This document shows, piece by piece, positions 1-64,000 of a DNA stretch of 64,000 nucleotides (position 1 is the first letter of the stretch; each line of letters opens with the position of its first letter). The position numbers were made by a program, and so were the translations under genes. The notes under the pieces are model-generated. The model made no database searches. It had not been told where the DNA came from and saw only the letters and a list, made by a program, of their open reading frames with translations. Origin of the DNA: Polytrichum commune (Eukaryota > Streptophyta > Polytrichopsida > Polytrichales > Polytrichaceae); contig OX485807.1 in the NCBI GenBank assembly GCA_950295325.1, positions 26,507,666-26,571,665 on the forward strand, written 5' to 3'.

Positions 1-865
1 GGAATGTCGAGCTTTGAAACACGTGCCTGAAGGATTTGGAAAGTTGACATGTTTGAAAGAGCTTGACATGTCGGAGTGTGAGGCGTTGGAAGTGTTTCCC
101 TCGGGATTGAGCAACCTCATAGCCTTGGAGGAACTCAAATTTTCCAAATGTCGAGCTTTGAAACACGTGCCCGAAGGATTTGGAACGTTGACATGTTTGA
201 AAGAGCTTCACATGTCGGAGTGTGAGGCGTTGGAAGTGTTTCCCTCGGGATTGACCAACTCATAGTCTTGGAGGAACTCAATTTTTCCAAGTGTCGAGCT
301 TTGAAACACGTGCCCCAAGGATTTGGAACGTTGACATATTTGGAAAAACTTATCATGTCGGAGTGTGAGGCGTTGGAAGTGTTTTCATCCGGATTGAGCA
401 ACCTTATAGCCTTGGAGGAACTTAATTTTTCCGAATGTCGAGCTTTGAAACACGTGTCCAAAGGATTTGGAACATTGACATGTTTGAAAGAACTTTACAT
501 GTCGGGGTTTGAGGCGTTGGAAGTGTTTCCCTCCGGATTGAACAACCTCATAGCCTTGGAGGAACTCAGCTTTTGCGAATATCGAGCTTTGAAACACGTG
601 CCCGAAGTATTAGGAACGTTCACATGTTTGAAAAAAACTTTGCATGTGGGAGTGTGACGTGTTGGAAGTGTTTCCATCCGGATTCTGCAACCTGATAGCC
701 TTGGAGGAGCTCTGGTTTTATCTATGTCGTGGTTTGAAATACATGCCCGAAGGATTTGGAACGTTGACATGTTTGAAAAAAGTTCACATGTGGGAGTGTG
801 AGGCGTTGGAAGTGTTTCCCTCCGCATTGAGCAACTTCATAACCTTGGAGGAACTTGATTGTTGA
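1..865 (+). pseudogene. Leucine-rich-repeat array, decayed resistance-gene fragment
   Basis: Six copies of a ~144-bp unit run from the window edge to about 865. Each encodes two ~24-residue LRRs of the form LKELxMSECEALEVFPSGL then LxALEELxFSKCRALKHVPEGFG. This style is typical of LRR domains of plant NBS-LRR-like proteins. The reading frame is broken. Near 255-262 one C is missing relative to the other units (AACTCATAG instead of AACCTCATAG), which causes a stop. Near 635-645 an A-run expansion shifts the frame again. After 865 the repeat is degenerate and stops by about 960. The 5' part lies outside the window, so any NB-ARC or TIR domain cannot be seen. It is best read as an LRR pseudogene, or as the decayed 3' end of a gene beginning upstream. 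Confidence 0.75.
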
Positions 866-2034
866 AACTGTTCAACTTCGAAACACGTGGAGGAATGATT
901 TGGAATGTTGACATGTTTGAAAAACTTTTCATGGGGTAGTCAAAGTTGTTGACATATACATGAAAACTTTATGGCATGGAGTGGAACTAGGTGATAAAAG
1001 TGTTGATCTTCACTAGTAGCTCCAAATTGCAATTCAATATCTCGATACTCTTAGAATTGATTGGTATCTTTCGCAGGCTGTAAGAATATTGTGCGAGGAT
1101 GTCAATAAGTCATGTGCCTAGGAGATGCAAAAAAATGGTTATGCCAATTATTATACTGCATTCATTAGGTTCATTACCTTCCCTTCTTATTGCTTGTATG
1201 AGAGCATATGTGGGATTGGAAAACAAGCTACCTTAGAGTGATGGCAAAGTCAAAACCTAATGTGATCTTGAATCACCATGTTAGTCTTCAGTATACGCGA
1301 CCTTAGCACTGATTATGGTTATGCAATTATTCCAAATTGCAATTGTTGCTACTATTGTTTTTTCTTATGTGTTTTAGCCTCCTACTTTGTGAAATGCTCC
1401 TTTGAACACCCTTGCCTAATTTCAAGGGCATGCATTGATAAGGCAAAGGCGTGAAGAATACTTCAATGCCTCTTAAGACATTTTTCGTGCTTGCTATTTG
1501 GAAATCTCTATTCAAATTTGAGTCAATGACCAGTGGAAGTTTGTTTTTGGCAGTTGAGTCTAGTGCTAGCCTTGTTGGTGAGGTTGTTTACCGCATTGGA
1601 CCAATGTGGGCAATGGATTACTTGGAATAGTGTCTTGAAAATGAAGGCACCTAACAATCATTTTCAGAGTTAAGGGCTCAATAAGAAACTACCTTATGGC
1701 GTAGTCATGTTCATTATGAGGAAGAATCTTGGTATTCAGTAGTCTCGTGTTGTACTAAGGTTTTTTTTTGGCTTTTGTATTCTTTCCTAAATTCGATATG
1801 TTATGTCCAACATAGCTTCACAAGAAATATCTGATCTTGAAAGGGAGTTACTTTGCCATGAGGAATCTTCTATCGTCTCAAGCAACTCTAGAGTGTAGGC
1901 TAGCAGAAAGTGGTGCTCCAAATTCTACAAGCAACACATCTAAGGTAGACACGCAAGACAAGGATCTTCCTCATAATGATCTAGAACCTACAGAGGTTGT
2001 GAAGTTGGTCCGGTTATTACCCGACATAATCTAG
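866..2034. other. No recognisable gene
   Basis: AT-rich sequence. A 65-codon open stretch at 1837-2034 (+) has ordinary amino-acid composition but no recognisable domain. It ends exactly where the TIR element at 2035 begins, so it may be an interrupted exon. I assign no function. Confidence 0.4.
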
Positions 2035-2669
2035 CCTCGGGGAGGTTACTCCCTCTTATATTAATGCATACAAGTGCGATCATGACTTATTTATCGCCGG
2101 GGGGTGGGGGTATTTATCTTGCAGAAAAGATTATAAGGTATGATATTTTTCAAAATAAAGGTGAATACTTGTATTATAGTATACCCTATCAATAAATATG
2201 ATTTTGGGGTGGAATTAATTTTAAATATTTTATTTTACTTATATTGGCAATGGAAATCGGAAAGAAGATTGCAATTCAAACAACGCATTGAAATTTTCCC
2301 TCCTAGCACGTAGGTAGAGAACATTAACTCCACATTGGATACGTTGGTTCAGTAACGTTCAAGCATCCAACCTGCAAAGTCATCCATCCAAGCGTTTTCA
2401 ACAAAAAATTACCTCTTTTCATCCACAAGCACAGACCCTACCCTAAATCCACCTCCCCTAGTAATTATTTCCACGTTATTTTACATATACTGACTAAATA
2501 AAAGAGGTTATTATATGTGATGGAGTTTTCCATGTAAACATGTTCCATTATTTTTAAACTCCCTATATTATTTGTACATTTTTTTGTCAAATTTATCTAC
2601 AATGAATATATTAGACCCTATTTTTTATTGCATGTTGTTTACACGATTTTTGCTAGTGATCTCCTCGAG
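2035..2669 (+). mobile_element. TIR element, family A copy 1
   Basis: The left end (CTCGGGGAGGTTAC) and right end (GTGATCTCCTCGAG) are inverted repeats. The body matches a second copy at 20445-21123, for example TCTACAATGAATATATTAG near the right end and AAAAGATTATAAGGTATG near the left. A partial inverted copy lies at 56445-56655. There is no coding capacity. It is a non-autonomous DNA element of unassigned superfamily; no target duplication was clear. Confidence 0.6.
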
Positions 2670-2687
2670 AATCTAGCTACATAAAAG

Positions 2688-2810
2688 GTTGATCAAGCAC
2701 TTTCAGCCCTTGATGATGGGGATAGATTAGTTGCGGAGGGATTGAATTCAACCAGTTACAAAGGCATGATTAATCGCGATGTAGCTTCAGATTTGCAGAC
2801 AAGCAACAAG
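2688..2810 (+). other. Candidate orphan exon of unknown gene
   Basis: A 123-nt stretch of 41 sense codons, preceded by AG (ATAAAAG) and followed by GT (AACAAG|GTAGAA). The peptide (VDQALSALDDGDRLVAEGL and on) is acidic and protein-like but not a family I recognise. It lies just beyond the TIR element that separates it from the open stretch at 1837-2034. It may be part of the same broken gene. The evidence is only frame and splice-like borders. Confidence 0.25.
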
Positions 2811-3346
2811 GTAGAAATACCATAACACGTTAACCACCCTCTAGCCGTGCACTAGACCGCCGTCATAATGGTGAAGTGCCACTTCTAAAACCGATTCATG
2901 CCTCAGCGGCAACTTCAATGCGTGTACACTTAGTGTAGCCAATGGGAGTCAAGTGTTAATGTACTCATGAGGTAACCGATTTAGACGATGTTATGTATGG
3001 AAATGCCGAGTACCGTGTTCGGTGTAGGGAGAATGTAGTGAACAAGTAGGGGGTTGGACAACTTTCCACTTTGAAAAATTGTAGCATTTTTGGTATAAAG
3101 CAGAAAATTATGAAACAACTTGCATTCTTCCTGAAATCGTCTCGTCTATCTTGGAAAATGATCTCATGATTGTTAGACCAGATCTTCAATGCGAATCATC
3201 TTATTTTCACGGGTTATGGTATTTCCACCTTAGGTGAAAAGAGATCCAGGCTTGCAAATGCAATTCAACAACCCTTCTTTTGAGGAAAAGAATTAAGATC
3301 AACAATTGTTGATTCAGACAAACTTGGTGACGGAATGCATGCCCAC
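2811..3346. other. No recognisable gene; target side of the retrotransposon
   Basis: AT-rich sequence with no convincing frame. It ends in GCCCAC immediately before the retrotransposon. The last four bases CCAC also follow the element at 11718-11721 and are a possible 4-bp target duplication. Confidence 0.4.
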
Positions 3347-3469
3347 TGTCACGGTATGCGGCGTCGAAGGCCGCACCTTATCCGTTGGGTTTCATCCATC
3401 TAGATTTGGATGGATGAATCTAGATGTGGAGAGGAAGGCTCCTAAGTGAGGAGCCTCCTCCTTGGCTTG

Positions 3470-3484
3470 GCATTCTTGCCAAGT
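3470..3484 (+). promoter_or_regulatory. Candidate self-primer segment in LTR transcript
   Basis: GCATTCTTGCCAAGT is the exact reverse complement of 3680-3694, which begins one base after the LTR homology ends. In Tf1-type Ty3/gypsy elements the RNA's own 5' region anneals to the primer-binding site and primes minus-strand synthesis. If transcripts begin near here the same mechanism could operate; I see no TATA box to fix the start. Confidence 0.4.
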
Positions 3485-3545
3485 CAAGTCTTGTGAGTTA
3501 GTGTGTGGAGAGAGCTTGTGTGAGGTGTAGATTGCATGATTTTGC

Positions 3546-3551
3546 AATAAA
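3546..3551 (+). terminator. Polyadenylation signal in LTR (copy at 11478-11483)
   Basis: AATAAA inside the shared LTR block. The 3' copy at 11478-11483 is correctly placed to end the genomic RNA downstream of the polypurine tract. Confidence 0.45.
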
Positions 3552-3679
3552 TCTTGAGTTCTTCTTCCCCTACTTACACTCTTGGATTCTCCCTTGGTGG
3601 AGTGAGAGATAGCTTGACTAATTTGTGTACATTTGAAGAGATTTAGAGCTATTGTGAGTGTTCTATTCTCTTCCTTCTC

Positions 3680-3694
3680 ACTTGGCAAGAATGC
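3680..3694 (+). promoter_or_regulatory. Candidate primer-binding site
   Basis: ACTTGGCAAGAATGC directly follows the last base shared by the two LTR copies. It contains the TGG expected for a tRNA-type site, but the following bases do not match a plant tRNA 3' end I recognise. It pairs perfectly over 15 nt with 3470-3484 of the element's own LTR, which favours self-priming over tRNA priming. Confidence 0.45.
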
Positions 3695-4400
3695 TTGATT
3701 CCTTCTCTTTTCTTCAAATCTTGAGCTACAACATTCAAGCAAGAGTGTGAGGACAAGTGGTGGCGGGATTGTGGAGTGGAGAACGACAAACATCGCGGAT
3801 TAGCGGAGCAACAAGAAGAAAAATGTGTGCTTGTGGAGTTTACACATCATTGTGAATTGTGGTGAGAAATCTCTAAATACTACACGGAATTTCTTGCCAT
3901 GAGTTGCCCACAAGCATGAATTTGTGAAGTGAAAGTTGTGGGGACATTCTTGATCCTCAAAAAGGGATCAAGTTTTGAAAAATAAAATAAAAATAAAAAC
4001 AAATACTTGTTGTCGCTGCTGCTGCTGTCCCTGCTACTGCTGTTGTCCCTGGTATAGTTGCTGCTGGCAAACCTGCTGCCGTGCCCAGTGGCTCGCGGCG
4101 ACTGTCTGCGGCTCGCGGCGGCAGTAGGCCAGAGCGGCAGACTGCAGGCCAGGGCAAGCAGACAGCAAGCCAGACCATCCAGGCTGCAGGCTAGAAGAGG
4201 GAGCTTTTCCTATCAATCCCACGGCTCAGGGCCAAGCTCCCGCAGCGGCGAGTACCTCGAGCCCCATTCTTCCACTGTTACGTTATGCCCAGGCTACCCA
4301 GGCGGCATTAGCTTCTTTAGGAGCTCCGTCGGGTTTTAATCCTCTACATGAATTCCAACTCCATTTGGAGAAGGAATATGGAGGCTTCCGCCGCGATCAA
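3695..4400 (+). other. Retrotransposon leader and ambiguous Gag N-terminus
   Basis: Untranslated leader followed by CTG/CAG-rich sequence near 4010-4080. The Gag frame is open from 4128, after a TAG at 4125-4127, and its residues before 4401 already look Gag-like (NPLHEFQLHLEKEYGGF), yet no in-frame ATG occurs there. A different frame has ATG at 4058 and is open to 4339. Gag may therefore start by a frameshift, at a non-AUG codon, through a spliced leader, or simply at 4401. Confidence 0.5.
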
Positions 4401-7400
4401 ATGCAGCGTATACAGGACTTTCGACGGGAGAAAGATGACACACCTCGTACCATGTACACGAGGTTGGCGAGGGAATCTGGAGGTGTTTTCGCCGAGAGCC
4501 AGTTGGTAAAGGTGTTTTTGTCCAAGATTGACAAACGCCTCCTTGACTTGGCGCTGCCCAAGATCATCATGGATTATGGTGGTCGGGCGACACTCGCAGA
4601 GGCATTCGCCATTGTGGAGCAGTGTGATCGTGCGTTGTGTCAACACGATGCCACTGATTTGGTGTCTCTGCTAGTAGATTCTAGCAAATCCCGAAGAGTT
4701 CCGGTTGCGGCTGCAGGATTGGCGGAGGCCGAGGTAGACAAGACCATGTATTGTTGGTCTTGTGGGCAGGCCGGCCATGCTAAGAAGGACTGCCCTTCGA
4801 AGCAAAGGCAAGCCCAGACCGTCACTACTCCGAAGCGGAAACCATTTGTTCCCGCTAAGGGCTCGGCGAAGGGGACGACGGGTAATCAGTTACCCAAGCA
4901 GTTGAAGTGTTCTCATTGTGGGCGGAACAATCACGCAGTAGAGAACTGCTTTGTTCTCCATCCTGAGAAACGTCCTTCTTCCGACCGGGAGAAGACGTTG
5001 GAGGCGAAGATTGGAGCCATGGAGGAGATGTTCAAAAGCTTGGCGTCATCCGGCCAAATCTTGGCCTCACCGTCTTCCTCCGGAGCTCAGGCTAGTTCTT
5101 CCACTCCGGATTACTATATGTTCGGAGCCTCGGGCGAGGTGGTGAGTTCCGCGGCCGTGACACGTGCTCAAGCCGTGTCACAATCTATACCTTCGACCAC
5201 AAATGAATATGTGGCAACCTCGCGAGCTCGGGACAATGCGCCCGCGGACCAAATTGGTCAGGCACGACTACCATTATCTTTTGGATTGGCCGATGCCGTC
5301 CAATCTGTCAGTGATCGTCATCCGAACGATGAGGTTTCACATTTAACGACCGATGTGGCGCACACGTTGGCATCCAAGGTGTTGCACACACCTTTGTTCA
5401 CGGCCATGGAGTGGTCATCGCCAGAGTTCCAACCTGCTAAGATTTTTCACTTAGCAGGTAGGATTTTGGAAGGGAAGGCATCCTTACCTTCTCTGACCGT
5501 GGCTCAAGCCACTACGGACATTCCTGCTTCCGAAGATCCTGAGGATGTGGCCAAATGGCGAGCGAGACTTGCGGCAGAGACCATTGCGTCTTTTGACGCA
5601 CACGCCTCAGATGACAAGGCACCGACCACGTCTTATGACTACCCAGTATCCGCGGGTGCAGCCTATCTGTCTGATGTCGCTGCTAGACTTGTCCGCGAAC
5701 GCCGCGGCATTCGACCCGGCGTTGTGCGTATGGTGAATGATACCGGAATTTTGGTGGTCAGTCGTACTGGGAGCAACGCTACTCGGGTTGCTCCCCGTTG
5801 TGTGATGATGGATTCAGGGGCACAGCCAGTTATGATCGGCAAGAGGCTTGCCCAAAAGTTGAGGTTGACGGCCGAGGATTTGGCTCCCTGTCCATTCACC
5901 ATTGTCACATCCATTGGTCACGTGGAGCGAGCCATGGGTTATACTCGAGAGCCATTACAGCTTAGCTTCCGAGTGAAGCCTGGAGATTCACCCGCACCTC
6001 TTCTTCTTAGGTGTGCGGTGACGGATGCGACCAACTATGACATTTTAGTTGGTCAGCAAGCACTTTACCCTCTTGGTTTTGGTTTGGACAACTGGACCGA
6101 GGAGGCGTGGATCCGACCAGGTTGGTCGGCTGGGGATGGCCGCAGGGAACTTATTCCCGTTGCTTTCGTGGCGGCCGTGACCATAGCACCATTATCTATG
6201 GTTTTTGGATGTGGTGCTATGGTGGACACATTGCCTTATGGTTCCGCATTGTTGGAGGAGTCATTGGCATTCATGGGGAGTACAGACGATCAACGGGATA
6301 TGACACCTAAGAATGCATTGGTGCGCCATCCCAAGGATTCCCTTCGTCCTTGGCGTGATTCCGCCGAGCTATTTCGGAGGTGCGAGGATATTGTTCACTC
6401 TCTCACTCCTAGAACACCGGTTATGCCGGGTGTCCTCTCGGCATTGGCACATCCCATTTTATGGCAGCCGCCAGACGCGGGAATTACTTTGGTGGAACTG
6501 TTTGGGGGCATCGGCACAGGCTTAGCGGCCGTATTGGAGGCTGGCCTCACGGTTAGACGGTATGTCTATGTGGACAACTCTCAAGTGTCCACCTGTGTGG
6601 CTCGTCACCATCTTCACCAATTGATGGTATTGTACCCCCAGCAGTTATCTCCAACTGCCATTTGTGGGTGTTTTTCACGTCTCCCTCGTGATGTGACACT
6701 CATCAGTGAGGCCGATTTACGACACTTAGGTCCGGTGGATATGGTGATTGCGGGATGGCCATGCCAGGGCCATTCACGTGCTGGAGCCGGCCGAGGTCTA
6801 GAGGATCCCAGGTCTAATTTATTTTGGGACCTCATCCGCCTCATACAGTGGTGGTTTTCCCACCAACATACCCCGCCAGGGTATATCTTCGAGAATGTAC
6901 CATTGTTGGGAGACTCTCGGGACAAGGTGTTGAAAGGCGATTATTATGTTCGTCAACACCTTGGAGATCCCATTTTTGTGGATGCCGCGAGCATTGGTTC
7001 TTATGCCCACCGGCCTCGGTGGATTTGGACCAACCTCGCACCGTCATCTATTTTAGCTGCAGCATTTTCTGCAGTGTCTCCACCTTTGGATCAAAAGGTG
7101 GATGACATCTTGGAGCCAAACCGGACTTCTTTGCCGGTTGTTCGAGATGATTTACCCCCGTTGGCATTGGTCAACAAAATCGGGGCACCGCGGCGGGCAT
7201 TTCCCACATTTATGACGTTTCCACAATCATTCGCTTTTCGCGATAGGGGGCCGGGTATGGTGTGGGATGTTCACACCAAAACCCACACCGAACCATTGGC
7301 TGACGAACGGGAGCGTGCCATGGGATTCCGCACTGGCACCACCGCAGCTCCCGGCCTTTCTGAGGGCCAACGACGCTTCGTGTTGGGCCAAGCTATGGAT

Positions 7401-7739
7401 CTTCATACCATGGTGTGGACTGTTGCTTTATGCCTTTCATTGCAAAGGCATCGTGGTGACCAGTGGTTGTCTCTGGGGGCAGAGGAATCTGGTCAGGGGG
7501 CACAGCGGTCCACACCCATGGAGGAGGGAATTCACGCCATGGTTGGAGAAGTTGAACGAATTTTTCAATTCAAGCAGCATGTGATGGAGGAGCTTCGAGC
7601 TCAACATGTTTACACCGCTTCGGTTTCTTCGCCTCCGGTGGTGGCTTCATCATCACATATTGGTGGTGATGAAGAACTGTCAGACTCTAGTGCTAGCACC
7701 GAGACTGGGGGCATAGTTAATGCCCCCTCCTCTCATTAG
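4401..7739 (+). CDS. Gag - protease - C5-cytosine DNA methyltransferase polyprotein
   Basis: About 1112 residues from the first in-frame ATG; the frame is open from 4128. Order: Gag capsid-like region (1-110); two CX2CX4HX4C zinc knuckles (CWSCGQAGHAKKDC at ~118-131, CSHCGRNNHAVENC at ~170-183) for RNA binding; linker; retropepsin-like protease with DSG at ~471-473; then a methyltransferase domain (~695-1020). The methyltransferase has motif I LFGGIGTGL (nt 6498-6524, AdoMet binding), motif IV GWPCQG with catalytic Cys at nt 6762-6764, motif VI FENVP, motif VIII-like HRPRW, and a C-terminal ERERAMGF...LGQAMDLHT stretch resembling motifs IX-X, with GQ where GN is usual. The catalytic residues recognised are present. 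The target-recognition region looks short (~95 residues). PCQ is DNMT1/bacterial-like, while the C-terminal region recalls DNMT3/DRM. The frame ends in UAG, in phase with pol. Confidence 0.92.
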   Translation: MQRIQDFRREKDDTPRTMYTRLARESGGVFAESQLVKVFLSKIDKRLLDLALPKIIMDYGGRATLAEAFAIVEQCDRALCQHDATDLVSLLVDSSKSRRVPVAAAGLAEAEVDKTMYCWSCGQAGHAKKDCPSKQRQAQTVTTPKRKPFVPAKGSAKGTTGNQLPKQLKCSHCGRNNHAVENCFVLHPEKRPSSDREKTLEAKIGAMEEMFKSLASSGQILASPSSSGAQASSSTPDYYMFGASGEVVSSAAVTRAQAVSQSIPSTTNEYVATSRARDNAPADQIGQARLPLSFGLADAVQSVSDRHPNDEVSHLTTDVAHTLASKVLHTPLFTAMEWSSPEFQPAKIFHLAGRILEGKASLPSLTVAQATTDIPASEDPEDVAKWRARLAAETIASFDAHASDDKAPTTSYDYPVSAGAAYLSDVAARLVRERRGIRPGVVRMVNDTGILVVSRTGSNATRVAPRCVMMDSGAQPVMIGKRLAQKLRLTAEDLAPCPFTIVTSIGHVERAMGYTREPLQLSFRVKPGDSPAPLLLRCAVTDATNYDILVGQQALYPLGFGLDNWTEEAWIRPGWSAGDGRRELIPVAFVAAVTIAPLSMVFGCGAMVDTLPYGSALLEESLAFMGSTDDQRDMTPKNALVRHPKDSLRPWRDSAELFRRCEDIVHSLTPRTPVMPGVLSALAHPILWQPPDAGITLVELFGGIGTGLAAVLEAGLTVRRYVYVDNSQVSTCVARHHLHQLMVLYPQQLSPTAICGCFSRLPRDVTLISEADLRHLGPVDMVIAGWPCQGHSRAGAGRGLEDPRSNLFWDLIRLIQWWFSHQHTPPGYIFENVPLLGDSRDKVLKGDYYVRQHLGDPIFVDAASIGSYAHRPRWIWTNLAPSSILAAAFSAVSPPLDQKVDDILEPNRTSLPVVRDDLPPLALVNKIGAPRRAFPTFMTFPQSFAFRDRGPGMVWDVHTKTHTEPLADERERAMGFRTGTTAAPGLSEGQRRFVLGQAMDLHTMVWTVALCLSLQRHRGDQWLSLGAEESGQGAQRSTPMEEGIHAMVGEVERIFQFKQHVMEELRAQHVYTASVSSPPVVASSSHIGGDEELSDSSASTETGGIVNAPSSH

Positions 7740-7745
7740 CAATTA
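7737..7745 (+). promoter_or_regulatory. TMV-type stop-codon readthrough signal (UAG CAA UUA)
   Basis: The gag-methyltransferase frame ends CAT TAG CAA TTA GAG and the same frame stays open to 10884. TAG CAA TTA fits the UAG-CAR-YYA leaky stop context known from tobamoviruses. The pol frame has no ATG until about nt 8088, already inside the reverse transcriptase, so pol needs readthrough rather than its own start. Confidence 0.8.
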
Positions 7746-10700
7746 GAGTCCGTGCCAGCACCAGGTGGCTCTCTTCTAGTGGAAAGGGAGACCACAGAGT
7801 TTGATGATTGGCCACTTGAATTAGGCCCTCGTCTCACTGGTGCTGAGGCACGGAAGGTACGGGCATTTATTCGCTCGTACCGTAGATGTTTTGCTTTTAG
7901 CCTTCAAGATCTTGAAGGTTATAAAGGAAAACCCATCCACATTCAGTTGGAGGACGACCATCCCATTTTTCGGAGACCTTACAGGCTCAGTGTTTCCGAG
8001 CGGATTGGCGTTCAGGCTCGTTGCCGAGAGCTCTTGGCAGCAGGGCTAATCGAACTTTCCAACGGGGAGTATGCTTGTGCTACGGTTATGCCATCGAAGA
8101 AGGATATCTTTGGCAATTGGACGGAGAAGCGGATGTGTGGGGATTACCGTCCAGTTAATCGGAAGACCAAGTCGGATCGGTATCCCATGCCGATCCCGGA
8201 GGAATTGTTCGATGCCATCGGATTTTCTCGGGTCTTTAGCACATTGGACTTGAGATCCGGATATCACCAACTTCCATTACTTACGGGAGATCGGGTGAAA
8301 ACCGCATTTTGGGGAGTTGATCAAAATGGGAAAGATCAACTTTATCATTGGAAGTTTCTTCCATTTGGCCTGAAGAATGCACCCGCTGAGTTTCAACGGG
8401 TGATGGATCAGGTTCTCTCTGGCTTGCCCTTTGCTCGGTGTTACATAGACGATGTGATCATCTTCAGCACAACACCACAGGAGCATGTGAGGCATTTGCA
8501 AGCCGTTTTTGAACGGTTGCAGCGGTGGGAACTGCGCTTGCACCACGGCAAGTGCAAGTTTTTCCATGACCGGTTGGCATATCTGGGGCATATGATTGTT
8601 CCAGGAGGTCTTGGGGTACAACAAGCTAAGGTGGACGCCTTGCAGAAGATTCCGGCACCGGTTGATGTGCCGAGACTTCGTGCTTTCTTGGGCTTGGCGA
8701 ATTACTATCGGCGATTCGTCAAGAACTTTAGCTTGATCGCCAAGCCTCTCACCATTCTCACGAGCAAGGACCAACCGTGGACTTGGGGTCGTGAGCAACA
8801 ACAGGCGTTTGAGACATTGAAGCAGAAACTGGGTACGGCTCCAGTGCTTCGACGTCCAGATGTCTCCAAATCTTTCCAGTTGCATACAGATTGGAGTTCA
8901 TTGGGTTTGGGAGCAGTTCTTACTCAGAAAGATGACGTTGGCCGGGAGTATGTTGTTGCTTACGCGTCGCGAAGCAACAACACGGCGGAGGCCAATTATT
9001 TGTCCTATGAGGGAGAAGCATTGGCGGCGGTGTGGGCTATTGCCCATTTCCGGCCATATCTTTATGGTCAACACTTTACTTTGGTGACTGACCATCAGCC
9101 GTTACGGTGGCTCATGGAGTCGGATAAGCTTACTGGCAAGCTTGCCAGGTGGGCTTTGTTGCTCCAGGAGTATGACTTTGAGGTGGTACACCGTGCTGGG
9201 ATTACCAACATGGATGCAGATGGACTCTCACGCAATCCAAATCCTTCGGATGAGGACTTGACCGGGGCCAGGTGGCATGGAGATTGTGATCGAGAGGCGG
9301 TTCCAGGTTGGCACGCGGCTGCCTACCTCACTTTATTTTCTGGTGCATCTGTTGAGATTCCGATACAGGGCTCGGATGATGAGACTGAACGGCCTCAAGC
9401 TATTGCGGATATATGGGAGGATCTTCCTGTATTGCATAAGCTTCAACAGGGTACCTTTCCTTTGTCTATTTCGGCAATGGAAAGGGATAGGATTGGACAT
9501 CGAATAACAAGGTTCCGTTGGGAGAACGGTTTGTTATTTCGATTGTGGCCGGATGGGACAAGGCGTATTGTTCCTAGGCCGGATCAGAGGGCCTCCTTGG
9601 TGCGACAAGTGCACGAGGAACTTGGCCATTTTGGCATACGCAGGACACATTCGATGTTGCGTGGCCAATATTGGTGGACTGGCATGTATCAGCAGGTGGC
9701 TGCATATGTCGGGAGGTGTGAAGTTTGTGACCGGGTCAGGTCTAGCTTTAACACCTTATCGCCTCAGTTACAGCCCTTACCTATCATGGGATTAGGCTAC
9801 CGTTGGTCGCTGGACTTTGCAGGGCCGTTGGTGGTTACACCACGTGGAGCAAAGTACGTTTTGGTGATGGTGGAGCATTTTAGCAAGTGGATTGAGCTTG
9901 TTGCTCTACCCCAGAACTCTGCAGAGTTGGCCGCGGCCGCCTTTTTGGATCGTGTGTTAGCACGTTTTGGAGCACCAGCTGAGGTGTTGACGGACCAAGG
10001 GAGGGAGTTCCTTGGTGCTTTTGAGGAGTTGTGCACTAAGGCTCTCATAGATCACCGCACCACCTCTCGGGATCATCCGGAGGCAGATGGCTTGGCTGAA
10101 CGGGTTGTTCAGACAACCAAGCGTGGCTTGAGGAAGTATGGATTACTTCGGGGAAGCCACCGGGATTGGGACCTTATGTTGCCATGGATTGCTATGGGCT
10201 ATCGATTTAGTAGGCAGGCCTCTTTGGCATCCTACAGCCCGTATCAATTATTGTATGGACGTGAGCCTATACTCCCGAGTTCTATTCGGGAAAAACTAGC
10301 TCCTGTTGTGAACTTGGATGACCCAGACCTTTGGGCAGAGTGTTTGCAGGAGCGGGCTCAATTCTTCCAGAGGGCCATGCCTATGGCCATGGAGAATTTG
10401 TCCATTGCTCAGCACCGTGACACATTGCGTTATGCACGCATTCGTAGTGGTGCTTACCGGCCTCAGTTGCGGAGATTTCGGCAAGGGGATTATGTTTATC
10501 TTCAACGTGAGGCGCCTACGACATTGGATGTCAGGGCGGGGCGCACTATCCTTCGGGTGAAGGAGGTGTTGCCAAGTGGTTTGTTGTTGTTGGAAGGCAA
10601 GGATGGCAGGGAATGTCGCGAGCATTCCAAAAATTGTGCCCCATGTCATCTACCTATTGAGGGTACAGTTCATCCTGAACTGGCCGTCGTACCAGAGGGT

Positions 10701-10886
10701 CTTCCATGTTTTGTGTGTGGAGAGAAGAAGGGAGCGGCTACTATGCTCTTGTGTGATCAGTGTCAACGCGGTTGGCACATGGCATGCTTGCGGCCACCCT
10801 TGACTTCTCTACCATCTGGACAGTGGAGTTGTCCTCACTGTCGAGGATCTTCGGGAGTTGGTGCTTCCACCAATCGTACTCAATGA
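7740..10886 (+). CDS. Pol: reverse transcriptase - RNase H - integrase - PHD finger (by readthrough)
   Basis: About 1048 codons in phase with the upstream frame. Residues are counted from 7752. Reverse transcriptase spans ~65-335 with LPFGLKNAPAEFQ and catalytic YIDD at 231-234. RNase H follows (~375-495, LHTDWSSLGLGAVL, TDHQPLRW, DADGLSR). Integrase has a zinc-binding H/H/C/C region (~621-659, CEVC), core Asp in SLDFAGP (688) and LTDQG (748), and Glu in DGLAER (783). An SH3-like tail (~905-965, RQGDYVYL) follows. The C-terminus is a C4HC3 PHD finger: C986, C989, C1001, C1004, H1009, C1012, C1027, C1030. Chromoviruses carry a chromodomain here; PHD fingers commonly read the histone H3 tail, so targeted integration is a fair inference. 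The frame ends in TGA at 10884-10886. There are no internal stops. Confidence 0.95.
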   Translation, partial: QLESVPAPGGSLLVERETTEFDDWPLELGPRLTGAEARKVRAFIRSYRRCFAFSLQDLEGYKGKPIHIQLEDDHPIFRRPYRLSVSERIGVQARCRELLAAGLIELSNGEYACATVMPSKKDIFGNWTEKRMCGDYRPVNRKTKSDRYPMPIPEELFDAIGFSRVFSTLDLRSGYHQLPLLTGDRVKTAFWGVDQNGKDQLYHWKFLPFGLKNAPAEFQRVMDQVLSGLPFARCYIDDVIIFSTTPQEHVRHLQAVFERLQRWELRLHHGKCKFFHDRLAYLGHMIVPGGLGVQQAKVDALQKIPAPVDVPRLRAFLGLANYYRRFVKNFSLIAKPLTILTSKDQPWTWGREQQQAFETLKQKLGTAPVLRRPDVSKSFQLHTDWSSLGLGAVLTQKDDVGREYVVAYASRSNNTAEANYLSYEGEALAAVWAIAHFRPYLYGQHFTLVTDHQPLRWLMESDKLTGKLARWALLLQEYDFEVVHRAGITNMDADGLSRNPNPSDEDLTGARWHGDCDREAVPGWHAAAYLTLFSGASVEIPIQGSDDETERPQAIADIWEDLPVLHKLQQGTFPLSISAMERDRIGHRITRFRWENGLLFRLWPDGTRRIVPRPDQRASLVRQVHEELGHFGIRRTHSMLRGQYWWTGMYQQVAAYVGRCEVCDRVRSSFNTLSPQLQPLPIMGLGYRWSLDFAGPLVVTPRGAKYVLVMVEHFSKWIELVALPQNSAELAAAAFLDRVLARFGAPAEVLTDQGREFLGAFEELCTKALIDHRTTSRDHPEADGLAERVVQTTKRGLRKYGLLRGSHRDWDLMLPWIAMGYRFSRQASLASYSPYQLLYGREPILPSSIREKLAPVVNLDDPDLWAECLQERAQFFQRAMPMAMENLSIAQHRDTLRYARIRSGAYRPQLRRFRQGDYVYLQREAPTTLDVRAGRTILRVKEVLPSGLLLLEGKDGRECREHSKNCAPCHLPIEGTVHPELAVVPEGLPCFVCGEKKGAATMLLCDQCQRGWHMACLRPPLTSLPSGQWSCPHCRGSSGVGASTNRTQ

Positions 10887-11160
10887 TCCTGTGTGATTTT
10901 CATCATCTTGTGCCTGCCCAAATGGAAAATGAGGAGTTATGGCTTAGAGACGCAATTATCATGAGGCGGTGGATTTAATTCTTTGGGATCTGATGGCCAA
11001 ACATCAGAGGCGATTAAGGATGGGGCTCACCTTGCACCCAGCCTACAGTTCCTTGGAATAACGTTTACCACACTAGTTAGTTGCGGAGCAATCTTTCATG
11101 ATCCATGCCCTTTAGATTGGCATTGGTCCTAGCTGCTTGGCGGGACTCCATAGTCAGCTG
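10887..11160 (+). other. Retrotransposon 3' untranslated region
   Basis: Non-coding sequence between the pol stop and the polypurine tract. No additional frame such as an env gene is seen. Confidence 0.6.
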
Positions 11161-11170
11161 AGGGGGGGCA
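11161..11170 (+). promoter_or_regulatory. Polypurine tract
   Basis: AGGGGGGGCA lies directly before TGTCGAGG at 11171, the expected position for the plus-strand primer at the border of a 3' LTR. This argues that the 3' LTR begins at 11171 rather than at 11279. Confidence 0.7.
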
Positions 11171-11276
11171 TGTCGAGGTGTGTTGTTTATGTGTGACTTT
11201 GCTATGTTTTAGTGTTGTTTGTTAGTGGTGGTTGGTACTCGAGCTGCAGTGACACACGATCGCTATTTACACGACA
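11171..11276 (+). repeat. 106-bp LTR block A, copy 1 (U3-like)
   Basis: Begins TGTCGAGG and ends CACGACA; identical to 11612-11717. It follows the polypurine tract, so it is the probable start of U3. No equivalent is present at the 5' end of the element. Confidence 0.75.
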
Positions 11277-11278
11277 GC

Positions 11279-11611
11279 TGTCACGGTATGCGGCGTCGAA
11301 GGCCGCACCTTATCCGTTGGGTTTCATCCATCTAGATTTGGATGGATGAATCTAGATGTGGAGAGGAAGGCTCCTAAGTGAGGAGCCTCCTCCTTGGCTT
11401 GGCATTCTTGCCAAGTCAAGTCTTGTGAGTTAGTGTGTGGAGAGAGCTTGTGTGAGGTGTAGATTGCATGATTTTGCAATAAATCTTGAGTTCTTCTTCC
11501 CCTACTTACACTCTTGGATTCTCCCTCGGTGGAGTGAGAGATAGCTTGACTAATTTGTGTACATTTGAAGAGATTTAGAGCTATTGTGAGTGTTCTACTC
11601 TCTTCCTTCTC
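11279..11611 (+). repeat. 3' LTR copy of the 333-bp block B
   Basis: Matches 3347-3679 with two substitutions. It includes the AATAAA and the hairpin of the 5' copy and is joined directly to a second block A. Confidence 0.85.
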
Positions 11612-11717
11612 TGTCGAGGTGTGTTGTTTATGTGTGACTTTGCTATGTTTTAGTGTTGTTTGTTAGTGGTGGTTGGTACTCGAGCTGCAGTGACACACGA
11701 TCGCTATTTACACGACA
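11612..11717 (+). repeat. 106-bp LTR block A, copy 2 (element terminus)
   Basis: Identical to 11171-11276. It is followed by CCACAC, matching the CCAC left flank, so it appears to be the true right end of the inserted DNA. Confidence 0.75.
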
Positions 11718-11917
11718 CCACACACTCTTGTTGCAGTCCCACCATGAGAGACTTCAGCATAACTTCAGAAGTTTACGTCCTAGTGGGGCATCATATGGTA
11801 GGGCTTACACTGAAGCCCTCTCGTAGTTAGGGCCGCTTTACATCTGGAGGCCATGCCAATTCGTTGTGTAAGAGGTTTGAAATCCTCACTTGTGATTGGC
11901 CAAAAGGCTGAAATCGG

Positions 11918-12366
11918 CCCCAATCCCTTTACACCTAGAGGTCGGGCCGATTTGGTGGTATGAAATTTTTAATCAAAAAATGCATGGTATGACACAGCCC
12001 GAGCTCATTGAATTGGGTGCACCCAAAATGGAAGGCCAATTCTTGGCCTTGGGGCCAATGTCAAATTTCAATATTTAAAAAAAAAAAAAAAAAATGTGAT
12101 TTCTTTAGCGAACTAAATCCATTGGATTATGTGGAAACATGAATGGCTCTATGCTAAATTATGCTAGATCCGTTGGATTATGCTAGATTTATTGAATCGG
12201 CCTAGCTTCTTGGCCCTAAGGCCTTTACATATGGGAAAATTGGCCCCCATTATAATCTTATTATAATGTGTAGTTGAGGCCGGCCTCCAACCCAAAAGGG
12301 GCTGAAATTTCATGCAATCGGCCTCAAGGGGAATTGGCCCGGTCTCTAGGTGTAAAACAACCCTTA
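11918..12366 (+). mobile_element. MITE, family B copy 1
   Basis: Terminal inverted repeats of ~25 bp (CTTTACACCTAGAGGTCGGG on the left, CCGGTCTCTAGGTGTAAAAC on the right). An inverted copy lies at 39110-39536 with the same internal features, including a poly-A run and repeated GCTAGAT-type motifs. There is no coding capacity. A further degenerate end-like sequence (GCCGCTTTACATCTGGAGG) lies at ~11831. Confidence 0.65.
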
Positions 12367-14220
12367 GTGTATTCTGCCATGGCCCAAGCAAAATCTTTAA
12401 ATGCCAATTCTGATGGCTAGTACAACTTATAGAGCTACGACGAACTTCTTGATTGAACAATAAGATTAGGCTTTTGTAGTAATGGCTTCGGTGTTATAAA
12501 TGCCACATATGATTACATGAGATCAAACTAGGTTTGTTTTGGAGTTCCAATAGACTACATGACACACAAATGCATGTTTGAGAATTAAGTTGTATGATCA
12601 TGGTCTTGGGAATGTACCGTAAATTTATTCATTCTTAGTGATTGAGACGATAAGGAAAGTGTGTCTCTTTGGACATGGGAGTGGGAACATGTGAGTTGTA
12701 AGCGATGAGCGATGAGCGATGAGCAGTAACTTGTGAGTGGTGAGGTTGGCAAAATATTTGGAAATACACCCACTGGTATCCTTTAACTGTGGTATTCTAG
12801 CGTAAATAACAACATCTTTGTTTATGATAGTATGAGTGTGGAGTTCACACATAATGTAATCAACCTAATGAGTGCTTTGCTTTACTTTTAAAATCAACAA
12901 CCACAAGCTTGGAATGAGAGTTTGGAGACAATTTTTAACATTGTTGCTAGATCTAATATTCAAATTCTTAAGATGAAATGCAAGCACATTCCAAACATAG
13001 CATTACTTAGCCATGTGAGTCGGTTCTATGACCATGAAATATGTCATTTATATTCCATGGGCCCCCATAATAAAGTAAGAATATTTGTTTATTATTCGTA
13101 CATTCAAGGTGAAGTTGGAAATTTGAGTGGTATACTCTTAGCACTATGTGCAAGAATCATTATTCATCCCAATATTATTCATAGTAGCACTATCCATTCT
13201 CTGTACTGGTGTGAGTTTCTTCTAATTTTCTAAATTCTTCCCATGAAGGTAAGATAGTGAAGGCCCATGTCATATGCTAAATATAGAATGTAACAATCAT
13301 GCAACTGAATAATGTTATGAGTATCCAACATGTTCTAGACTATATTTTTGGAATTCATGTAGGTTTGAGAAATGAATTGAAATTAGTAGCCCTATCGGAA
13401 TTCTCTAGTACCCATGTTAAAGCACCCCTTCTAGTCTACATTACCCTACTGCCTAAGCCTTATTCTTACCATGTTACCAACGATATTATTCTTGAAGGTC
13501 GTACCAAAATTGCTCACCCCTCGATATTGGTTAAGATTCATAGTTGTATGACCTTATAATTTGACCTGCTCACAACCATTTCTTTGTACTAGTTATATAA
13601 TATGTCTTTTGATTTACACCCTCTTATACCAACAACGTTATAACCCTTCAACATGTGATTGATCTTCCATATTTACTTCTAGTTTTCTAATTTAGTCTAT
13701 ATATGACTGGTAGTGATATTGAGGGTTGACCAACTTAGTTCTCTTAACTCTTCACACTAATGTGATAGATACTTCCTATTATTAGAAAAATTGAATGTAA
13801 GACAATACATAAGTCTCGACTCTCCAAGAATTCTTGGAATCAATTGCTTTGACAAGCCTTATTACAACCAGAAACAAGTTAGGAATCCCTTCAAACCCAA
13901 ATAATAATATTCTAAGGACCAACACTATTGCTTTCATTAGCAAGGTCATACACCGCAAAAGTTCACCATGATTGCTTTGTATTGCTCAGCACAACTTCAT
14001 GTGCGGTCATCCTAAGTGTTACAAGCACTGCTCTTTTATTTATCCTTCCCAATTTTTTTCCTTCATCGATAGTTGTGATTGCCTCCTCAAAAACAACCTA
14101 ATTCTACCTTTGACTAATTACTTAGTAAAACACAACTTCTTGCCATAAGAGTCCGCAGTGAAGTGTTGACAACATCATTTACAAAGCATTTGAGGAAACT
14201 AAGTTTTTTTTTAACTATCT
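12367..14220. other. AT-rich, no recognisable gene
   Basis: No domain or well-bordered exon was seen. Open stretches at 12922-13233 and 13299-13559 lie in or beside a dispersed repeat and do not look like protein. Confidence 0.45.
12985..13320 (+). repeat. Dispersed repeat, family C copy 1
   Basis: Diverged direct match to 47005-47400. Shared stretches include AATATTTGTTTA(C/T)TAT, TTCTTCCCATGAAGGTAA and ATATGCTAAATATAG. Class unknown. Confidence 0.5.
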
Positions 14221-14224
14221 TGAA

Positions 14225-16700
14225 GGTTATTCAAATGTTGATATTTTGTAAACTTGGCACCGAGCACACAAATTTTAATTTTTTGGAGATTTTTCAAGAT
14301 AACTTCAAAAGCCTTGGGAATTCTTACCAAGGTCATTTGTAGTCGAAACAACTAATTTCAAACTTTTGCAAAGTTTTCAAAATCATTTTCAAAACATTGG
14401 GATGTGTTGCAAGGGTCATTTGTAAACAAGTTGAGAAAAATAAAGGAAATTGAGAAAGAAAAAAAAACTCAAAGGTACCCAAATGTTGATATTAGTTGTA
14501 TTGGCACCGAGATGACTCATTTCAAATTTTTGGAGAGTTTTCAAGTTCACTTTGAAAGCCCTGGGCAACATTGCAAGGGCCAATTCCAAACAATTTGAGA
14601 AATTTAACGAAAATTGTGAGAGAAACTTAGGAGTATCCAAATGTTATTATTAGTCACCTCTGGGACAGAAATGACTAATTTCAAATTTTTGGAGGGTTTT
14701 CAAAATCTCTTTGAAAGCCCTATGAAGCATTGTGAGAGACATATGTAAACAATTCTAGAAAAATATACAAAATGTTAGAGAAAAATAAGAGTACCCAAAT
14801 ATTGACACTAGTCACCTTGCCATTGAGATAACTAATTTCAATTTATCAAAGATTTGTAAAATCATTTTCTAAAGCTTTGGGAAGTGGAATGAAGGCACGG
14901 GTAGGTCACTCTAAGGCATTTTTGTGCACCACGTGCGGCTGGGGGTTTTTTGTTTTGGGGCTATTTACCTTCAAGGGCTGAATTAAAGCCTCCCTATAAT
15001 TACTTAAATTTCAAAAATGGCCCATTTGTTTGCACCCTTCCATTACTTATATTGTCCAAGTCACTGCAATTTTTTGTACTCTATATTCTTTTTAAGTAAT
15101 AAAAGCTAATCTACTTCCTAACGCATTGACGAGTGTTAAGGGAAACCATGGAAACAAAGAAGGGTGCAAACAATAATATCATTGCAAACAAAGTTATGAA
15201 GAAAACACATAGGAGACCATAGCAAACATACTAAACATACCTTCTAGGATCCTTATCTTCAACCCCTATATTAATTTTACAAAAAAATAATGGCCCACAT
15301 TTTATGTCCATCTAACTTACTTATAATGGGATTGTCTACATTTAATGGCCCCTTCATTATTTGGAATTCCTTTATAATTTTTATTTCAAATGATTTTAAT
15401 CCTCTCTATATTATGCCGCACGTCGTTTTTAAAATGCACTAAGTGACCTACCCATGAATGAAGGCCATTTTGTGAACAAATTGAGAAAAAGAAAGGAAAA
15501 TTTCATAGAAACTTAAGGGTACTCAAATTTTGATATTACTTACCTCAACATGGTGCCTAATTCAATTTCTTGAAAATTTGTAATTTTTTTATTAAAGCCC
15601 TTAGAAGCAATATGAGAGCCATTTGTAAACAATTTTAGAAAAAAATAAGGATTTTTTAGAGGAAACTTAAGATTACCAGATTTTGATGTTAGTCACTTTG
15701 GCACTGTGGGGCCTGATTTCAATTCTTTAAATATTTGTAAAATTATTTTTAAATCCCTAAGAAGCGCACAAGGCAATTTGTAAACAATGTGAGAAAAATA
15801 AAGAATGTTTTACGAGAAAGTTAAGAGTGCTCAAATTTTGATATTCCTCACCTCAACACATAGATGCCTAATCTCAATTTCTTGAATATTTTTAATTAAA
15901 AGAAAACAAGATTCTATGAAGTGGTACACAGGCCATTTGTAAACAATTTGAGAAAAATAAAGGAAATCATAGAGAAAATTAAATATTGCCCAAATTTGGA
16001 TTTCAATCATCTCAGCATTGAGGTGCCTAGTTCCAAATTCTTGAAGATGTCTGAAATTGCTTTTGAAATCCTACGAAAAATAAAGGATGTTTTTAGAGAG
16101 AATAATGATTACCCAAATTTTGATATTAGTCACCACGGCATAGAAGTGCTTAGTTTTAATTTCTTGAAGATTTGTAAAATCCTCTTTGAAGCCATGGGAA
16201 GCGTTGTGAGGACCATTTGTAAACAATTCGAGGGAAATAAAGGAATTTTTCATAGAAGCTTAAGAGTACCTAATGTTGATATTGCTCATTTTAGCACATA
16301 TGTGACTAATTCTAAGTTTTTGAAGAGTTTTCAAAATCACCATGAAAGCCCTTTGTAAACAATTTGAGAAAGATAAAGAAAATTTTCAAACAAAGTTAAG
16401 AGTAACCAAATTTTGATATTAGTACCTTGTTACCAAGGTGTGTACTTTCAATATTTTGAAGATTTGTAAAAAAAATTTGAAATCCCTGGGAAGGGTAGGG
16501 GAATTTGTAAACAATTTGAAAAAACAAAGGAAATTTTAAGAGAAAGTTAATAGTACCAAAATATTGATATTAGTCACCTCATCATCAAGACACCTGATTT
16601 CAAATTTCTTGAATATATTTATAAAATCATTTTAAAGCCATTTGTAATATAATTGATATGAGGGCCATTTGTAAAATAATTGAAAAAAATTAAAGGAAAT
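14225..16700 (+). repeat. ~155-bp tandem repeat array, decayed
   Basis: Units recur at about 150-160 bp. Each carries CCATTTGTAAACAATTTGAG, AAATAAAGGAAATTTT, a (A)GAGTACCCAAAT-like segment and ATTAGTCACCTC. Units begin near 14417, 14579, 14738, 15470, 15622, 15772, 15930, 16210, 16350, 16500 and 16660. Identity between units is modest, so the array is old. The longest open stretch (15921-16358) simply reads through repeat units and is not taken as a gene. Confidence 0.65.
14896..15456. mobile_element. hAT-type MITE inside the tandem array
   Basis: 561 bp with long TIRs: CACGGGTAGGTCACTCTAAG on the left, and CATGGGTAGGTCACTTAGTG as the inverse of the right end. An 8-bp target duplication AATGAAGG lies at 14888-14895 and 15457-15464. 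CA-starting TIRs and 8-bp duplications are typical of hAT elements. No open reading frame is present. Removing it joins two halves of an array unit. Confidence 0.78.
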
Positions 16701-17861
16701 TTTCAAAAAGGTGTTGAAGAACATTAGTTAGGACCTCCTTCTAAGTGAAGAATGATGTTACCTGAAAGAAATACAACTTGCAAGAAACTATGGAAAATAG
16801 GAGCAAGAAAGAAAGTGAATAAGTTGTTAAGAAAGGGGTGAATTTTTTTGAAAGATGGTCATAGACTATAGTCTAGAGAGTGCTTGTGAGAAGGCTATAG
16901 TCATTTTTTAGGAAGCTAAGGCTTTCTCAAGTCATATTCCAAATAATAGTTATTGATATCCAATAGTTGTAAGAAGTTGAAGTGATGGCTAGGAGACTTT
17001 TCCTTGTTGTTATATTCAACTAAGTGTTGTAACATGGAAGAATCCATGGCTTGAGTTGGATAAGATCCTAGAATAAGAAAGTGGATGATAAGAGACTGAA
17101 ATGAGACTATGGAGGGCTACAACTACATGATTATTCCTATAAAGAATAAGAAACTTATATGTAGCAAAGGAATTATCAACTACAATGGCGGGTTAAATGG
17201 ATCCTTTTGATAGAAAATATAAGAAAGCGAATGGAGCGATTTCTTCCTTCCTTAGGACCACTACTATCATGTAGATTTTTATTTGTTATATCCAATATAT
17301 TCCTTTTGGAAGACTGAACTTAGGTAACGGAAAATAAATAAATAAATAAATAATAAGAATCTATGGCGTGAGCTTAAGATTGGCTGAGGAAGAATCCAAA
17401 GTGAATATCTGTCAGTTAAGTCTGAGATGAAGAAGTTACCATCTCAAAAAGAAGATTTTTCTTGGATACATCACCAAGTGGATAAAGAAGGAGGTTTTAC
17501 TAGATGATGATTTTTTTTTATGGCTAACAGAAGCCCTACAAGTATATTGTCTCTTTAATTTTACAAAAATTGAAAGAATTGAATTTTACTTTTCAAACCA
17601 TTGTCTACTGAGAGTTATTGTAGGTCAAACAATAAATTATTTACCGGAAGTATGTTACGGGATACTTCACATATACTAAAGTCACATATACTAAAGTTAC
17701 ATATACTAAAGTTACATATGGAATAGAATGTAACGTCCATCTTGTCTTAAGTCTATTGTTTTACTAGTTATCGTAGAGGTGGAGAAGTTTGAAGTGGAGG
17801 AACATGGTATGATCATTAAACGTCTGGTATTACATCCTATCATCATGACACTTAAGAAGAC
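16701..17861. other. AT-rich, no recognisable gene
   Basis: Contains a short (AAAT)n run near 17335 and a small triplication of an ACATATACTAAAGT unit near 17669-17712. Nothing coding is recognisable. Confidence 0.45.
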
Positions 17862-17987
17862 TTAGAAAAATAACCACGCTAGCAAGTACCGAGCAAGCGT
17901 GCTCACTGGAAACTGAAGTCCAGCCTTCGTCGACTTCGTCATTGATTTCTTCCTGGCAGCACCGGCCTTAGCTCCGCGTCCAAACAT
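17862..17987 (-). pseudogene. Truncated histone H2A (N-terminal tail only)
   Basis: Reading down from ATG at 17985-17987, the 41-codon frame encodes an H2A-like tail: MFGRGAKAGAARKKSM, then TKSTKAGLQFPV, then STLARYLLAWLFF and a stop at 17862-17864. Residues up to QFPV and the following xxLARYL align with the conserved KAGLQFPVGRIARYL segment of plant H2A. The rest of the histone fold is missing. The GR of VGRI is changed and the sequence diverges right after RYL. It is therefore a 3'-truncated copy rather than a working gene. A GTGAGC at the FPV codons could mimic a splice donor, but continued H2A homology across it argues against that. Confidence 0.65.
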
Positions 17988-18126
17988 TGTCAACAGCGGA
18001 TCCCAAACGCAAACAACAAAACACTAGTAATGGAAACTAGCACAGATCGCCCAAGAGCTGGAAGAGCAGAGGAAGCTAGAGAAGACGAGTAGAATGGGAA
18101 GTGAGAGGAGCTGAGTAGCCCTAGTG

Positions 18127-18205
18127 CTTATAATGCAAGTCCGTTCGCGGGACCTACCTGCCGAGGGAACCACGGGAACTCACGAGAACGTGTTCGATAT
18201 CCGCG
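18127..18205 (-). promoter_or_regulatory. Histone-type promoter upstream of the H2A fragment
   Basis: On the minus strand a TATAAG box (18127-18132) lies ~140 bp above the ATG. CGCGGATA (18198-18205), close to the plant histone octamer CGCGGATC, lies ~65 bp further up. The arrangement matches plant histone promoters and supports the H2A identification. Confidence 0.45.
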
Positions 18206-18387
18206 TTCCCGAGACTCGGTTCGAAAATCCACTTCCTCGCATATTCAAACTCTGGTGTTCCCGCCATAAACTGGAGTAGGCCCTACGGCCGCAGTTCACA
18301 CTTTTAAGGTCACACAGAGGATCCCTTGGGAAAGGTAGACTATGTTGACAAAGAATAGGCAAGCTGCTTAGGTGTCCACGTGTACAC

Positions 18388-18995
18388 CAGAGCCCTGCAT
18401 TGGGTGCCCATACCCATGCCCATGGGTTTTGGGTGGGCATGGCTGCGATATTATTGTTCATGGGTGGGCATGGGTTCGATATTATAATGGGTGGGCATGG
18501 GTTTGATATTGGGCGGTGAGCTTAGCATTGCCAATGAATCGGGATACCACTGCTAAATTCAGTATTCTCTTGTGGTGGAAGTTGAAAGGGGCCCCCACAT
18601 TCCCCATCATGTCGCACGTGACGCGTTCCATTTTGTGCATCCCTGCATCCAACTCCAAATCGGAGTCAAACTTCTCGGATGCAGGGAATACGCTAACCAA
18701 GAAGCGCTCCGGGCTGAAGCCAACGATAGTGAACGACCTTTTATTTGTCCGATCCAACCAAGACTTGGTGTAGGCGGGTAATACACATTACACAATTTTT
18801 GAATACATGGGCGCAATTTGAATAGCATGGGTGGGCATGGGTGGGCACATGTCATGCTATGTGTGGGCATGGGTGGGCATGGGTGCGCACATGTCATGCT
18901 ATGGGTGGGCATGGGTGGGCATGGGTGGGCATAGGTCGCTGCTGATGGGCATGGTCTGGGTATGGGTGCAATTTAAAGGAAAATGTTGGGCTCTG
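18388..18995 (+). mobile_element. Internally deleted hAT element
   Basis: 608 bp flanked by a perfect 8-bp target duplication GTGTACAC (18380-18387 and 18996-19003). The termini are inverted repeats CAGAGCCC. It keeps the last part of a hAT transposase and two blocks of a ~10-bp GGGTGGGCAT repeat, one near each end (18405-18505 and 18825-18965). Such subterminal repeats often bind hAT transposase. It is non-autonomous. Confidence 0.85.
18516..18773 (+). pseudogene. hAT transposase C-terminal dimerisation domain fragment
   Basis: The peptide contains LLWWKLKGAPTFPIMSHV, then SILCIPASNSKSESNFSDAG, then NTLTKKRSGLKPTIVNDLLF and VRSN. This matches the conserved hAT-family dimerisation region (WW...FP..S..A..IL.IPAS...SE..FS.AG....KKRS.L...V..L.F...N). 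The frame ends in a natural-looking stop shortly after the domain. The zinc-finger and DDE catalytic parts are absent, so it cannot act alone. The nearby open minus-strand frames are shadows. Confidence 0.88.
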
Positions 18996-19003
18996 GTGTA
19001 CAC

Positions 19004-20012
19004 CTTCTATTTTGTTGGGTCCCTTACTAAGGTATGTGGGTGTTATTCGGTTAGTTTTGTTCTATCTATCCATCTTTTTATTTTAAGATTTACTTTTTTA
19101 TTTTTTTATTGTGGCATTAGCAAATCTATGATGAAGCATCAACAAAAATCGAGTTGAAAATTGGACCCCCTTTGATTTATTTATAATTATCAAAAATGCA
19201 TGTGTGTTATTTGCTTGGATGAGTATCAAGGTGCCCCCTGATTGTGTTCATTATTGAGTCCAAAGTGGTTGATAATTTTTTAGTGTGTAGTCCAATCTCT
19301 TCTAAACATATGTCTTGTTGGGTGTCCATTCTTAGATATGACTTGACCACACACCACTCATGTATAGGTGTATGGTTAGGATAAATATCCAAATAAGATC
19401 CGTGTACATTATTAGAAACTTGATTCATTCAATAATGAGGTAAGTTATGTGGTCCTAGTGTGGGCACTCCCAATTCCACATATACTTTGATGGTTGGTCA
19501 ACTCAAGAACCGTCTCATATGGGTAGCATTTGTGCTCGTCAACATTGCCATTTCAAGTTCCAAATTTGGAGTCAAGATGCATAAGTCATAAGTGGGTAAA
19601 TTGAATGTTTTTTTAAGGGATTACATAGGCCATCTCAATTGTGTTAACCATTGCACCTTGACTGTGTCTATATTAAGAGCACGCAATCGCATCTCATCGT
19701 ACACAAATGTCTTTTTGGTGGTATATTTAACTACAATTTATCCCTTATACCACACCCATACTACACGAATGTAGGTGTCCAATCAAGAAGAGTGACCACA
19801 TAAGTTACACATGCATGTAGTACCCCTCTTCCATCTCAAAGAGAATTAGCAAAAAGGGAAAGAACATAAAAACAAGGTATTCGCGTCATGAGAAAGTGGT
19901 GTTTCCCTAGTGACATGGCTCAAGTGCAAACTTGTGAGTGCGGTGTTGTAGTACCATGGTATGTTCAACATTATGCATGTTGCATTTTAGATTGTTTTGT
20001 GTTGCACTAGCA
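19004..20012. other. No recognisable gene; part of a dispersed repeat
   Basis: The segment 19240-19400 resembles 61290-61420 (shared CAGTCCAATCTCTT-like and ATATAGGTGT-like words). Nothing coding was recognised. Confidence 0.4.
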
Positions 20013-20195
20013 TAAAACTTGTCCATTGTGACTCATGGTGAGGAAATGCATTATAAGTCAGTTGGTTGTCAACCATAGGGTTGTGGTTGCCAAATGTCTA
20101 AAAATCGCAACCAAAAACCTAAGTCATGTTGACAACCAAAACGATTTATTATGCATTTTCTTGCCATGATCACAATGGACAAGTCACAACATATG
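20013..20195. repeat. Short foldback element
   Basis: Arms of about 55-60 bp are near-perfect inverted copies. The left arm has CTTGTCCATTGTGACTCATG and GCATTATAAGTCAGTTGG; the right arm has GTTGACAACCAAAACG and ATCACAATGGACAAG. The loop is about 55 bp. It is probably a small MITE. Confidence 0.55.
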
Positions 20196-20444
20196 GTTCT
20201 AATGAACAAGATTTGTTCTAGTGTTTGTAACGAGCTCTAGTCTATAGTTATGTGACACATGGCATCGTTGCTTCAATAACGAAGCAGTCAACATCAATGT
20301 TGCCATGTAACTACAATAGTGCAAATGAATAGTCTATCCTCTTGAAGGAGGTTGCTCTCTTCTATGTGTGTGCACAACCGCCTTCCCATTTCTCCAACAT
20401 GTAATTGTTGCGGTGATTAACCTACTTGGTGGCTGCCTTCTAGA

Positions 20445-21123
20445 CTTGGGGGGTTCACTCCCTCTTATATTTTGCATACACGTGCGTTCGGGACCTACTT
20501 ATTGGGGGCTATTTTACCTTGTAGAAAAGATTATAAGGTATGGTATTTTTCAAAATAAAGGTGTGATGGTATTTTACATGTGATGGTATTTTCTCGGGGG
20601 GGGGGGGCAGTGTGTTAAAAAGTTAAGGATATAGGTGCAAACAACCACTATTTTATAGGGGGGTATTACTTTAAATTCTCTTATTTTTTTCACATGCTAT
20701 CATTATGTAAATTTCTACTCTGGGTTAATAGAAAAATGGCTTGCATTACTTATAATTCCAAATTACCTATAATTCCATACCCTATAGTACTTTAAAGATG
20801 TCCAGTGCCATTTTTGATACCCTATATTACTCGTAAATCCATTTATAATTTTTTGCTCCCATGTTTTTAAAATACCCTATCATTTGTTCACACGTATATT
20901 GCTACTCCAACCAATGACTACCCCCCCCCCCCCGAGGGTATTTTACATGTAACCTTTTTTCACTATTTATATGTGATGGTATTTTACATCTAATCCTTTT
21001 TCACTATTTTAAAACCCCCTATATTATATGTAAGTGTTTTATAAAATTTATCTACAATGAATATATTAGACCTTATTTTTTATCGCACGTTGTTCTACGA
21101 TTTTCGCTAGTGAACCCCCCGAG
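20445..21123 (+). mobile_element. TIR element, family A copy 2
   Basis: Left end CTTGGGGGGTTCACTCC, right end GCTAGTGAACCCCCCGAG; these are inverted repeats of ~16 bp. The body matches 2035-2669 and, in part, the inverted copy at 56445-56655. It contains G and C homopolymer runs near 20597 and 20922. There is no coding capacity. Confidence 0.7.
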
Positions 21124-21126
21124 CTT

Positions 21127-21128
<2 letters not shown>

Positions 21129-21165
<37 letters not shown>
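21129..21165. repeat. (AG)n microsatellite
   Basis: Perfect AG dinucleotide run just outside the right end of the family A element. Confidence 0.9.
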
Positions 21166-21168
<3 letters not shown>

Positions 21169-21904
21169 AACGTTGGTCCTTATGGGATCAACATGATTGA
21201 AATGCATGTTCGACCCACCCTTGATATTATGCCCACTGGGCATAATAACAGTGGTGCAGAACTACTAACCCCTCTCAGGGTGGGCAGGGTTTAGGGATCG
21301 TATTCAAGCTGAAATGCACCAAATCTTCGTATTGTAAGTGTTTGGCATGTCGTGACTCCATTTGCACGCTATGTATAATACAAATTGATATCAAATGGTA
21401 TTATACAACGCATTTTTTGTCCAATGCAATTATATGATAGAATCCAAGCACCGCACCCAACAACCGGTGACCTAGGAAGTGAAGAAGGTGGAAGACTAGG
21501 CCCGCAAGGTATAGTCACGATGTGAAGGTTTGCAGTTTTTGGTCATTGAATTTACAGTATCTGTTCAAGCTTCTTTTTTAAGCACTTGTGGGAAGAACTT
21601 TGTCAAGAATTTTGTCCATTGACTGAACTCCACCAGAACATGAAATCCATCGTTCCACCCTGTCGAGGTGGTCAGCTTGCTTGCTCAATTACACGGTCGA
21701 ATGTCATTTTAACCTCTCAATCTCGTTCGAATGTCAAATACATTTGTTGTAGGATTTGACGAAACATTACAGTATGTTGCTTTTCTGCAAGAAACTGTGT
21801 TTCTACAGAGAGTTGTGTGTTAAGACGTTATGATTTATTGGAGAAATTGTGCTGTGTCACCAAATCCACCATGTTGAGCTGAGCTCCTTTGCTCGATCAC
21901 ACAT
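21166..21904. other. No recognisable gene
   Basis: Unique-looking AT-rich sequence up to the left LTR of the copia element. Contains a small inverted repeat TTATGCCCACTGGGCATAA near 21228-21246. Confidence 0.4.
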
Positions 21905-22097
21905 TGTTGACTTTGTGCAACTAAGATAAAAGTGTAGCCATAGTGATTAATGAACAGAGGTCGATCGGAGCCACAGCTATATAAGTACTCGGGAGGATCC
22001 CAGAACGCACTGGTCAAAGGCCAGGGATCGTGTGTCCTTATCTTTGGTGAACATTGGGAACAACTAACCCTAAAGTTAAGAGCAACAACTTCCAACA
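21905..22097 (-). repeat. 3' LTR of copia element
   Basis: Pairs with 28936-29117; shared words include GCCATAGT, AATGAACAGAGGTC, GGTCAGGGATC-like and GGGAACAACTAA. It is adjacent to the polypurine tract at 22098-22110. Confidence 0.78.
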
Positions 22098-22110
22098 CCC
22101 CCTCTTGCTT

Positions 22111-24240
22111 GAACTGCCGATTACATTTGAAACAAAGGATGTGAGCATGCACGTCCTGTGGAGACTCGAGAGTGTGGGAGATAGACAACTGTAAGAATTC
22201 TAACCCTGACCTATCAAGAAATTGAGGAGTAATTAAGGTGACATCCTGTCAGCCACAAACCCCCACCCTTATGCGTCGTAATCCGGGTGAGAGCCTGTGG
22301 TTAACATTCGAGTCCAACACGTTCTTGCCTCTTGTTGTTGTCCCAATTCCCCAATGGTCGCATCAACATGTGCATTTTATTTCATTAATACTAACACAAA
22401 CATTGAAGAATGCTTCTTCATCCCTACTCTCACCCATCACACTCTAAATAATCACACCATTCACATTCAAACTTCACTCCCTTTTCCAAGGTCATGAGTC
22501 TCCTCATATTTCCTTCACCAATGCTAGCTCCCAAGCTTCTAACTACCTAACCCTACTTCCGTGAGCCCCAGCTACCTCCCCTTCACTTAATCAGGTCCCA
22601 GACCTTCCCTAACAACTCAATTTCCTTACTACAGTCTCGACTCCCTGCCGAGGAAACTACGTTGTTTGGTGACCGGTGCATGCCCGTCAATGCCCGTCAA
22701 GAGGCTTCCTCCCAGTCGGCAGCTTAGAAGATCACTTCAGGGGGCGTCAAGCCTGGTCCAGCACGCTTGCTGGCCTCCTTCATACCGTCTCCGCAGGTTG
22801 CCACCCTCTGTCCTGATCAGACTAATCTCCCAGGCTCGCCCTCCTGCCGTGATTCCTTGTGTTGTTTGGGTTTTGAATCAATTTTGAGTGCTAGCTCACT
22901 GTGGTAGCTTTGTCTGGTCCTCATCTGGAAGCCCACCCTTCCGAGGCAGTGTTTTCCTCGAATTCACAACTGCTCAGGATCATTCCAACAGATTTTGACT
23001 GAATTGCAACCTTCCAGATTATTAGTTCAGTAACCTCACCCTCCTCTCTGAGCCGATTCCCCCAGTAGCTCTACCCTTTCGGCCACCCACATTACCAGCT
23101 TACAATGCCGCACTTACTCAGATCGGCTGGCGGCCACACTTGCTCCCTCATTCTGGCCATTCCTCCTCCGGCAGCCATGCCGGCTACCTTCTTCGTCCAT
23201 CTAGCCATTGCTGACCCGAAGAACCAGAATCCACATCCTCGCGATTAGCTGCCCATCCGCGTTGGTGCCCCTGCCGCTTGTTTCTCTCTAATCCCCCTTC
23301 TCTTGCCGTCTCTGAGAGCACACCTCCTCCGAGCACCCAGCTCCGCCTTTCCCAACTGCCGATCCTCCTTAGTCCCGTGATTGTCTAGGTCACAGTATCC
23401 CAAGCTCTGAACTAACATTCCCAGCTCCCAATTCGGCTAATAACCCTTCCTTCCTATTCTAAAGCCTAAGTGAACAATCCTTTGACCGTGAATCCATTAA
23501 TTCCCCCTTACCCTTCTAACCTTACAGGGCATCACCCTAACTCAAAGTCAAAGCCATAACTTCACTCAAGACCGCACACTTTTTATGTTTTATAATAATC
23601 AACAAATATCCAAATCCTAATTTCTACTGTGGTTTAAGCTTAACAGCACATGTGGGCACATAATTTGGCTCACACATCCTCATCCAAGAAGTTGTTTGGA
23701 GTGGTGCAGTTGCAGTTGTTGTTGTTGTTGTTGTTGTTGTTGTGGTGGTGGTGGTGGTGGGTAATTATACTCTTGCTCTAGCGGAGTGTAACAACACTCG
23801 TGTGTTGGTTGGAGTTGAGCGTCTTTTGCGAATTTGTTGGGTCGCATGAAGAGTCGTTGTTGAAGTCGGGTGAGTCAAGGTGTGTCCATCGGGATGAGCC
23901 TCCTTTTAATCTTGATGCCTCAAGGGAGCCAAAAATTCATCAACCATCTAAGAGTGTCGCAAGAGTTTCTAAGACATACTATGCAATGTGACTCGGAAGG
24001 AAGTTTGGTGTTTAATATTTTGTTATATACGGTTCCCAAGGGAAAAAACAGTGTTATAATGAAGTAGAAAGTTTAAGTGACATGTGAATCATATGACTAT
24101 AAACTTGAGATTCATAAAAAAAAAAAAGATTGCAAGAGGTCATAGTCTAATAGAAAGGGGTATATTGATAGATATAAATAGTTCAATTTGCCTACAAGTG
24201 TTAGTATTTCCATGGGTTGATGGATAGGGTCCCTATTTCT
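22111..24240 (-). other. Copia internal region, unassigned; C-rich part
   Basis: This should hold the copia RNase H, but I cannot recognise it. The segment 22500-23500 is pyrimidine- and CCT-rich and may be a later insertion. A (TTG)n(TGG)n microsatellite lies at 23711-23760. Confidence 0.35.
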
Positions 24241-24244
24241 TTAC

Positions 24245-26700
24245 CATGTTTGAGAGTTTTAGATAAGGGAACAAAGGACGGTGTGGCATTGAGCAAATCA
24301 TACTCGGTGAGGAGTGATCACACATAGGCAGTTTGATAAGGCAACATACCTTGGGTTGTTTGTAGGAACTCAATGCCAAGGAATTTTTGCATAAGACCTA
24401 CATACCTTGTAAACTGTCCGACGCTAAGCTTTCAGGTTGTGGATGCCTTGTGTAAATGAACTTGTAATGTACATGTTGTCGATGTAAAGAATAAGAATGA
24501 GGACTTGACCTTGATGCCATTGGAAATAAATGTTGGAATTGGTAGAGGTTTTTCGAACCCCACATTGGTGGAGTCAGTGTTGATTTTCTCATACCAAGCA
24601 CGCAACCCATAAAGCAAGCACTGGAGTTTACAAACAAGATGTTCGGTGCCCAAGCGGTTGAAACATAAAAACAACTTCCCTGAGGTGGCCATTCAACGAA
24701 GTTGTAGTAACATCCATATGATGAATAATCCACCCATGGTGAGCAACAATGGCTATGATGACTACAAATAGACTCCCAAAGGATACTTGGAAACAATCTC
24801 CTGAAAATCCATGCCATGGACCTCATGAAAGCCTCGTGCCACAATACGGCCTTATATTGTGATGGTTCACCATTGAGACCAGGTTTGACTTTATAAGCCC
24901 ATCATGTTTTGATGGTTTAATGCATGGGGATTGGGGTACCATGCTCCAAGTATCAGTGGCAAGAATGGTTGAATATTCAATTACCATGGCTTTGGCAAAG
25001 CAAGGGTCCTTGATTGCATGTTTGTAACTAAGAGGTTGTGTGCCTTCTTCTATATATTGAGCCAATGAAAGCGTCGATGTGGATGTAGTCGTCATGGGTG
25101 CGCAATGAATGGCGAGAGCATGTGGATCCACAAGGTTCACGGGAGGGGATCTCGGTGGGAGTAGGGACATCATGTGGTGGCATGCCATAAATTGAACCAA
25201 AGGCTAATAGGGGTGGTGGTGTTGGCAAAACAACGTGCCTTTTATATGTGAGCAATGGGAGAGGTGGGCTTGGGAATGCGGTGGCAAGTAGGGAAGGGCT
25301 TGAATTAGGAGAAACAAAAACTTGGTGGTGGGTTGGAATCGACTATTGGCGATGGAGGCGAGGATGGCAAGAGGTTTGGCTCTTCAATGGATGAGCGTAG
25401 TGGAGTCTCAGTGGTGGTTGGCAACAACTAGATTGACAACAAAGTGTCTGGTGCATCTAGAGAAGATGTCGGGATGCTTGAGAGCTAGACACCAGATGTT
25501 TGGTTTGGTGTTGAAAGTACGACAACATGTGGAGAATATTCCACAAACCATACATCTTTTGAAAGGATAGCCCAGTTAGTGATAGGGTCGAAGCACCAAA
25601 AACCCTTGGTATGAGGGTCAAGGCTCAAGTGAGGGTACTTGTGGGAGCAAGCATTTAGTTTTCCATGGCCGGTATTGGTATTTGCAACAAAAACATGGAT
25701 TCAAAAAACACAAAGTTGGGAATATTAGGCTTGATTCCATAAAAACATTTGTGAGCATATTTACATGGTTGGTGTTTGGTAGAATGGCAGTTAAAAATGA
25801 GGCATGCAACTCTCACAACTTCCGCCTACAACCTTCCGGGAAGATCTCGCCCAAAGTGTATTAAATGACATCCTACAACACTTAGTTGCACCATTTGGCC
25901 ACACCATTTTGGTGTGGTGTGCTTGGTTAGGCCCACTCGCACCTAATGCCATGAGAGGTGTAGTCGGTGTTAAAATCTCTCAATATGACTTGTCTTCCGT
26001 TGTCGGATCTGAGTGTGAGGAGTTTCTACATAATGAGTTTTTTTAGCTACTTGGTGGTACGACTAGAATTTCTCAAAAGTGGCATGTTTTCCACTCAAGG
26101 AGTAATTTGCGGTGTGCCTAGAAAAGTCATCAATAAATGTGAGGAAGTAACAAGCACCACCTAATGACTTCATGCAAAACGTACCTATAACATCACAATG
26201 AATGAGTTCAAGAACTCATGTGGTATTTCGGGTTCTAGAATTTGGGATTTTTGCTCTTCTTTGGTTGCCTTTCAAGCATGTTTCATGTGAGAGATTGCTT
26301 AAAACTAAGTTAGGGAGGCTTTTGATTTAGCTAATTGCATTATGCGTCGTAAACCTTGATAGTAATAGTGGCCTGGTCTCGTGTGTCAATGCATGGACAA
26401 AAAACTATGATTTGATGAGCAAGCAAGCACTTTGGAGCACCCAATAATTGTGTAGTTGCCTTCCAATTGTTGCAACAACATTGTCATTGCAATCTCTAAT
26501 GATGCAATGAAGTTTCTAGGGCAAAAGCCTTTCTTTGTTAAAAAACTAACTGATAGCAACACAAAAAGTGCATGCCGGAGAGTACGAAACATGATTGATG
26601 TGTTGTATTTCACCATTGGGAAGCCTAATGGCAATATTCTCAATCATGGTTATAATGTGTTCATGTGTTGGTGATTCTGGTACCATTATTTGCTTGAACA
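24245..26700 (-). pseudogene. Copia pol remnant (pre-integrase, integrase, reverse transcriptase)
   Basis: Read on the minus strand in several frames. A pre-integrase-like region lies at ~26390-26640. The integrase core at ~25880-26050 has LRSDNG, then a TPHQNGVAK segment equivalent to copia TPQQNGVAERKN. Reverse transcriptase begins near 25150 (PLSYKHAIKD...W, cf. P.SY..A..D..W..AM) and continues with VCKLQ and LLYGLRAWYEKI (cf. VCKL.KSLYGLKQ..R.WY) and a FLGIEF stretch near 24370. Stops and frameshifts separate every piece; the YVDD catalytic motif is not recognisable. Not functional. Confidence 0.75.
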
Positions 26701-26749
26701 TAAGAAAAAATAAATACATGATGCGAAGCTCCCAAATCTAGAAACCAAT

Positions 26750-28093
26750 AGGGAGAAGAATTGAATTCTACAATATTAATTTTAGCAAAGCAAGCTTCGA
26801 GAACCCTAAAGGGGTCACTCCCCTATTTTAGAAAACTATGTGACAAAAAAATAGGGTCCATTTAAAGAAAATTAACTTCAAATTATAACACCATTAATTA
26901 TAACAAAGGCCAAGTCATATATTGAACTCCATGGTACAAATAAATTAGGGTGTTTACAAATCGATCATGTTATAGAATTTCTAAATCTAACATACCATAG
27001 GGTTCATTAGGGTGAGGAATTAAAATTATATATATTAGAGTCCTACACTATGGATGAGCACCATTGGATGTTAGAAAACTACATAATAGTAGGGTCATCA
27101 ATATTTACCTTGTACAACATAATATCCCCTAAAAACAACACCTTGTGTGCTCTTGACCCTTCCGAGTCGAGAACGCGAGAAGCTAAGGGGTCATCACCAT
27201 GAACTCCACCTTCATTGTGCTTCATTCGACGTGTATAGCTCGATTCCAGAATACTCTTCAATATTGTTGACGTGCCCAGCGTAGCTCTTGCCATGATGCT
27301 CAGTTTGAAGGGCGTGTCTCCATCTCCCTAACTTTATCCATCATCAGTTTGATGTTGCCCTCGAGGTTATCTCCTTTGACTTGTCCGAAGGTCGGGCATG
27401 AAGTAGCTGTCTCCGCAATTGATTGCCACCGCAGCACTGGCCTTCTCCCGAGTTGTTAGAATTCAAGCTGCCTTGCCAGTGGTGGGAGTTCAAGATTCCT
27501 GATCATCCCAAATTAGATCCTCCCTTGAGTAATGTGTTGGTGGTATACTGTTGCGGGCTGCCACCTTGATGAAAGCTGGAGCCACCAGCAGTGCGAGTTC
27601 TTGGGTTGGAGGGTGTGCCTCGGTTGGACGGCCGGCGGGAGGATAGAGTTGTTGTAAGAAAACAGGGCTTCGTTCTCTACCTCGTTTGTTGGCTGTCTGC
27701 AGGACAGAGACTATGCATCAACTTCTTCGTTTCAAGAGCAAATTTCCTAACCACTTTGTGTTCACACTTGGACGTTACTTGCTCTTGTTATTTTTAGTCC
27801 ACTGTATTTAATGTGGATGTTATCTATATATATATACATATATAAACATACAAGTGCTCCCTAAAATGCATTGAAAGAAATCTAGTTAACTATAGTTATT
27901 TCGGCAGTTCTTGATTATTTATTTTAAAAAATTCGGGTGATAAATGAGTAGCTTCAATCCTTGACCCGTATTTGAGAAGAAGGTGCACAAAATCCAAGAA
28001 AGGTTTGGTATATTGAATAGCCATGAATTGGCATGAGCAAAGTGGACAACTACAATTGTAGTCTTTCATAATAAAGGACAGAGCCTCACGGTT
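26750..28093 (-). other. Copia internal region without recognisable coding
   Basis: Lies between the gag and pol remnants; AT-rich, with no clear protease or zinc knuckle found. It may include younger inserted sequence. Confidence 0.35.
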
Positions 28094-28690
28094 TTACCGT
28101 TTTCTTGTTTGAACTTTACGAGACATCCCCTCACTCAAAAGGCGCATCTCCGGTTCATTGTAAGTAGGCAACTTTTCGTTCAGAAATATTTGCTTCATGA
28201 TATCACTCTCTTTCAGCAAGTTTTTGACTGCAACCCAAACAACTATGTCCTCATGCAAGACAACGTTCGTGTCTACCAATGAATCAACGGTTTCTTTCAT
28301 TTCAACCAGGTCCTCCTCCATGCTCACAGTATTCAGTTTCTTACAACCGACAAATTGTCAATGAGGTGTACCTTACGAGGGTTGTTGTCAGCTTCAAATC
28401 TGGATTTCAGGTGAGTTCAATAGATGTATGCATCATGAAACCGTTTTATGACGCATAGTGCTAGGTGCTTGGCGTTGCTGTTGAGTGCTCTCATCACCAA
28501 GATTCTGATCCTCTCGTCAGCTTCCAAGAGGGGTGCTTGAGGGGGTGTTATGCAATATTTGAACAAACCTCCTCTCTTAAGGATATTCATCATCGTAAAG
28601 GCCCACTCATTGTAGTTCGCTATTCCTATGAGATGGTATGTTTCAGGAAGCAATAGATCTTGTGTCCTAGATGAGTGAGTGCTCATAGTT
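28094..28690 (-). pseudogene. Copia Gag remnant
   Basis: A first frame reading MSTHSSRTQDLLLPETYHLI, then GIANYNEWAFTMMNIL and LFKYC, resembles the copia Gag (UBN2-type) start 'L.G.NY..W...M...L...GL...'. A second frame at 28094-28327 (EDLVEMKETVDSLVDTNVVL and on) would be the following helical part. They are separated by a stop or frameshift near 28330-28415. A third open stretch at 28694-28879 may be the extreme N-terminus. Confidence 0.6.
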
Positions 28691-28935
28691 GAGCTAGAAG
28701 TAGATCTCTAGTGGTCGAGTAGGCATTGGGTTGCCATGTTCGAGGTGACTTGGTGCGGTAGTCATAGTGACATTGTTGCGGATCGATCCAAACGTGAAAG
28801 TTCGTGTGGCAAGAGTGTTCTCTCTACTCCCCTGATCTATGTCAGCACTTTTGCTCTTGATCTCTGAGTATGTGCTCATGGTGTGAGTAAACTATGCATT
28901 GAGTAAGACTTACAGATCTACAGAGGATCCGCTTT

Positions 28936-29117
28936 TGTTGGACGCTGTGTAACTAAGACGAAAAGTGGAGCCATAGTAATAATGAACAGAGGTCAAAGGC
29001 ACAACTTAGTACTGGGGAAATCCTGGGAGCGTATTGGTCAGAGGTCAGGGATCACGTAGCCATGTCTTTGGTGACACTGGGAACAACTAACTCTAAAGTA
29101 AAGAGCAACTTCCGACA
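28936..29117 (-). repeat. 5' LTR of copia element
   Basis: Diverged partner of 21905-22097, same orientation, next to the Gag remnant. No standard tRNA primer site was recognised beside it. Confidence 0.75.
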
Positions 29118-31091
29118 CATATTTGCATCTCATCTAAATCTTAAATCTTGCTAAACTACCAGCCTGGCAGGGATTTACAGGTTCATGATTGCTGGATTCT
29201 TTTGTTCAGTTCCATTCACAGAACATTCTGTAGCCCTTCTGCAAGCTTCTGTGTTTCTTACCGAGAGAATGTGGTCTTGCCATCATAGTGCTTCACCTCC
29301 CCCAGTGAGACCACGCCTCCTGCTGCCATGACTGCTATGCAGATTGTTACTGTGAAACTCCAACAAAAAGATTCTCAAATCGTTGAAGTTGAAGTTGAAG
29401 GAGAGCGGGAAGCAGGGCCACATGAGGTGCCTACCTGTTCTTATGGGGTCCATCACGCACACCAGCCGGTCTCCGGCTACCTGGGCCCGTTTCTACTTTC
29501 AGCCTCACATTGTTCATGGATGGATCGAACTTGGAATGTCCCAGCATAACCTAGGCAGATACCCAGGCCCACCGACCGGCGACAAGAGGCTGAATAATGT
29601 TATGGACAACATTGTTTTTAACCAGACCTATGCGAACTATTCTCGGCGGCTTAACTTCCCCAAACCCCAAAGCTTATCGATGTCAAGCTCATGCGGAATC
29701 TCTTCAAATCATGGCTTGGACTCAGATAAGATGGGTATTCTAAAGGACTCATGAATTTGAAGATATGGGAGAGTGTCAATTTAATGTACACAATTGAGTT
29801 GATGATTGGTCTACTCATGTCCAAATTTATTGGTTGTATTATAAAATCAATGATCGAGCATTGCTAGCATTCCACTTAACCTAATTGGATGATCATTGTT
29901 GGTCAATGGATCGATTTCCATGTAAGCCTGTAGAAGTGATCAACCTCATGTGCAATTCACAGTTCACAATGAACGTCCAATTTCTGTCTGTAGAAGATGC
30001 TGAGAGCTCACAAGTGCCCAAGGAATACGAAGCATACAAGTTGCATCAATGTGAAAGAAAACAAAATAAAATACAATTGAAACAAACATGGCACTTTAGT
30101 CCTGGTTTGCAAATTGATGGATCTGAATCACACACGCTCTTCCACTGTTTCATTATTTTTGTCATCTCAGAGTACACAGAAAACCAAGTCTAGCATTAAA
30201 AAACTATTTTCTTAAATCCATGGTACAATGGAGCTGAGTTGGGGACCCTCCAGATCCAGTCCGAGGCTAAATGTTTACACAGAGGTGATCATGAATGACT
30301 CATCAGGACTTCTGGTGTTTGCATCAAACTTCCCAGACTAAGGGGTCAGATTATATGTAACTCTAACTAAAGATTTCAATCATCACTATGATGAAAGTCT
30401 AGCATTGATTTTCATCAATCTCTACTCATAATCGACAGAGTAAATGCAGGTATTTTGCATTGGTGACAAAAGTCTCAAGTAACCAATTCACTTATACTAA
30501 GGACTAAGGCTCATGGATTTCGAACAGGTGACCAGATGAGAAAACCATCAATTCAGGATTATCCAATCTAATCTCTCATAGTTTTGCTTGGGTTCAGAAA
30601 TATTGAGTACCCAAAGTTGCAGGATGGTGGAGGAAGTCATAACTCAGATTCGGATTCCGTTGACTTGAGTAACTCCCATCATTTTCAGCACACTGGAGCT
30701 GTGTTTACAGTTTACACTTCCAACCCCTGCAATGTAGACGGTTGAATCACCAGTTGAAGACAGCCTGACTGGTACCATGTAACCACTGCAAAGCTCGAAT
30801 GGTTGTCAAATGATCTCCAGTTTATGCTTCAAGTTCATGTGGAATGTTCCAACCCGCATCTTCAACATAGGAAACCCACAATTAGGGCTCCTAATTGCAG
30901 CTTGTAAATTTGACACAGAACACAAAGATACCCTGACTCCCTATGATGCTGCTCTTTATAAAATACAAAGCAAAGCCCTCTTCCAATTGGAACCCCTTTG
31001 GCTGTCTACAATTAAATGTGGGTAACTTGGAAACTATCCTTCCTACCACAATCAAATGAAGAGGCAATGAAGTGGAGAGGTAACTACTAGA
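29118..31091. other. No confidently recognised gene
   Basis: A 123-codon open stretch at 29383-29754 (+) has protein-like composition but no family I recognise and no obvious start context. The remainder is AT-rich. It includes the presumed 3' untranslated region and terminator of the RCC1 gene that ends at 31092. Confidence 0.35.
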
Positions 31092-34000
31092 CTATCTGCG
31101 GCGCTGCGAAAGCATCCTAAATTCCGCAATTGATGCAGCTATGGCAGCAGGTGGAAGCATCTCCCCTCGGTCAGACATTATCCCTGACATTCGCATGGCA
31201 AACTCCCTGGGTCCATCAATAGAAGGTGTACTAGGTAGTGAGAATGGTTCGCGCATAGGGGGGGGTTCCTGGAATGAAGATGAGGATAGCGTCGACATGC
31301 ATCGCCGACACCAATCTTCCATCTTCCTTTGAAACAACATATCTTTCAGCCGATTCCGCATGCCCTTGTAGAAATGATCCAGCTGAACCTGCACACTCAA
31401 AGAAAGCCACCTTGGTCAAGCAAGGACCACACCGATTGCACAACTACTTGCTGCTGATGAAATTACAAATCTCCACTAAACTTAACCCTAAACCCCAAAC
31501 CCTTTGTCATGAGGTTCAGATCTTCGGTATAAGATGGAGGTACATAGATTCCACTGCTATTATGTTTCAAAGCCTCCGGAGTTTGAAGAAATTCCTGGGG
31601 TCACAGATCCATCTGTAAGGGAGGAGTGGGATGCATTTCTTCATCTTCGTTACGTGCTGTTGATGTCACAATTGACATGGAATCTATCTATACATACTCT
31701 CTCAATACTTCATCAACATTTATAAACAAAACAGAGATGACAATCGCTTCAGTATCTCTAAATTCTGACATAATAAAGAAGTTCATCAAACCAATAAGCA
31801 ACCCACCAGCTCCTCGTCTGGTGCCATTTCAATCCGGCGATGCAAATCCTCAAGAGGTGTATTACTCTTTGCAGGTAGTCCATTGCTGTAACCATGCTCT
31901 GAGCTCGGCGCACCACCTCCTAATTCACCATAGATGGACTCTTGTGACTGGTTATACGAGAAAGTCTCCAGTCCTCCAAATATTGCAGAATGCAAGCTCT
32001 CTGCATACCGCCGGCAGTCAGCCAACTCAGCTTTCAAGGTGTTCATATCTCCCGATTGCATTGCCCCAAAAGTGTCGTAGCACTGGGCCAACTCTACTTT
32101 CGAGGCATGGACATCTTCTGATTGCATTGGCCCTGAATTGTCGTAACTTGCACTCTTGCTCATGCTTGTGCTTGCTGTGTCCATTCCTGCCACCAACACC
32201 CTGTTGGTTATATGACCATTTTGTGGACTGTTCAGAATCGATGCACAAAACTAGTCATCAGAAGCAAACTATTTGACATGTACACAAAAAGAGTTACTCA
32301 AAACTAATGCTTGTGTTTGTTAAAATGCTTCACAAGGGTGCCTGGACTACACCACAACTAGACGACTCATACCATCACAGAACCCCAACATCGAAGGATG
32401 CAGGTGTTATTTGGTTACTTCTCTTAATCATACAACTATATTTGATTGGTGTGTGATTTGGTGAAAATCAAAGAAGAAACACAATAAAAACACATGTTCA
32501 AAAAAGATTAGACTACATCTTCAGAATTTATAAAATATTCCACACTCAATAGTGAACGCAATTGATTCAGTTAAGGAATCCACAAACATGCACTTCCGAT
32601 AACCATAAGTATATCAGGGGAGGTCCAATTTGCAATCCAATTTTTGCTAAAGCTTCATGGTATCAATGTTCAAAGAACACTTACACATGATGGTACAAGG
32701 TAGACCATAAAATAAGAGCCAATCCATCCAAAGCTTAGAATTACATACTCGACACAGAGCAATCAAAAGGAAGCAGTCAAAACTACAACAAAACAAAAAA
32801 CATATCACACATGCGGCAATCTCCAACTGGTGGCAAGCCATTTGACCAGGGGTCAACAATCCACAAAGTCTCTGCATGGAAGAAGCCACCTTCCACAATA
32901 TGATCCCCACTGATGAGACTTCATCATCACTTCCCATTGAAAGTGGATATATCCTCACTTTTGATGAGTTTCTGATACTCATCTCCAGAGGTAAATGGGA
33001 ACTGAGAGCTTCATCAACAATACTTCAAAACTTCAAAGAGCGCACACACACATAAGCCTTGATGCATCACAGTTTATTTTCTTTTGTCAGTACCCATTAA
33101 AATTTATTTATTAAAAACCAATCAAAACCAAAAAAAACCAATTATAACTTTTTTAATCAAAAATCAAAAATAAAAATATTTTAAAAAGCCTCATCATACC
33201 AGTTTCTCTTCGGAACAATCTTGAGTCTTCGGAGTCTCGTTGCATCATCGGAGGCCGGAAATCGTCTCCCCTCCTAGATGGCTTGGTGAAATCAAAAGGT
33301 TTCCTAGAACTGGATTCACTTCTAGGTGGCCTGCTGCTATCCTCCAAATCTCGAAGGTAAGGCCTAACATCATCCCCCCTACCCTTAGACCCCGCTCGAC
33401 TGGACCCACGGCTTGACTTTCGCATCTCATACATTGTCTCCATGTCAGCTTGCTGATGCTGATGTTGCAAATTGTTGGCTCCGGTGGTAGAAGAAAAAGA
33501 AGAGCCAGGAGGCCATATGACACGACATGGAAACCAGCTATCGGAAGCATGTCCTAAGCCAAGAACACCACTCTGGCCATGGCCCCAAGCCCAGAGATCC
33601 CTCCCACCATTGGAAACCGTTACAGTGTGGGCAGCACCACATGCAATTCCCTTGGAACCCGTCACAGGGTGACACTTCGCAGAGGATTCACCAAAGACAC
33701 GCACAGGGATCAATGTGTCACCACTTCGGGAGCCAGGAGGTCCAATCCCCGGACATACCCCAAGGCCACCTTCCATGCCCCAAACCCACACATCACCTGT
33801 CTCGGTAACAACTCCGGTGTGATAAAGGCCACACACAACTGTCCTGAGTCTCTCTCGAACAGGTAAACCTTCCACCGGAGCTGGAGTGACCAAATTGACA
33901 GTACTGCCTTGACCAAGTTGGCCATTCTCACCTTGCCCAAAAGTCCAGCAAATGGAAATTCTTGCATCAAGACCTGAACTTTCCTTCCTCCCCGTAGTGG

Positions 34001-37000
34001 TTGCAATCCTGCTTCCCCAACCTCCCAGACTTGACAAGGAAGATTGTGACGAGCTTCGTGACCCAAGCTTTGGGGATTCATGATATGGGATGTACCCATT
34101 GCTATTACTATTGTTCTGCCCAGGATAAGGGTAACCTGGATAGCCCCCTTGCCTCGGACGCATCTTTGGTGATGACATAGCTTCAATGTACTGCTCTGGT
34201 GTTGGACGTCCTCGCTGTGTTGGAGATCCCATAAGCTTCGGATTACTGATACCCATCATCATTGGTTTCGGAGATCCCATCATCATTGGTTTTGGAGATC
34301 CCATCATTTGAGCCATCAGCTGTGGGGAAGGTTGCATTTTCCTCTGCATTGGTGATTGGGCGGGCTCCAACACCAGGTCGGATGGCTCGTCGTCTTTTGA
34401 AGTAACAATAGCACTGTGAAAGGCTCCACAAGCAAAGTCTATGATGGTGCCTACATGTGATCCAATAAGGGAGGAAATGAGGGTTGGGACGGCTCGTGGC
34501 TCCAGATCTCCCAGACCAAGCTGGCCAGAAGAATTGCTGCCCCAGGCATAGCACTCGGATGAGTTTCGGCCCTCTACAAGAGCCAGGATGTGCTCATTCC
34601 CGCAGGCCACTCGGGTAACTTTGAAAGCTAGAAATGAAAGCACTCGCTCTGGTTTCTCGATGTTGGTGATGGAGAAGGTGCCTTTGTTGTAGGACCTGGA
34701 TTCTGGATCTTGCAATTCGGCTGATGGTGGAGGGACTGCTCCCCATAGCCACAGACCGCCTTCTTGGTCCACCGCACATGATATCATTCCTCCTGCTTCC
34801 ACCAGCATTATCTAAACATGTGCCGGGACATGCAGTGGGGAACAGCTTGTGAGAATCCGACGGCACTTCGACTGACAATCAACATGACACATTCAGGTAC
34901 AAACATTTTGCTCTATGTCTTGTTCCATTCACAATTACAATGCAAAGTTCTTTTTCCTCTCCATCCTAGCCTCAGCACAGATTTTCGAAATAAAACACAA
35001 GAAATGATTCCTCTCTCTTCCACCAGCATTTTCTAGACATGTGTCTGGTACATAAAGTAGGGAACGGCTTGTGGGAATCTGACAGCACTTCGATTGACAA
35101 TCATTAACACGACAGTATCAGGAACAGGGTATTTGCTCTAGGACTTGTTCCTCCATGCCAAAGTCCTTCCATTCACAATTGTGCAAAAATAATTCTCTCA
35201 ATCCTATTCTCAGCACAGAATTTCAAAGGAGGGAGAGAGAGCAAAAGGAGGGGGGGGGGGGGTGTACCTTAGGATGCTTGTCATCACCATCCCGGCCAGC
35301 CTGACTCCAGAACTTCCCACCCTTTCGACCATCGTCTTGGACGGAGGTCTTGACAGAGGAAAACTTAATAGGTGCAGGAAATGATGCTGACTTTTCGCGA
35401 CCCAGCTGACCGTCCATGTTTCAATTAAGAAAAAAACACTTGGGACAGGTTTGAATCACATTAGAACTTGTTCATTAATTTGTACCGAGTATAACATACT
35501 ATCTTTGACCCAAAAACCCATGAAAAATCCTAAAATTCATCTCTATTTGAAAGTAAATCAACAACAACACAAGTGCACGTGCCACTATCAACAAACCCAG
35601 CTACAATCAAATCGATATGGAGACTTCGAAATAAAATAGCGGAGCTGGATACAGGCATTGTATCCCCACGACCACACCGTCCCATCACCTAATAAAATCC
35701 AACACAACATCGCATCAGAAAATGTCGAAATTACACAACCACTCCTACAGAGAACTGCAAAATGCTTCCTTTGCATAATTTTGAGCAACTAAAACACCCT
35801 CTCAAGATGTTTAAGCAATTGAGTAATCCTCTAACTCAAACATGACTTCTGGTTGTGGTTGGTTGTTTTGCATACTACACCTTCCATGTTCGGTAAGTTT
35901 TCAGTGCATCTTGGAGGTAGTGTGGAAGTTTGAATAAGGAAAATTCTATATCAGTTCATTGGCATGACAAGAGGTGCTACAATGAGTTTGACCCTCAATG
36001 AGCCAAAATAGGTTGCTCTTCATTCACATTCAAACACTAACCCCGAGGGTACACCATCACAGATGGAAAGCAAATTATTGATATTGTATGCAAACAACCA
36101 ATCAAAGGGGAGAACTCAAGGATAACTCTAATGGCTAGTGTTGTATTTTTATTTTCATATTGCACCTGCTAAAGCCAGGCTGTGATATGATCCGGCTGCA
36201 GCTTGCACGATTTTCAAGCGCTGGGCAGCACCATCCCTGTCTCGCAGTAGTGGCCCGGAACGACCGTCATCTCGGTTGGAGACATCGGAGTAGGAGCTTT
36301 GGGAGTCATCATCTTCATCCCCACAGGCTCCTATCTCCACAATGCTTGGAACATGCTCATCCTGCGAAACGCCAATACCAAGGCGCCCGAACAGCCCTCG
36401 CCCCCAGGTGTACAGGCTGCCGCTGGCTGTATTGACAAAAAAATAAAAAAATCTGCCCAATTAGACAGAGGTCCCCGCAAATGGCAACCACCTTGAAATT
36501 ACTAAGAACTAACACTTCTGCGAGGTATAAGCTGTGTATATAAACCACAAACACTAATGGGGTTGCCAAACTTAACTCGACCTCAAGCTCAAAAAGAATT
36601 TGAGCCCTTACATGTGCCTCCCTTAAAAAATGGAGCTTTCTCTCAAGTTCGTCCCCGCTCTTTTTGGAAGAATTTTCAAGTTCCAGCCCGAACTTGAACT
36701 TGTAGTCATGTCAAGTCCGATGACTGCAAGGTCAAGTTTGGGCTTGAACTTGATGGCAATCACTCCAAAATAAGAAGGAACCAATCTCCAAACGCTTTTA
36801 CGTTGGCCCGCCAAATTTGCAAGCTTGAGCTTGAGTTTGAGGTCTGTGTAGAGCTCAAGCCAAGTTTGGTGGGCCAAGGGAAAAGAATATGAGCCTTCAT
36901 GTGTGCCTCAGGTGGCGGAGCTTGGTTCCTTCTCATTTTGAAACGATTTTCATCAAGTTCAAGTTCCGGCTTGAACTTGACAATTGATCCAAAATAAGCG

Positions 37001-38353
37001 GGGACCAACCTTGAGCCAAAGGTCCAGCCTCTTAGGAGGCACATGTAAGGGCTAAAGTCTTGTAGCTTGGCCCACCAAGCTTGCAAGCATGAGCTTGAGC
37101 TCAACTTGTGCGAGGCAACCCCGTGGCTGGCCCTTCCGTCACCGAATTTCGATTCCAGAGACGCCACGTGAAGACGTTTAAGCGGGAATCGGGTTACACC
37201 AAGATTTTATTTGAGTTTCACTGATTTCTCAATCAACCCCACTATACGAAAACCAATTCCTTGCGGTCCACCGAAACCTTCCAGGAGAACAATCAGCTGG
37301 GTTTGACAGGAGCAACTCGGTTAGCAAAACATAACCGAAGAAGGTGAGACCACTTCAATCTCTCCCACGCAACCCATCAGAAATGTGTCATCAGTTACTC
37401 CTCGGGTGAAGATTATTAGTGATAGATAAGGGAAACTAAAGGGCCCCAGCCTGCCTGCCTTTGAGAGTGTACTACTCTTCCGTAGTCAGAGAGAATGATT
37501 CGCATTAAATATCCGCAACAGTGTTGATTCCAGAACACTGGCTTTAAAATAATGAGCAGTTAATAATTTCTTCACGGCTTGAAAAGGGACTTGCAGTAAT
37601 GATGTAAGACAAGTGATTCCAATCTCTCATATTGTCATCGTTCCTGTGTAAAGGGCCTTCCTATGTGACCCTAACCAAATATGGTCCATGCCATTTCGGC
37701 GGAGTAGTAGTGCAACCATTTCCCATGCATCCCCAGTTCTGATGCCATTCGCTTGAAAATCCTGCGAAACGCATTCACGAAGCTCCGGAGCTCCTATAAT
37801 AACAGCCTCTCCCATTCAGATTTATTTTGCACATTCCCAGCTGCTCCCATCCTGTGCGTGAAAGTTTCAGAGCCCACCTAAAACCTCTTCTCGCTCAAGC
37901 TCACTCCATCTCACCGCTGGTGAATTTCGGCTCCTTTGCAAAGCTTTTGGAAGGAAAGAAAAAAAGAAAGAAAAAAACCAGGAAGTAGCGAATCTCTGTT
38001 GCAAAGAGTACCCGTGGATTTCACAATGTTTTCGGAACACTGAGATGTGCACGAGTCCACCACATATGGTTAAATGAAGATCTACTGGATGCCATGACAT
38101 GACACGACGAGTCTCTAACTCGTGATCTCCCGGGGAAAAAACTCATTTCACAGAACATAAAATCCGGTCCCTATAAATAAATCCTCGGTTCGGAAATAGC
38201 ACCGAAAAAAGAAGCCCTTCACCAGTCTTCATGTAGCAACAACTTGCGAGACAGAATTGAAAGAGAAAAAAATGCGAGGGTACCTGTGAGAGCGAGAGTA
38301 TGAGCTTCTCCCGCAGCCACTTGCACCACCCGCAGATCCTCCCCATTCTCCAT
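31092..38353 (-). CDS. RCC1-repeat (beta-propeller) family protein
   Basis: Seven exons fit one 933-residue frame: 38353-38284, 36426-36166, 35688-35653, ~35413-35268, 34811-33200, 32186-31807, 31388-31092 (stop TAG). Five of six introns have GT-AG borders; the third is atypical. RCC1 blades are clear: VVQVAAGEAHTLALT / ASGSLYTWGRGLFGRLG; VQAAAGSYHSLALA / GDGTVWSWGYNA-GQLG; GGMISCAVDQEGGLWLWG; RVACGNEHILALVEG / CYAWGSNSSGQLGLGD; FGQGENGQLGQG; VVCGLYHTGVVTETGDVWVWG; IACGAAHTVTVS / LWAWGHGQSGVLGLG. A proline/methionine-rich loop (repeated SPKPMMMG) interrupts the propeller around residues 320-430. The last ~220 residues are Ser/Arg-rich, then helical and basic (QLDHFYKGMRNRLKDMLFQR). RCC1-family propellers serve as GTPase-exchange or protein-binding scaffolds; which one applies here is unknown. 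It looks like the only intact host gene in the window. Confidence 0.88.
32187..33199 (-). other. RCC1 gene intron 5
   Basis: The donor is CTG|GTATGA at 33200/33199. The acceptor is TGGCAG|GAATGG at 32187/32186; it is preferred over AACAG|GG just upstream because it alone keeps the frame. A 111-codon open stretch at 32647-32982 inside the intron has no recognisable domain. Confidence 0.6.
35412..35652 (-). other. RCC1 gene intron 3, candidate U12-type with unusual borders
   Basis: The blade motif WSWGYNA...GQLG must be joined across this interval. The donor side reads T|GTATCC (U12-like GTATCC). The acceptor side reads TTTTCTTAATT, a U12-branch-like sequence, then GAAACATGGAC before GGTCAGCTGGG. 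The only nearby AG (35406-35407) breaks the frame. AT-AC (exon from 35411) or GT-GG (exon from 35413) borders keep it and give GYNACGQLG or GYNAYGQLG. Confidence 0.4.
36559..37122. mobile_element. Foldback/MITE in RCC1 intron 1
   Basis: Long imperfect TIRs: GGGGTTGCC...CCTCAAGCTC on the left, GAGCTTGAGCTC...GGCAACCCC on the right, with GAGCCCTTACATGTGCCTCC and GGAGGCACATGTAAGGGCTA further in. The interior repeats AAGTTC/CTTGAACTTGA words. A related sequence lies at 41380-41710. No target duplication was seen. Confidence 0.6.
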
Positions 38354-38812
38354 CCCAGCCGTCCCCTCCCCAAAAACTAAAAACTAAAAAAAAACCCACC
38401 CCACACCGCTACCCTTCTCTTCTCTCTCACTCTCCCCCCTCCCCCCCCCCCCCCTCACCCACTCTCCCTCTCTTACCCTATCCTACTACCCTCGCCATCA
38501 CCATCGCCATCGCCTCCGCCCCCAACCACATCCACATCCACATCCAAGCCGCCACTCCCCATCACCCAACCCAACCCAACCCACTCTTCCCTACCGAAAC
38601 CTCCCACCTCGCAAAGAGAAGTGGATAGAAATGTATCGTCGACGCCGAGCTGGGTGGGTTGTGAAGAGAAAGTCGAAGCGGAGTTAACAGCAGGCTGCCA
38701 ATGTGCAGGCAAGGATTCAGGAAGAAAGTTAACTGAGGCCCAAGGGGCGGAGAGAAGAGAGGGCAGGGCCCTACCACAAACAGAGAGTCAGAGACACGGA
38801 CAGACAGCAGAC

Positions 38813-38854
<42 letters not shown>

Positions 38855-39109
38855 CAAGGGATCGAAGGAAGGGCGTTGTGGCCAAGTTGCCAGGCAAGCC
38901 GTGAATGCGGGGAGCGACGACGTCACGGCTTTCGAGGCTTGCCGCAATCTGCAAGCTCAATCGTAGCTCGCTCAATTAGCACCAGGTTAGATTCCTCTCA
39001 CTTAGCCCCGCCTACTTACCACACTCACTGTCATTATGACCTGCCTAAGGGCCTCCACACACACACACGAGACTGAGGGCCCGTGGCCATTACACTTCCA
39101 AGCACTCTC
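38354..39109 (-). promoter_or_regulatory. Upstream region of the RCC1 gene
   Basis: Directly upstream of the ATG, on the coding strand, lies a GA/GGT-rich tract (C/T-rich on +, poly-C at 38439-38454), then a (GA)n microsatellite at 38818-38853. This is plausible 5' untranslated region and promoter. I see no clear TATA box. An open + frame at 38621-39076 runs through the microsatellite and is not taken as a gene. Confidence 0.4.
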
Positions 39110-39536
39110 ACGGCCGCTTCACACCTAGAGGCCGGGCCAATTGCATGAAATTCCAGCCCCTTTTGGGTTGGAGGCCGGCCTCAACTACACATTAGAATAA
39201 GTTTATAATGGGGGCCAATTTTTCCATACGTAAAGGCCTTAGGGTCAAGAAGCTAGGCCGATTCAATAAATCTAGCATAGTTCAACGGATCTAGCATATT
39301 CTAGCATAGGGTCGTTCGTTTTTTCACATAATCCAATGGACATGATTCGTTAAAAATCATATTTTATTAAAGAAATTTTTTTTATTAAAACTTTATAGTG
39401 GTCCCGAGGTCAAGAATCGGCCTTCCATTTTGGGTGCATCCGATTCAACGAGCTCGGGCCGTGTCAGACTGTGCATTTTTTTTTTTTTAAATTCATACCA
39501 CCAAATCAGCCCAGCCTCTAGGTGTAAAGCAGCCGT
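39110..39536 (-). mobile_element. MITE, family B copy 2
   Basis: Inverted copy of 11918-12366. Termini ACGGCCGCTTCACACCTAGA and CTCTAGGTGTAAAGCAGCCG are inverted repeats. The body keeps GGCCGGCCTCAACTACACAT and CCATTTTGGGTGCATC. No coding capacity. Confidence 0.7.
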
Positions 39537-40094
39537 CATTGGTGGAAAAAACATAGCCAGTCCAAGTCCGCTCCTTCACACTACGCTCGAGGGACCAATG
39601 GAATATGTGAACGCAAGATGGACGTAGAATCTACATGGATTCCTACATGGCATCGAAATTCGAATGGATCATATTTCGTGGTCACTTGGACTGTTCCCAA
39701 GAACCACCTCTTGGAAGTAGGCCTAACACGAAACCGGGAGATCACGACACACCGAACGATCACAACCGTTGATTTATTCTATTTTATCATGTGTGAGGAA
39801 CCTGCATGAATAGAAATCCATTGAAATAGCATTTGGTTGAGGGCTTGGCCACATATGACTTCACACTACTCTTGAGGATGCGTGACCACACTACATGATT
39901 TTGGAAGTGTGTTGGGATGTCCTTTGGACACTTTCTTTTGGGCTCTCACAATTTCATGGTCATGGCTCTTGGCTCATGCGTGAAGTGGGTACTTTAGCTC
40001 TTGCCTCCCCAATCTGTGACCCAGTTCACTTGTAACACTGAGGTTTGCACATTATGCTGGCTGCCTGTCAGGGCATACAAATCACTTTGGAAAA
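39537..40094. other. No recognisable gene
   Basis: Unique-looking sequence between two repeats, with no bordered frame. Confidence 0.4.
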
Positions 40095-40545
40095 TGGTTC
40101 ACAAATGAATGAGGAGAACCGACCGCTAAACTACTTTGTCTAATTAGTGTGGGTCACCATTCGGGGTTACGTGTTGCTATAACTTTTTACCAACATTATC
40201 GTTTTTTACCAACTAAGTTATATGATATTCTTTGGTGTGCATACTAACTACTTATGTTATGTGGGTCAAAAATGATACTCTCAGTCAGATGTTATAGCAA
40301 CATGTAACACCTAATGGTTACCCACACTAGTTAGACAAAGTAGTGTAGTTACAGATGAACAGGTTGAGATTAAGACATAACCGATTGAAGTTTGAGACTT
40401 TAGGAAACTCGTCGATCATTATAGAGGAATCTATGGAATATATCCTAGATCAATAAAGGAAACCGGAAGATCACAACATGTAACCGGTTGGATTTGGAAA
40501 CACTAGGATATTGACTGATTATGTCCAAAAGTCTTCCCGGAAAGC
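40095..40545 (+). repeat. Composite repeat, family D copy 1
   Basis: The first part (40131-40343) is a palindromic MITE-like unit with ends CTACTTTGTCTAATTAGTG and CACTAGTTAGACAAAGTAG. The second part carries GGTTGAGATTAAG, AACCG(A/G)TTGAAGTT and CATGTAACCGGTTGGA. The whole is found inverted at 62690-63125. The second part alone recurs at 54149-54350. Confidence 0.65.
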
Positions 40546-42180
40546 GATGCTACATGAAGGACATATGAAGTGGTGCAATGTGTGTTTAGGTGAGAATTCA
40601 ATTTAGGGTCACTTCACACACGAGCCAAGGTTGTGACCATGTAATTGTGAGGGGCCTTCACTCTCACCCAAAGGATGTATCAATTGTTAAACTGACATGG
40701 TTTATTGGAATTTGCATCATGTCTAGCTCTTAAAGGTGGGCCTGATGCAAATGTTTAGCAAACCATGAAACATTATCCATAGTTTGTCATGTAGGAATCC
40801 ATGTAGACTTTTCATCCATGAAATTTCTTTGGGTCTTTAGGCCATCACTTTCTAATGTGAAGTGAACTTGAAGGATCTCAACCTTTGTTTGAGCAATTAG
40901 AGATTTAGAATGCAATGATTACATGTCTTCAATCTCGTGTGTGAATCAGGTCCAAGTGTCTAGTGGGCTTACAACATGGAACCCACATGTGGCATGCACT
41001 TACCCAACATAAAAAACTAAATTAATCAACTAATTGAATAATATAAAATTAAAAAAACATAAAAGAAAATTCATCACTAGGCTAGAGTGGTTTATGCTCT
41101 CAATTTCTTACGCTATGAAAATATGTTACCAAAGGCCACTCAAACTACACATGGCATTTTCTTATAGTTCTTTACAATATTTTGAAGGAATAGACAGACC
41201 TTCTACCCCATGACCGTCAAGGACAACCTAATAAATAACGCCCAATCTTGGCACTTATGTATCCAAGTATCCTCAAGATTATTCCTATGAGCAATGATTT
41301 CTCTAACACATCAATCGGTGTCAAAGTCCTTGAGAGTGCCAAGATGAGTGAACCCAATCTAACATGTCATAATCTACAAGAGAGCCAAGCATGCAAGTTT
41401 GGTGGGCCAACGGAAGAGAAATATACACCCTTGACACATGCCTAAGCAAAGATAGCTATGTCTCAAGGTTGGTCCTCATTTTCTTGGGGTGGTTTTGAAG
41501 TTGAAGCTCAAAAATGGACTTACAAAATTTCAAGGCCAATCTACAAGTTCCGAGTTCAAGCTTGAACTTCAAATCAAATCAAAACACGAGGAACCAAAAG
41601 CTCCACCATAGTTTGCCTCCCAACACACAACTTTGATTTAAAGCTCAAGATTGCAAGTTTGGTGGACCCAAGGAAAAAAAATTATGAGCCCTTACATGAA
41701 AGCCTATGGGTTTTCAGCCATGCTTTGGCTTGTCATGAATTCCCTTTGTTTAATATCATCACATCCATCAATACACCTCAATTTGAGCATGGCTACTTCA
41801 CACTTGCTCCAACCACCCTTTACGAAAAGTCTAACAAATGACTTCAACACATTGTATGCATGTATTTAAAAATAATTAGAGGTTGTTTTATGCTAAAATG
41901 GTCAAAAGTAACCCCACCTAAAATTTTCTTATTTATAAATCAATCAAATCATTCAAATAATTGTAATTATATTCTCTCTTTCTTTTTGTATGAGGTTTTG
42001 TGAGAGTAAGATTTTTGCAGAGAGAATCTTTACTTGGTCTAATCAAGACATCTAGTCTAGAATCAATCTTACAACTATCAACTTGATTAAATATTGCATA
42101 CATTTATGTATTGGTTGTGTTCATTGGTGAAACAATCAAAGGTTTTGGTTGTTTGAATAGTTACTTGACAATAACGAGGC
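40546..42180. other. No recognisable gene; contains an intron-1-repeat relative
   Basis: 41380-41710 shares GCAAGTTTGGTGG, CAAGTTC-rich and GAGCCCTTACATG words with the foldback element at 36559-37122. The rest is AT-rich with no domain. Confidence 0.4.
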
Positions 42181-44400
42181 CACACTAATGGCTCTCCGAA
42201 GAACATACATGCCAGAGAAACACATAGTAGCAACTAGAGTGAGATTTGGTCATAGAGAAGCCATAATTTGCGACACAAGAAAGACAAAAGATGCAAATTT
42301 GTCTCACAACCCTAAACTTGTTGGTCACATCCTTATGCATGAGCCACAACCCAAGGTCAGGAAGCTAGATCCATGTAGCGAGAGATATCATCCAACACCC
42401 AAATCACCACAAATTCCCAACCACAATAGAAAACAAAGACATACATGCGAGGAAACAACAAGAAGCAATGTATTACACAAGAGGCAATGCTTCACACTTC
42501 AAATACACCCCCAAATTATAATAATGTTTCAAACACTATTTCTTCTCTCCTCTATCCTAACCCTAACCAAACACCCTCTCGCAAAGGCATTGCTAGCTAC
42601 CCTCTCAACACAATCATTCAACGCGTACATATGCTCCAACCTCCAAATAGTTGCACCTACAATCTTAAACACACAACATGGCGCCCAAACAAGTACTTAC
42701 AAACCCATGTAGCCTTGGTAGCATATAACATGCACACTTAACCCATCAAGCAAAAGGTATGTCTCCACCCTATCCTCACTCCTTTATCCGTTGACGGCGC
42801 ATCGATACTACCCACCACCACTCCATCAAATTCATCAAAAATGTTCATTGGTGATCACACAAATCCCTCAAACCAAGTACACTTTTACTTTCTACACCAA
42901 AAAGCATCTCTCAACATGCTCCAACTAGTCCACTCAATATCAATTTGGGCTACCATACACATCCCTACCAACTCCATGCATGCACACCTTGCAACCAAAA
43001 CATACAAAATCATTGACATCGCCAAAAAAACATCCAAGAAAATCTTGTAAAACCAAATTAGACTACCCTCCACATACTTTCCACTTCCATGCATGCACAT
43101 ATTTGCCAACAATACACACAACATAATTGACATTGCAAAAAAAAAACCCAATAAAAGCTTCCCAAACATACCCCTACCCTAAAATTAAAAAAATAAACAA
43201 ATAAACAACAACACATGCACATGCCACAATCATTCATACCCAAAAACAATCACTCCTAAACTCCACAAAAACATCAAACACAAACACAAAATGAACACTT
43301 TACCTAGTCATGCCATTGTGCTCCATACCCCCCCCCCCCAATTGAGTACCTTTACACACCATCCACGCCTATCAACACACAACCAAAACAACCATATCGC
43401 TTGAGTTTGGAAAGGACACAACTGGACTTGGCAACGCTCTCTAGCCAACATTCCCACCAACTTGCAGTTCTATATCAAACCAATACCCCTACAAAGGCTC
43501 CACCCTTAACTTCCACCAATAATCTTACCCTATCAAGCAATTCTTCAAGCAACATTACACATAACACGAGAAGGAGGACTTCAGAGCATAGAGCAAACAC
43601 CATAATGGGGTTGACAACACCAACCAACACCACTTCCGTAGGGAAGCACAAAACCATCGCACCCACCATCTTTTCATGCCAAAGATCAACACCAGACCAA
43701 GCATAGAACAAAGCAAAACCGTTGCTACATGCAGCCTAGCCATACCAGGAGCCAACACCAATGAAAACTGCCACCAACCCATTACAACCTGCTACCTACC
43801 CATGCCTCGAGTTAGTGTCAGGGTGAACACATAACCAAACGGCTATGCCAACATCCACAACCAATATGCACCAAGACCCAATGCCAAAGAGAACAAAGAA
43901 GTAGACCAACAAAGACGCCGCAAACCTGACACAAGTTCTCCACTCCAAACACTAGGGCCCTAGACTCATCGAACTACAACAAATTGAGCTTGCACTATAA
44001 TAGACTACATCTTCAACAAACCAACATCAACCTCACAAGGCCGACACGAACACCACCAAACACCTACCAAATTGCCCCCTCGCGCACACTCAAGCACGCT
44101 ACCACTGCCGCATACCCCATCAAAGGCATAACTAAGTCTCAAGCACGGGTCATACCACACTCAACCCAATACATAATTGTTAAGACAACACTACATGGAG
44201 CAAGTAAGCCTCGAGGAGCTAGATTAGCGAATTCCGACCCAATACCCAACATGTCCAACAAAATGGGGAGTCACCTCAACAACCACATAGCAAAAAAAAA
44301 AACCACCAAGAAAGAAGGAATGACAACCACCAACATAGACGACTTGAACATGAAGATCAAAAATGTCTCCCTAGCCTTGGAAAGTAGCTTTCTCTGATAT
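42181..44400. other. A/C-rich low-complexity tract
   Basis: Strong A+C bias on the + strand over ~2 kb. Open stretches in both directions (42188-42712 +, 43401-43706 +, 42885-43169 -, 43984-44397 +) reflect composition; none has a domain. A ~120-bp internal duplication lies at ~42950-43150 (ACAAAATCATTGACATCGCC versus ACAACATAATTGACATTGCA). Its G/T-rich counterpart is at ~57900-59300. Confidence 0.4.
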
Positions 44401-46869
44401 TTTATCTCTCAAAGTAGCCTCATGTGCAACCAACCATAGCTAGGCGCAACTCTTGGTACCACCAATTTAACGGGACTCATACCACCCACTATATTATATA
44501 AAAGCCCCCAGAGAGAAGACTATGCAGACACCCTAAACGTGAAGTGAAAAAAATCGGACAATGAGGAGAGCAAAGGAGCAAGTGAAAAACCTGCAAGAGC
44601 CCATTATAGCATGATGTGGAGTGGGCATAAAGAACATAAACAACGGAGATGTGGTACTTGCAGTAAAAAAACAACAACTATATTGCCCTACTTGCAATGA
44701 TCAAGCATCGTGTCTTGGTCAATGTTTCGTAGCTTAGCATGGTCAATAGGTATTCACATTTTTTACAAGTAAGCATATATACATATATATTTTCAGTGAA
44801 TATGGAGCACTAACAAGGGAGGGTGGTGGGAACTAGTGCCCAACCACGGTTGAAGGGGTTTAACTCCACTCATTAGTCTACTAAGTAGTGAAAATATTGT
44901 GAATGTGAGATTGATTAGCTCTCATATAGGTTAGCTAGTAATGGACTAATTTGGAAATGTATTGTTCATGATGGAAATAAATCACATGGAGGAATGTCCA
45001 AGACTAAGAAGCGTGGATGGATGGGAAGTAGAGGGATGAGCAAGTGGATGACTCTTATCTATGTAAAGCAAAGTAAAAGTGATATACGCATATAGATAAG
45101 GAGACTTCAATCTATGTATAAAAAGACTCGAGACTTCTAATAGTATCTTATGGATATTATGTATAGATAGGGCTTGGGGAAAGGAGAACACATGTTATGT
45201 TTTGTGTGTGTCTCTAGGCTGGGAGGTGAGCTTTCTGTCAATAATTGTTTGTTTATTGTTTTATGAACAGTTTAACGAGATACGAAGGTTAGCTACCTCA
45301 TAGGTGAGTTAATTTTCATGACCAGACAGTGCGGGCACAATATTACTAATTTGAATGGTAATCGATTCTAACCAAAGCCCTATCCGGGAAGTTCGGGCAA
45401 ACCTTTAGCGATGCACATGAAATTGACCTTGATTAACTCCGCAACTTGCATTTCCAAAAATCCTCCACCAACCATTACCGGGGGCATGTAAAGGGAGTGG
45501 GGGGGGGGAACTCATGCAGAGGTGCTCTAAAGATTAGATATATTTCTAGAGGTCTTGGTGCTTCAAAGAAGAAGAAGAAGAAGAAGAAGAAACGTGTACT
45601 TGATCTGCACAATGACATGAATGGGAGCTTGTTCCTCCTTACCTTGGTCATGTTTTTACCAAGCTTCAAGATAGGGTTACTTCCTTTCTTTCGAGGTACT
45701 TTAGAATCTATGAAAGTTGCCTGCAAGTAAGTTAAGTTAATTAGACGGCGTTCCCAAGCACTCCCCTTTTCAGAGAAAAGCTCTTACATATTCTCTCCGT
45801 AGCTTGAGTATTTTGAGGACCCCGAGACCCAAATGGCCAGGCTAGTGCTAGAGTCACGAGTGTGTCTGAGATGATAGCTGCCTCCGTCCCAGTTTACCAG
45901 TACACACACTTTGTAAGCCCTTCCTTTGTCTGGCCAGTCGCCACACTAAATTCCGTATTCACACAGTGTCACTTCCTATTTGGAGTTACACAGTGCTAAA
46001 TCTTTTTACTGTTCATGTAAGTTTTTACCAAGAAAATATACTAATGTTTTATAATGTTCAAACAGCCAATTTGAGCTTTTTTGGAAACAATTGAGGTATG
46101 CTGCAAAAATTGATAGAATTGTGTAGTTTCAAATAATAGTGATTGACACTAAATACAATACATAGTGTAGCAACCTGGGTTTAAGTTACATGCATGATGT
46201 CTAAGGTTCCCAATCACTTGCGCACGATTTTTAAGACTTGGAGTGCATGAGAGCAAATCAGTCCACACATACAGTATGATTGTCTATATATATATTCCGA
46301 TATGTAGTAGCTCGCTTCTCTTAGGATGCTAAACACATGATTAGTATGAGATGATGAATACATGAAAATGGAAACCGTAACCGTTATTTTCATAGTTTTT
46401 GGAGATCATATGAATATCTTAGTTCTTATCATATGTTGAGTTCTCATAGCCCTCTTGAACTTGTTTGTGAATCAATGTTTGTAGCTCTCTTTATGGTACT
46501 TGGAGGGCTGAAGCATGAAGTTGACACCACATTACACATAGTTTTTTGCTTGGTTGTGTTTTCAAAAACATGGTAGAAGTGAAATCCATTCGGAATGTAT
46601 GGCATTGTTAATAATAAAGTCAAACCCACAACAAAATGATAGTTTAGAAACTACACACCGCACAATTCCCAAAAATATAGTTCAGGAAGAAAACAATAAG
46701 CCCTCACTAATATATTGGGTACTTTGCTTGCACATGAGTCCAATAGTTTAGCTAACAATAGCAGGTTGGTTGTTAACTAGATGAGCTCGGTGATGGCACT
46801 TTGTGATAGATACTGGACCTTAAGCTCAATAGTCAACACAATTTGGGGGACCCATATGAACATTTAATA
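44401..46869. other. No recognisable gene
   Basis: AT-rich. It includes an (AAG)n microsatellite at ~45567-45591 and a G-run at 45501-45508. No exon-like frame. Confidence 0.4.
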
Positions 46870-47400
46870 AGCATGAGAATCTTCACTTTGATGATGAGTA
46901 AGATATTCATATGAGCTTCAACCAATACGAGGAAATTGGCTATGGACATCATTTGGATTTGCTAATCATCTCGTATTAATTATGTGTTGCATTATTTTTA
47001 AGAAGTTGGTGCAAAGATCATAACATTATTCAACCATGTGGGTTGGTTCCACTGACATTGGAATATATCAATTATATTTTGTGGGGTCCCTGAACAAAGT
47101 AGTAATATTTGTTTACTATCCATACATGCAGGCTGACACTTGGGAACTTGGGTGGAGTTATACTCCCAGCCTGCTCACAAGAATTGTTGTTCATCCCGAC
47201 ATTATTCACAAGAAGCATTATTCATAGAAATTCTATTCATGGTAGCATTGTTCATCAACAACACTGATATCATTCATACCGGCGCCAATTTCTTCCTAAT
47301 AAGTAAGTTTCTTCCCATGAAGGTAAAGATAATGGATGCCCATGTTATATGCTAAATATAGGATGGAACACAACCATACAATCAAATAGTGTTATGATAA
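46870..47400 (+). repeat. Dispersed repeat, family C copy 2
   Basis: 47005-47400 matches 12985-13320 directly. 46870-46985 matches 61140-61260 in inverted orientation (ATTTGGATTTGCTAATCATC is shared). It appears to be a larger, old repeat of unknown class. Confidence 0.45.
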
Positions 47401-48171
47401 AATTGTCCAAATAACACACGTCCACCTTAGTGTTCAGTTAAGATGAACGACCATTTAAGGTGCACGTATCTTAATGGGAAGAAAAAAAACAAAAAGAAGT
47501 GCTATAAATTAGTACAAACAATCAACAATATAACATATACTAAAATGTGTGCATGGCAAGAAACAAACTGGAGAGTATGGGTCAACTAGAACATTATTAA
47601 GCGACTATCGACCATTCCATTCAAATAACATTTCGTGATAGTGCTTCACCCGAGTTTATCATGTTGAATCATCTCAATACTATTGGTAAGAGAATAATCA
47701 TGATACAATCCCTGAATAGTATATGACTTATTCTTAACCTACCCACCCTCTAGAAGAAAGAAAGAAAGAAAGAAAGAAAGACCAACGTCAAGCAATCTGA
47801 CTTGAATTTGAGCCCATTGGCCATACCCTCCTCAAGAATCCCCTTGGTGCAGGGTGGGGTCTACTGCCTACCTTGCGGTGGGTGGGCTCTTGTTTGTAAA
47901 AATACATAAAAACAAAATGAAGTAAAATACATTGTTTTGATATCCATTTACTCTGTGTGTGTGGGAGGGGGGGGGGGATATTGGTTCTTGTTTATTGTCG
48001 AGTTTTCACTTATTAAATACTAGATATGTGAGATATTTGATGGCTATTTGGTGGATGGTTTTCATAGTTTTTTTACCCTCCATACTCATATGGGTAATGT
48101 TATGAGCTCTTTATTGGCCTTCCTTTGAATATTGAAGGATTGACCCAATTATGGATTGATATACCGTGCAA
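47401..48171. other. No recognisable gene; (AAAG)n microsatellite
   Basis: The microsatellite lies at ~47754-47780 and a G-run near 47967. Nothing coding. Confidence 0.4.
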
Positions 48172-48180
48172 CTGGGTAAC

Positions 48181-51100
48181 GGGGGAAACTAAAGTACCCC
48201 CAACGAACTTTTAGGGGGCATGTCAGATCAAAAAAACATGCTGCCCGCCCCCCTACGGATGTCACTGTTCCGTCCATCGCGAATGACACATAACACATGA
48301 AGGTGTCATTCAGGTTCGCGTCATTCTGGACATGTAATTCGTCATGCCGCAATAATCGGATCTAAGACCCTTAGATCTAGGGATTTAGATAATGGCGGCT
48401 AAGGTTGTGGCGGCCGTAAAGGCCAACCGTTAGATGTAGGTATGACTTGATCTACGGCCAAAAAGACTTGGTGGTTGGAAAGGGTAGTCCTCCGAAGGGA
48501 GTGCGGAGGCTCATTCTTTCTCTTTATCTCTCTCATTCTAGTGGTTAGGACTAGACTTCTCTCTCACACATTCTTGTGGTTAGCACGACTTTTCTCTTTG
48601 CCCCCTCTCCATGTATGTAGATGCAATTAGTTGTTGAAGAATAGGAATAGAAATGAGGGACAAAGAGGTTTATGAGCCCTATGAATGTTGAATAACATGG
48701 TTTTTGAATCCTATATATGAATGTTGAATGATAGGGTTTTGAACCCTATTGAAGAGATGTGTTATTATTTAGTTGCATTACCTTTGATATCTTAGATTAT
48801 TGGATGTTAATTAATGATCACTTAATATTTCCTTCCAGCAGTTTTTGCCTTAGTCTATACACTTTATAATGAATTACATGTCCAACTATGTCATTCAGTG
48901 TTCCAGACTAGTCATTCACTGTTTGGTTGTCTGAATAACATACACCGATGTAATTTTGGGCTAAATGACAAGTCTCGGGTTGTCTTGCTTGACCGCAAAA
49001 ACTTACTTGTCACTTCATCATTTGGCCTAAAATTACATCGGTGTTTGTTATTCAAACAACCAAACATTGAATGACTGGTCTGGAACACTGAATGACATAG
49101 ATGGATATGTAATTCATTATAAATAACGCATGAACGTTATGTGCAAATAGTTAGATCAATGAATAATAGTTCAAAAATGGTTCAGGAGAAAGATGAGTGA
49201 AGTTAACCACTAATCGTGAAGGACTGAGGGTTTTAATAGATGGTGTTGCAACATTAACCATGGTGTGTACACATCGCCTAGCAAGAGTATGTGCGCATAC
49301 CAAGAAGATCACAACACGGAACTACGGAGCCTTACACACACAAATGACAAATGAGCACCTAGTGTAACCTAACTCTCAGATATCAAATCTGATTATTGGG
49401 GCATGACGAAATACATGTCATGAATGACGCGAACCTGAATGACATCCGTCTGTGTTATGCGTCGTCCGCGATGGACGAAACAATGACATCCAAAATTACA
49501 TCAATGTTTGCTATTCAGACAACCAAACAATGAATGACTCGTCTGGAACATTGAATGACATAGATGAACATATAATTCATTATAAAGTACCACGTTCCAT
49601 ATTAAATCGTATAATCATTCATCATATTGAACACTATGTCATTCACGTTGTTATTCACTTTCTTCATATTAATGTTTTTATAGTTGTGATTTGTTCTATA
49701 CCCGATTGAAGTCCATGTAGCATTCTCTTGCATCTAACTACAACATCATGTTGCACATGACTACATAATTGATTACCTAAAGCACAAGACTTAATGACAA
49801 TGTGCCCAAATGATTTAATGGTTATATGACCATAGTGTAAATCTCTAAAGGACCTGGGATTAATATCTTCACAATCATGAATGACATCCTATTCATAAAA
49901 GATATCACAATTATAAATAATTGAACATTTGAACGTCACCCATGATTAGGATATCATTCATGATTGTGAAGATATTAATCCCAGGTCCTTTGGGGATTTC
50001 CACTATGGTCCTTCATATATTGAACACTATGTCATTTACGTTGTTATTCACATATTGTGAATTCTTGAATAGCTGACTGTTAGCATGACTGTTAGCATGT
50101 CATTAATCTTGGATGACATTCAAATGTTCAATTATTTGTAATTGTGATATCTTTCATGATAACTCTCTCAAACGCCATTGAGGCTTCTTGGAAACATTTC
50201 TCCCTAAAAAAACCCACACTTAAGCATTTCTGTCATTCACAGTCTTGTGTTTTTATATGTGTGTCATTTTTGTCATTCACAGTCTTGTGCTTTCATGTGT
50301 GTGTCATTTCCATAGGTATGATATTATCTTATAACTTGTGTGAAATTTCTACATTGAATCCATTTATTTATTCAGATTAGTACCACGTTTCATATTAAAT
50401 CATATAGTCCTTCATCATATTGAACACTATATCATTCACGTTGTTATTCACGTTCTTCATATTAATGTTTTTATAGTTGTGATTTATTTTATATCCGATT
50501 GACATGTAAGTTTTTGCGTTCAAGCAAGACAACCCGAGACTTGTCCTTTGACCCAAAATTACATCGGTGGTTGTTATTCAGATAACCAAACAGTGAATGA
50601 CTAGTCTGGAACACTGAATGACATAGATGGACATGTAATTCATTATAAAGTGTATAGACTAAGGCAAGAACTGCTGGAAGGAAATATTAAGTGATCATTA
50701 AGTAACATCCAATAACCTAAGATACCAAAGCTAATGCAACTAGATAATAACACATCTCTTCAATAGGTTTCAAAACCCTATCATTCAATATTCATAGGAT
50801 TCAAAAACCTTGTTATTCAACATTCATAGGGCTCATAAACCTCTTTGTCCCTCATTTCTATTCCTATTCTTCAACAACTAATTGCATCTACATACATGGA
50901 GAGGGGGCAAAGAGAAGAGTCGTACTAACCACAAGAATGTGTGAGAGAGAAGTCTAGTCCTAACCACTAGAATGAGAGAGAGAGAAAGAAAGAATGAGCC
51001 TCCGCGCTCCCTTCGGAGGACTACCATTTCCAACCACCAAGTCTTCTTGGCCGTAGATCAAGTCATACCTACATCTAACGGTTGGCCTTTACGGCCGCCA

Positions 51101-51331
51101 CAACCTTAGCCGCCATTATCTAAATCCCTAGATCTAAGGGTCTTAGATCCGATTATTGCGGCATGACGAATTACATGTCCAGAATGACGCGAACCTGAAT
51201 GACATCCACCTGTGTTATGCATGTGTCATTCGCGATGGACGGAAAAGTGACATCCGTGGGGGGGGGGGGCAACCTGTTTTTTTGATCTGACATGCCCCCA
51301 GAAGTTCGTTGGGGGTACTTTAGTGTCCCCC
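48181..51331. mobile_element. Mutator-like foldback element with 9-bp target duplication
   Basis: 3.15 kb with arms of about 830 bp (48181-49010 and 50508-51331) that are close inverted copies. Termini GGGGGAAACTAAAGTACCCC and GGGGTACTTTAGTGTCCCCC. A perfect 9-bp duplication CTGGGTAAC lies at 48172-48180 and 51332-51340. Long TIRs and a 9-bp duplication are typical of Mutator-like elements. The centre holds further partial copies of the arm (49020-49130, 49440-49590) and a direct pair (49586-49710, 50380-50505). No transposase frame was found. Confidence 0.85.
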
Positions 51332-51340
51332 CTGGGTAAC

Positions 51341-52007
51341 AGAAGAATGTTGTATTTAGGGAGCTAGAAATAGCTTGTCGCTAAATGGCCGCAAGGTGTA
51401 ATTGTATAAGGATATACGTGGCGAATAGGGGAGTCGCATGAAAGCTGAAAAAGGCGATAATGCAAATTGTAAAGTATAGAAATTGGCTACACTGAAGCAA
51501 TAAAATTTGCTCATTGGCGATAGTCATAATCGTTTTTACATATTATCCTTAAAATTTTATGCAAAGTGTTTAATATTTTGTTTAAACATGTCTCCTCTCA
51601 TACAGAGCCTTGGCAATGGTGGACATGGATTTTAAGAACCTCTAGTATCTTTTACACAAACTACAAACACAAACTACAAACAAAAGCCAGGATTGAATAC
51701 ACTGGCCTTTGGAATTTGGACACTTAGCAGCTTGTTGCTGACTAATTGGCAGGTCATCCAAGTGGCAAGGACTTGACTTTCAAAACATCCAAAGCTTCAA
51801 AGTTTAAACCCAATACGAATTGCAACATGCAACACTATAACACGAAGTTGCAACAATCCAAAACACTATGAAGATTGAACCCCCAATAGCAAAGCCCACA
51901 AACAATTTGGAAAGACATGTTTCCTAAGTACATGCAAAGCCTAACAATCTACACTTCACAAACCCAAACATGGCAAAGGTTGCACCGACCAACGAGGTCA
52001 ATCCATG
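51341..52007. other. No recognisable gene
   Basis: AT-rich sequence between two mobile elements. Confidence 0.4.
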
Positions 52008-52277
52008 CACTACAGTAGTAGAAAATTGTACCAAATAGCCTAATTTGTAGTCGCATAAACGACTAAAATCTTAGGAATTTGGGGGCATGTAATATACTGT
52101 TGGAAAGGTCCTAAATACACCTCTCCAACATTATACTACACGCTCAAAACTTTAAAATTGCGATCGTAAAACAAAAAACAAAAAAATGCAATCGTTTAAG
52201 GACTGCAAATCGGGCTGGTCAAAATAAATGCAATCGATGTTGGTTGCGGCTTTTTGGGGCATAGATTTCTACCAGTG
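52008..52277. mobile_element. CACTA-like MITE
   Basis: Left end CACTACAGTAGTAGAAA and right end CTACCAGTG (inverse CACTGGTAGAAA) fit CACTA termini (CACTACTAGAAA). A 3-bp duplication ATG flanks it (52005-52007, 52278-52280). The body shares GGCTGGTCAAAA and CATGTAATATAC words with 59521-59855. Confidence 0.6.
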
Positions 52278-52280
52278 ATG

Positions 52281-54148
52281 GCTACCTAGCATCATTGAGG
52301 GTATAGAATCCATTTTTTTTGATACTGTAGCAATCATGTATCGTGGATACAATAATTGCCCATACAAAGATGATAAACAAGAAAAAACCCCTTAGTCCTC
52401 AAAACAAATGCAAGCACATTCCAAGTGTTTGGTCATGATTTAGACCATTTTTAAAATAATCACCTAGACTTGAGAACTGAATTTATGGCGACATTTTGGA
52501 AGAAAAGTACTTCAGTTTTGGGGCAAAGACGGAAGTATAAGAGTTGCTTAAATGAATCAATGTCCATCATTTGTGATAATTTGAAAGGAAGCCCAAGATC
52601 CTAACATTGTTACACAATTTTAGGTTATTATCACTTTAATAATAGAGAAATTATCACAATGAAGTTGTTTGAACACATGGAGAAAATGGGTGTAGGGTAA
52701 AAATGTCAATTGTGCACAAATACAACAACCATTTTGTTATTAATGAAAATGAAAAATCAAAACCATACCACACACACTTACACACACACCTCTGTAGCCA
52801 TAAACTAATTTAGCCTAATCATGAGGATTAATGCACTCATCCACCTTGTCATGTATGAATAGGTGATGAACAATTTGTTTGAACTTGCAACGAGAGACCG
52901 GCGTCGTTGACTCCACCATGATCCAAACGACACCCATTGCATGTGGAGGCTAAACCATAAAACTTGGAGGAGAAATCACACCAAATTTCATATTCTTGCA
53001 TAACAAAATTGCATATGTTAGACTTCAAGTGGGTGAGTGCATTGAGTTGTGGATGTCAACCAGTCATGAGAATTTGGGAAAATAGTTAAATTTGCATACT
53101 CAATCGACTTTTCCTCGCCACTTCTTTGTCTAAGCTAGAGTTCCACTCGAACTAGGAATTGGCATCGTATCACGCAATGGTGATAGGATGACATTGAACA
53201 GTGAAGAGCCTCACAACTAGATGATGGTTGTTATGTCTACAAGCATGAATGGAGGCATCTAGCAATGAAATGCTGAGAGGTCAAAAAATTTACACAAGCC
53301 ATGAACAAACCCACAATGAAATCTACGTGGTCTGGAACACCTTGAAAGTATGTGAAACACCAACATGTAGATATGTAAGCATCAAGGACAACTAGTCCAA
53401 GGGTTGTTAAGGCCACAATTTGAGCAATATTTTCTCTCTACCACCTCTATATGGCACTTTATTGTTTATAGACTACCTATTTGCCAATGTGAGTGTAATG
53501 TAAACTTCCAAGGCCTCCTCCACATCCACCTCAGACTCTGCACTTTTCTTTCTGAAAATGGACACTAATTTGAACTTGAACATTCAACATCGTGATGAAA
53601 AACCTCGAGCTAAGGACTCAAACAAAATACACTCACTTAACACAAGCTCAAGACTTGAGGACCTGAAGGGCATTTGAGATGTGCTCTTGCAACTGCTTTC
53701 GAACATAAGTCCTAGAGACCTCAGCTGCACCCTTTCACAAGAAAGCCCCAAAAAACTTAGGCCAAGAAATTAAAGTCAGCCACAATAACAGAGCTTGATG
53801 TTACCCATGAAAGGCCCTTCACAGTACAACCTCCCAAATCCTACAAAATGATTTGGATCCATCACATACTTGCCACATCAGGGGAAAAAAAGAAAAAGAA
53901 AAATATGAAAATACGGTTGGATCTCGCCGGTATTACCTGTGAGCATTGAAGGAACACATCAACAATCTCATTTGTGCTCTTCTAAATAATCATCCTTCCT
54001 GTACACATTTTAGAAAACGAGTAAATGAAACTACCTCATCGACAAGCTTCAACTTGAGCTGAGCCTATCTCAGATCCTTGACGTCCTCGACATTGATATG
54101 TGTCACCCAATCCTATACATGTACACATCTATGGTCGGGGAGAACTGG
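52281..54148. other. No recognisable gene
   Basis: AT-rich, with no domain-bearing frame in either direction and no clear repeat ends. Confidence 0.4.
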
Positions 54149-54350
54149 CAGTTAGTTACAGATGAACTGGTTGAGTTTGAGAAATAACCGGTTGAAGTTC
54201 ATCAAGACTGCAGGAAAATTATCGATCATTTTAGAGGAATTTATAGAATATACCCCAATTTAAATAAAGGAAAACCGAAGGATGTCAACATGTAACCGGT
54301 TGGACTTGCAAACATTAGGATCTCAACCGATTATGCCCAAAAATCTCCCC
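54149..54350 (+). repeat. Family D repeat, second part only
   Basis: Direct match to 40350-40545 (GTTACAGATGAAC(A/T)GGTTGAG, CATGTAACCGGTTGGA(C/T)TT) without the palindromic MITE-like half. Confidence 0.6.
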
Positions 54351-55074
54351 GAGTACTGGTACACGTAATCATATGTCACTTGAGGCAACTGTTACTTTTG
54401 GTGGGAAAAAAGAAAAAAGATAAGGAGAGTTCATAACAATGGGACAAACGCTACTCTATCCTGACAATAGGTGCAATGATTCCAGATATTGGCAGAGTTA
54501 AAAGTACACAAAAAATAAGAACCACTTCATGTATTTCCATCCCACACAGCTCGATCTGGGCTAATTACATGGGGCTCATATATATACTTCCTTCGTTACA
54601 TCGTTTCCCCTTTTGGTGACCACCGACCACTGACAGCATAAGTGAGCGAAATGCCTCCTATTGACATGGGAAAATTATTATGTTCTTACATTAATGCTCT
54701 TAATGTCATAGGGGGCTGTATCTCCTGATATAAAAATCATTAAGTTTCCTCGAAATAATGCCACGTGTTGCTCCTACATCAACTGATACCACTTGACATC
54801 CCACGTGAAAACTACATTCTGAAATCCGTACCTGCTTCATATCCACTCAGTAAGTTATGGCAGATGTATCAGTAACAAAAATCATCTGGTTTCAATCAAA
54901 GGGTTGGTAGCATTCCATTAAAAAAGACTTTCCAAGAAGTACTTTAATGTGTCAAGGCAGAATAGAATTGAGTGATTCTTTGCTTCCTTTATGTGCGCAA
55001 TCCTCTACTTCATCTCTACTGTATACTTATGTTGTAGTTCATGTGTGAAACTCAAGAGAAGTTTTCCTTGGTAG

Positions 55075-55318
55075 GGTCTCATATGAAGAATATGAGAAAA
55101 ACACCAAATTGTTGAATGAGATACGAACATTGTGTGAGGCTCCACAAGTGAGGGGATTAGTTGAGTTTTATGGAGCTTTTTTATTCTCTAGATACAGTAG
55201 TGGACAACTTAGTATAGCACTTGAGTACATGGATGGTGGCTCACTTGCTGACATTGTATGCACAAAGAAGTCTATGCCTAAACAAATCCTATTGGTGATT
55301 ACTCCCAAAGTTTTGCAG
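55075..55318 (+). CDS. Isolated exon of an MKK3-like MAP kinase kinase
   Basis: A 244-bp exon with clean borders (TTGGTAG|G and TTTTGCAG|GTAAGC). It encodes EYEKNTKLLNEIRTLCEAP, then GLVEFYGAF...SGQLSIALEYMDGGSLADI and KSMPKQILLVITPKVLQ. This matches the middle of the plant MKK3 kinase domain, from the alpha-C helix Glu through the hinge to the start of helix E. MKK3 kinases act in MAPK cascades and carry an NTF2-like tail. The next expected exon (HRD and DFG motifs) is not recognised downstream, nor the glycine loop upstream. It is therefore a gene fragment, or one exon of a gene with very long introns reaching outside the window. There is no frameshift within it. Confidence 0.72.
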
Positions 55319-56444
55319 GTAAGCAACACCCATGCATTCCTGCACAAGGTCTCTCAACACTGCTCTAGATTTCTTTCTTGTGAAATTTTGGTCTGGGACA
55401 CTCTCTTTGAAGGTCATTTTAGTTGGTTTCTTGACATGGAACTGGCATCAAAGAGATGATACGATTATCAAGGCATTTTGTAAATTTATTAATGGTTAAT
55501 CATGTATCTTTTGAGGAAGAGGCCTTTTTGCTTTACAAGGTCTTGGTTATATTGGAACCTTCAAATCATGACTCACTTTTAGTTCTATTTTGGTACCCAA
55601 GATGTTTGTTGGTCATGAACTTCCACATACACATGGGCATGGGCATGGGTATAATAGTTCATCGTGTGACTTCTGACTCCCATTTCGATTATTGTTGAAC
55701 ATTTTAAGGATCTATTTTACAAAGAGTATTGAGCGGCAATTGCAAGTGATGCGAACATGGTTATCTGGGTTGTAAATCCAGTTCGAATCCACCCATATTT
55801 CACAATTTCTAAAGTGACACGATAGCTCTTGCTGCAGCTGCAACACTAGGAAAAACAAGAACTTCAAATTTGGTCCTTTGTTGCAACTCTTCCGATTCTT
55901 GATCTTGTTGATGCAGTTACGATAGGAAGAAGAAAAAAGGTAAAGCAAGGTCAACATGATAAGTTTATGCTCTTCCTCTTGCTATTGTTGTGACAAGAGC
56001 ATCAAGATAAAGAGTAGGAGCCCTGGAAAAATGAAGAGTTGTCGCTCTTCCTCTTCTTGCTTTTGATGTAGAAAGCAAAAATATGATGAGCAAGAGAAAC
56101 ATGAAGAGCTCTTAGTGTTCCTCTTCTTGCTTTTACAAAAACATGAAAATAAAAAAAATTGAACAACATGAGCAAAGGAAAAATCAAGAGCTCTTCCTCT
56201 TCCTCCTCTTTCTCCTCCGCAACTACAACTGCAACAAGAGGAAGAAGAACAACGACACGAGCAAAGGAAAAAATCAAGCGCTCTTGCTTTTCCTAGTCCT
56301 ATTGTTGTTGTCGCAACCCTTGCTAGCGCCCCTTAACTACCTTAACTATCTCAATTCTAGCAAGGGTCATGAGCGCTAACCCTTCGCAATCCACCCATGT
56401 GAATAGTTAGCTCCCCATACCGCGGACCTCTTAGTTCATAGGAA
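55319..56444. other. No recognisable gene; GAA/TTC-rich part
   Basis: 55930-56340 is rich in repeated AAGAGCTCTT- and CTTCCTCTTC-type words, probably degenerate low-complexity repeats. No continuation of the kinase gene was found. Confidence 0.4.
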
Positions 56445-56655
56445 GGTAAAAAACTTACATATAATATAGGGGGTTTTAAAATAATGAAAAAGGATTACAT
56501 GTAAAATACCATCACATGTAAAATACCATCACACCTTTATTTTGAAAAATACCATACCTTATAATCTTTTCTGCAAGGTAAATAGCCCCCCAATAAATAG
56601 GTCCCGAACGCACGTCACTGTATGCAAAATATAAGAGGGAGTGAACCACCCGAGG
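56445..56655 (-). mobile_element. TIR element, family A copy 3 (partial, inverted)
   Basis: Inverse match to parts of 20445-21123 (GAAAAATACCATACCTTATA and GGGAGTGAACC at its right end). The middle of the element is deleted. Confidence 0.6.
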
Positions 56656-57899
56656 GACTTTGCGCAGGGCCCCTACCCCACCGTCAAGAAACCTATTGTC
56701 TCTCTCCTAAGAGTTGAGGCCAAGTAGACATTTTCCCTTAGCCATTGAGGCTAGAAGCCCCCAGCAGCTTCAACCCATCATAACTTCTTCTTATGATCAC
56801 TGATGCTATCAAGCAACCACTTTATGGACATTTACACTTTGCGTAGATGCCAATGGACCCCTTGCTTGCCCCATTCAAGCAAGTATTAAGGAAGTTATGG
56901 TCGTTCAAACCTAAGCAGGCCCCGGCGCCACTTCCATGTCACTGTTGTCCCAGGGCGCTATCCCTAGCACGTGCCCCACTCAAATTATCATATCTCCTAG
57001 CTCACACCTCTGATTGAGGTGTTCTTGAGCATTCTAGAATCTGGACGCCATAAGCCACTCATAGCTCATGGCCTTACCCTCGTGACTCCTAGTATCCGTG
57101 GGTGGGAGGCGTTCTCACCGCCCGGGGCCCTCACCCACACTAGGATCACTTGGGCCCTCTAACCTATGGCGCCACAAGTCTCAGGCGTCACTCCAAGGTC
57201 CCCCTTGTGCCCATGGTGTTTTGGGCACTTCTCATGAAGAGGTGCACGACAATTGTTGTTATAAGAATACAAATAAGAAGAACAAGTCTTGAAAAATAAA
57301 TAAATGAAGAAAATTAGCATGAAGGGAGGAAGGGGCCCCTTGAAACATAATTGCGCCATTTGGTGCCAAAGCTCACAAATTTGGAGTTTAGTTCCTCTAA
57401 GCTAAGGCCTCCAAATACAACAAGTGCATCCACGATTGTCAAGGCCAAGCGAGATGCAGAAGCTCCCAAAGTTAACATCCAACGGTCACTAGGATGGGGG
57501 AATGGTAGAAGTACTCAACCAGCGTAACGTGGATTGAAATCCAATTTTGATTGTTAATTGTTTTCGCCTCCATTGTTGCCATTGCAATGTATTTTGCAAT
57601 ACAAAGGAACCCCCATGCCTCTCCACATTATTTGGTTGTTGAGTTATACCGCAATAAGCCACCCGGATGGTCTGACCAATGACTCTTGCTCATGTGTGGC
57701 ATTTTCAAGTATGAGAAGAGTTGCCACATGTTGGAGCATGTGAAAGAGAATGGCAAATTGTTGATTTTTTCTTGTCATGTGTTCTTTGAATTCTTGTTGG
57801 ACTTGTGCACACCCACATCCGAGCGAGAGAGCGAGAAAGAGAGAGAGCTTCACCTTGATCACAGTTGGGAGCTCATATGCGAACCCATAGTAGATTAAT
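56656..57899. other. No recognisable gene
   Basis: Mixed sequence with a C-rich patch near 57100-57200. No domain. Confidence 0.4.
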
Positions 57900-59340
57900 T
57901 GATTGGGGTTATGGGACAAATGCTAATGTCTCATATCGGAGGTTGTTTCTGTAGTTACCAATGGCAAGAGATCGTAGGTCTAGTGGGGGGAATTAATAGT
58001 TTTTTTTTGTCAGTGGTGTATATCTCAAGGGTGGGTTGTTATGGGGGCATGTGGTCTTGGCTCATTCCAACTTGTGTTGGGTTTGATTCCCAAGGGTGTC
58101 CCATGTGGGGTTTGTCTATACTTTATCTGAGTTGTTTGAGTGGGTTTGGCAACATGTTGTAGGATTCATTTTGGGCAACATGTTTAGTTGGAATTATTGG
58201 GGGTTGATGGATTTTTGAATTTTTGTTTGTTAAACATGAAGAGGGTGAGGTATTTGATAGCTATCATATGAATATTTTTGCATGCATGCATTAAAGGTAT
58301 GTAGCATTGCTCAAGGTGTGTATGCCTCTCTAGATGTCCGTTGTGAGGATGGTGAGCGTTACATACCCACCAGCTTCTACTAGTGCCTCCACCAAAGGTT
58401 GTTATTTTTCTTTTTCTTTTTCTTTTTTCCCCGTTGGGTGGCAGAGTAGGGTCACGATCTTGGTAGAATGTGAATTCAATGAATTATAGGCTCAAAATTT
58501 GGGTGGTGTAGTGCGTGGTTTTCTTTGGGGAGGTGGTAGTGATGACAAGGATGTCAAGTCTAAGTCTAGCAAAGCATTGGCATGGTTTAGTGGTGCAGAG
58601 GCATGGGTAAAGCCATGGAGGGATTATATTCTCTCGGGGGCTTCCAAGGTGGGTGCCAACATTCATTAGGAATGTGTCTCTTGTTGAGGAGTGGGAGAGG
58701 AGTTTGTGTATTTTCCGTACTATTTTGTTGTGTTTGGTTGTTAAAGGTGGTGTTCGTGCACATGGAGAGTACGTGGAGGCATGTGTCATTTTTTTGTAGT
58801 GGGCAAACACTGCAGAGGGGGGCGGGGAGTTGGGTGCGCCAAATTATGTGGTTTCTTTGATTGTGCATGTATTGATTGTATCATAGTTTGAAGGTTTGTA
58901 TCATTTGTGCATTTGTGCATTGGGGTGATGACCAAAAGTGGTTGGAAAGGGGGAGTGAACTCGTGGATTGTAAGTTGTTTTCCTATGTATGGGTATTGGG
59001 GGAGCATTGTGGTTGTGAGTTGGCATGTGTATTCGTTATTTGTGTACGATTTGAGGTGTCTAATGGGTGTAGTGTGGGGGTGTTTTATAAGGATCTTGGA
59101 ATGCCAAAATGGGATGGATGTGCAATATGTATGGGGGAGTAATATTGGATGGGGATTTGTTAGCACCAAATTTGGCGAATTTATTAGCAACTATGTTCCC
59201 TAGGATGCCCGAATGGGCACGAATTTTCTAAAGTGTGAGGGGGATGCGTGTTGTGATAATATTCTAATTATGGATTGTATGAGTGATTTCTTTGGGTGAT
59301 TGTACTGGGAGGGGCATTACACATATTGACCTCAAGTGAC
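57900..59340. other. G/T-rich low-complexity tract
   Basis: Strong G+T bias on +, mirroring the A/C-rich tract at 42181-44400. Open stretches (58484-58810 -, 58786-59190 -, 58907-59203 +) show no family. It could be an old inverted relative of that tract; I could not align them by eye. Confidence 0.35.
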
Positions 59341-59520
59341 TTAGGACTTAAGACCCCATGTGAATCGGCCCTAAGACTTAGATGCAATTCAACAAGAAGA
59401 AAATAAGCAAAAGCAAAAACAAAAAAAACAAACAAGCAAGGGCACCAAAAACATCAACAAAAAAATGACAAAGGAATCATGATAGAGGAAGAAATGCACA
59501 CATATGCTTCAACATAGTGT

Positions 59521-59855
59521 CACTAGTAGAAACTACGCCCAAAAAAACCACAACCGAAATTGGTTGCGGTTCTTTTGACCAATCGCTATATGCAGTTGCT
59601 AAACAACTACATTTTTTTTTTTTTTTTTTTGCAACTACAGTTCTTAAAAATTTGTGCATGTAATATACAATTGGAAAGGTAATTTCAAGACCTTTCTAAT
59701 GGTATATTACACATCCCCAACTTCCTAAATTTTTATTTGCTAAACAAAATGAACAAATTTGTAGTCGTTTAGCGATTGCAGATCAGGCTGGTCAAAAGAA
59801 CCGCAATTGCTTTTGTTTGCGGTTCTTTTTTACATAGTTTTCTATTGTTGTAATG
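59521..59855. mobile_element. CACTA-like MITE, second copy
   Basis: Left end CACTAGTAGAAACTACG; right end AGTTTTCTATTGTTGTAATG is a degraded inverse. The subterminal palindromic words GGTTGCGGTTCTTTTGACCA and TGGTCAAAAGAACCGCAA are near-perfect inverses. A poly-T run lies at 59612-59630. Confidence 0.6.
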
Positions 59856-61642
59856 TGATTCATGGACTACGAGTTAAAGGTGGCCAAAGCTTCAAGGTGC
59901 CTAAAATTTAGATTAATGTAATATTCATCATCAACCTTGACGACAAGGTGGGGCATATATTTTATAACGTGGCATTTTCCAGCATGTTTTTCAAAAGTGT
60001 CACTCTTTGTGCCCATGGTGACAAGATTGCCTTTCACATGTGTACTAACATGTACACGATCAATTATTTGATCAATTGCACTTCAAAGCTTTTCCCCCAA
60101 GGGTGTGCTAATGCCCAAATATCTTGACAATGCTTATTAGCCTTTCCTTCAACCTTACCTCATTTCTAGTCATGGGCAATGGTTTATTAGGGTCCACAAG
60201 GTTAACGATCTCACATGGTAGGGGCCGGAAGACCTCCTAAGACATATTAGGCGCATGGCCCTATTAGAGCAAGGTATTGTCTGGCAGTCATCGTTGGTAA
60301 TCTTCAACCTTGAGGAGTTTTCCTCGAAATTGCCATTGAATCATACCATGTGGAGCCCTAATGACAACATTACGATTGGTATGGGTTCCTTGTTATAGTT
60401 GAAATTTTGCATAATTGAATTCTACAAAACACATTGGTTATGCATGTCTTGAAGCTTCAAATAAACATGAATATTTTACACTACAAAACTCTCTCTTTTT
60501 ATTTCCTTAGTGACAATTTTGTGTGAAAATCATCATAGTGCAAATTGATACCCCTAGCATAGCATGTCTTTAGAATTCACAACATCCAATTATAATTTAT
60601 GTTTTTCCTTTTTAGTACAAATTTGACTAACAAGACATCATGAAAAAAATAACATGTGACTTACATGGGATTTGGAATGAGAATCATAGTAATTTGGCGC
60701 ATACAAACAATACTTCCAATTCAACTCTTTTAACCATGAGCATACAAAAACATGTATTGGAGTTACATACTCCCATTTTTTAGCCAATTATATTTTCAAA
60801 AAAATAATGTCTTATATTATTTTAGTCTTCAAATTGATTTTTTGAATTGGTTTAGGGTATTCATGTTGAAGATGGGGTTCACACTTCACACCACCACCAA
60901 GAAGGCAACTATGTTCATTCTTTACCCTTTATAACACTTAGTTTACCAACATAGCTGTTGATCAACTCATGGCTTCATTGCAAATCGTGAAAACAATCCA
61001 ATTCCCATGGTGTCTCTATCAAGGGATTTACTCATATTTTGACCCACAAGAGACTCGGGAGACCCCCCTTGTTTCCTATTAAGATAGATGGGTCTTAAAC
61101 AGTTATATTTTCCGACTAGCCCATTCCTCCTAAGATATAAAACATACGATAAGTACGAGATGATTAGCAAATCCAAATCAAGATTGCATCCACTTTCCTT
61201 ATTATTTCAGAGCTCATATGAACATCCTATCCATTATCATAATGAAGATTCTTGTGTTCGTCAAATGATCATATAAGTCCCTCCTACTTATGTTAACTAT
61301 TGAACCTAGAATTGGTTGTTATATTTGAGCACTCAGTCCAATCTCTTTCAAACACACTTCCTTTCAGTATCCGTTCTTGGATCCACATCAAGCCACATAA
61401 CACTCAAATATAGGTGTCCCGATGTTTTTATTTTTATTTTCCAAAAAAACAAACTGAATAAGGGTTGTCCCACCTTAGTGTTAATGATCATCGTACGATG
61501 GATTGAATCTACATACAGAGAAGTAAATGATCTGACATGTAGAATTTGTCTGTATTGAATTTAGTACCCGGAGTTGGGCCAGAAATTGGTATGATGAATA
61601 GATGGTACAAAATGTTGATGAATTCTGACTCGGACCTATGTA
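59856..61642. other. No recognisable gene; dispersed repeat pieces
   Basis: 61140-61260 is an inverted match to 46870-46985. 61290-61420 resembles 19240-19400. Otherwise AT-rich without a domain. Confidence 0.4.
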
Positions 61643-62267
61643 AAGTAATCTCCCGCCTAAGTACGCATCCCGGGTAAGTGCGCAATTTTTTTGACAAAAA
61701 TTAGGGTTCATACTTTACTGTTTGAACATGTCATGGAGAGTCATTTGCTGCGAATGTATGATTTTTTTACAGTTGACATTCAATGTTAGTTTGTTAACGT
61801 TTTGTTGAAACGTCTCAAACAATCGTCGCAGTTCATCATACATTTGTCCAACTTCCGTTTGAACATCGGAGCAAAGGAATTGGTCGTTGATGTCGAGGAC
61901 AGTGTTGTGTAGAGCTTCAAAGCCTTGGAAGTTGGCAACACTTTCAGATTCAGCAAATATCTCAATAGGTTGGATTTCATTGCAGTATGTTCTCCCAATT
62001 GTCCCAAACTTTCTGGATGGCTCCTTCACTAACTTCATACTCCTGCCCCACCGCCCGCTTGCTCGGCGCGTTCGGTTTGCTCAACTCTACAATGATTTCA
62101 CATCGTTGGGCTTCGGTCAAGCGGGTTACCTCATGTTTCATCCGTTTCCCGTTGCGATTCATCGAATCAGAGGGTTTAGAAAGCAATACGAGTAAAGTAC
62201 ACACCTACCATCTAAGTGCGCACCAACGGCTCCGGCTCAAAGTGCGTACTTAAGCGGGAGATTACTG
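61643..62267 (-). mobile_element. pogo/Tigger-like short element
   Basis: 625 bp. TIRs are AAGTAATCTCCCGCCTAAGT on the left and, as inverse of the right end, CAGTAATCTCCCGCTTAAGT. TA flanks both ends (61641-61642, 62268-62269). TA duplication with CAGT-starting ends is characteristic of pogo-type Tc1/mariner relatives. Confidence 0.8.
61715..62204 (-). pseudogene. pogo-like protein remnant with Psq-type helix-turn-helix
   Basis: The N-terminal frame (62204-61977) contains RLTEAQRCEIIVELSKP, then KRAVGQEYEVSEGAIQKVW. This is a Psq/CENP-B-type helix-turn-helix as found at the N-terminus of pogo transposases. It stops after ~75 codons. A second frame (62038-61715) gives ~107 codons of helical sequence (ESESVANFQGFEALHNTVLD and on) running into the right end. 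The DDE/DDD catalytic core is absent. The element therefore encodes at most a DNA-binding module plus a helical tail, possibly joined by a frameshift. Confidence 0.65.
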
Positions 62268-62689
62268 TACAATGTGTGTGTTTGACAAATCTCATTTGAC
62301 GTTCAACTTCAAATCCAAATGGTCACATGGCATTCCAAAAAAAAATGAATGCCAATTGACATCTACATTTTTCTTTTAAATTATTACCTCAATGTTACAT
62401 GCTTAGTAGTACTTATCATTTCAATTTCCAATGTGTCCATCGACATGTGGGCTTTCCTTCACAAGTCACACTATATGTCAATTTTTAAATCGTGCGTGTC
62501 AATTGACGTGCATTTTTTATATTTTATTTTTGGGTGCAATTTTGCATGTCAAATGTCAAAAACTTGCAAAAACTTGGAGCAATGTTGGTGTGATACCGAC
62601 CTTGTTCCATTGCTGCATAAAAATGGACAATCATGCGATTCTAAAGTCGTGTTGGACTACTAGACTCATGAGGCACCAACACCCAAATA
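62268..62689. other. No recognisable gene
   Basis: AT-rich. Open + stretches (62349-62663, 62431-62715) have no domain. Confidence 0.4.
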
Positions 62690-63125
62690 GAGCCCAGGGA
62701 GATTTATGGACATAATTGGTCAAAATCCTAGTGTTTCCAAGTCCAACCAATTACATGTTGTGATCTTTCGGGGTTCTCTTCATTAATTTGAAGTATATCC
62801 CATATATTCCTCTCGGGTGATGGGGTAACTCTCATGAAGTCTTGAACTGCAACCAATTATTTCTCAAACTCAACCGGTTCACCTATGACTACATTGCTTT
62901 GTCTAATTGGTGTGGGTTACCATTTAGTTACGTGCTGCTATAACTTCTCACTGACATTATCATTTTTTTCCCAACTAAGTTATATCATATTCTCCAGTAC
63001 GCATACTAAGTACTTATGTTATTCGGGTGAAAATTGGTGCTCCCGGTAAAATGTTATAGCAAAGCGTAATTCCATATGGTAATTCCACACTAATTAGACA
63101 AAATAGTTCTCCCCGTTCATTGCAC
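62690..63125 (-). repeat. Composite repeat, family D copy 2 (inverted)
   Basis: Inverse of 40095-40545: the GGTT-rich half (62690-62886) comes first, then the palindromic unit with CTTTGTCTAATTGGTGTGGG and CCACACTAATTAGACAAAAT. Confidence 0.65.
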
Positions 63126-63785
63126 CCAAATTGTAATGTAATGCCACCGCCACATCTCCAATCACCCTTATAGTGAACCATGGGTTTTGAGGAGAACATG
63201 TCACATGCGGGTGCTTGTGCTTTTCAAAGCACACCTCTCTTCCATTGGCTAACTTTTGGCACCACGCAACCGTATTGGGACACAATCAACACTTAAAAGG
63301 CACCGCTAGCACCTACAATACGGTCTATGAATAACTTTAACAAAGTATTGTTGTGGATGATGGATGAGTTCATCCATTGGCCAAAACCCTACATGCTCTT
63401 GCTCTTGTCACCTACTCTTCTTCGGGTTGCGCCTCCACCCTAGCGACTCCTCTTGTGCTCAAGAGTTTGCTCAATGCAATGGGGTGCATGAGTTTGTTCC
63501 ATGTGATAATTTTGTAGCATGATACACAAATTTAATGTGAAATAATTTACTTCCTCGTGTTTCATCATTCGGTTTGTTGGCAACTAGAGTGTGAGGCATT
63601 TTCAAATTGTGATCGCATGTATGGTAGGGTTTGAAGGTTTTGTATCAATGTTTGTAACGTTGCAACTTGAAGGTTAGGGTGTAAGGATTTAGTGTAGTTT
63701 TGTGAATTCGATTGTAGCATCTTTAGTTGAATCATATTGGGGCAATTGGATTTTCAACCAATGTTTAGAAGGGGTTTAGGAGGAA

Positions 63786-63817
<32 letters not shown>

Positions 63818-64000
63818 ACTAATCTACCCATATGACAAAAAATAACCCTAAAGGGGTAAATACTCTTTAAGGTTGGTAGAAACTAATCTTATAACGTCCA
63901 CCATAGAACTGATTTATTAATCTACGATCAAGGATACTTACCTAGTACTATAACATGTGAAGGGTACCATGATAGCCTTCTTTCGTTGTGTAAGCATCCA
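63126..64000. other. No recognisable gene; (CT)n microsatellite
   Basis: The microsatellite lies at ~63786-63813. Short open minus-strand stretches at 63014-63285 show no domain. The window ends in AT-rich sequence. Confidence 0.4.

Follow-up and report, generated by a model that had tools for sequence, protein, structure and literature searches.

Transposons are normally silenced by DNA methylation, and it has been a standing question since 2018 why certain of them retain, under selection, a methylase of their own. Gypsy elements bearing a cytosine-5 DNA methyltransferase (DNMT) and DIRS-like repeats were published from the alga Klebsormidium nitens by de Mendoza et al. 2018 (PMC5890265); therefore, DNMT capture is not new in kind, and an earlier note on the DNA analysed here had correctly named such methyltransferase-bearing retrotransposons as a precedent. 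The K. nitens enzyme had no DNMT activity in yeast, a result that its authors regarded as inconclusive. SymbioDIRS-Dnmt3 of dinoflagellates also combines a retrotransposon, a DNMT3 and split repeats, and its DNMT methylates CG in yeast (PMC5890265). DIRS1-like and PAT elements have permuted repeats and an inferred circular intermediate, and DIRS1 also carries a methyltransferase domain (PMC3266345). Among Ty3/gypsy elements, Tcn1 and the Tf1/sushi chromoviruses are predicted to be self-priming, and Tcn1 occurs in mosses and club-mosses (PMC6317226). In the open-licence PMC text searched, no DNMT-bearing retrotransposon of a land plant was found, and the search aimed at DNMT-bearing retrotransposons listed PMC5890265 only; PMC12344493 mentions DNMT3 in retrotransposons with reference to the 2018 work, but assigns it to Copia rather than to Gypsy as in that work.

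Layout of the element and its copies

The window, a stretch of 64,000 nucleotides from Polytrichum commune, contains a Ty3/gypsy retrotransposon at 3347-11717. ORF1 encodes Gag, protease and the DNMT, and the repeat blocks are ordered A-coding-B-A-B, as follows (strand in brackets).

3343..3346 (no strand): target duplication CCAC, left copy, equal to 11718-11721
3347..3679 (+): repeat block A1 on the left, opening with TGTCACGG; 99.4% identical to A2
3470..3484 (+): candidate self-primer GCATTCTTGCCAAGT; perfect complement of 3680-3694
3546..3551 (+): AATAAA, a candidate signal for poly(A) addition, repeated at 11478-11483
3680..3694 (+): candidate primer-binding site, directly after A1
4128..7739 (+): ORF1 open frame with Gag remnant, protease and DNMT; Gag start missing in the window copy
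4752..4793 (+): Gag CCHC zinc knuckle (match to PF00098 under the cut-off, E 0.0028)
5805..5825 (+): aspartic protease motif MMDSGAQ, read in the sequence; the Pfam matches to proteases (E 0.03-0.06) stay under the cut-off
6480..7450 (+): DNMT3-like cytosine-5 methyltransferase domain (PF00145, E 9.1e-13; PDB DNMT3A, 1.1e-11)
7737..7745 (+): UAG CAA UUA, candidate read-through stop; same context in 20/21 copies
7740..10886 (+): ORF2, with RT, RNase H, integrase zinc and core domains and PHD finger; ORF1 frame
10707..10841 (+): PHD finger, after integrase (PF00628, E 2.2e-10; PDB CHD4, 3.5e-17)
11159..11170 (+): polypurine tract TGAGGGGGGGCA; retained at the A2-B2 join of copy L056
11171..11276 (+): B1 repeat block, identical to B2
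11273..11282 (no strand): palindrome GACAGCTGTC across the boundary B1-GC-A2, where integrase is inferred to open the DNA; its two halves equal the element's outer ends
11279..11611 (+): A2 repeat block, with TTCTC as its last bases
11612..11717 (+): B2 repeat block, whose right end reads ACACGACA
11718..11721 (no strand): target duplication CCAC, right copy

As the earlier note had described, the DNMT lies between the protease and the UAG (7737-7739) in one open frame with Gag. ORF2 continues this frame past the UAG, placing the DNMT in frame with Pol as well, and follows the Ty3/gypsy order of RT, RNase H and integrase (H2C2 and rve core) in Pfam. The UAG, whose UAG-CAAUUA context is conserved in 20 of the 21 copies, is probably leaky and is a candidate for read-through. 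Pfam matches up to E=0.1 included the rve (DDE) integrase and no tyrosine recombinase; up to the same threshold the window element gave no chromodomain, and a PHD finger follows the integrase instead. Compared with copy L009, the window copy is without about 1.5 kb including the Gag start (1491 bp between two flanking stretches in L009).

A1 and A2 differ at 2 of 333 bases, and B1 and B2 at none of 106. The near-identity of repeat blocks from which the earlier note deduced a young element therefore holds, but the ordinary two-LTR structure that it assumed was rejected, since the repeats read A-coding-B-A-B. An accident of the window copy was also rejected, as the arrangement is family-wide: of 34 copies whose 3' end could be read, 27 have it, the others being six with B only, which may have arisen by later B1-B2 recombination, and one truncated copy. 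The termini are TG...CA and the repeats are permuted rather than two full LTRs. Target duplications flank exactly the A start and the B end. Among the 30 copies for which both ends were read, they are exact over 4 bp in 27 and match at 3/4 bases in the remaining three.

Type, ancestry and constraint of the methyltransferase

The Pfam profile PF00145 matched the domain (E=9.1e-13) with 48.8 bits, which exceeds the cut-off of 22 and is a significant C5-methyltransferase match. The motifs that had been noticed beforehand were all read in the sequence, namely LFGGIGTGL (6498-6524), PCQ (6759-6767), ENV (6891-6899) and HRPRW (7008-7022). The best PDB matches were DNMT3A/3B, followed by DRM, with HaeIII and HhaI far behind; among the 51 PDB matches listed up to E=1, none was named DNMT1 or CMT. 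Motifs I to VIII align with DNMT3A/DNMT3B and plant DRM, whereas the element enzyme has PCQ in place of the PCN of DNMT3A and is without the DRM-type rearrangement. Judged by the PDB ranking, the enzyme is DNMT3-like, which refines the "unclear" type of the earlier note. An AlphaFold model from a 20-copy input reached pLDDT 41 and pTM 0.42.

In pairwise comparison a phage methylase is as close to the enzyme as a DNMT3A piece, so that more than one ancestry would fit: a marine phage (pelagiphage) methylase scored 75.5 bits (26% identity) and the DNMT3A piece 66.6 bits (29%). An origin from a phage or bacterium, rather than from a host DNMT3, would also agree with 479 phage records matching at E up to 1e-3 (best 5e-13) and with the occurrence of WPCQGHS also in an IMG/VR methylase, L044. 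Nevertheless, such an origin is considered unlikely, given the DNMT3A/3B-first PDB ranking, the about equal similarity of the phage enzyme itself to DNMT3B and HhaI, and the placement of the K. nitens relative near DNMT3 by its authors (PMC5890265). Viral contigs searched with one protein gave no relative, and with the alignment gave one distant methylase, L044; a search of genome contigs gave none.

The domain is family-wide, with at least 110 scored matches among 622 first-look candidates in the host genome, so that it is not peculiar to one copy, the case that the earlier note had named as fatal to its reading. The catalytic PCQ is kept in all 21 copies read. The dN/dS values from pairwise comparison of the same copies were about 0.27 for the DNMT, 0.14 for RT-RH and 1.28 for the adjoining linker; the DNMT value falls below 1, as the note had anticipated, and the real constraint is stronger than 0.27, because pairwise dN/dS mixes in neutral change after insertion. 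In-frame stops occur in RT-RH in 11 of 19 in-register copies and in INT in 7 of 17, and the intactness of the DNMT is partly a selection effect, because the 20 whole copies were taken from the stop-free top of the match list. DNMT and RT trees of 20 copies (19 plus the window, with L019 left out) sorted only subfamilies, and the tree distances were correlated at 0.67 over 171 of 190 pairs. A DNMT carried as a passive passenger without a present role would be consistent with the many broken copies, an in-frame stop being present in 58 of the 110 scored matches (hand count), but the contrast with the adjoining linker and the invariant PCQ make this very improbable.

Possible routes to the permuted repeats

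The rearranged ends suggest that DNA copies were joined end to end before insertion. Of 27 copies, 22 have a precise A2-B2 join, and the five imprecise joins (L012, L023, L049, L050 and L056) all differ from one another; that of L056 keeps the 12-nt polypurine tract, and this copy also has an exact target duplication. The end of the candidate primer predicts a cDNA end at TTCTC, exactly where A2 stops. The 12-nt pairing of primer and site is perfect in 13 of 17 copies checked, and in a chance control of 20000 trials a random 12-mer met its complement in A just once. The candidate primer segment can also fold on itself.

For the observed domain content, DNMT conservation, repeat order, duplicated termini and A2-B2 join, the best explanation, which we consider reasonably probable as a whole from sequence comparison, would be a multi-copy gypsy family with self-primed, end-joined cDNA, opening at a palindrome, a packaged DNMT and a PHD tether. 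A stretch of 12-15 nt of A would prime reverse transcription at the site just after A1, giving a cDNA that ends at TTCTC and begins, at the polypurine tract, at TGTCGAGG. Joining of these two ends would create the A2-B2 join in an end-joined, probably circular intermediate. The integrase would ignore the cDNA ends; instead, it would cut within the left LTR, at the internal palindrome ACGACA-GC-TGTCAC, and insert there. Because it is located before the UAG, the DNMT would be made at the level of Gag; it would be packaged and methylate the new cDNA before integration, and methylation of the element's own new copies, as proposed in the earlier note, is a plausible predicted role. The PHD finger may tether the integrase to chromatin, by analogy with the chromodomains of chromoviruses.

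In all 23 B-A-B copies the opened palindrome would be that of the left LTR, and none is the A-B-A-coding-B isomer. Random opening of a two-LTR circle, expected to give that isomer in half of the cases, is therefore doubtful, and something is missing in the end-joining or the palindrome-opening step. The exclusive A-coding-B-A-B order and the mostly identical joins would both be accounted for by DIRS-like templated replication, in which an RNA reaching from A1 to B2 would serve to copy the entire unit, its join included, in each round. Such replication is nonetheless unlikely, since a primer site after A1 leaves B2 outside the copied part, the imprecise joins are all different and one retains the polypurine tract, and A2 ends exactly at the primer-predicted position; moreover, DIRS elements are described with a tyrosine recombinase and without target duplication (PMC3266345), in contrast to the DDE integrase and duplications here. 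Repeats commonly recombine unequally, and the B-only copies could be products of this, but an origin of the permuted repeats by post-insertion recombination between tandem or ordinary two-LTR copies deserves hardly any credence, as in 27 of 30 copies the A start and the B end are precisely where the duplications lie, and an ordinary B-A-coding-B-A copy is absent among the 30.

Returning to end-joined cDNA, the permuted ends suggest that joined cDNA, a form commonly regarded as a dead end for LTR elements, can be a routine source of integration for an element with a DDE integrase. A more speculative extension, to which we give rather low credence, is a lineage with an ordinary DDE integrase that normally integrates via a circle of end-joined cDNA, opened again at a palindrome inside it; the methylase would act on the circle and might mark one of the two LTRs, restricting the opening to the left site. 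If true, this would tie the element to DIRS1, SymbioDIRS-Dnmt3 and KnitGypsy-Dnmt3 through permuted repeats and a methylase, and would suggest that methylase capture recurs because circular intermediates need methylases, with SymbioLINE-Dnmt as a counterexample.

Comparison with described elements

In contrast to Tcn1 and Tf1/sushi, the present element has a PHD finger with no chromodomain found, an additional DNMT and permuted repeats. It also stands apart from the DIRS order by its rve integrase and 4-bp duplications (exact in 27/30), as DIRS1-like and PAT elements are described with a tyrosine recombinase and no target duplication (PMC3266345). SymbioDIRS-Dnmt3 has a tyrosine recombinase and a DNMT in Pol, whereas the element has a DDE integrase and Ty3/gypsy Pol (PMC5890265). 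KnitGypsy-Dnmt3 is, by its description, alike in its gypsy domains, DNMT3-related enzyme, A-coding-B-A-B order and purifying selection on the DNMT (PMC5890265). The host genome of the present element differs as that of a plant with 40% GC and long gene-poor stretches, and the element itself by its PHD finger, candidate self-primer and 4-bp duplications and by a DNMT that precedes the UAG and shares one frame with Gag and protease; the passages of PMC5890265 consulted name none of these features for KnitGypsy, and the term "PHD" is absent from its main text. With at least 110 recognizable copies of the DNMT, some young members and an assembly at chromosome scale, the question of why a transposon keeps a methylase becomes testable in a plant family. 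New here are the different plant host, the PHD finger, the conserved UAG-CAAUUA, the candidate self-primer and the evidence on the origin of the repeats.

Layout of the methyltransferase-bearing element

Analysis of the window revealed the following features.

3347-11717 (+), Ty3/gypsy element, located in the window's first 12 kb
4128-7739 (+), open frame with a CCHC knuckle, the protease motif MMDSGAQ and a C5-methyltransferase
7737-7739 (+), UAG between the two ORFs
7740-10886 (+), in-frame second ORF with reverse transcriptase (RT), RNase H, integrase zinc domain and core, and a PHD finger

The earlier note had placed a C5-methyltransferase in a Ty3/gypsy retrotransposon, and this observation was right: in the Pfam search, the window element matched PF00145 (E = 9.1e-13) well above the cut-off, with RT, RNase H and integrase in frame downstream. 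Pfam matches for the CCHC knuckle and the protease were both under their cut-offs. The motifs it had read, LFGGIGTGL, PCQ, ENV and HRPRW, are present and, followed by the motif X-like GQAMD, stand in unrearranged order. The window copy lacks the usual Gag start: in copy L009, 1491 bp lie between the stretches that border the loss, with the ATG and 178 Gag codons among them, and the deletion break shows an 8-base overlap. MVTTR forms the opening residues in 5 of 9 copies inspected. The CpG observed/expected ratio is 0.74 within the element versus 0.50 in the remaining window, which fits a recent insertion and is no test of self-methylation. An antisense 202-aa open frame lies over the RT region of the window copy (8277-8885, -).

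The rest of the window includes a tandem LRR array (1-940; its units measure about 144 bp and are 83-86% alike) that is R13L1/DRL21- and RPS2-like by Pfam and resembles plant disease-resistance proteins, an RCC1-repeat protein (552-aa open frame, 33153-34811, -; PF00415, E 2e-35), and a protein-kinase fragment assigned by family match (55049-55459, +), similar in appearance to plant MKK3. An inverted repeat (48181-49012/50500-51331; about 830 bp, 94% identical) perhaps represents the arms of another mobile element. An interspersed repeat occurs in opposite orientations at 11927-12323 and 39135-39529 (85% identical), one copy starting about 200 bp right of the retrotransposon, and 14351-14884 and 15458-16705 belong to one family of degenerate repeats (65-73% alike).

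Affinity and conservation of the methyltransferase

Among all PDB sequences, DNMT3A and DNMT3B were the best matches (about 1e-11 and weaker), followed by the DRM 4onj (8e-8), a bacterial enzyme (1e-6), HaeIII (3e-5), HhaI (1e-4) and DRM2-named chains (3e-4); none of the 51 PDB sequences listed up to E = 1 was named DNMT1 or CMT. A 20-copy profile ranked the top families in the same order as the single query. In pairwise comparison, a pelagiphage methylase scored 75.5 bits (26% over 216 columns), and for a DNMT3A piece the score was 66.6 bits (29% over 190 columns); the former is itself about equally similar to HhaI and DNMT3B, and 479 phage records match the element enzyme at E up to 1e-3. 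The enzyme is named DNMT3-like for its PDB ranking, a label of similarity and not of descent, since pairwise the phage methylase is as close as the DNMT3A piece.

The domain is not confined to the window copy. The genome comprises 407.8 Mb in 64 contigs, and seven of these, with lengths of 78, 70, 59, 59, 53, 45 and 42 Mb, account for 406 of 408 Mb. Out of 622 candidates it gave 110 scored matches to the 373-residue methyltransferase stretch, a lower bound, with identities of 67-100%; a hand count of these found 52 free of in-frame stops and 58 with at least one. Twenty whole copies were chosen among the high-ranking matches that are free of stops, so that the absence of stops in their methyltransferase region (0/20) is a product of that choice; stops occur in RT-RNase H (11/19), integrase (7/17) and the linker between methyltransferase and UAG (5/20). 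WPCQGHS is retained in all 21 copies, window included, and the ENV glutamate is altered in L022. NG86 pairwise dN/dS values, taken as ratios of means and calculated with L019 excluded for an insertion and out-of-register copies excluded region by region, were 0.27 for the methyltransferase (n=20), 0.14 for RT-RNase H (n=19), 0.42 for integrase (n=17), 0.43 for protease (n=18) and 0.49 for the PHD finger (n=12). Unlike these regions, the linker (7449-7736) gave 1.28 over 20 copies and is a useful contrast, showing no sign of constraint in the same copies and frame, though its dS is low. One copy is nested in the linker of another such element (L024/L039), with the exact duplication CAGC.

CAAUUA directly follows the UAG in 20 of 21 copies, L019 carrying an insertion there; UAG-CAAUUA is the TMV-type read-through context. 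If the UAG is leaky, the methyltransferase would be produced in step with Gag, and Pol in smaller amounts.

Repeat order and a proposed joining of cDNA ends

The near-identical LTR blocks described in the earlier note are real repeats, but self-comparison (A at 3346-3679 and 11278-11611; B at 11171-11276 and 11612-11717) places them in the order A-coding-B-A-B. Among 41 copies examined (40 fetched plus the window), the 3' end was readable in 34: 27 have B-A-B, six B only (L010, L022, L026, L028, L064, L066), and in L062 (with L071) the 284-bp 3' stretch breaks off at position 233 and B comes next, polypurine tract and A2 being absent, although the copy is flanked by the exact duplication ACTT. 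In every one of the 30 copies whose two ends were read, the element begins at the A start and terminates at the B end, and an exact 4-bp duplication flanks 27 of them, L025, L022 and L060 matching at three of four bases; end reading did not find the left ends of L049 and L051, L050 is without a right end, and L011 and copies with unreadable 3' ends were outside the left-end set. Integration therefore uses these termini, not the ends that the polypurine tract and candidate primer site would define.

The 15 nt following A1 are perfectly complementary to A1 3470-3484, a candidate self-primer. Its 12-nt pairing is perfect in 13 of the 17 copies checked, with two G-U pairs in L024, one mismatch in L022, and L013 and L028 unscorable. 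The last base of the candidate primer pairs with the A that follows TTCTC; DNA synthesis is therefore predicted to start at TTCTC, the exact end of A2, and the polypurine tract directly adjoins B. Ordinary LTR replication would thus yield the structure [B-GC-A]-coding-[B-GC-A], bounded by TGTCGAGG and TTCTC. The observed A2/B2 join is TTCTC followed immediately by TGTCGAGG in 22 of 27 copies, some with point changes, and the remaining five differ from one another: 24 nt of A are missing in L012, L023 and L049 have 3 and 7 extra nt, about 4 nt are missing in L050, and in L056, flanked by the exact duplication CCTT, the 12-nt polypurine tract sits between TTCTC and TGTCGAGG. The precise joins and the five variants are the traces that cDNA end joining should leave.

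Joined cDNA would reopen at the palindrome ACGACA-GC-TGTCAC, with loss of GC, giving the observed termini. A two-LTR circle has two such palindromes, and opening at the right one predicts A-B-A-coding-B; among the 23 B-A-B copies read at both ends none has this order, a bias that does not fit the end-joining model as it stands. Either the left palindrome is marked or exposed, or joining is somehow coupled to opening. For the six B-only copies, one-LTR circles, double cuts and later B1-B2 recombination are possible origins.

Possible roles and comparison with known elements

The PHD finger, whose nearest sequence matches are the CHD4 and PHF12 fingers, may substitute for a chromodomain in targeting. 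Packaged methyltransferase would methylate cDNA ahead of integration, as the authors of a 2018 study proposed for DIRS-type elements (PMC5890265). The pairing of a methylase with permuted repeats is found again and again, namely in DIRS1 (PMC3266345), the dinoflagellate SymbioDIRS-Dnmt3 and the Klebsormidium nitens KnitGypsy-Dnmt3 (PMC5890265), and the window element; SymbioLINE-Dnmt is a counterexample to this pairing (PMC5890265). The legends of PMC5890265 depict the A-coding-B-A-B order for DIRS-type elements and ascribe it to KnitGypsy-Dnmt3, which thus shares the order of the window element. This kind of element was already known from a charophyte (PMC5890265), and the present analysis contributes its occurrence in this host, the read-through arrangement, the PHD finger and especially the evidence that cDNA ends are joined.
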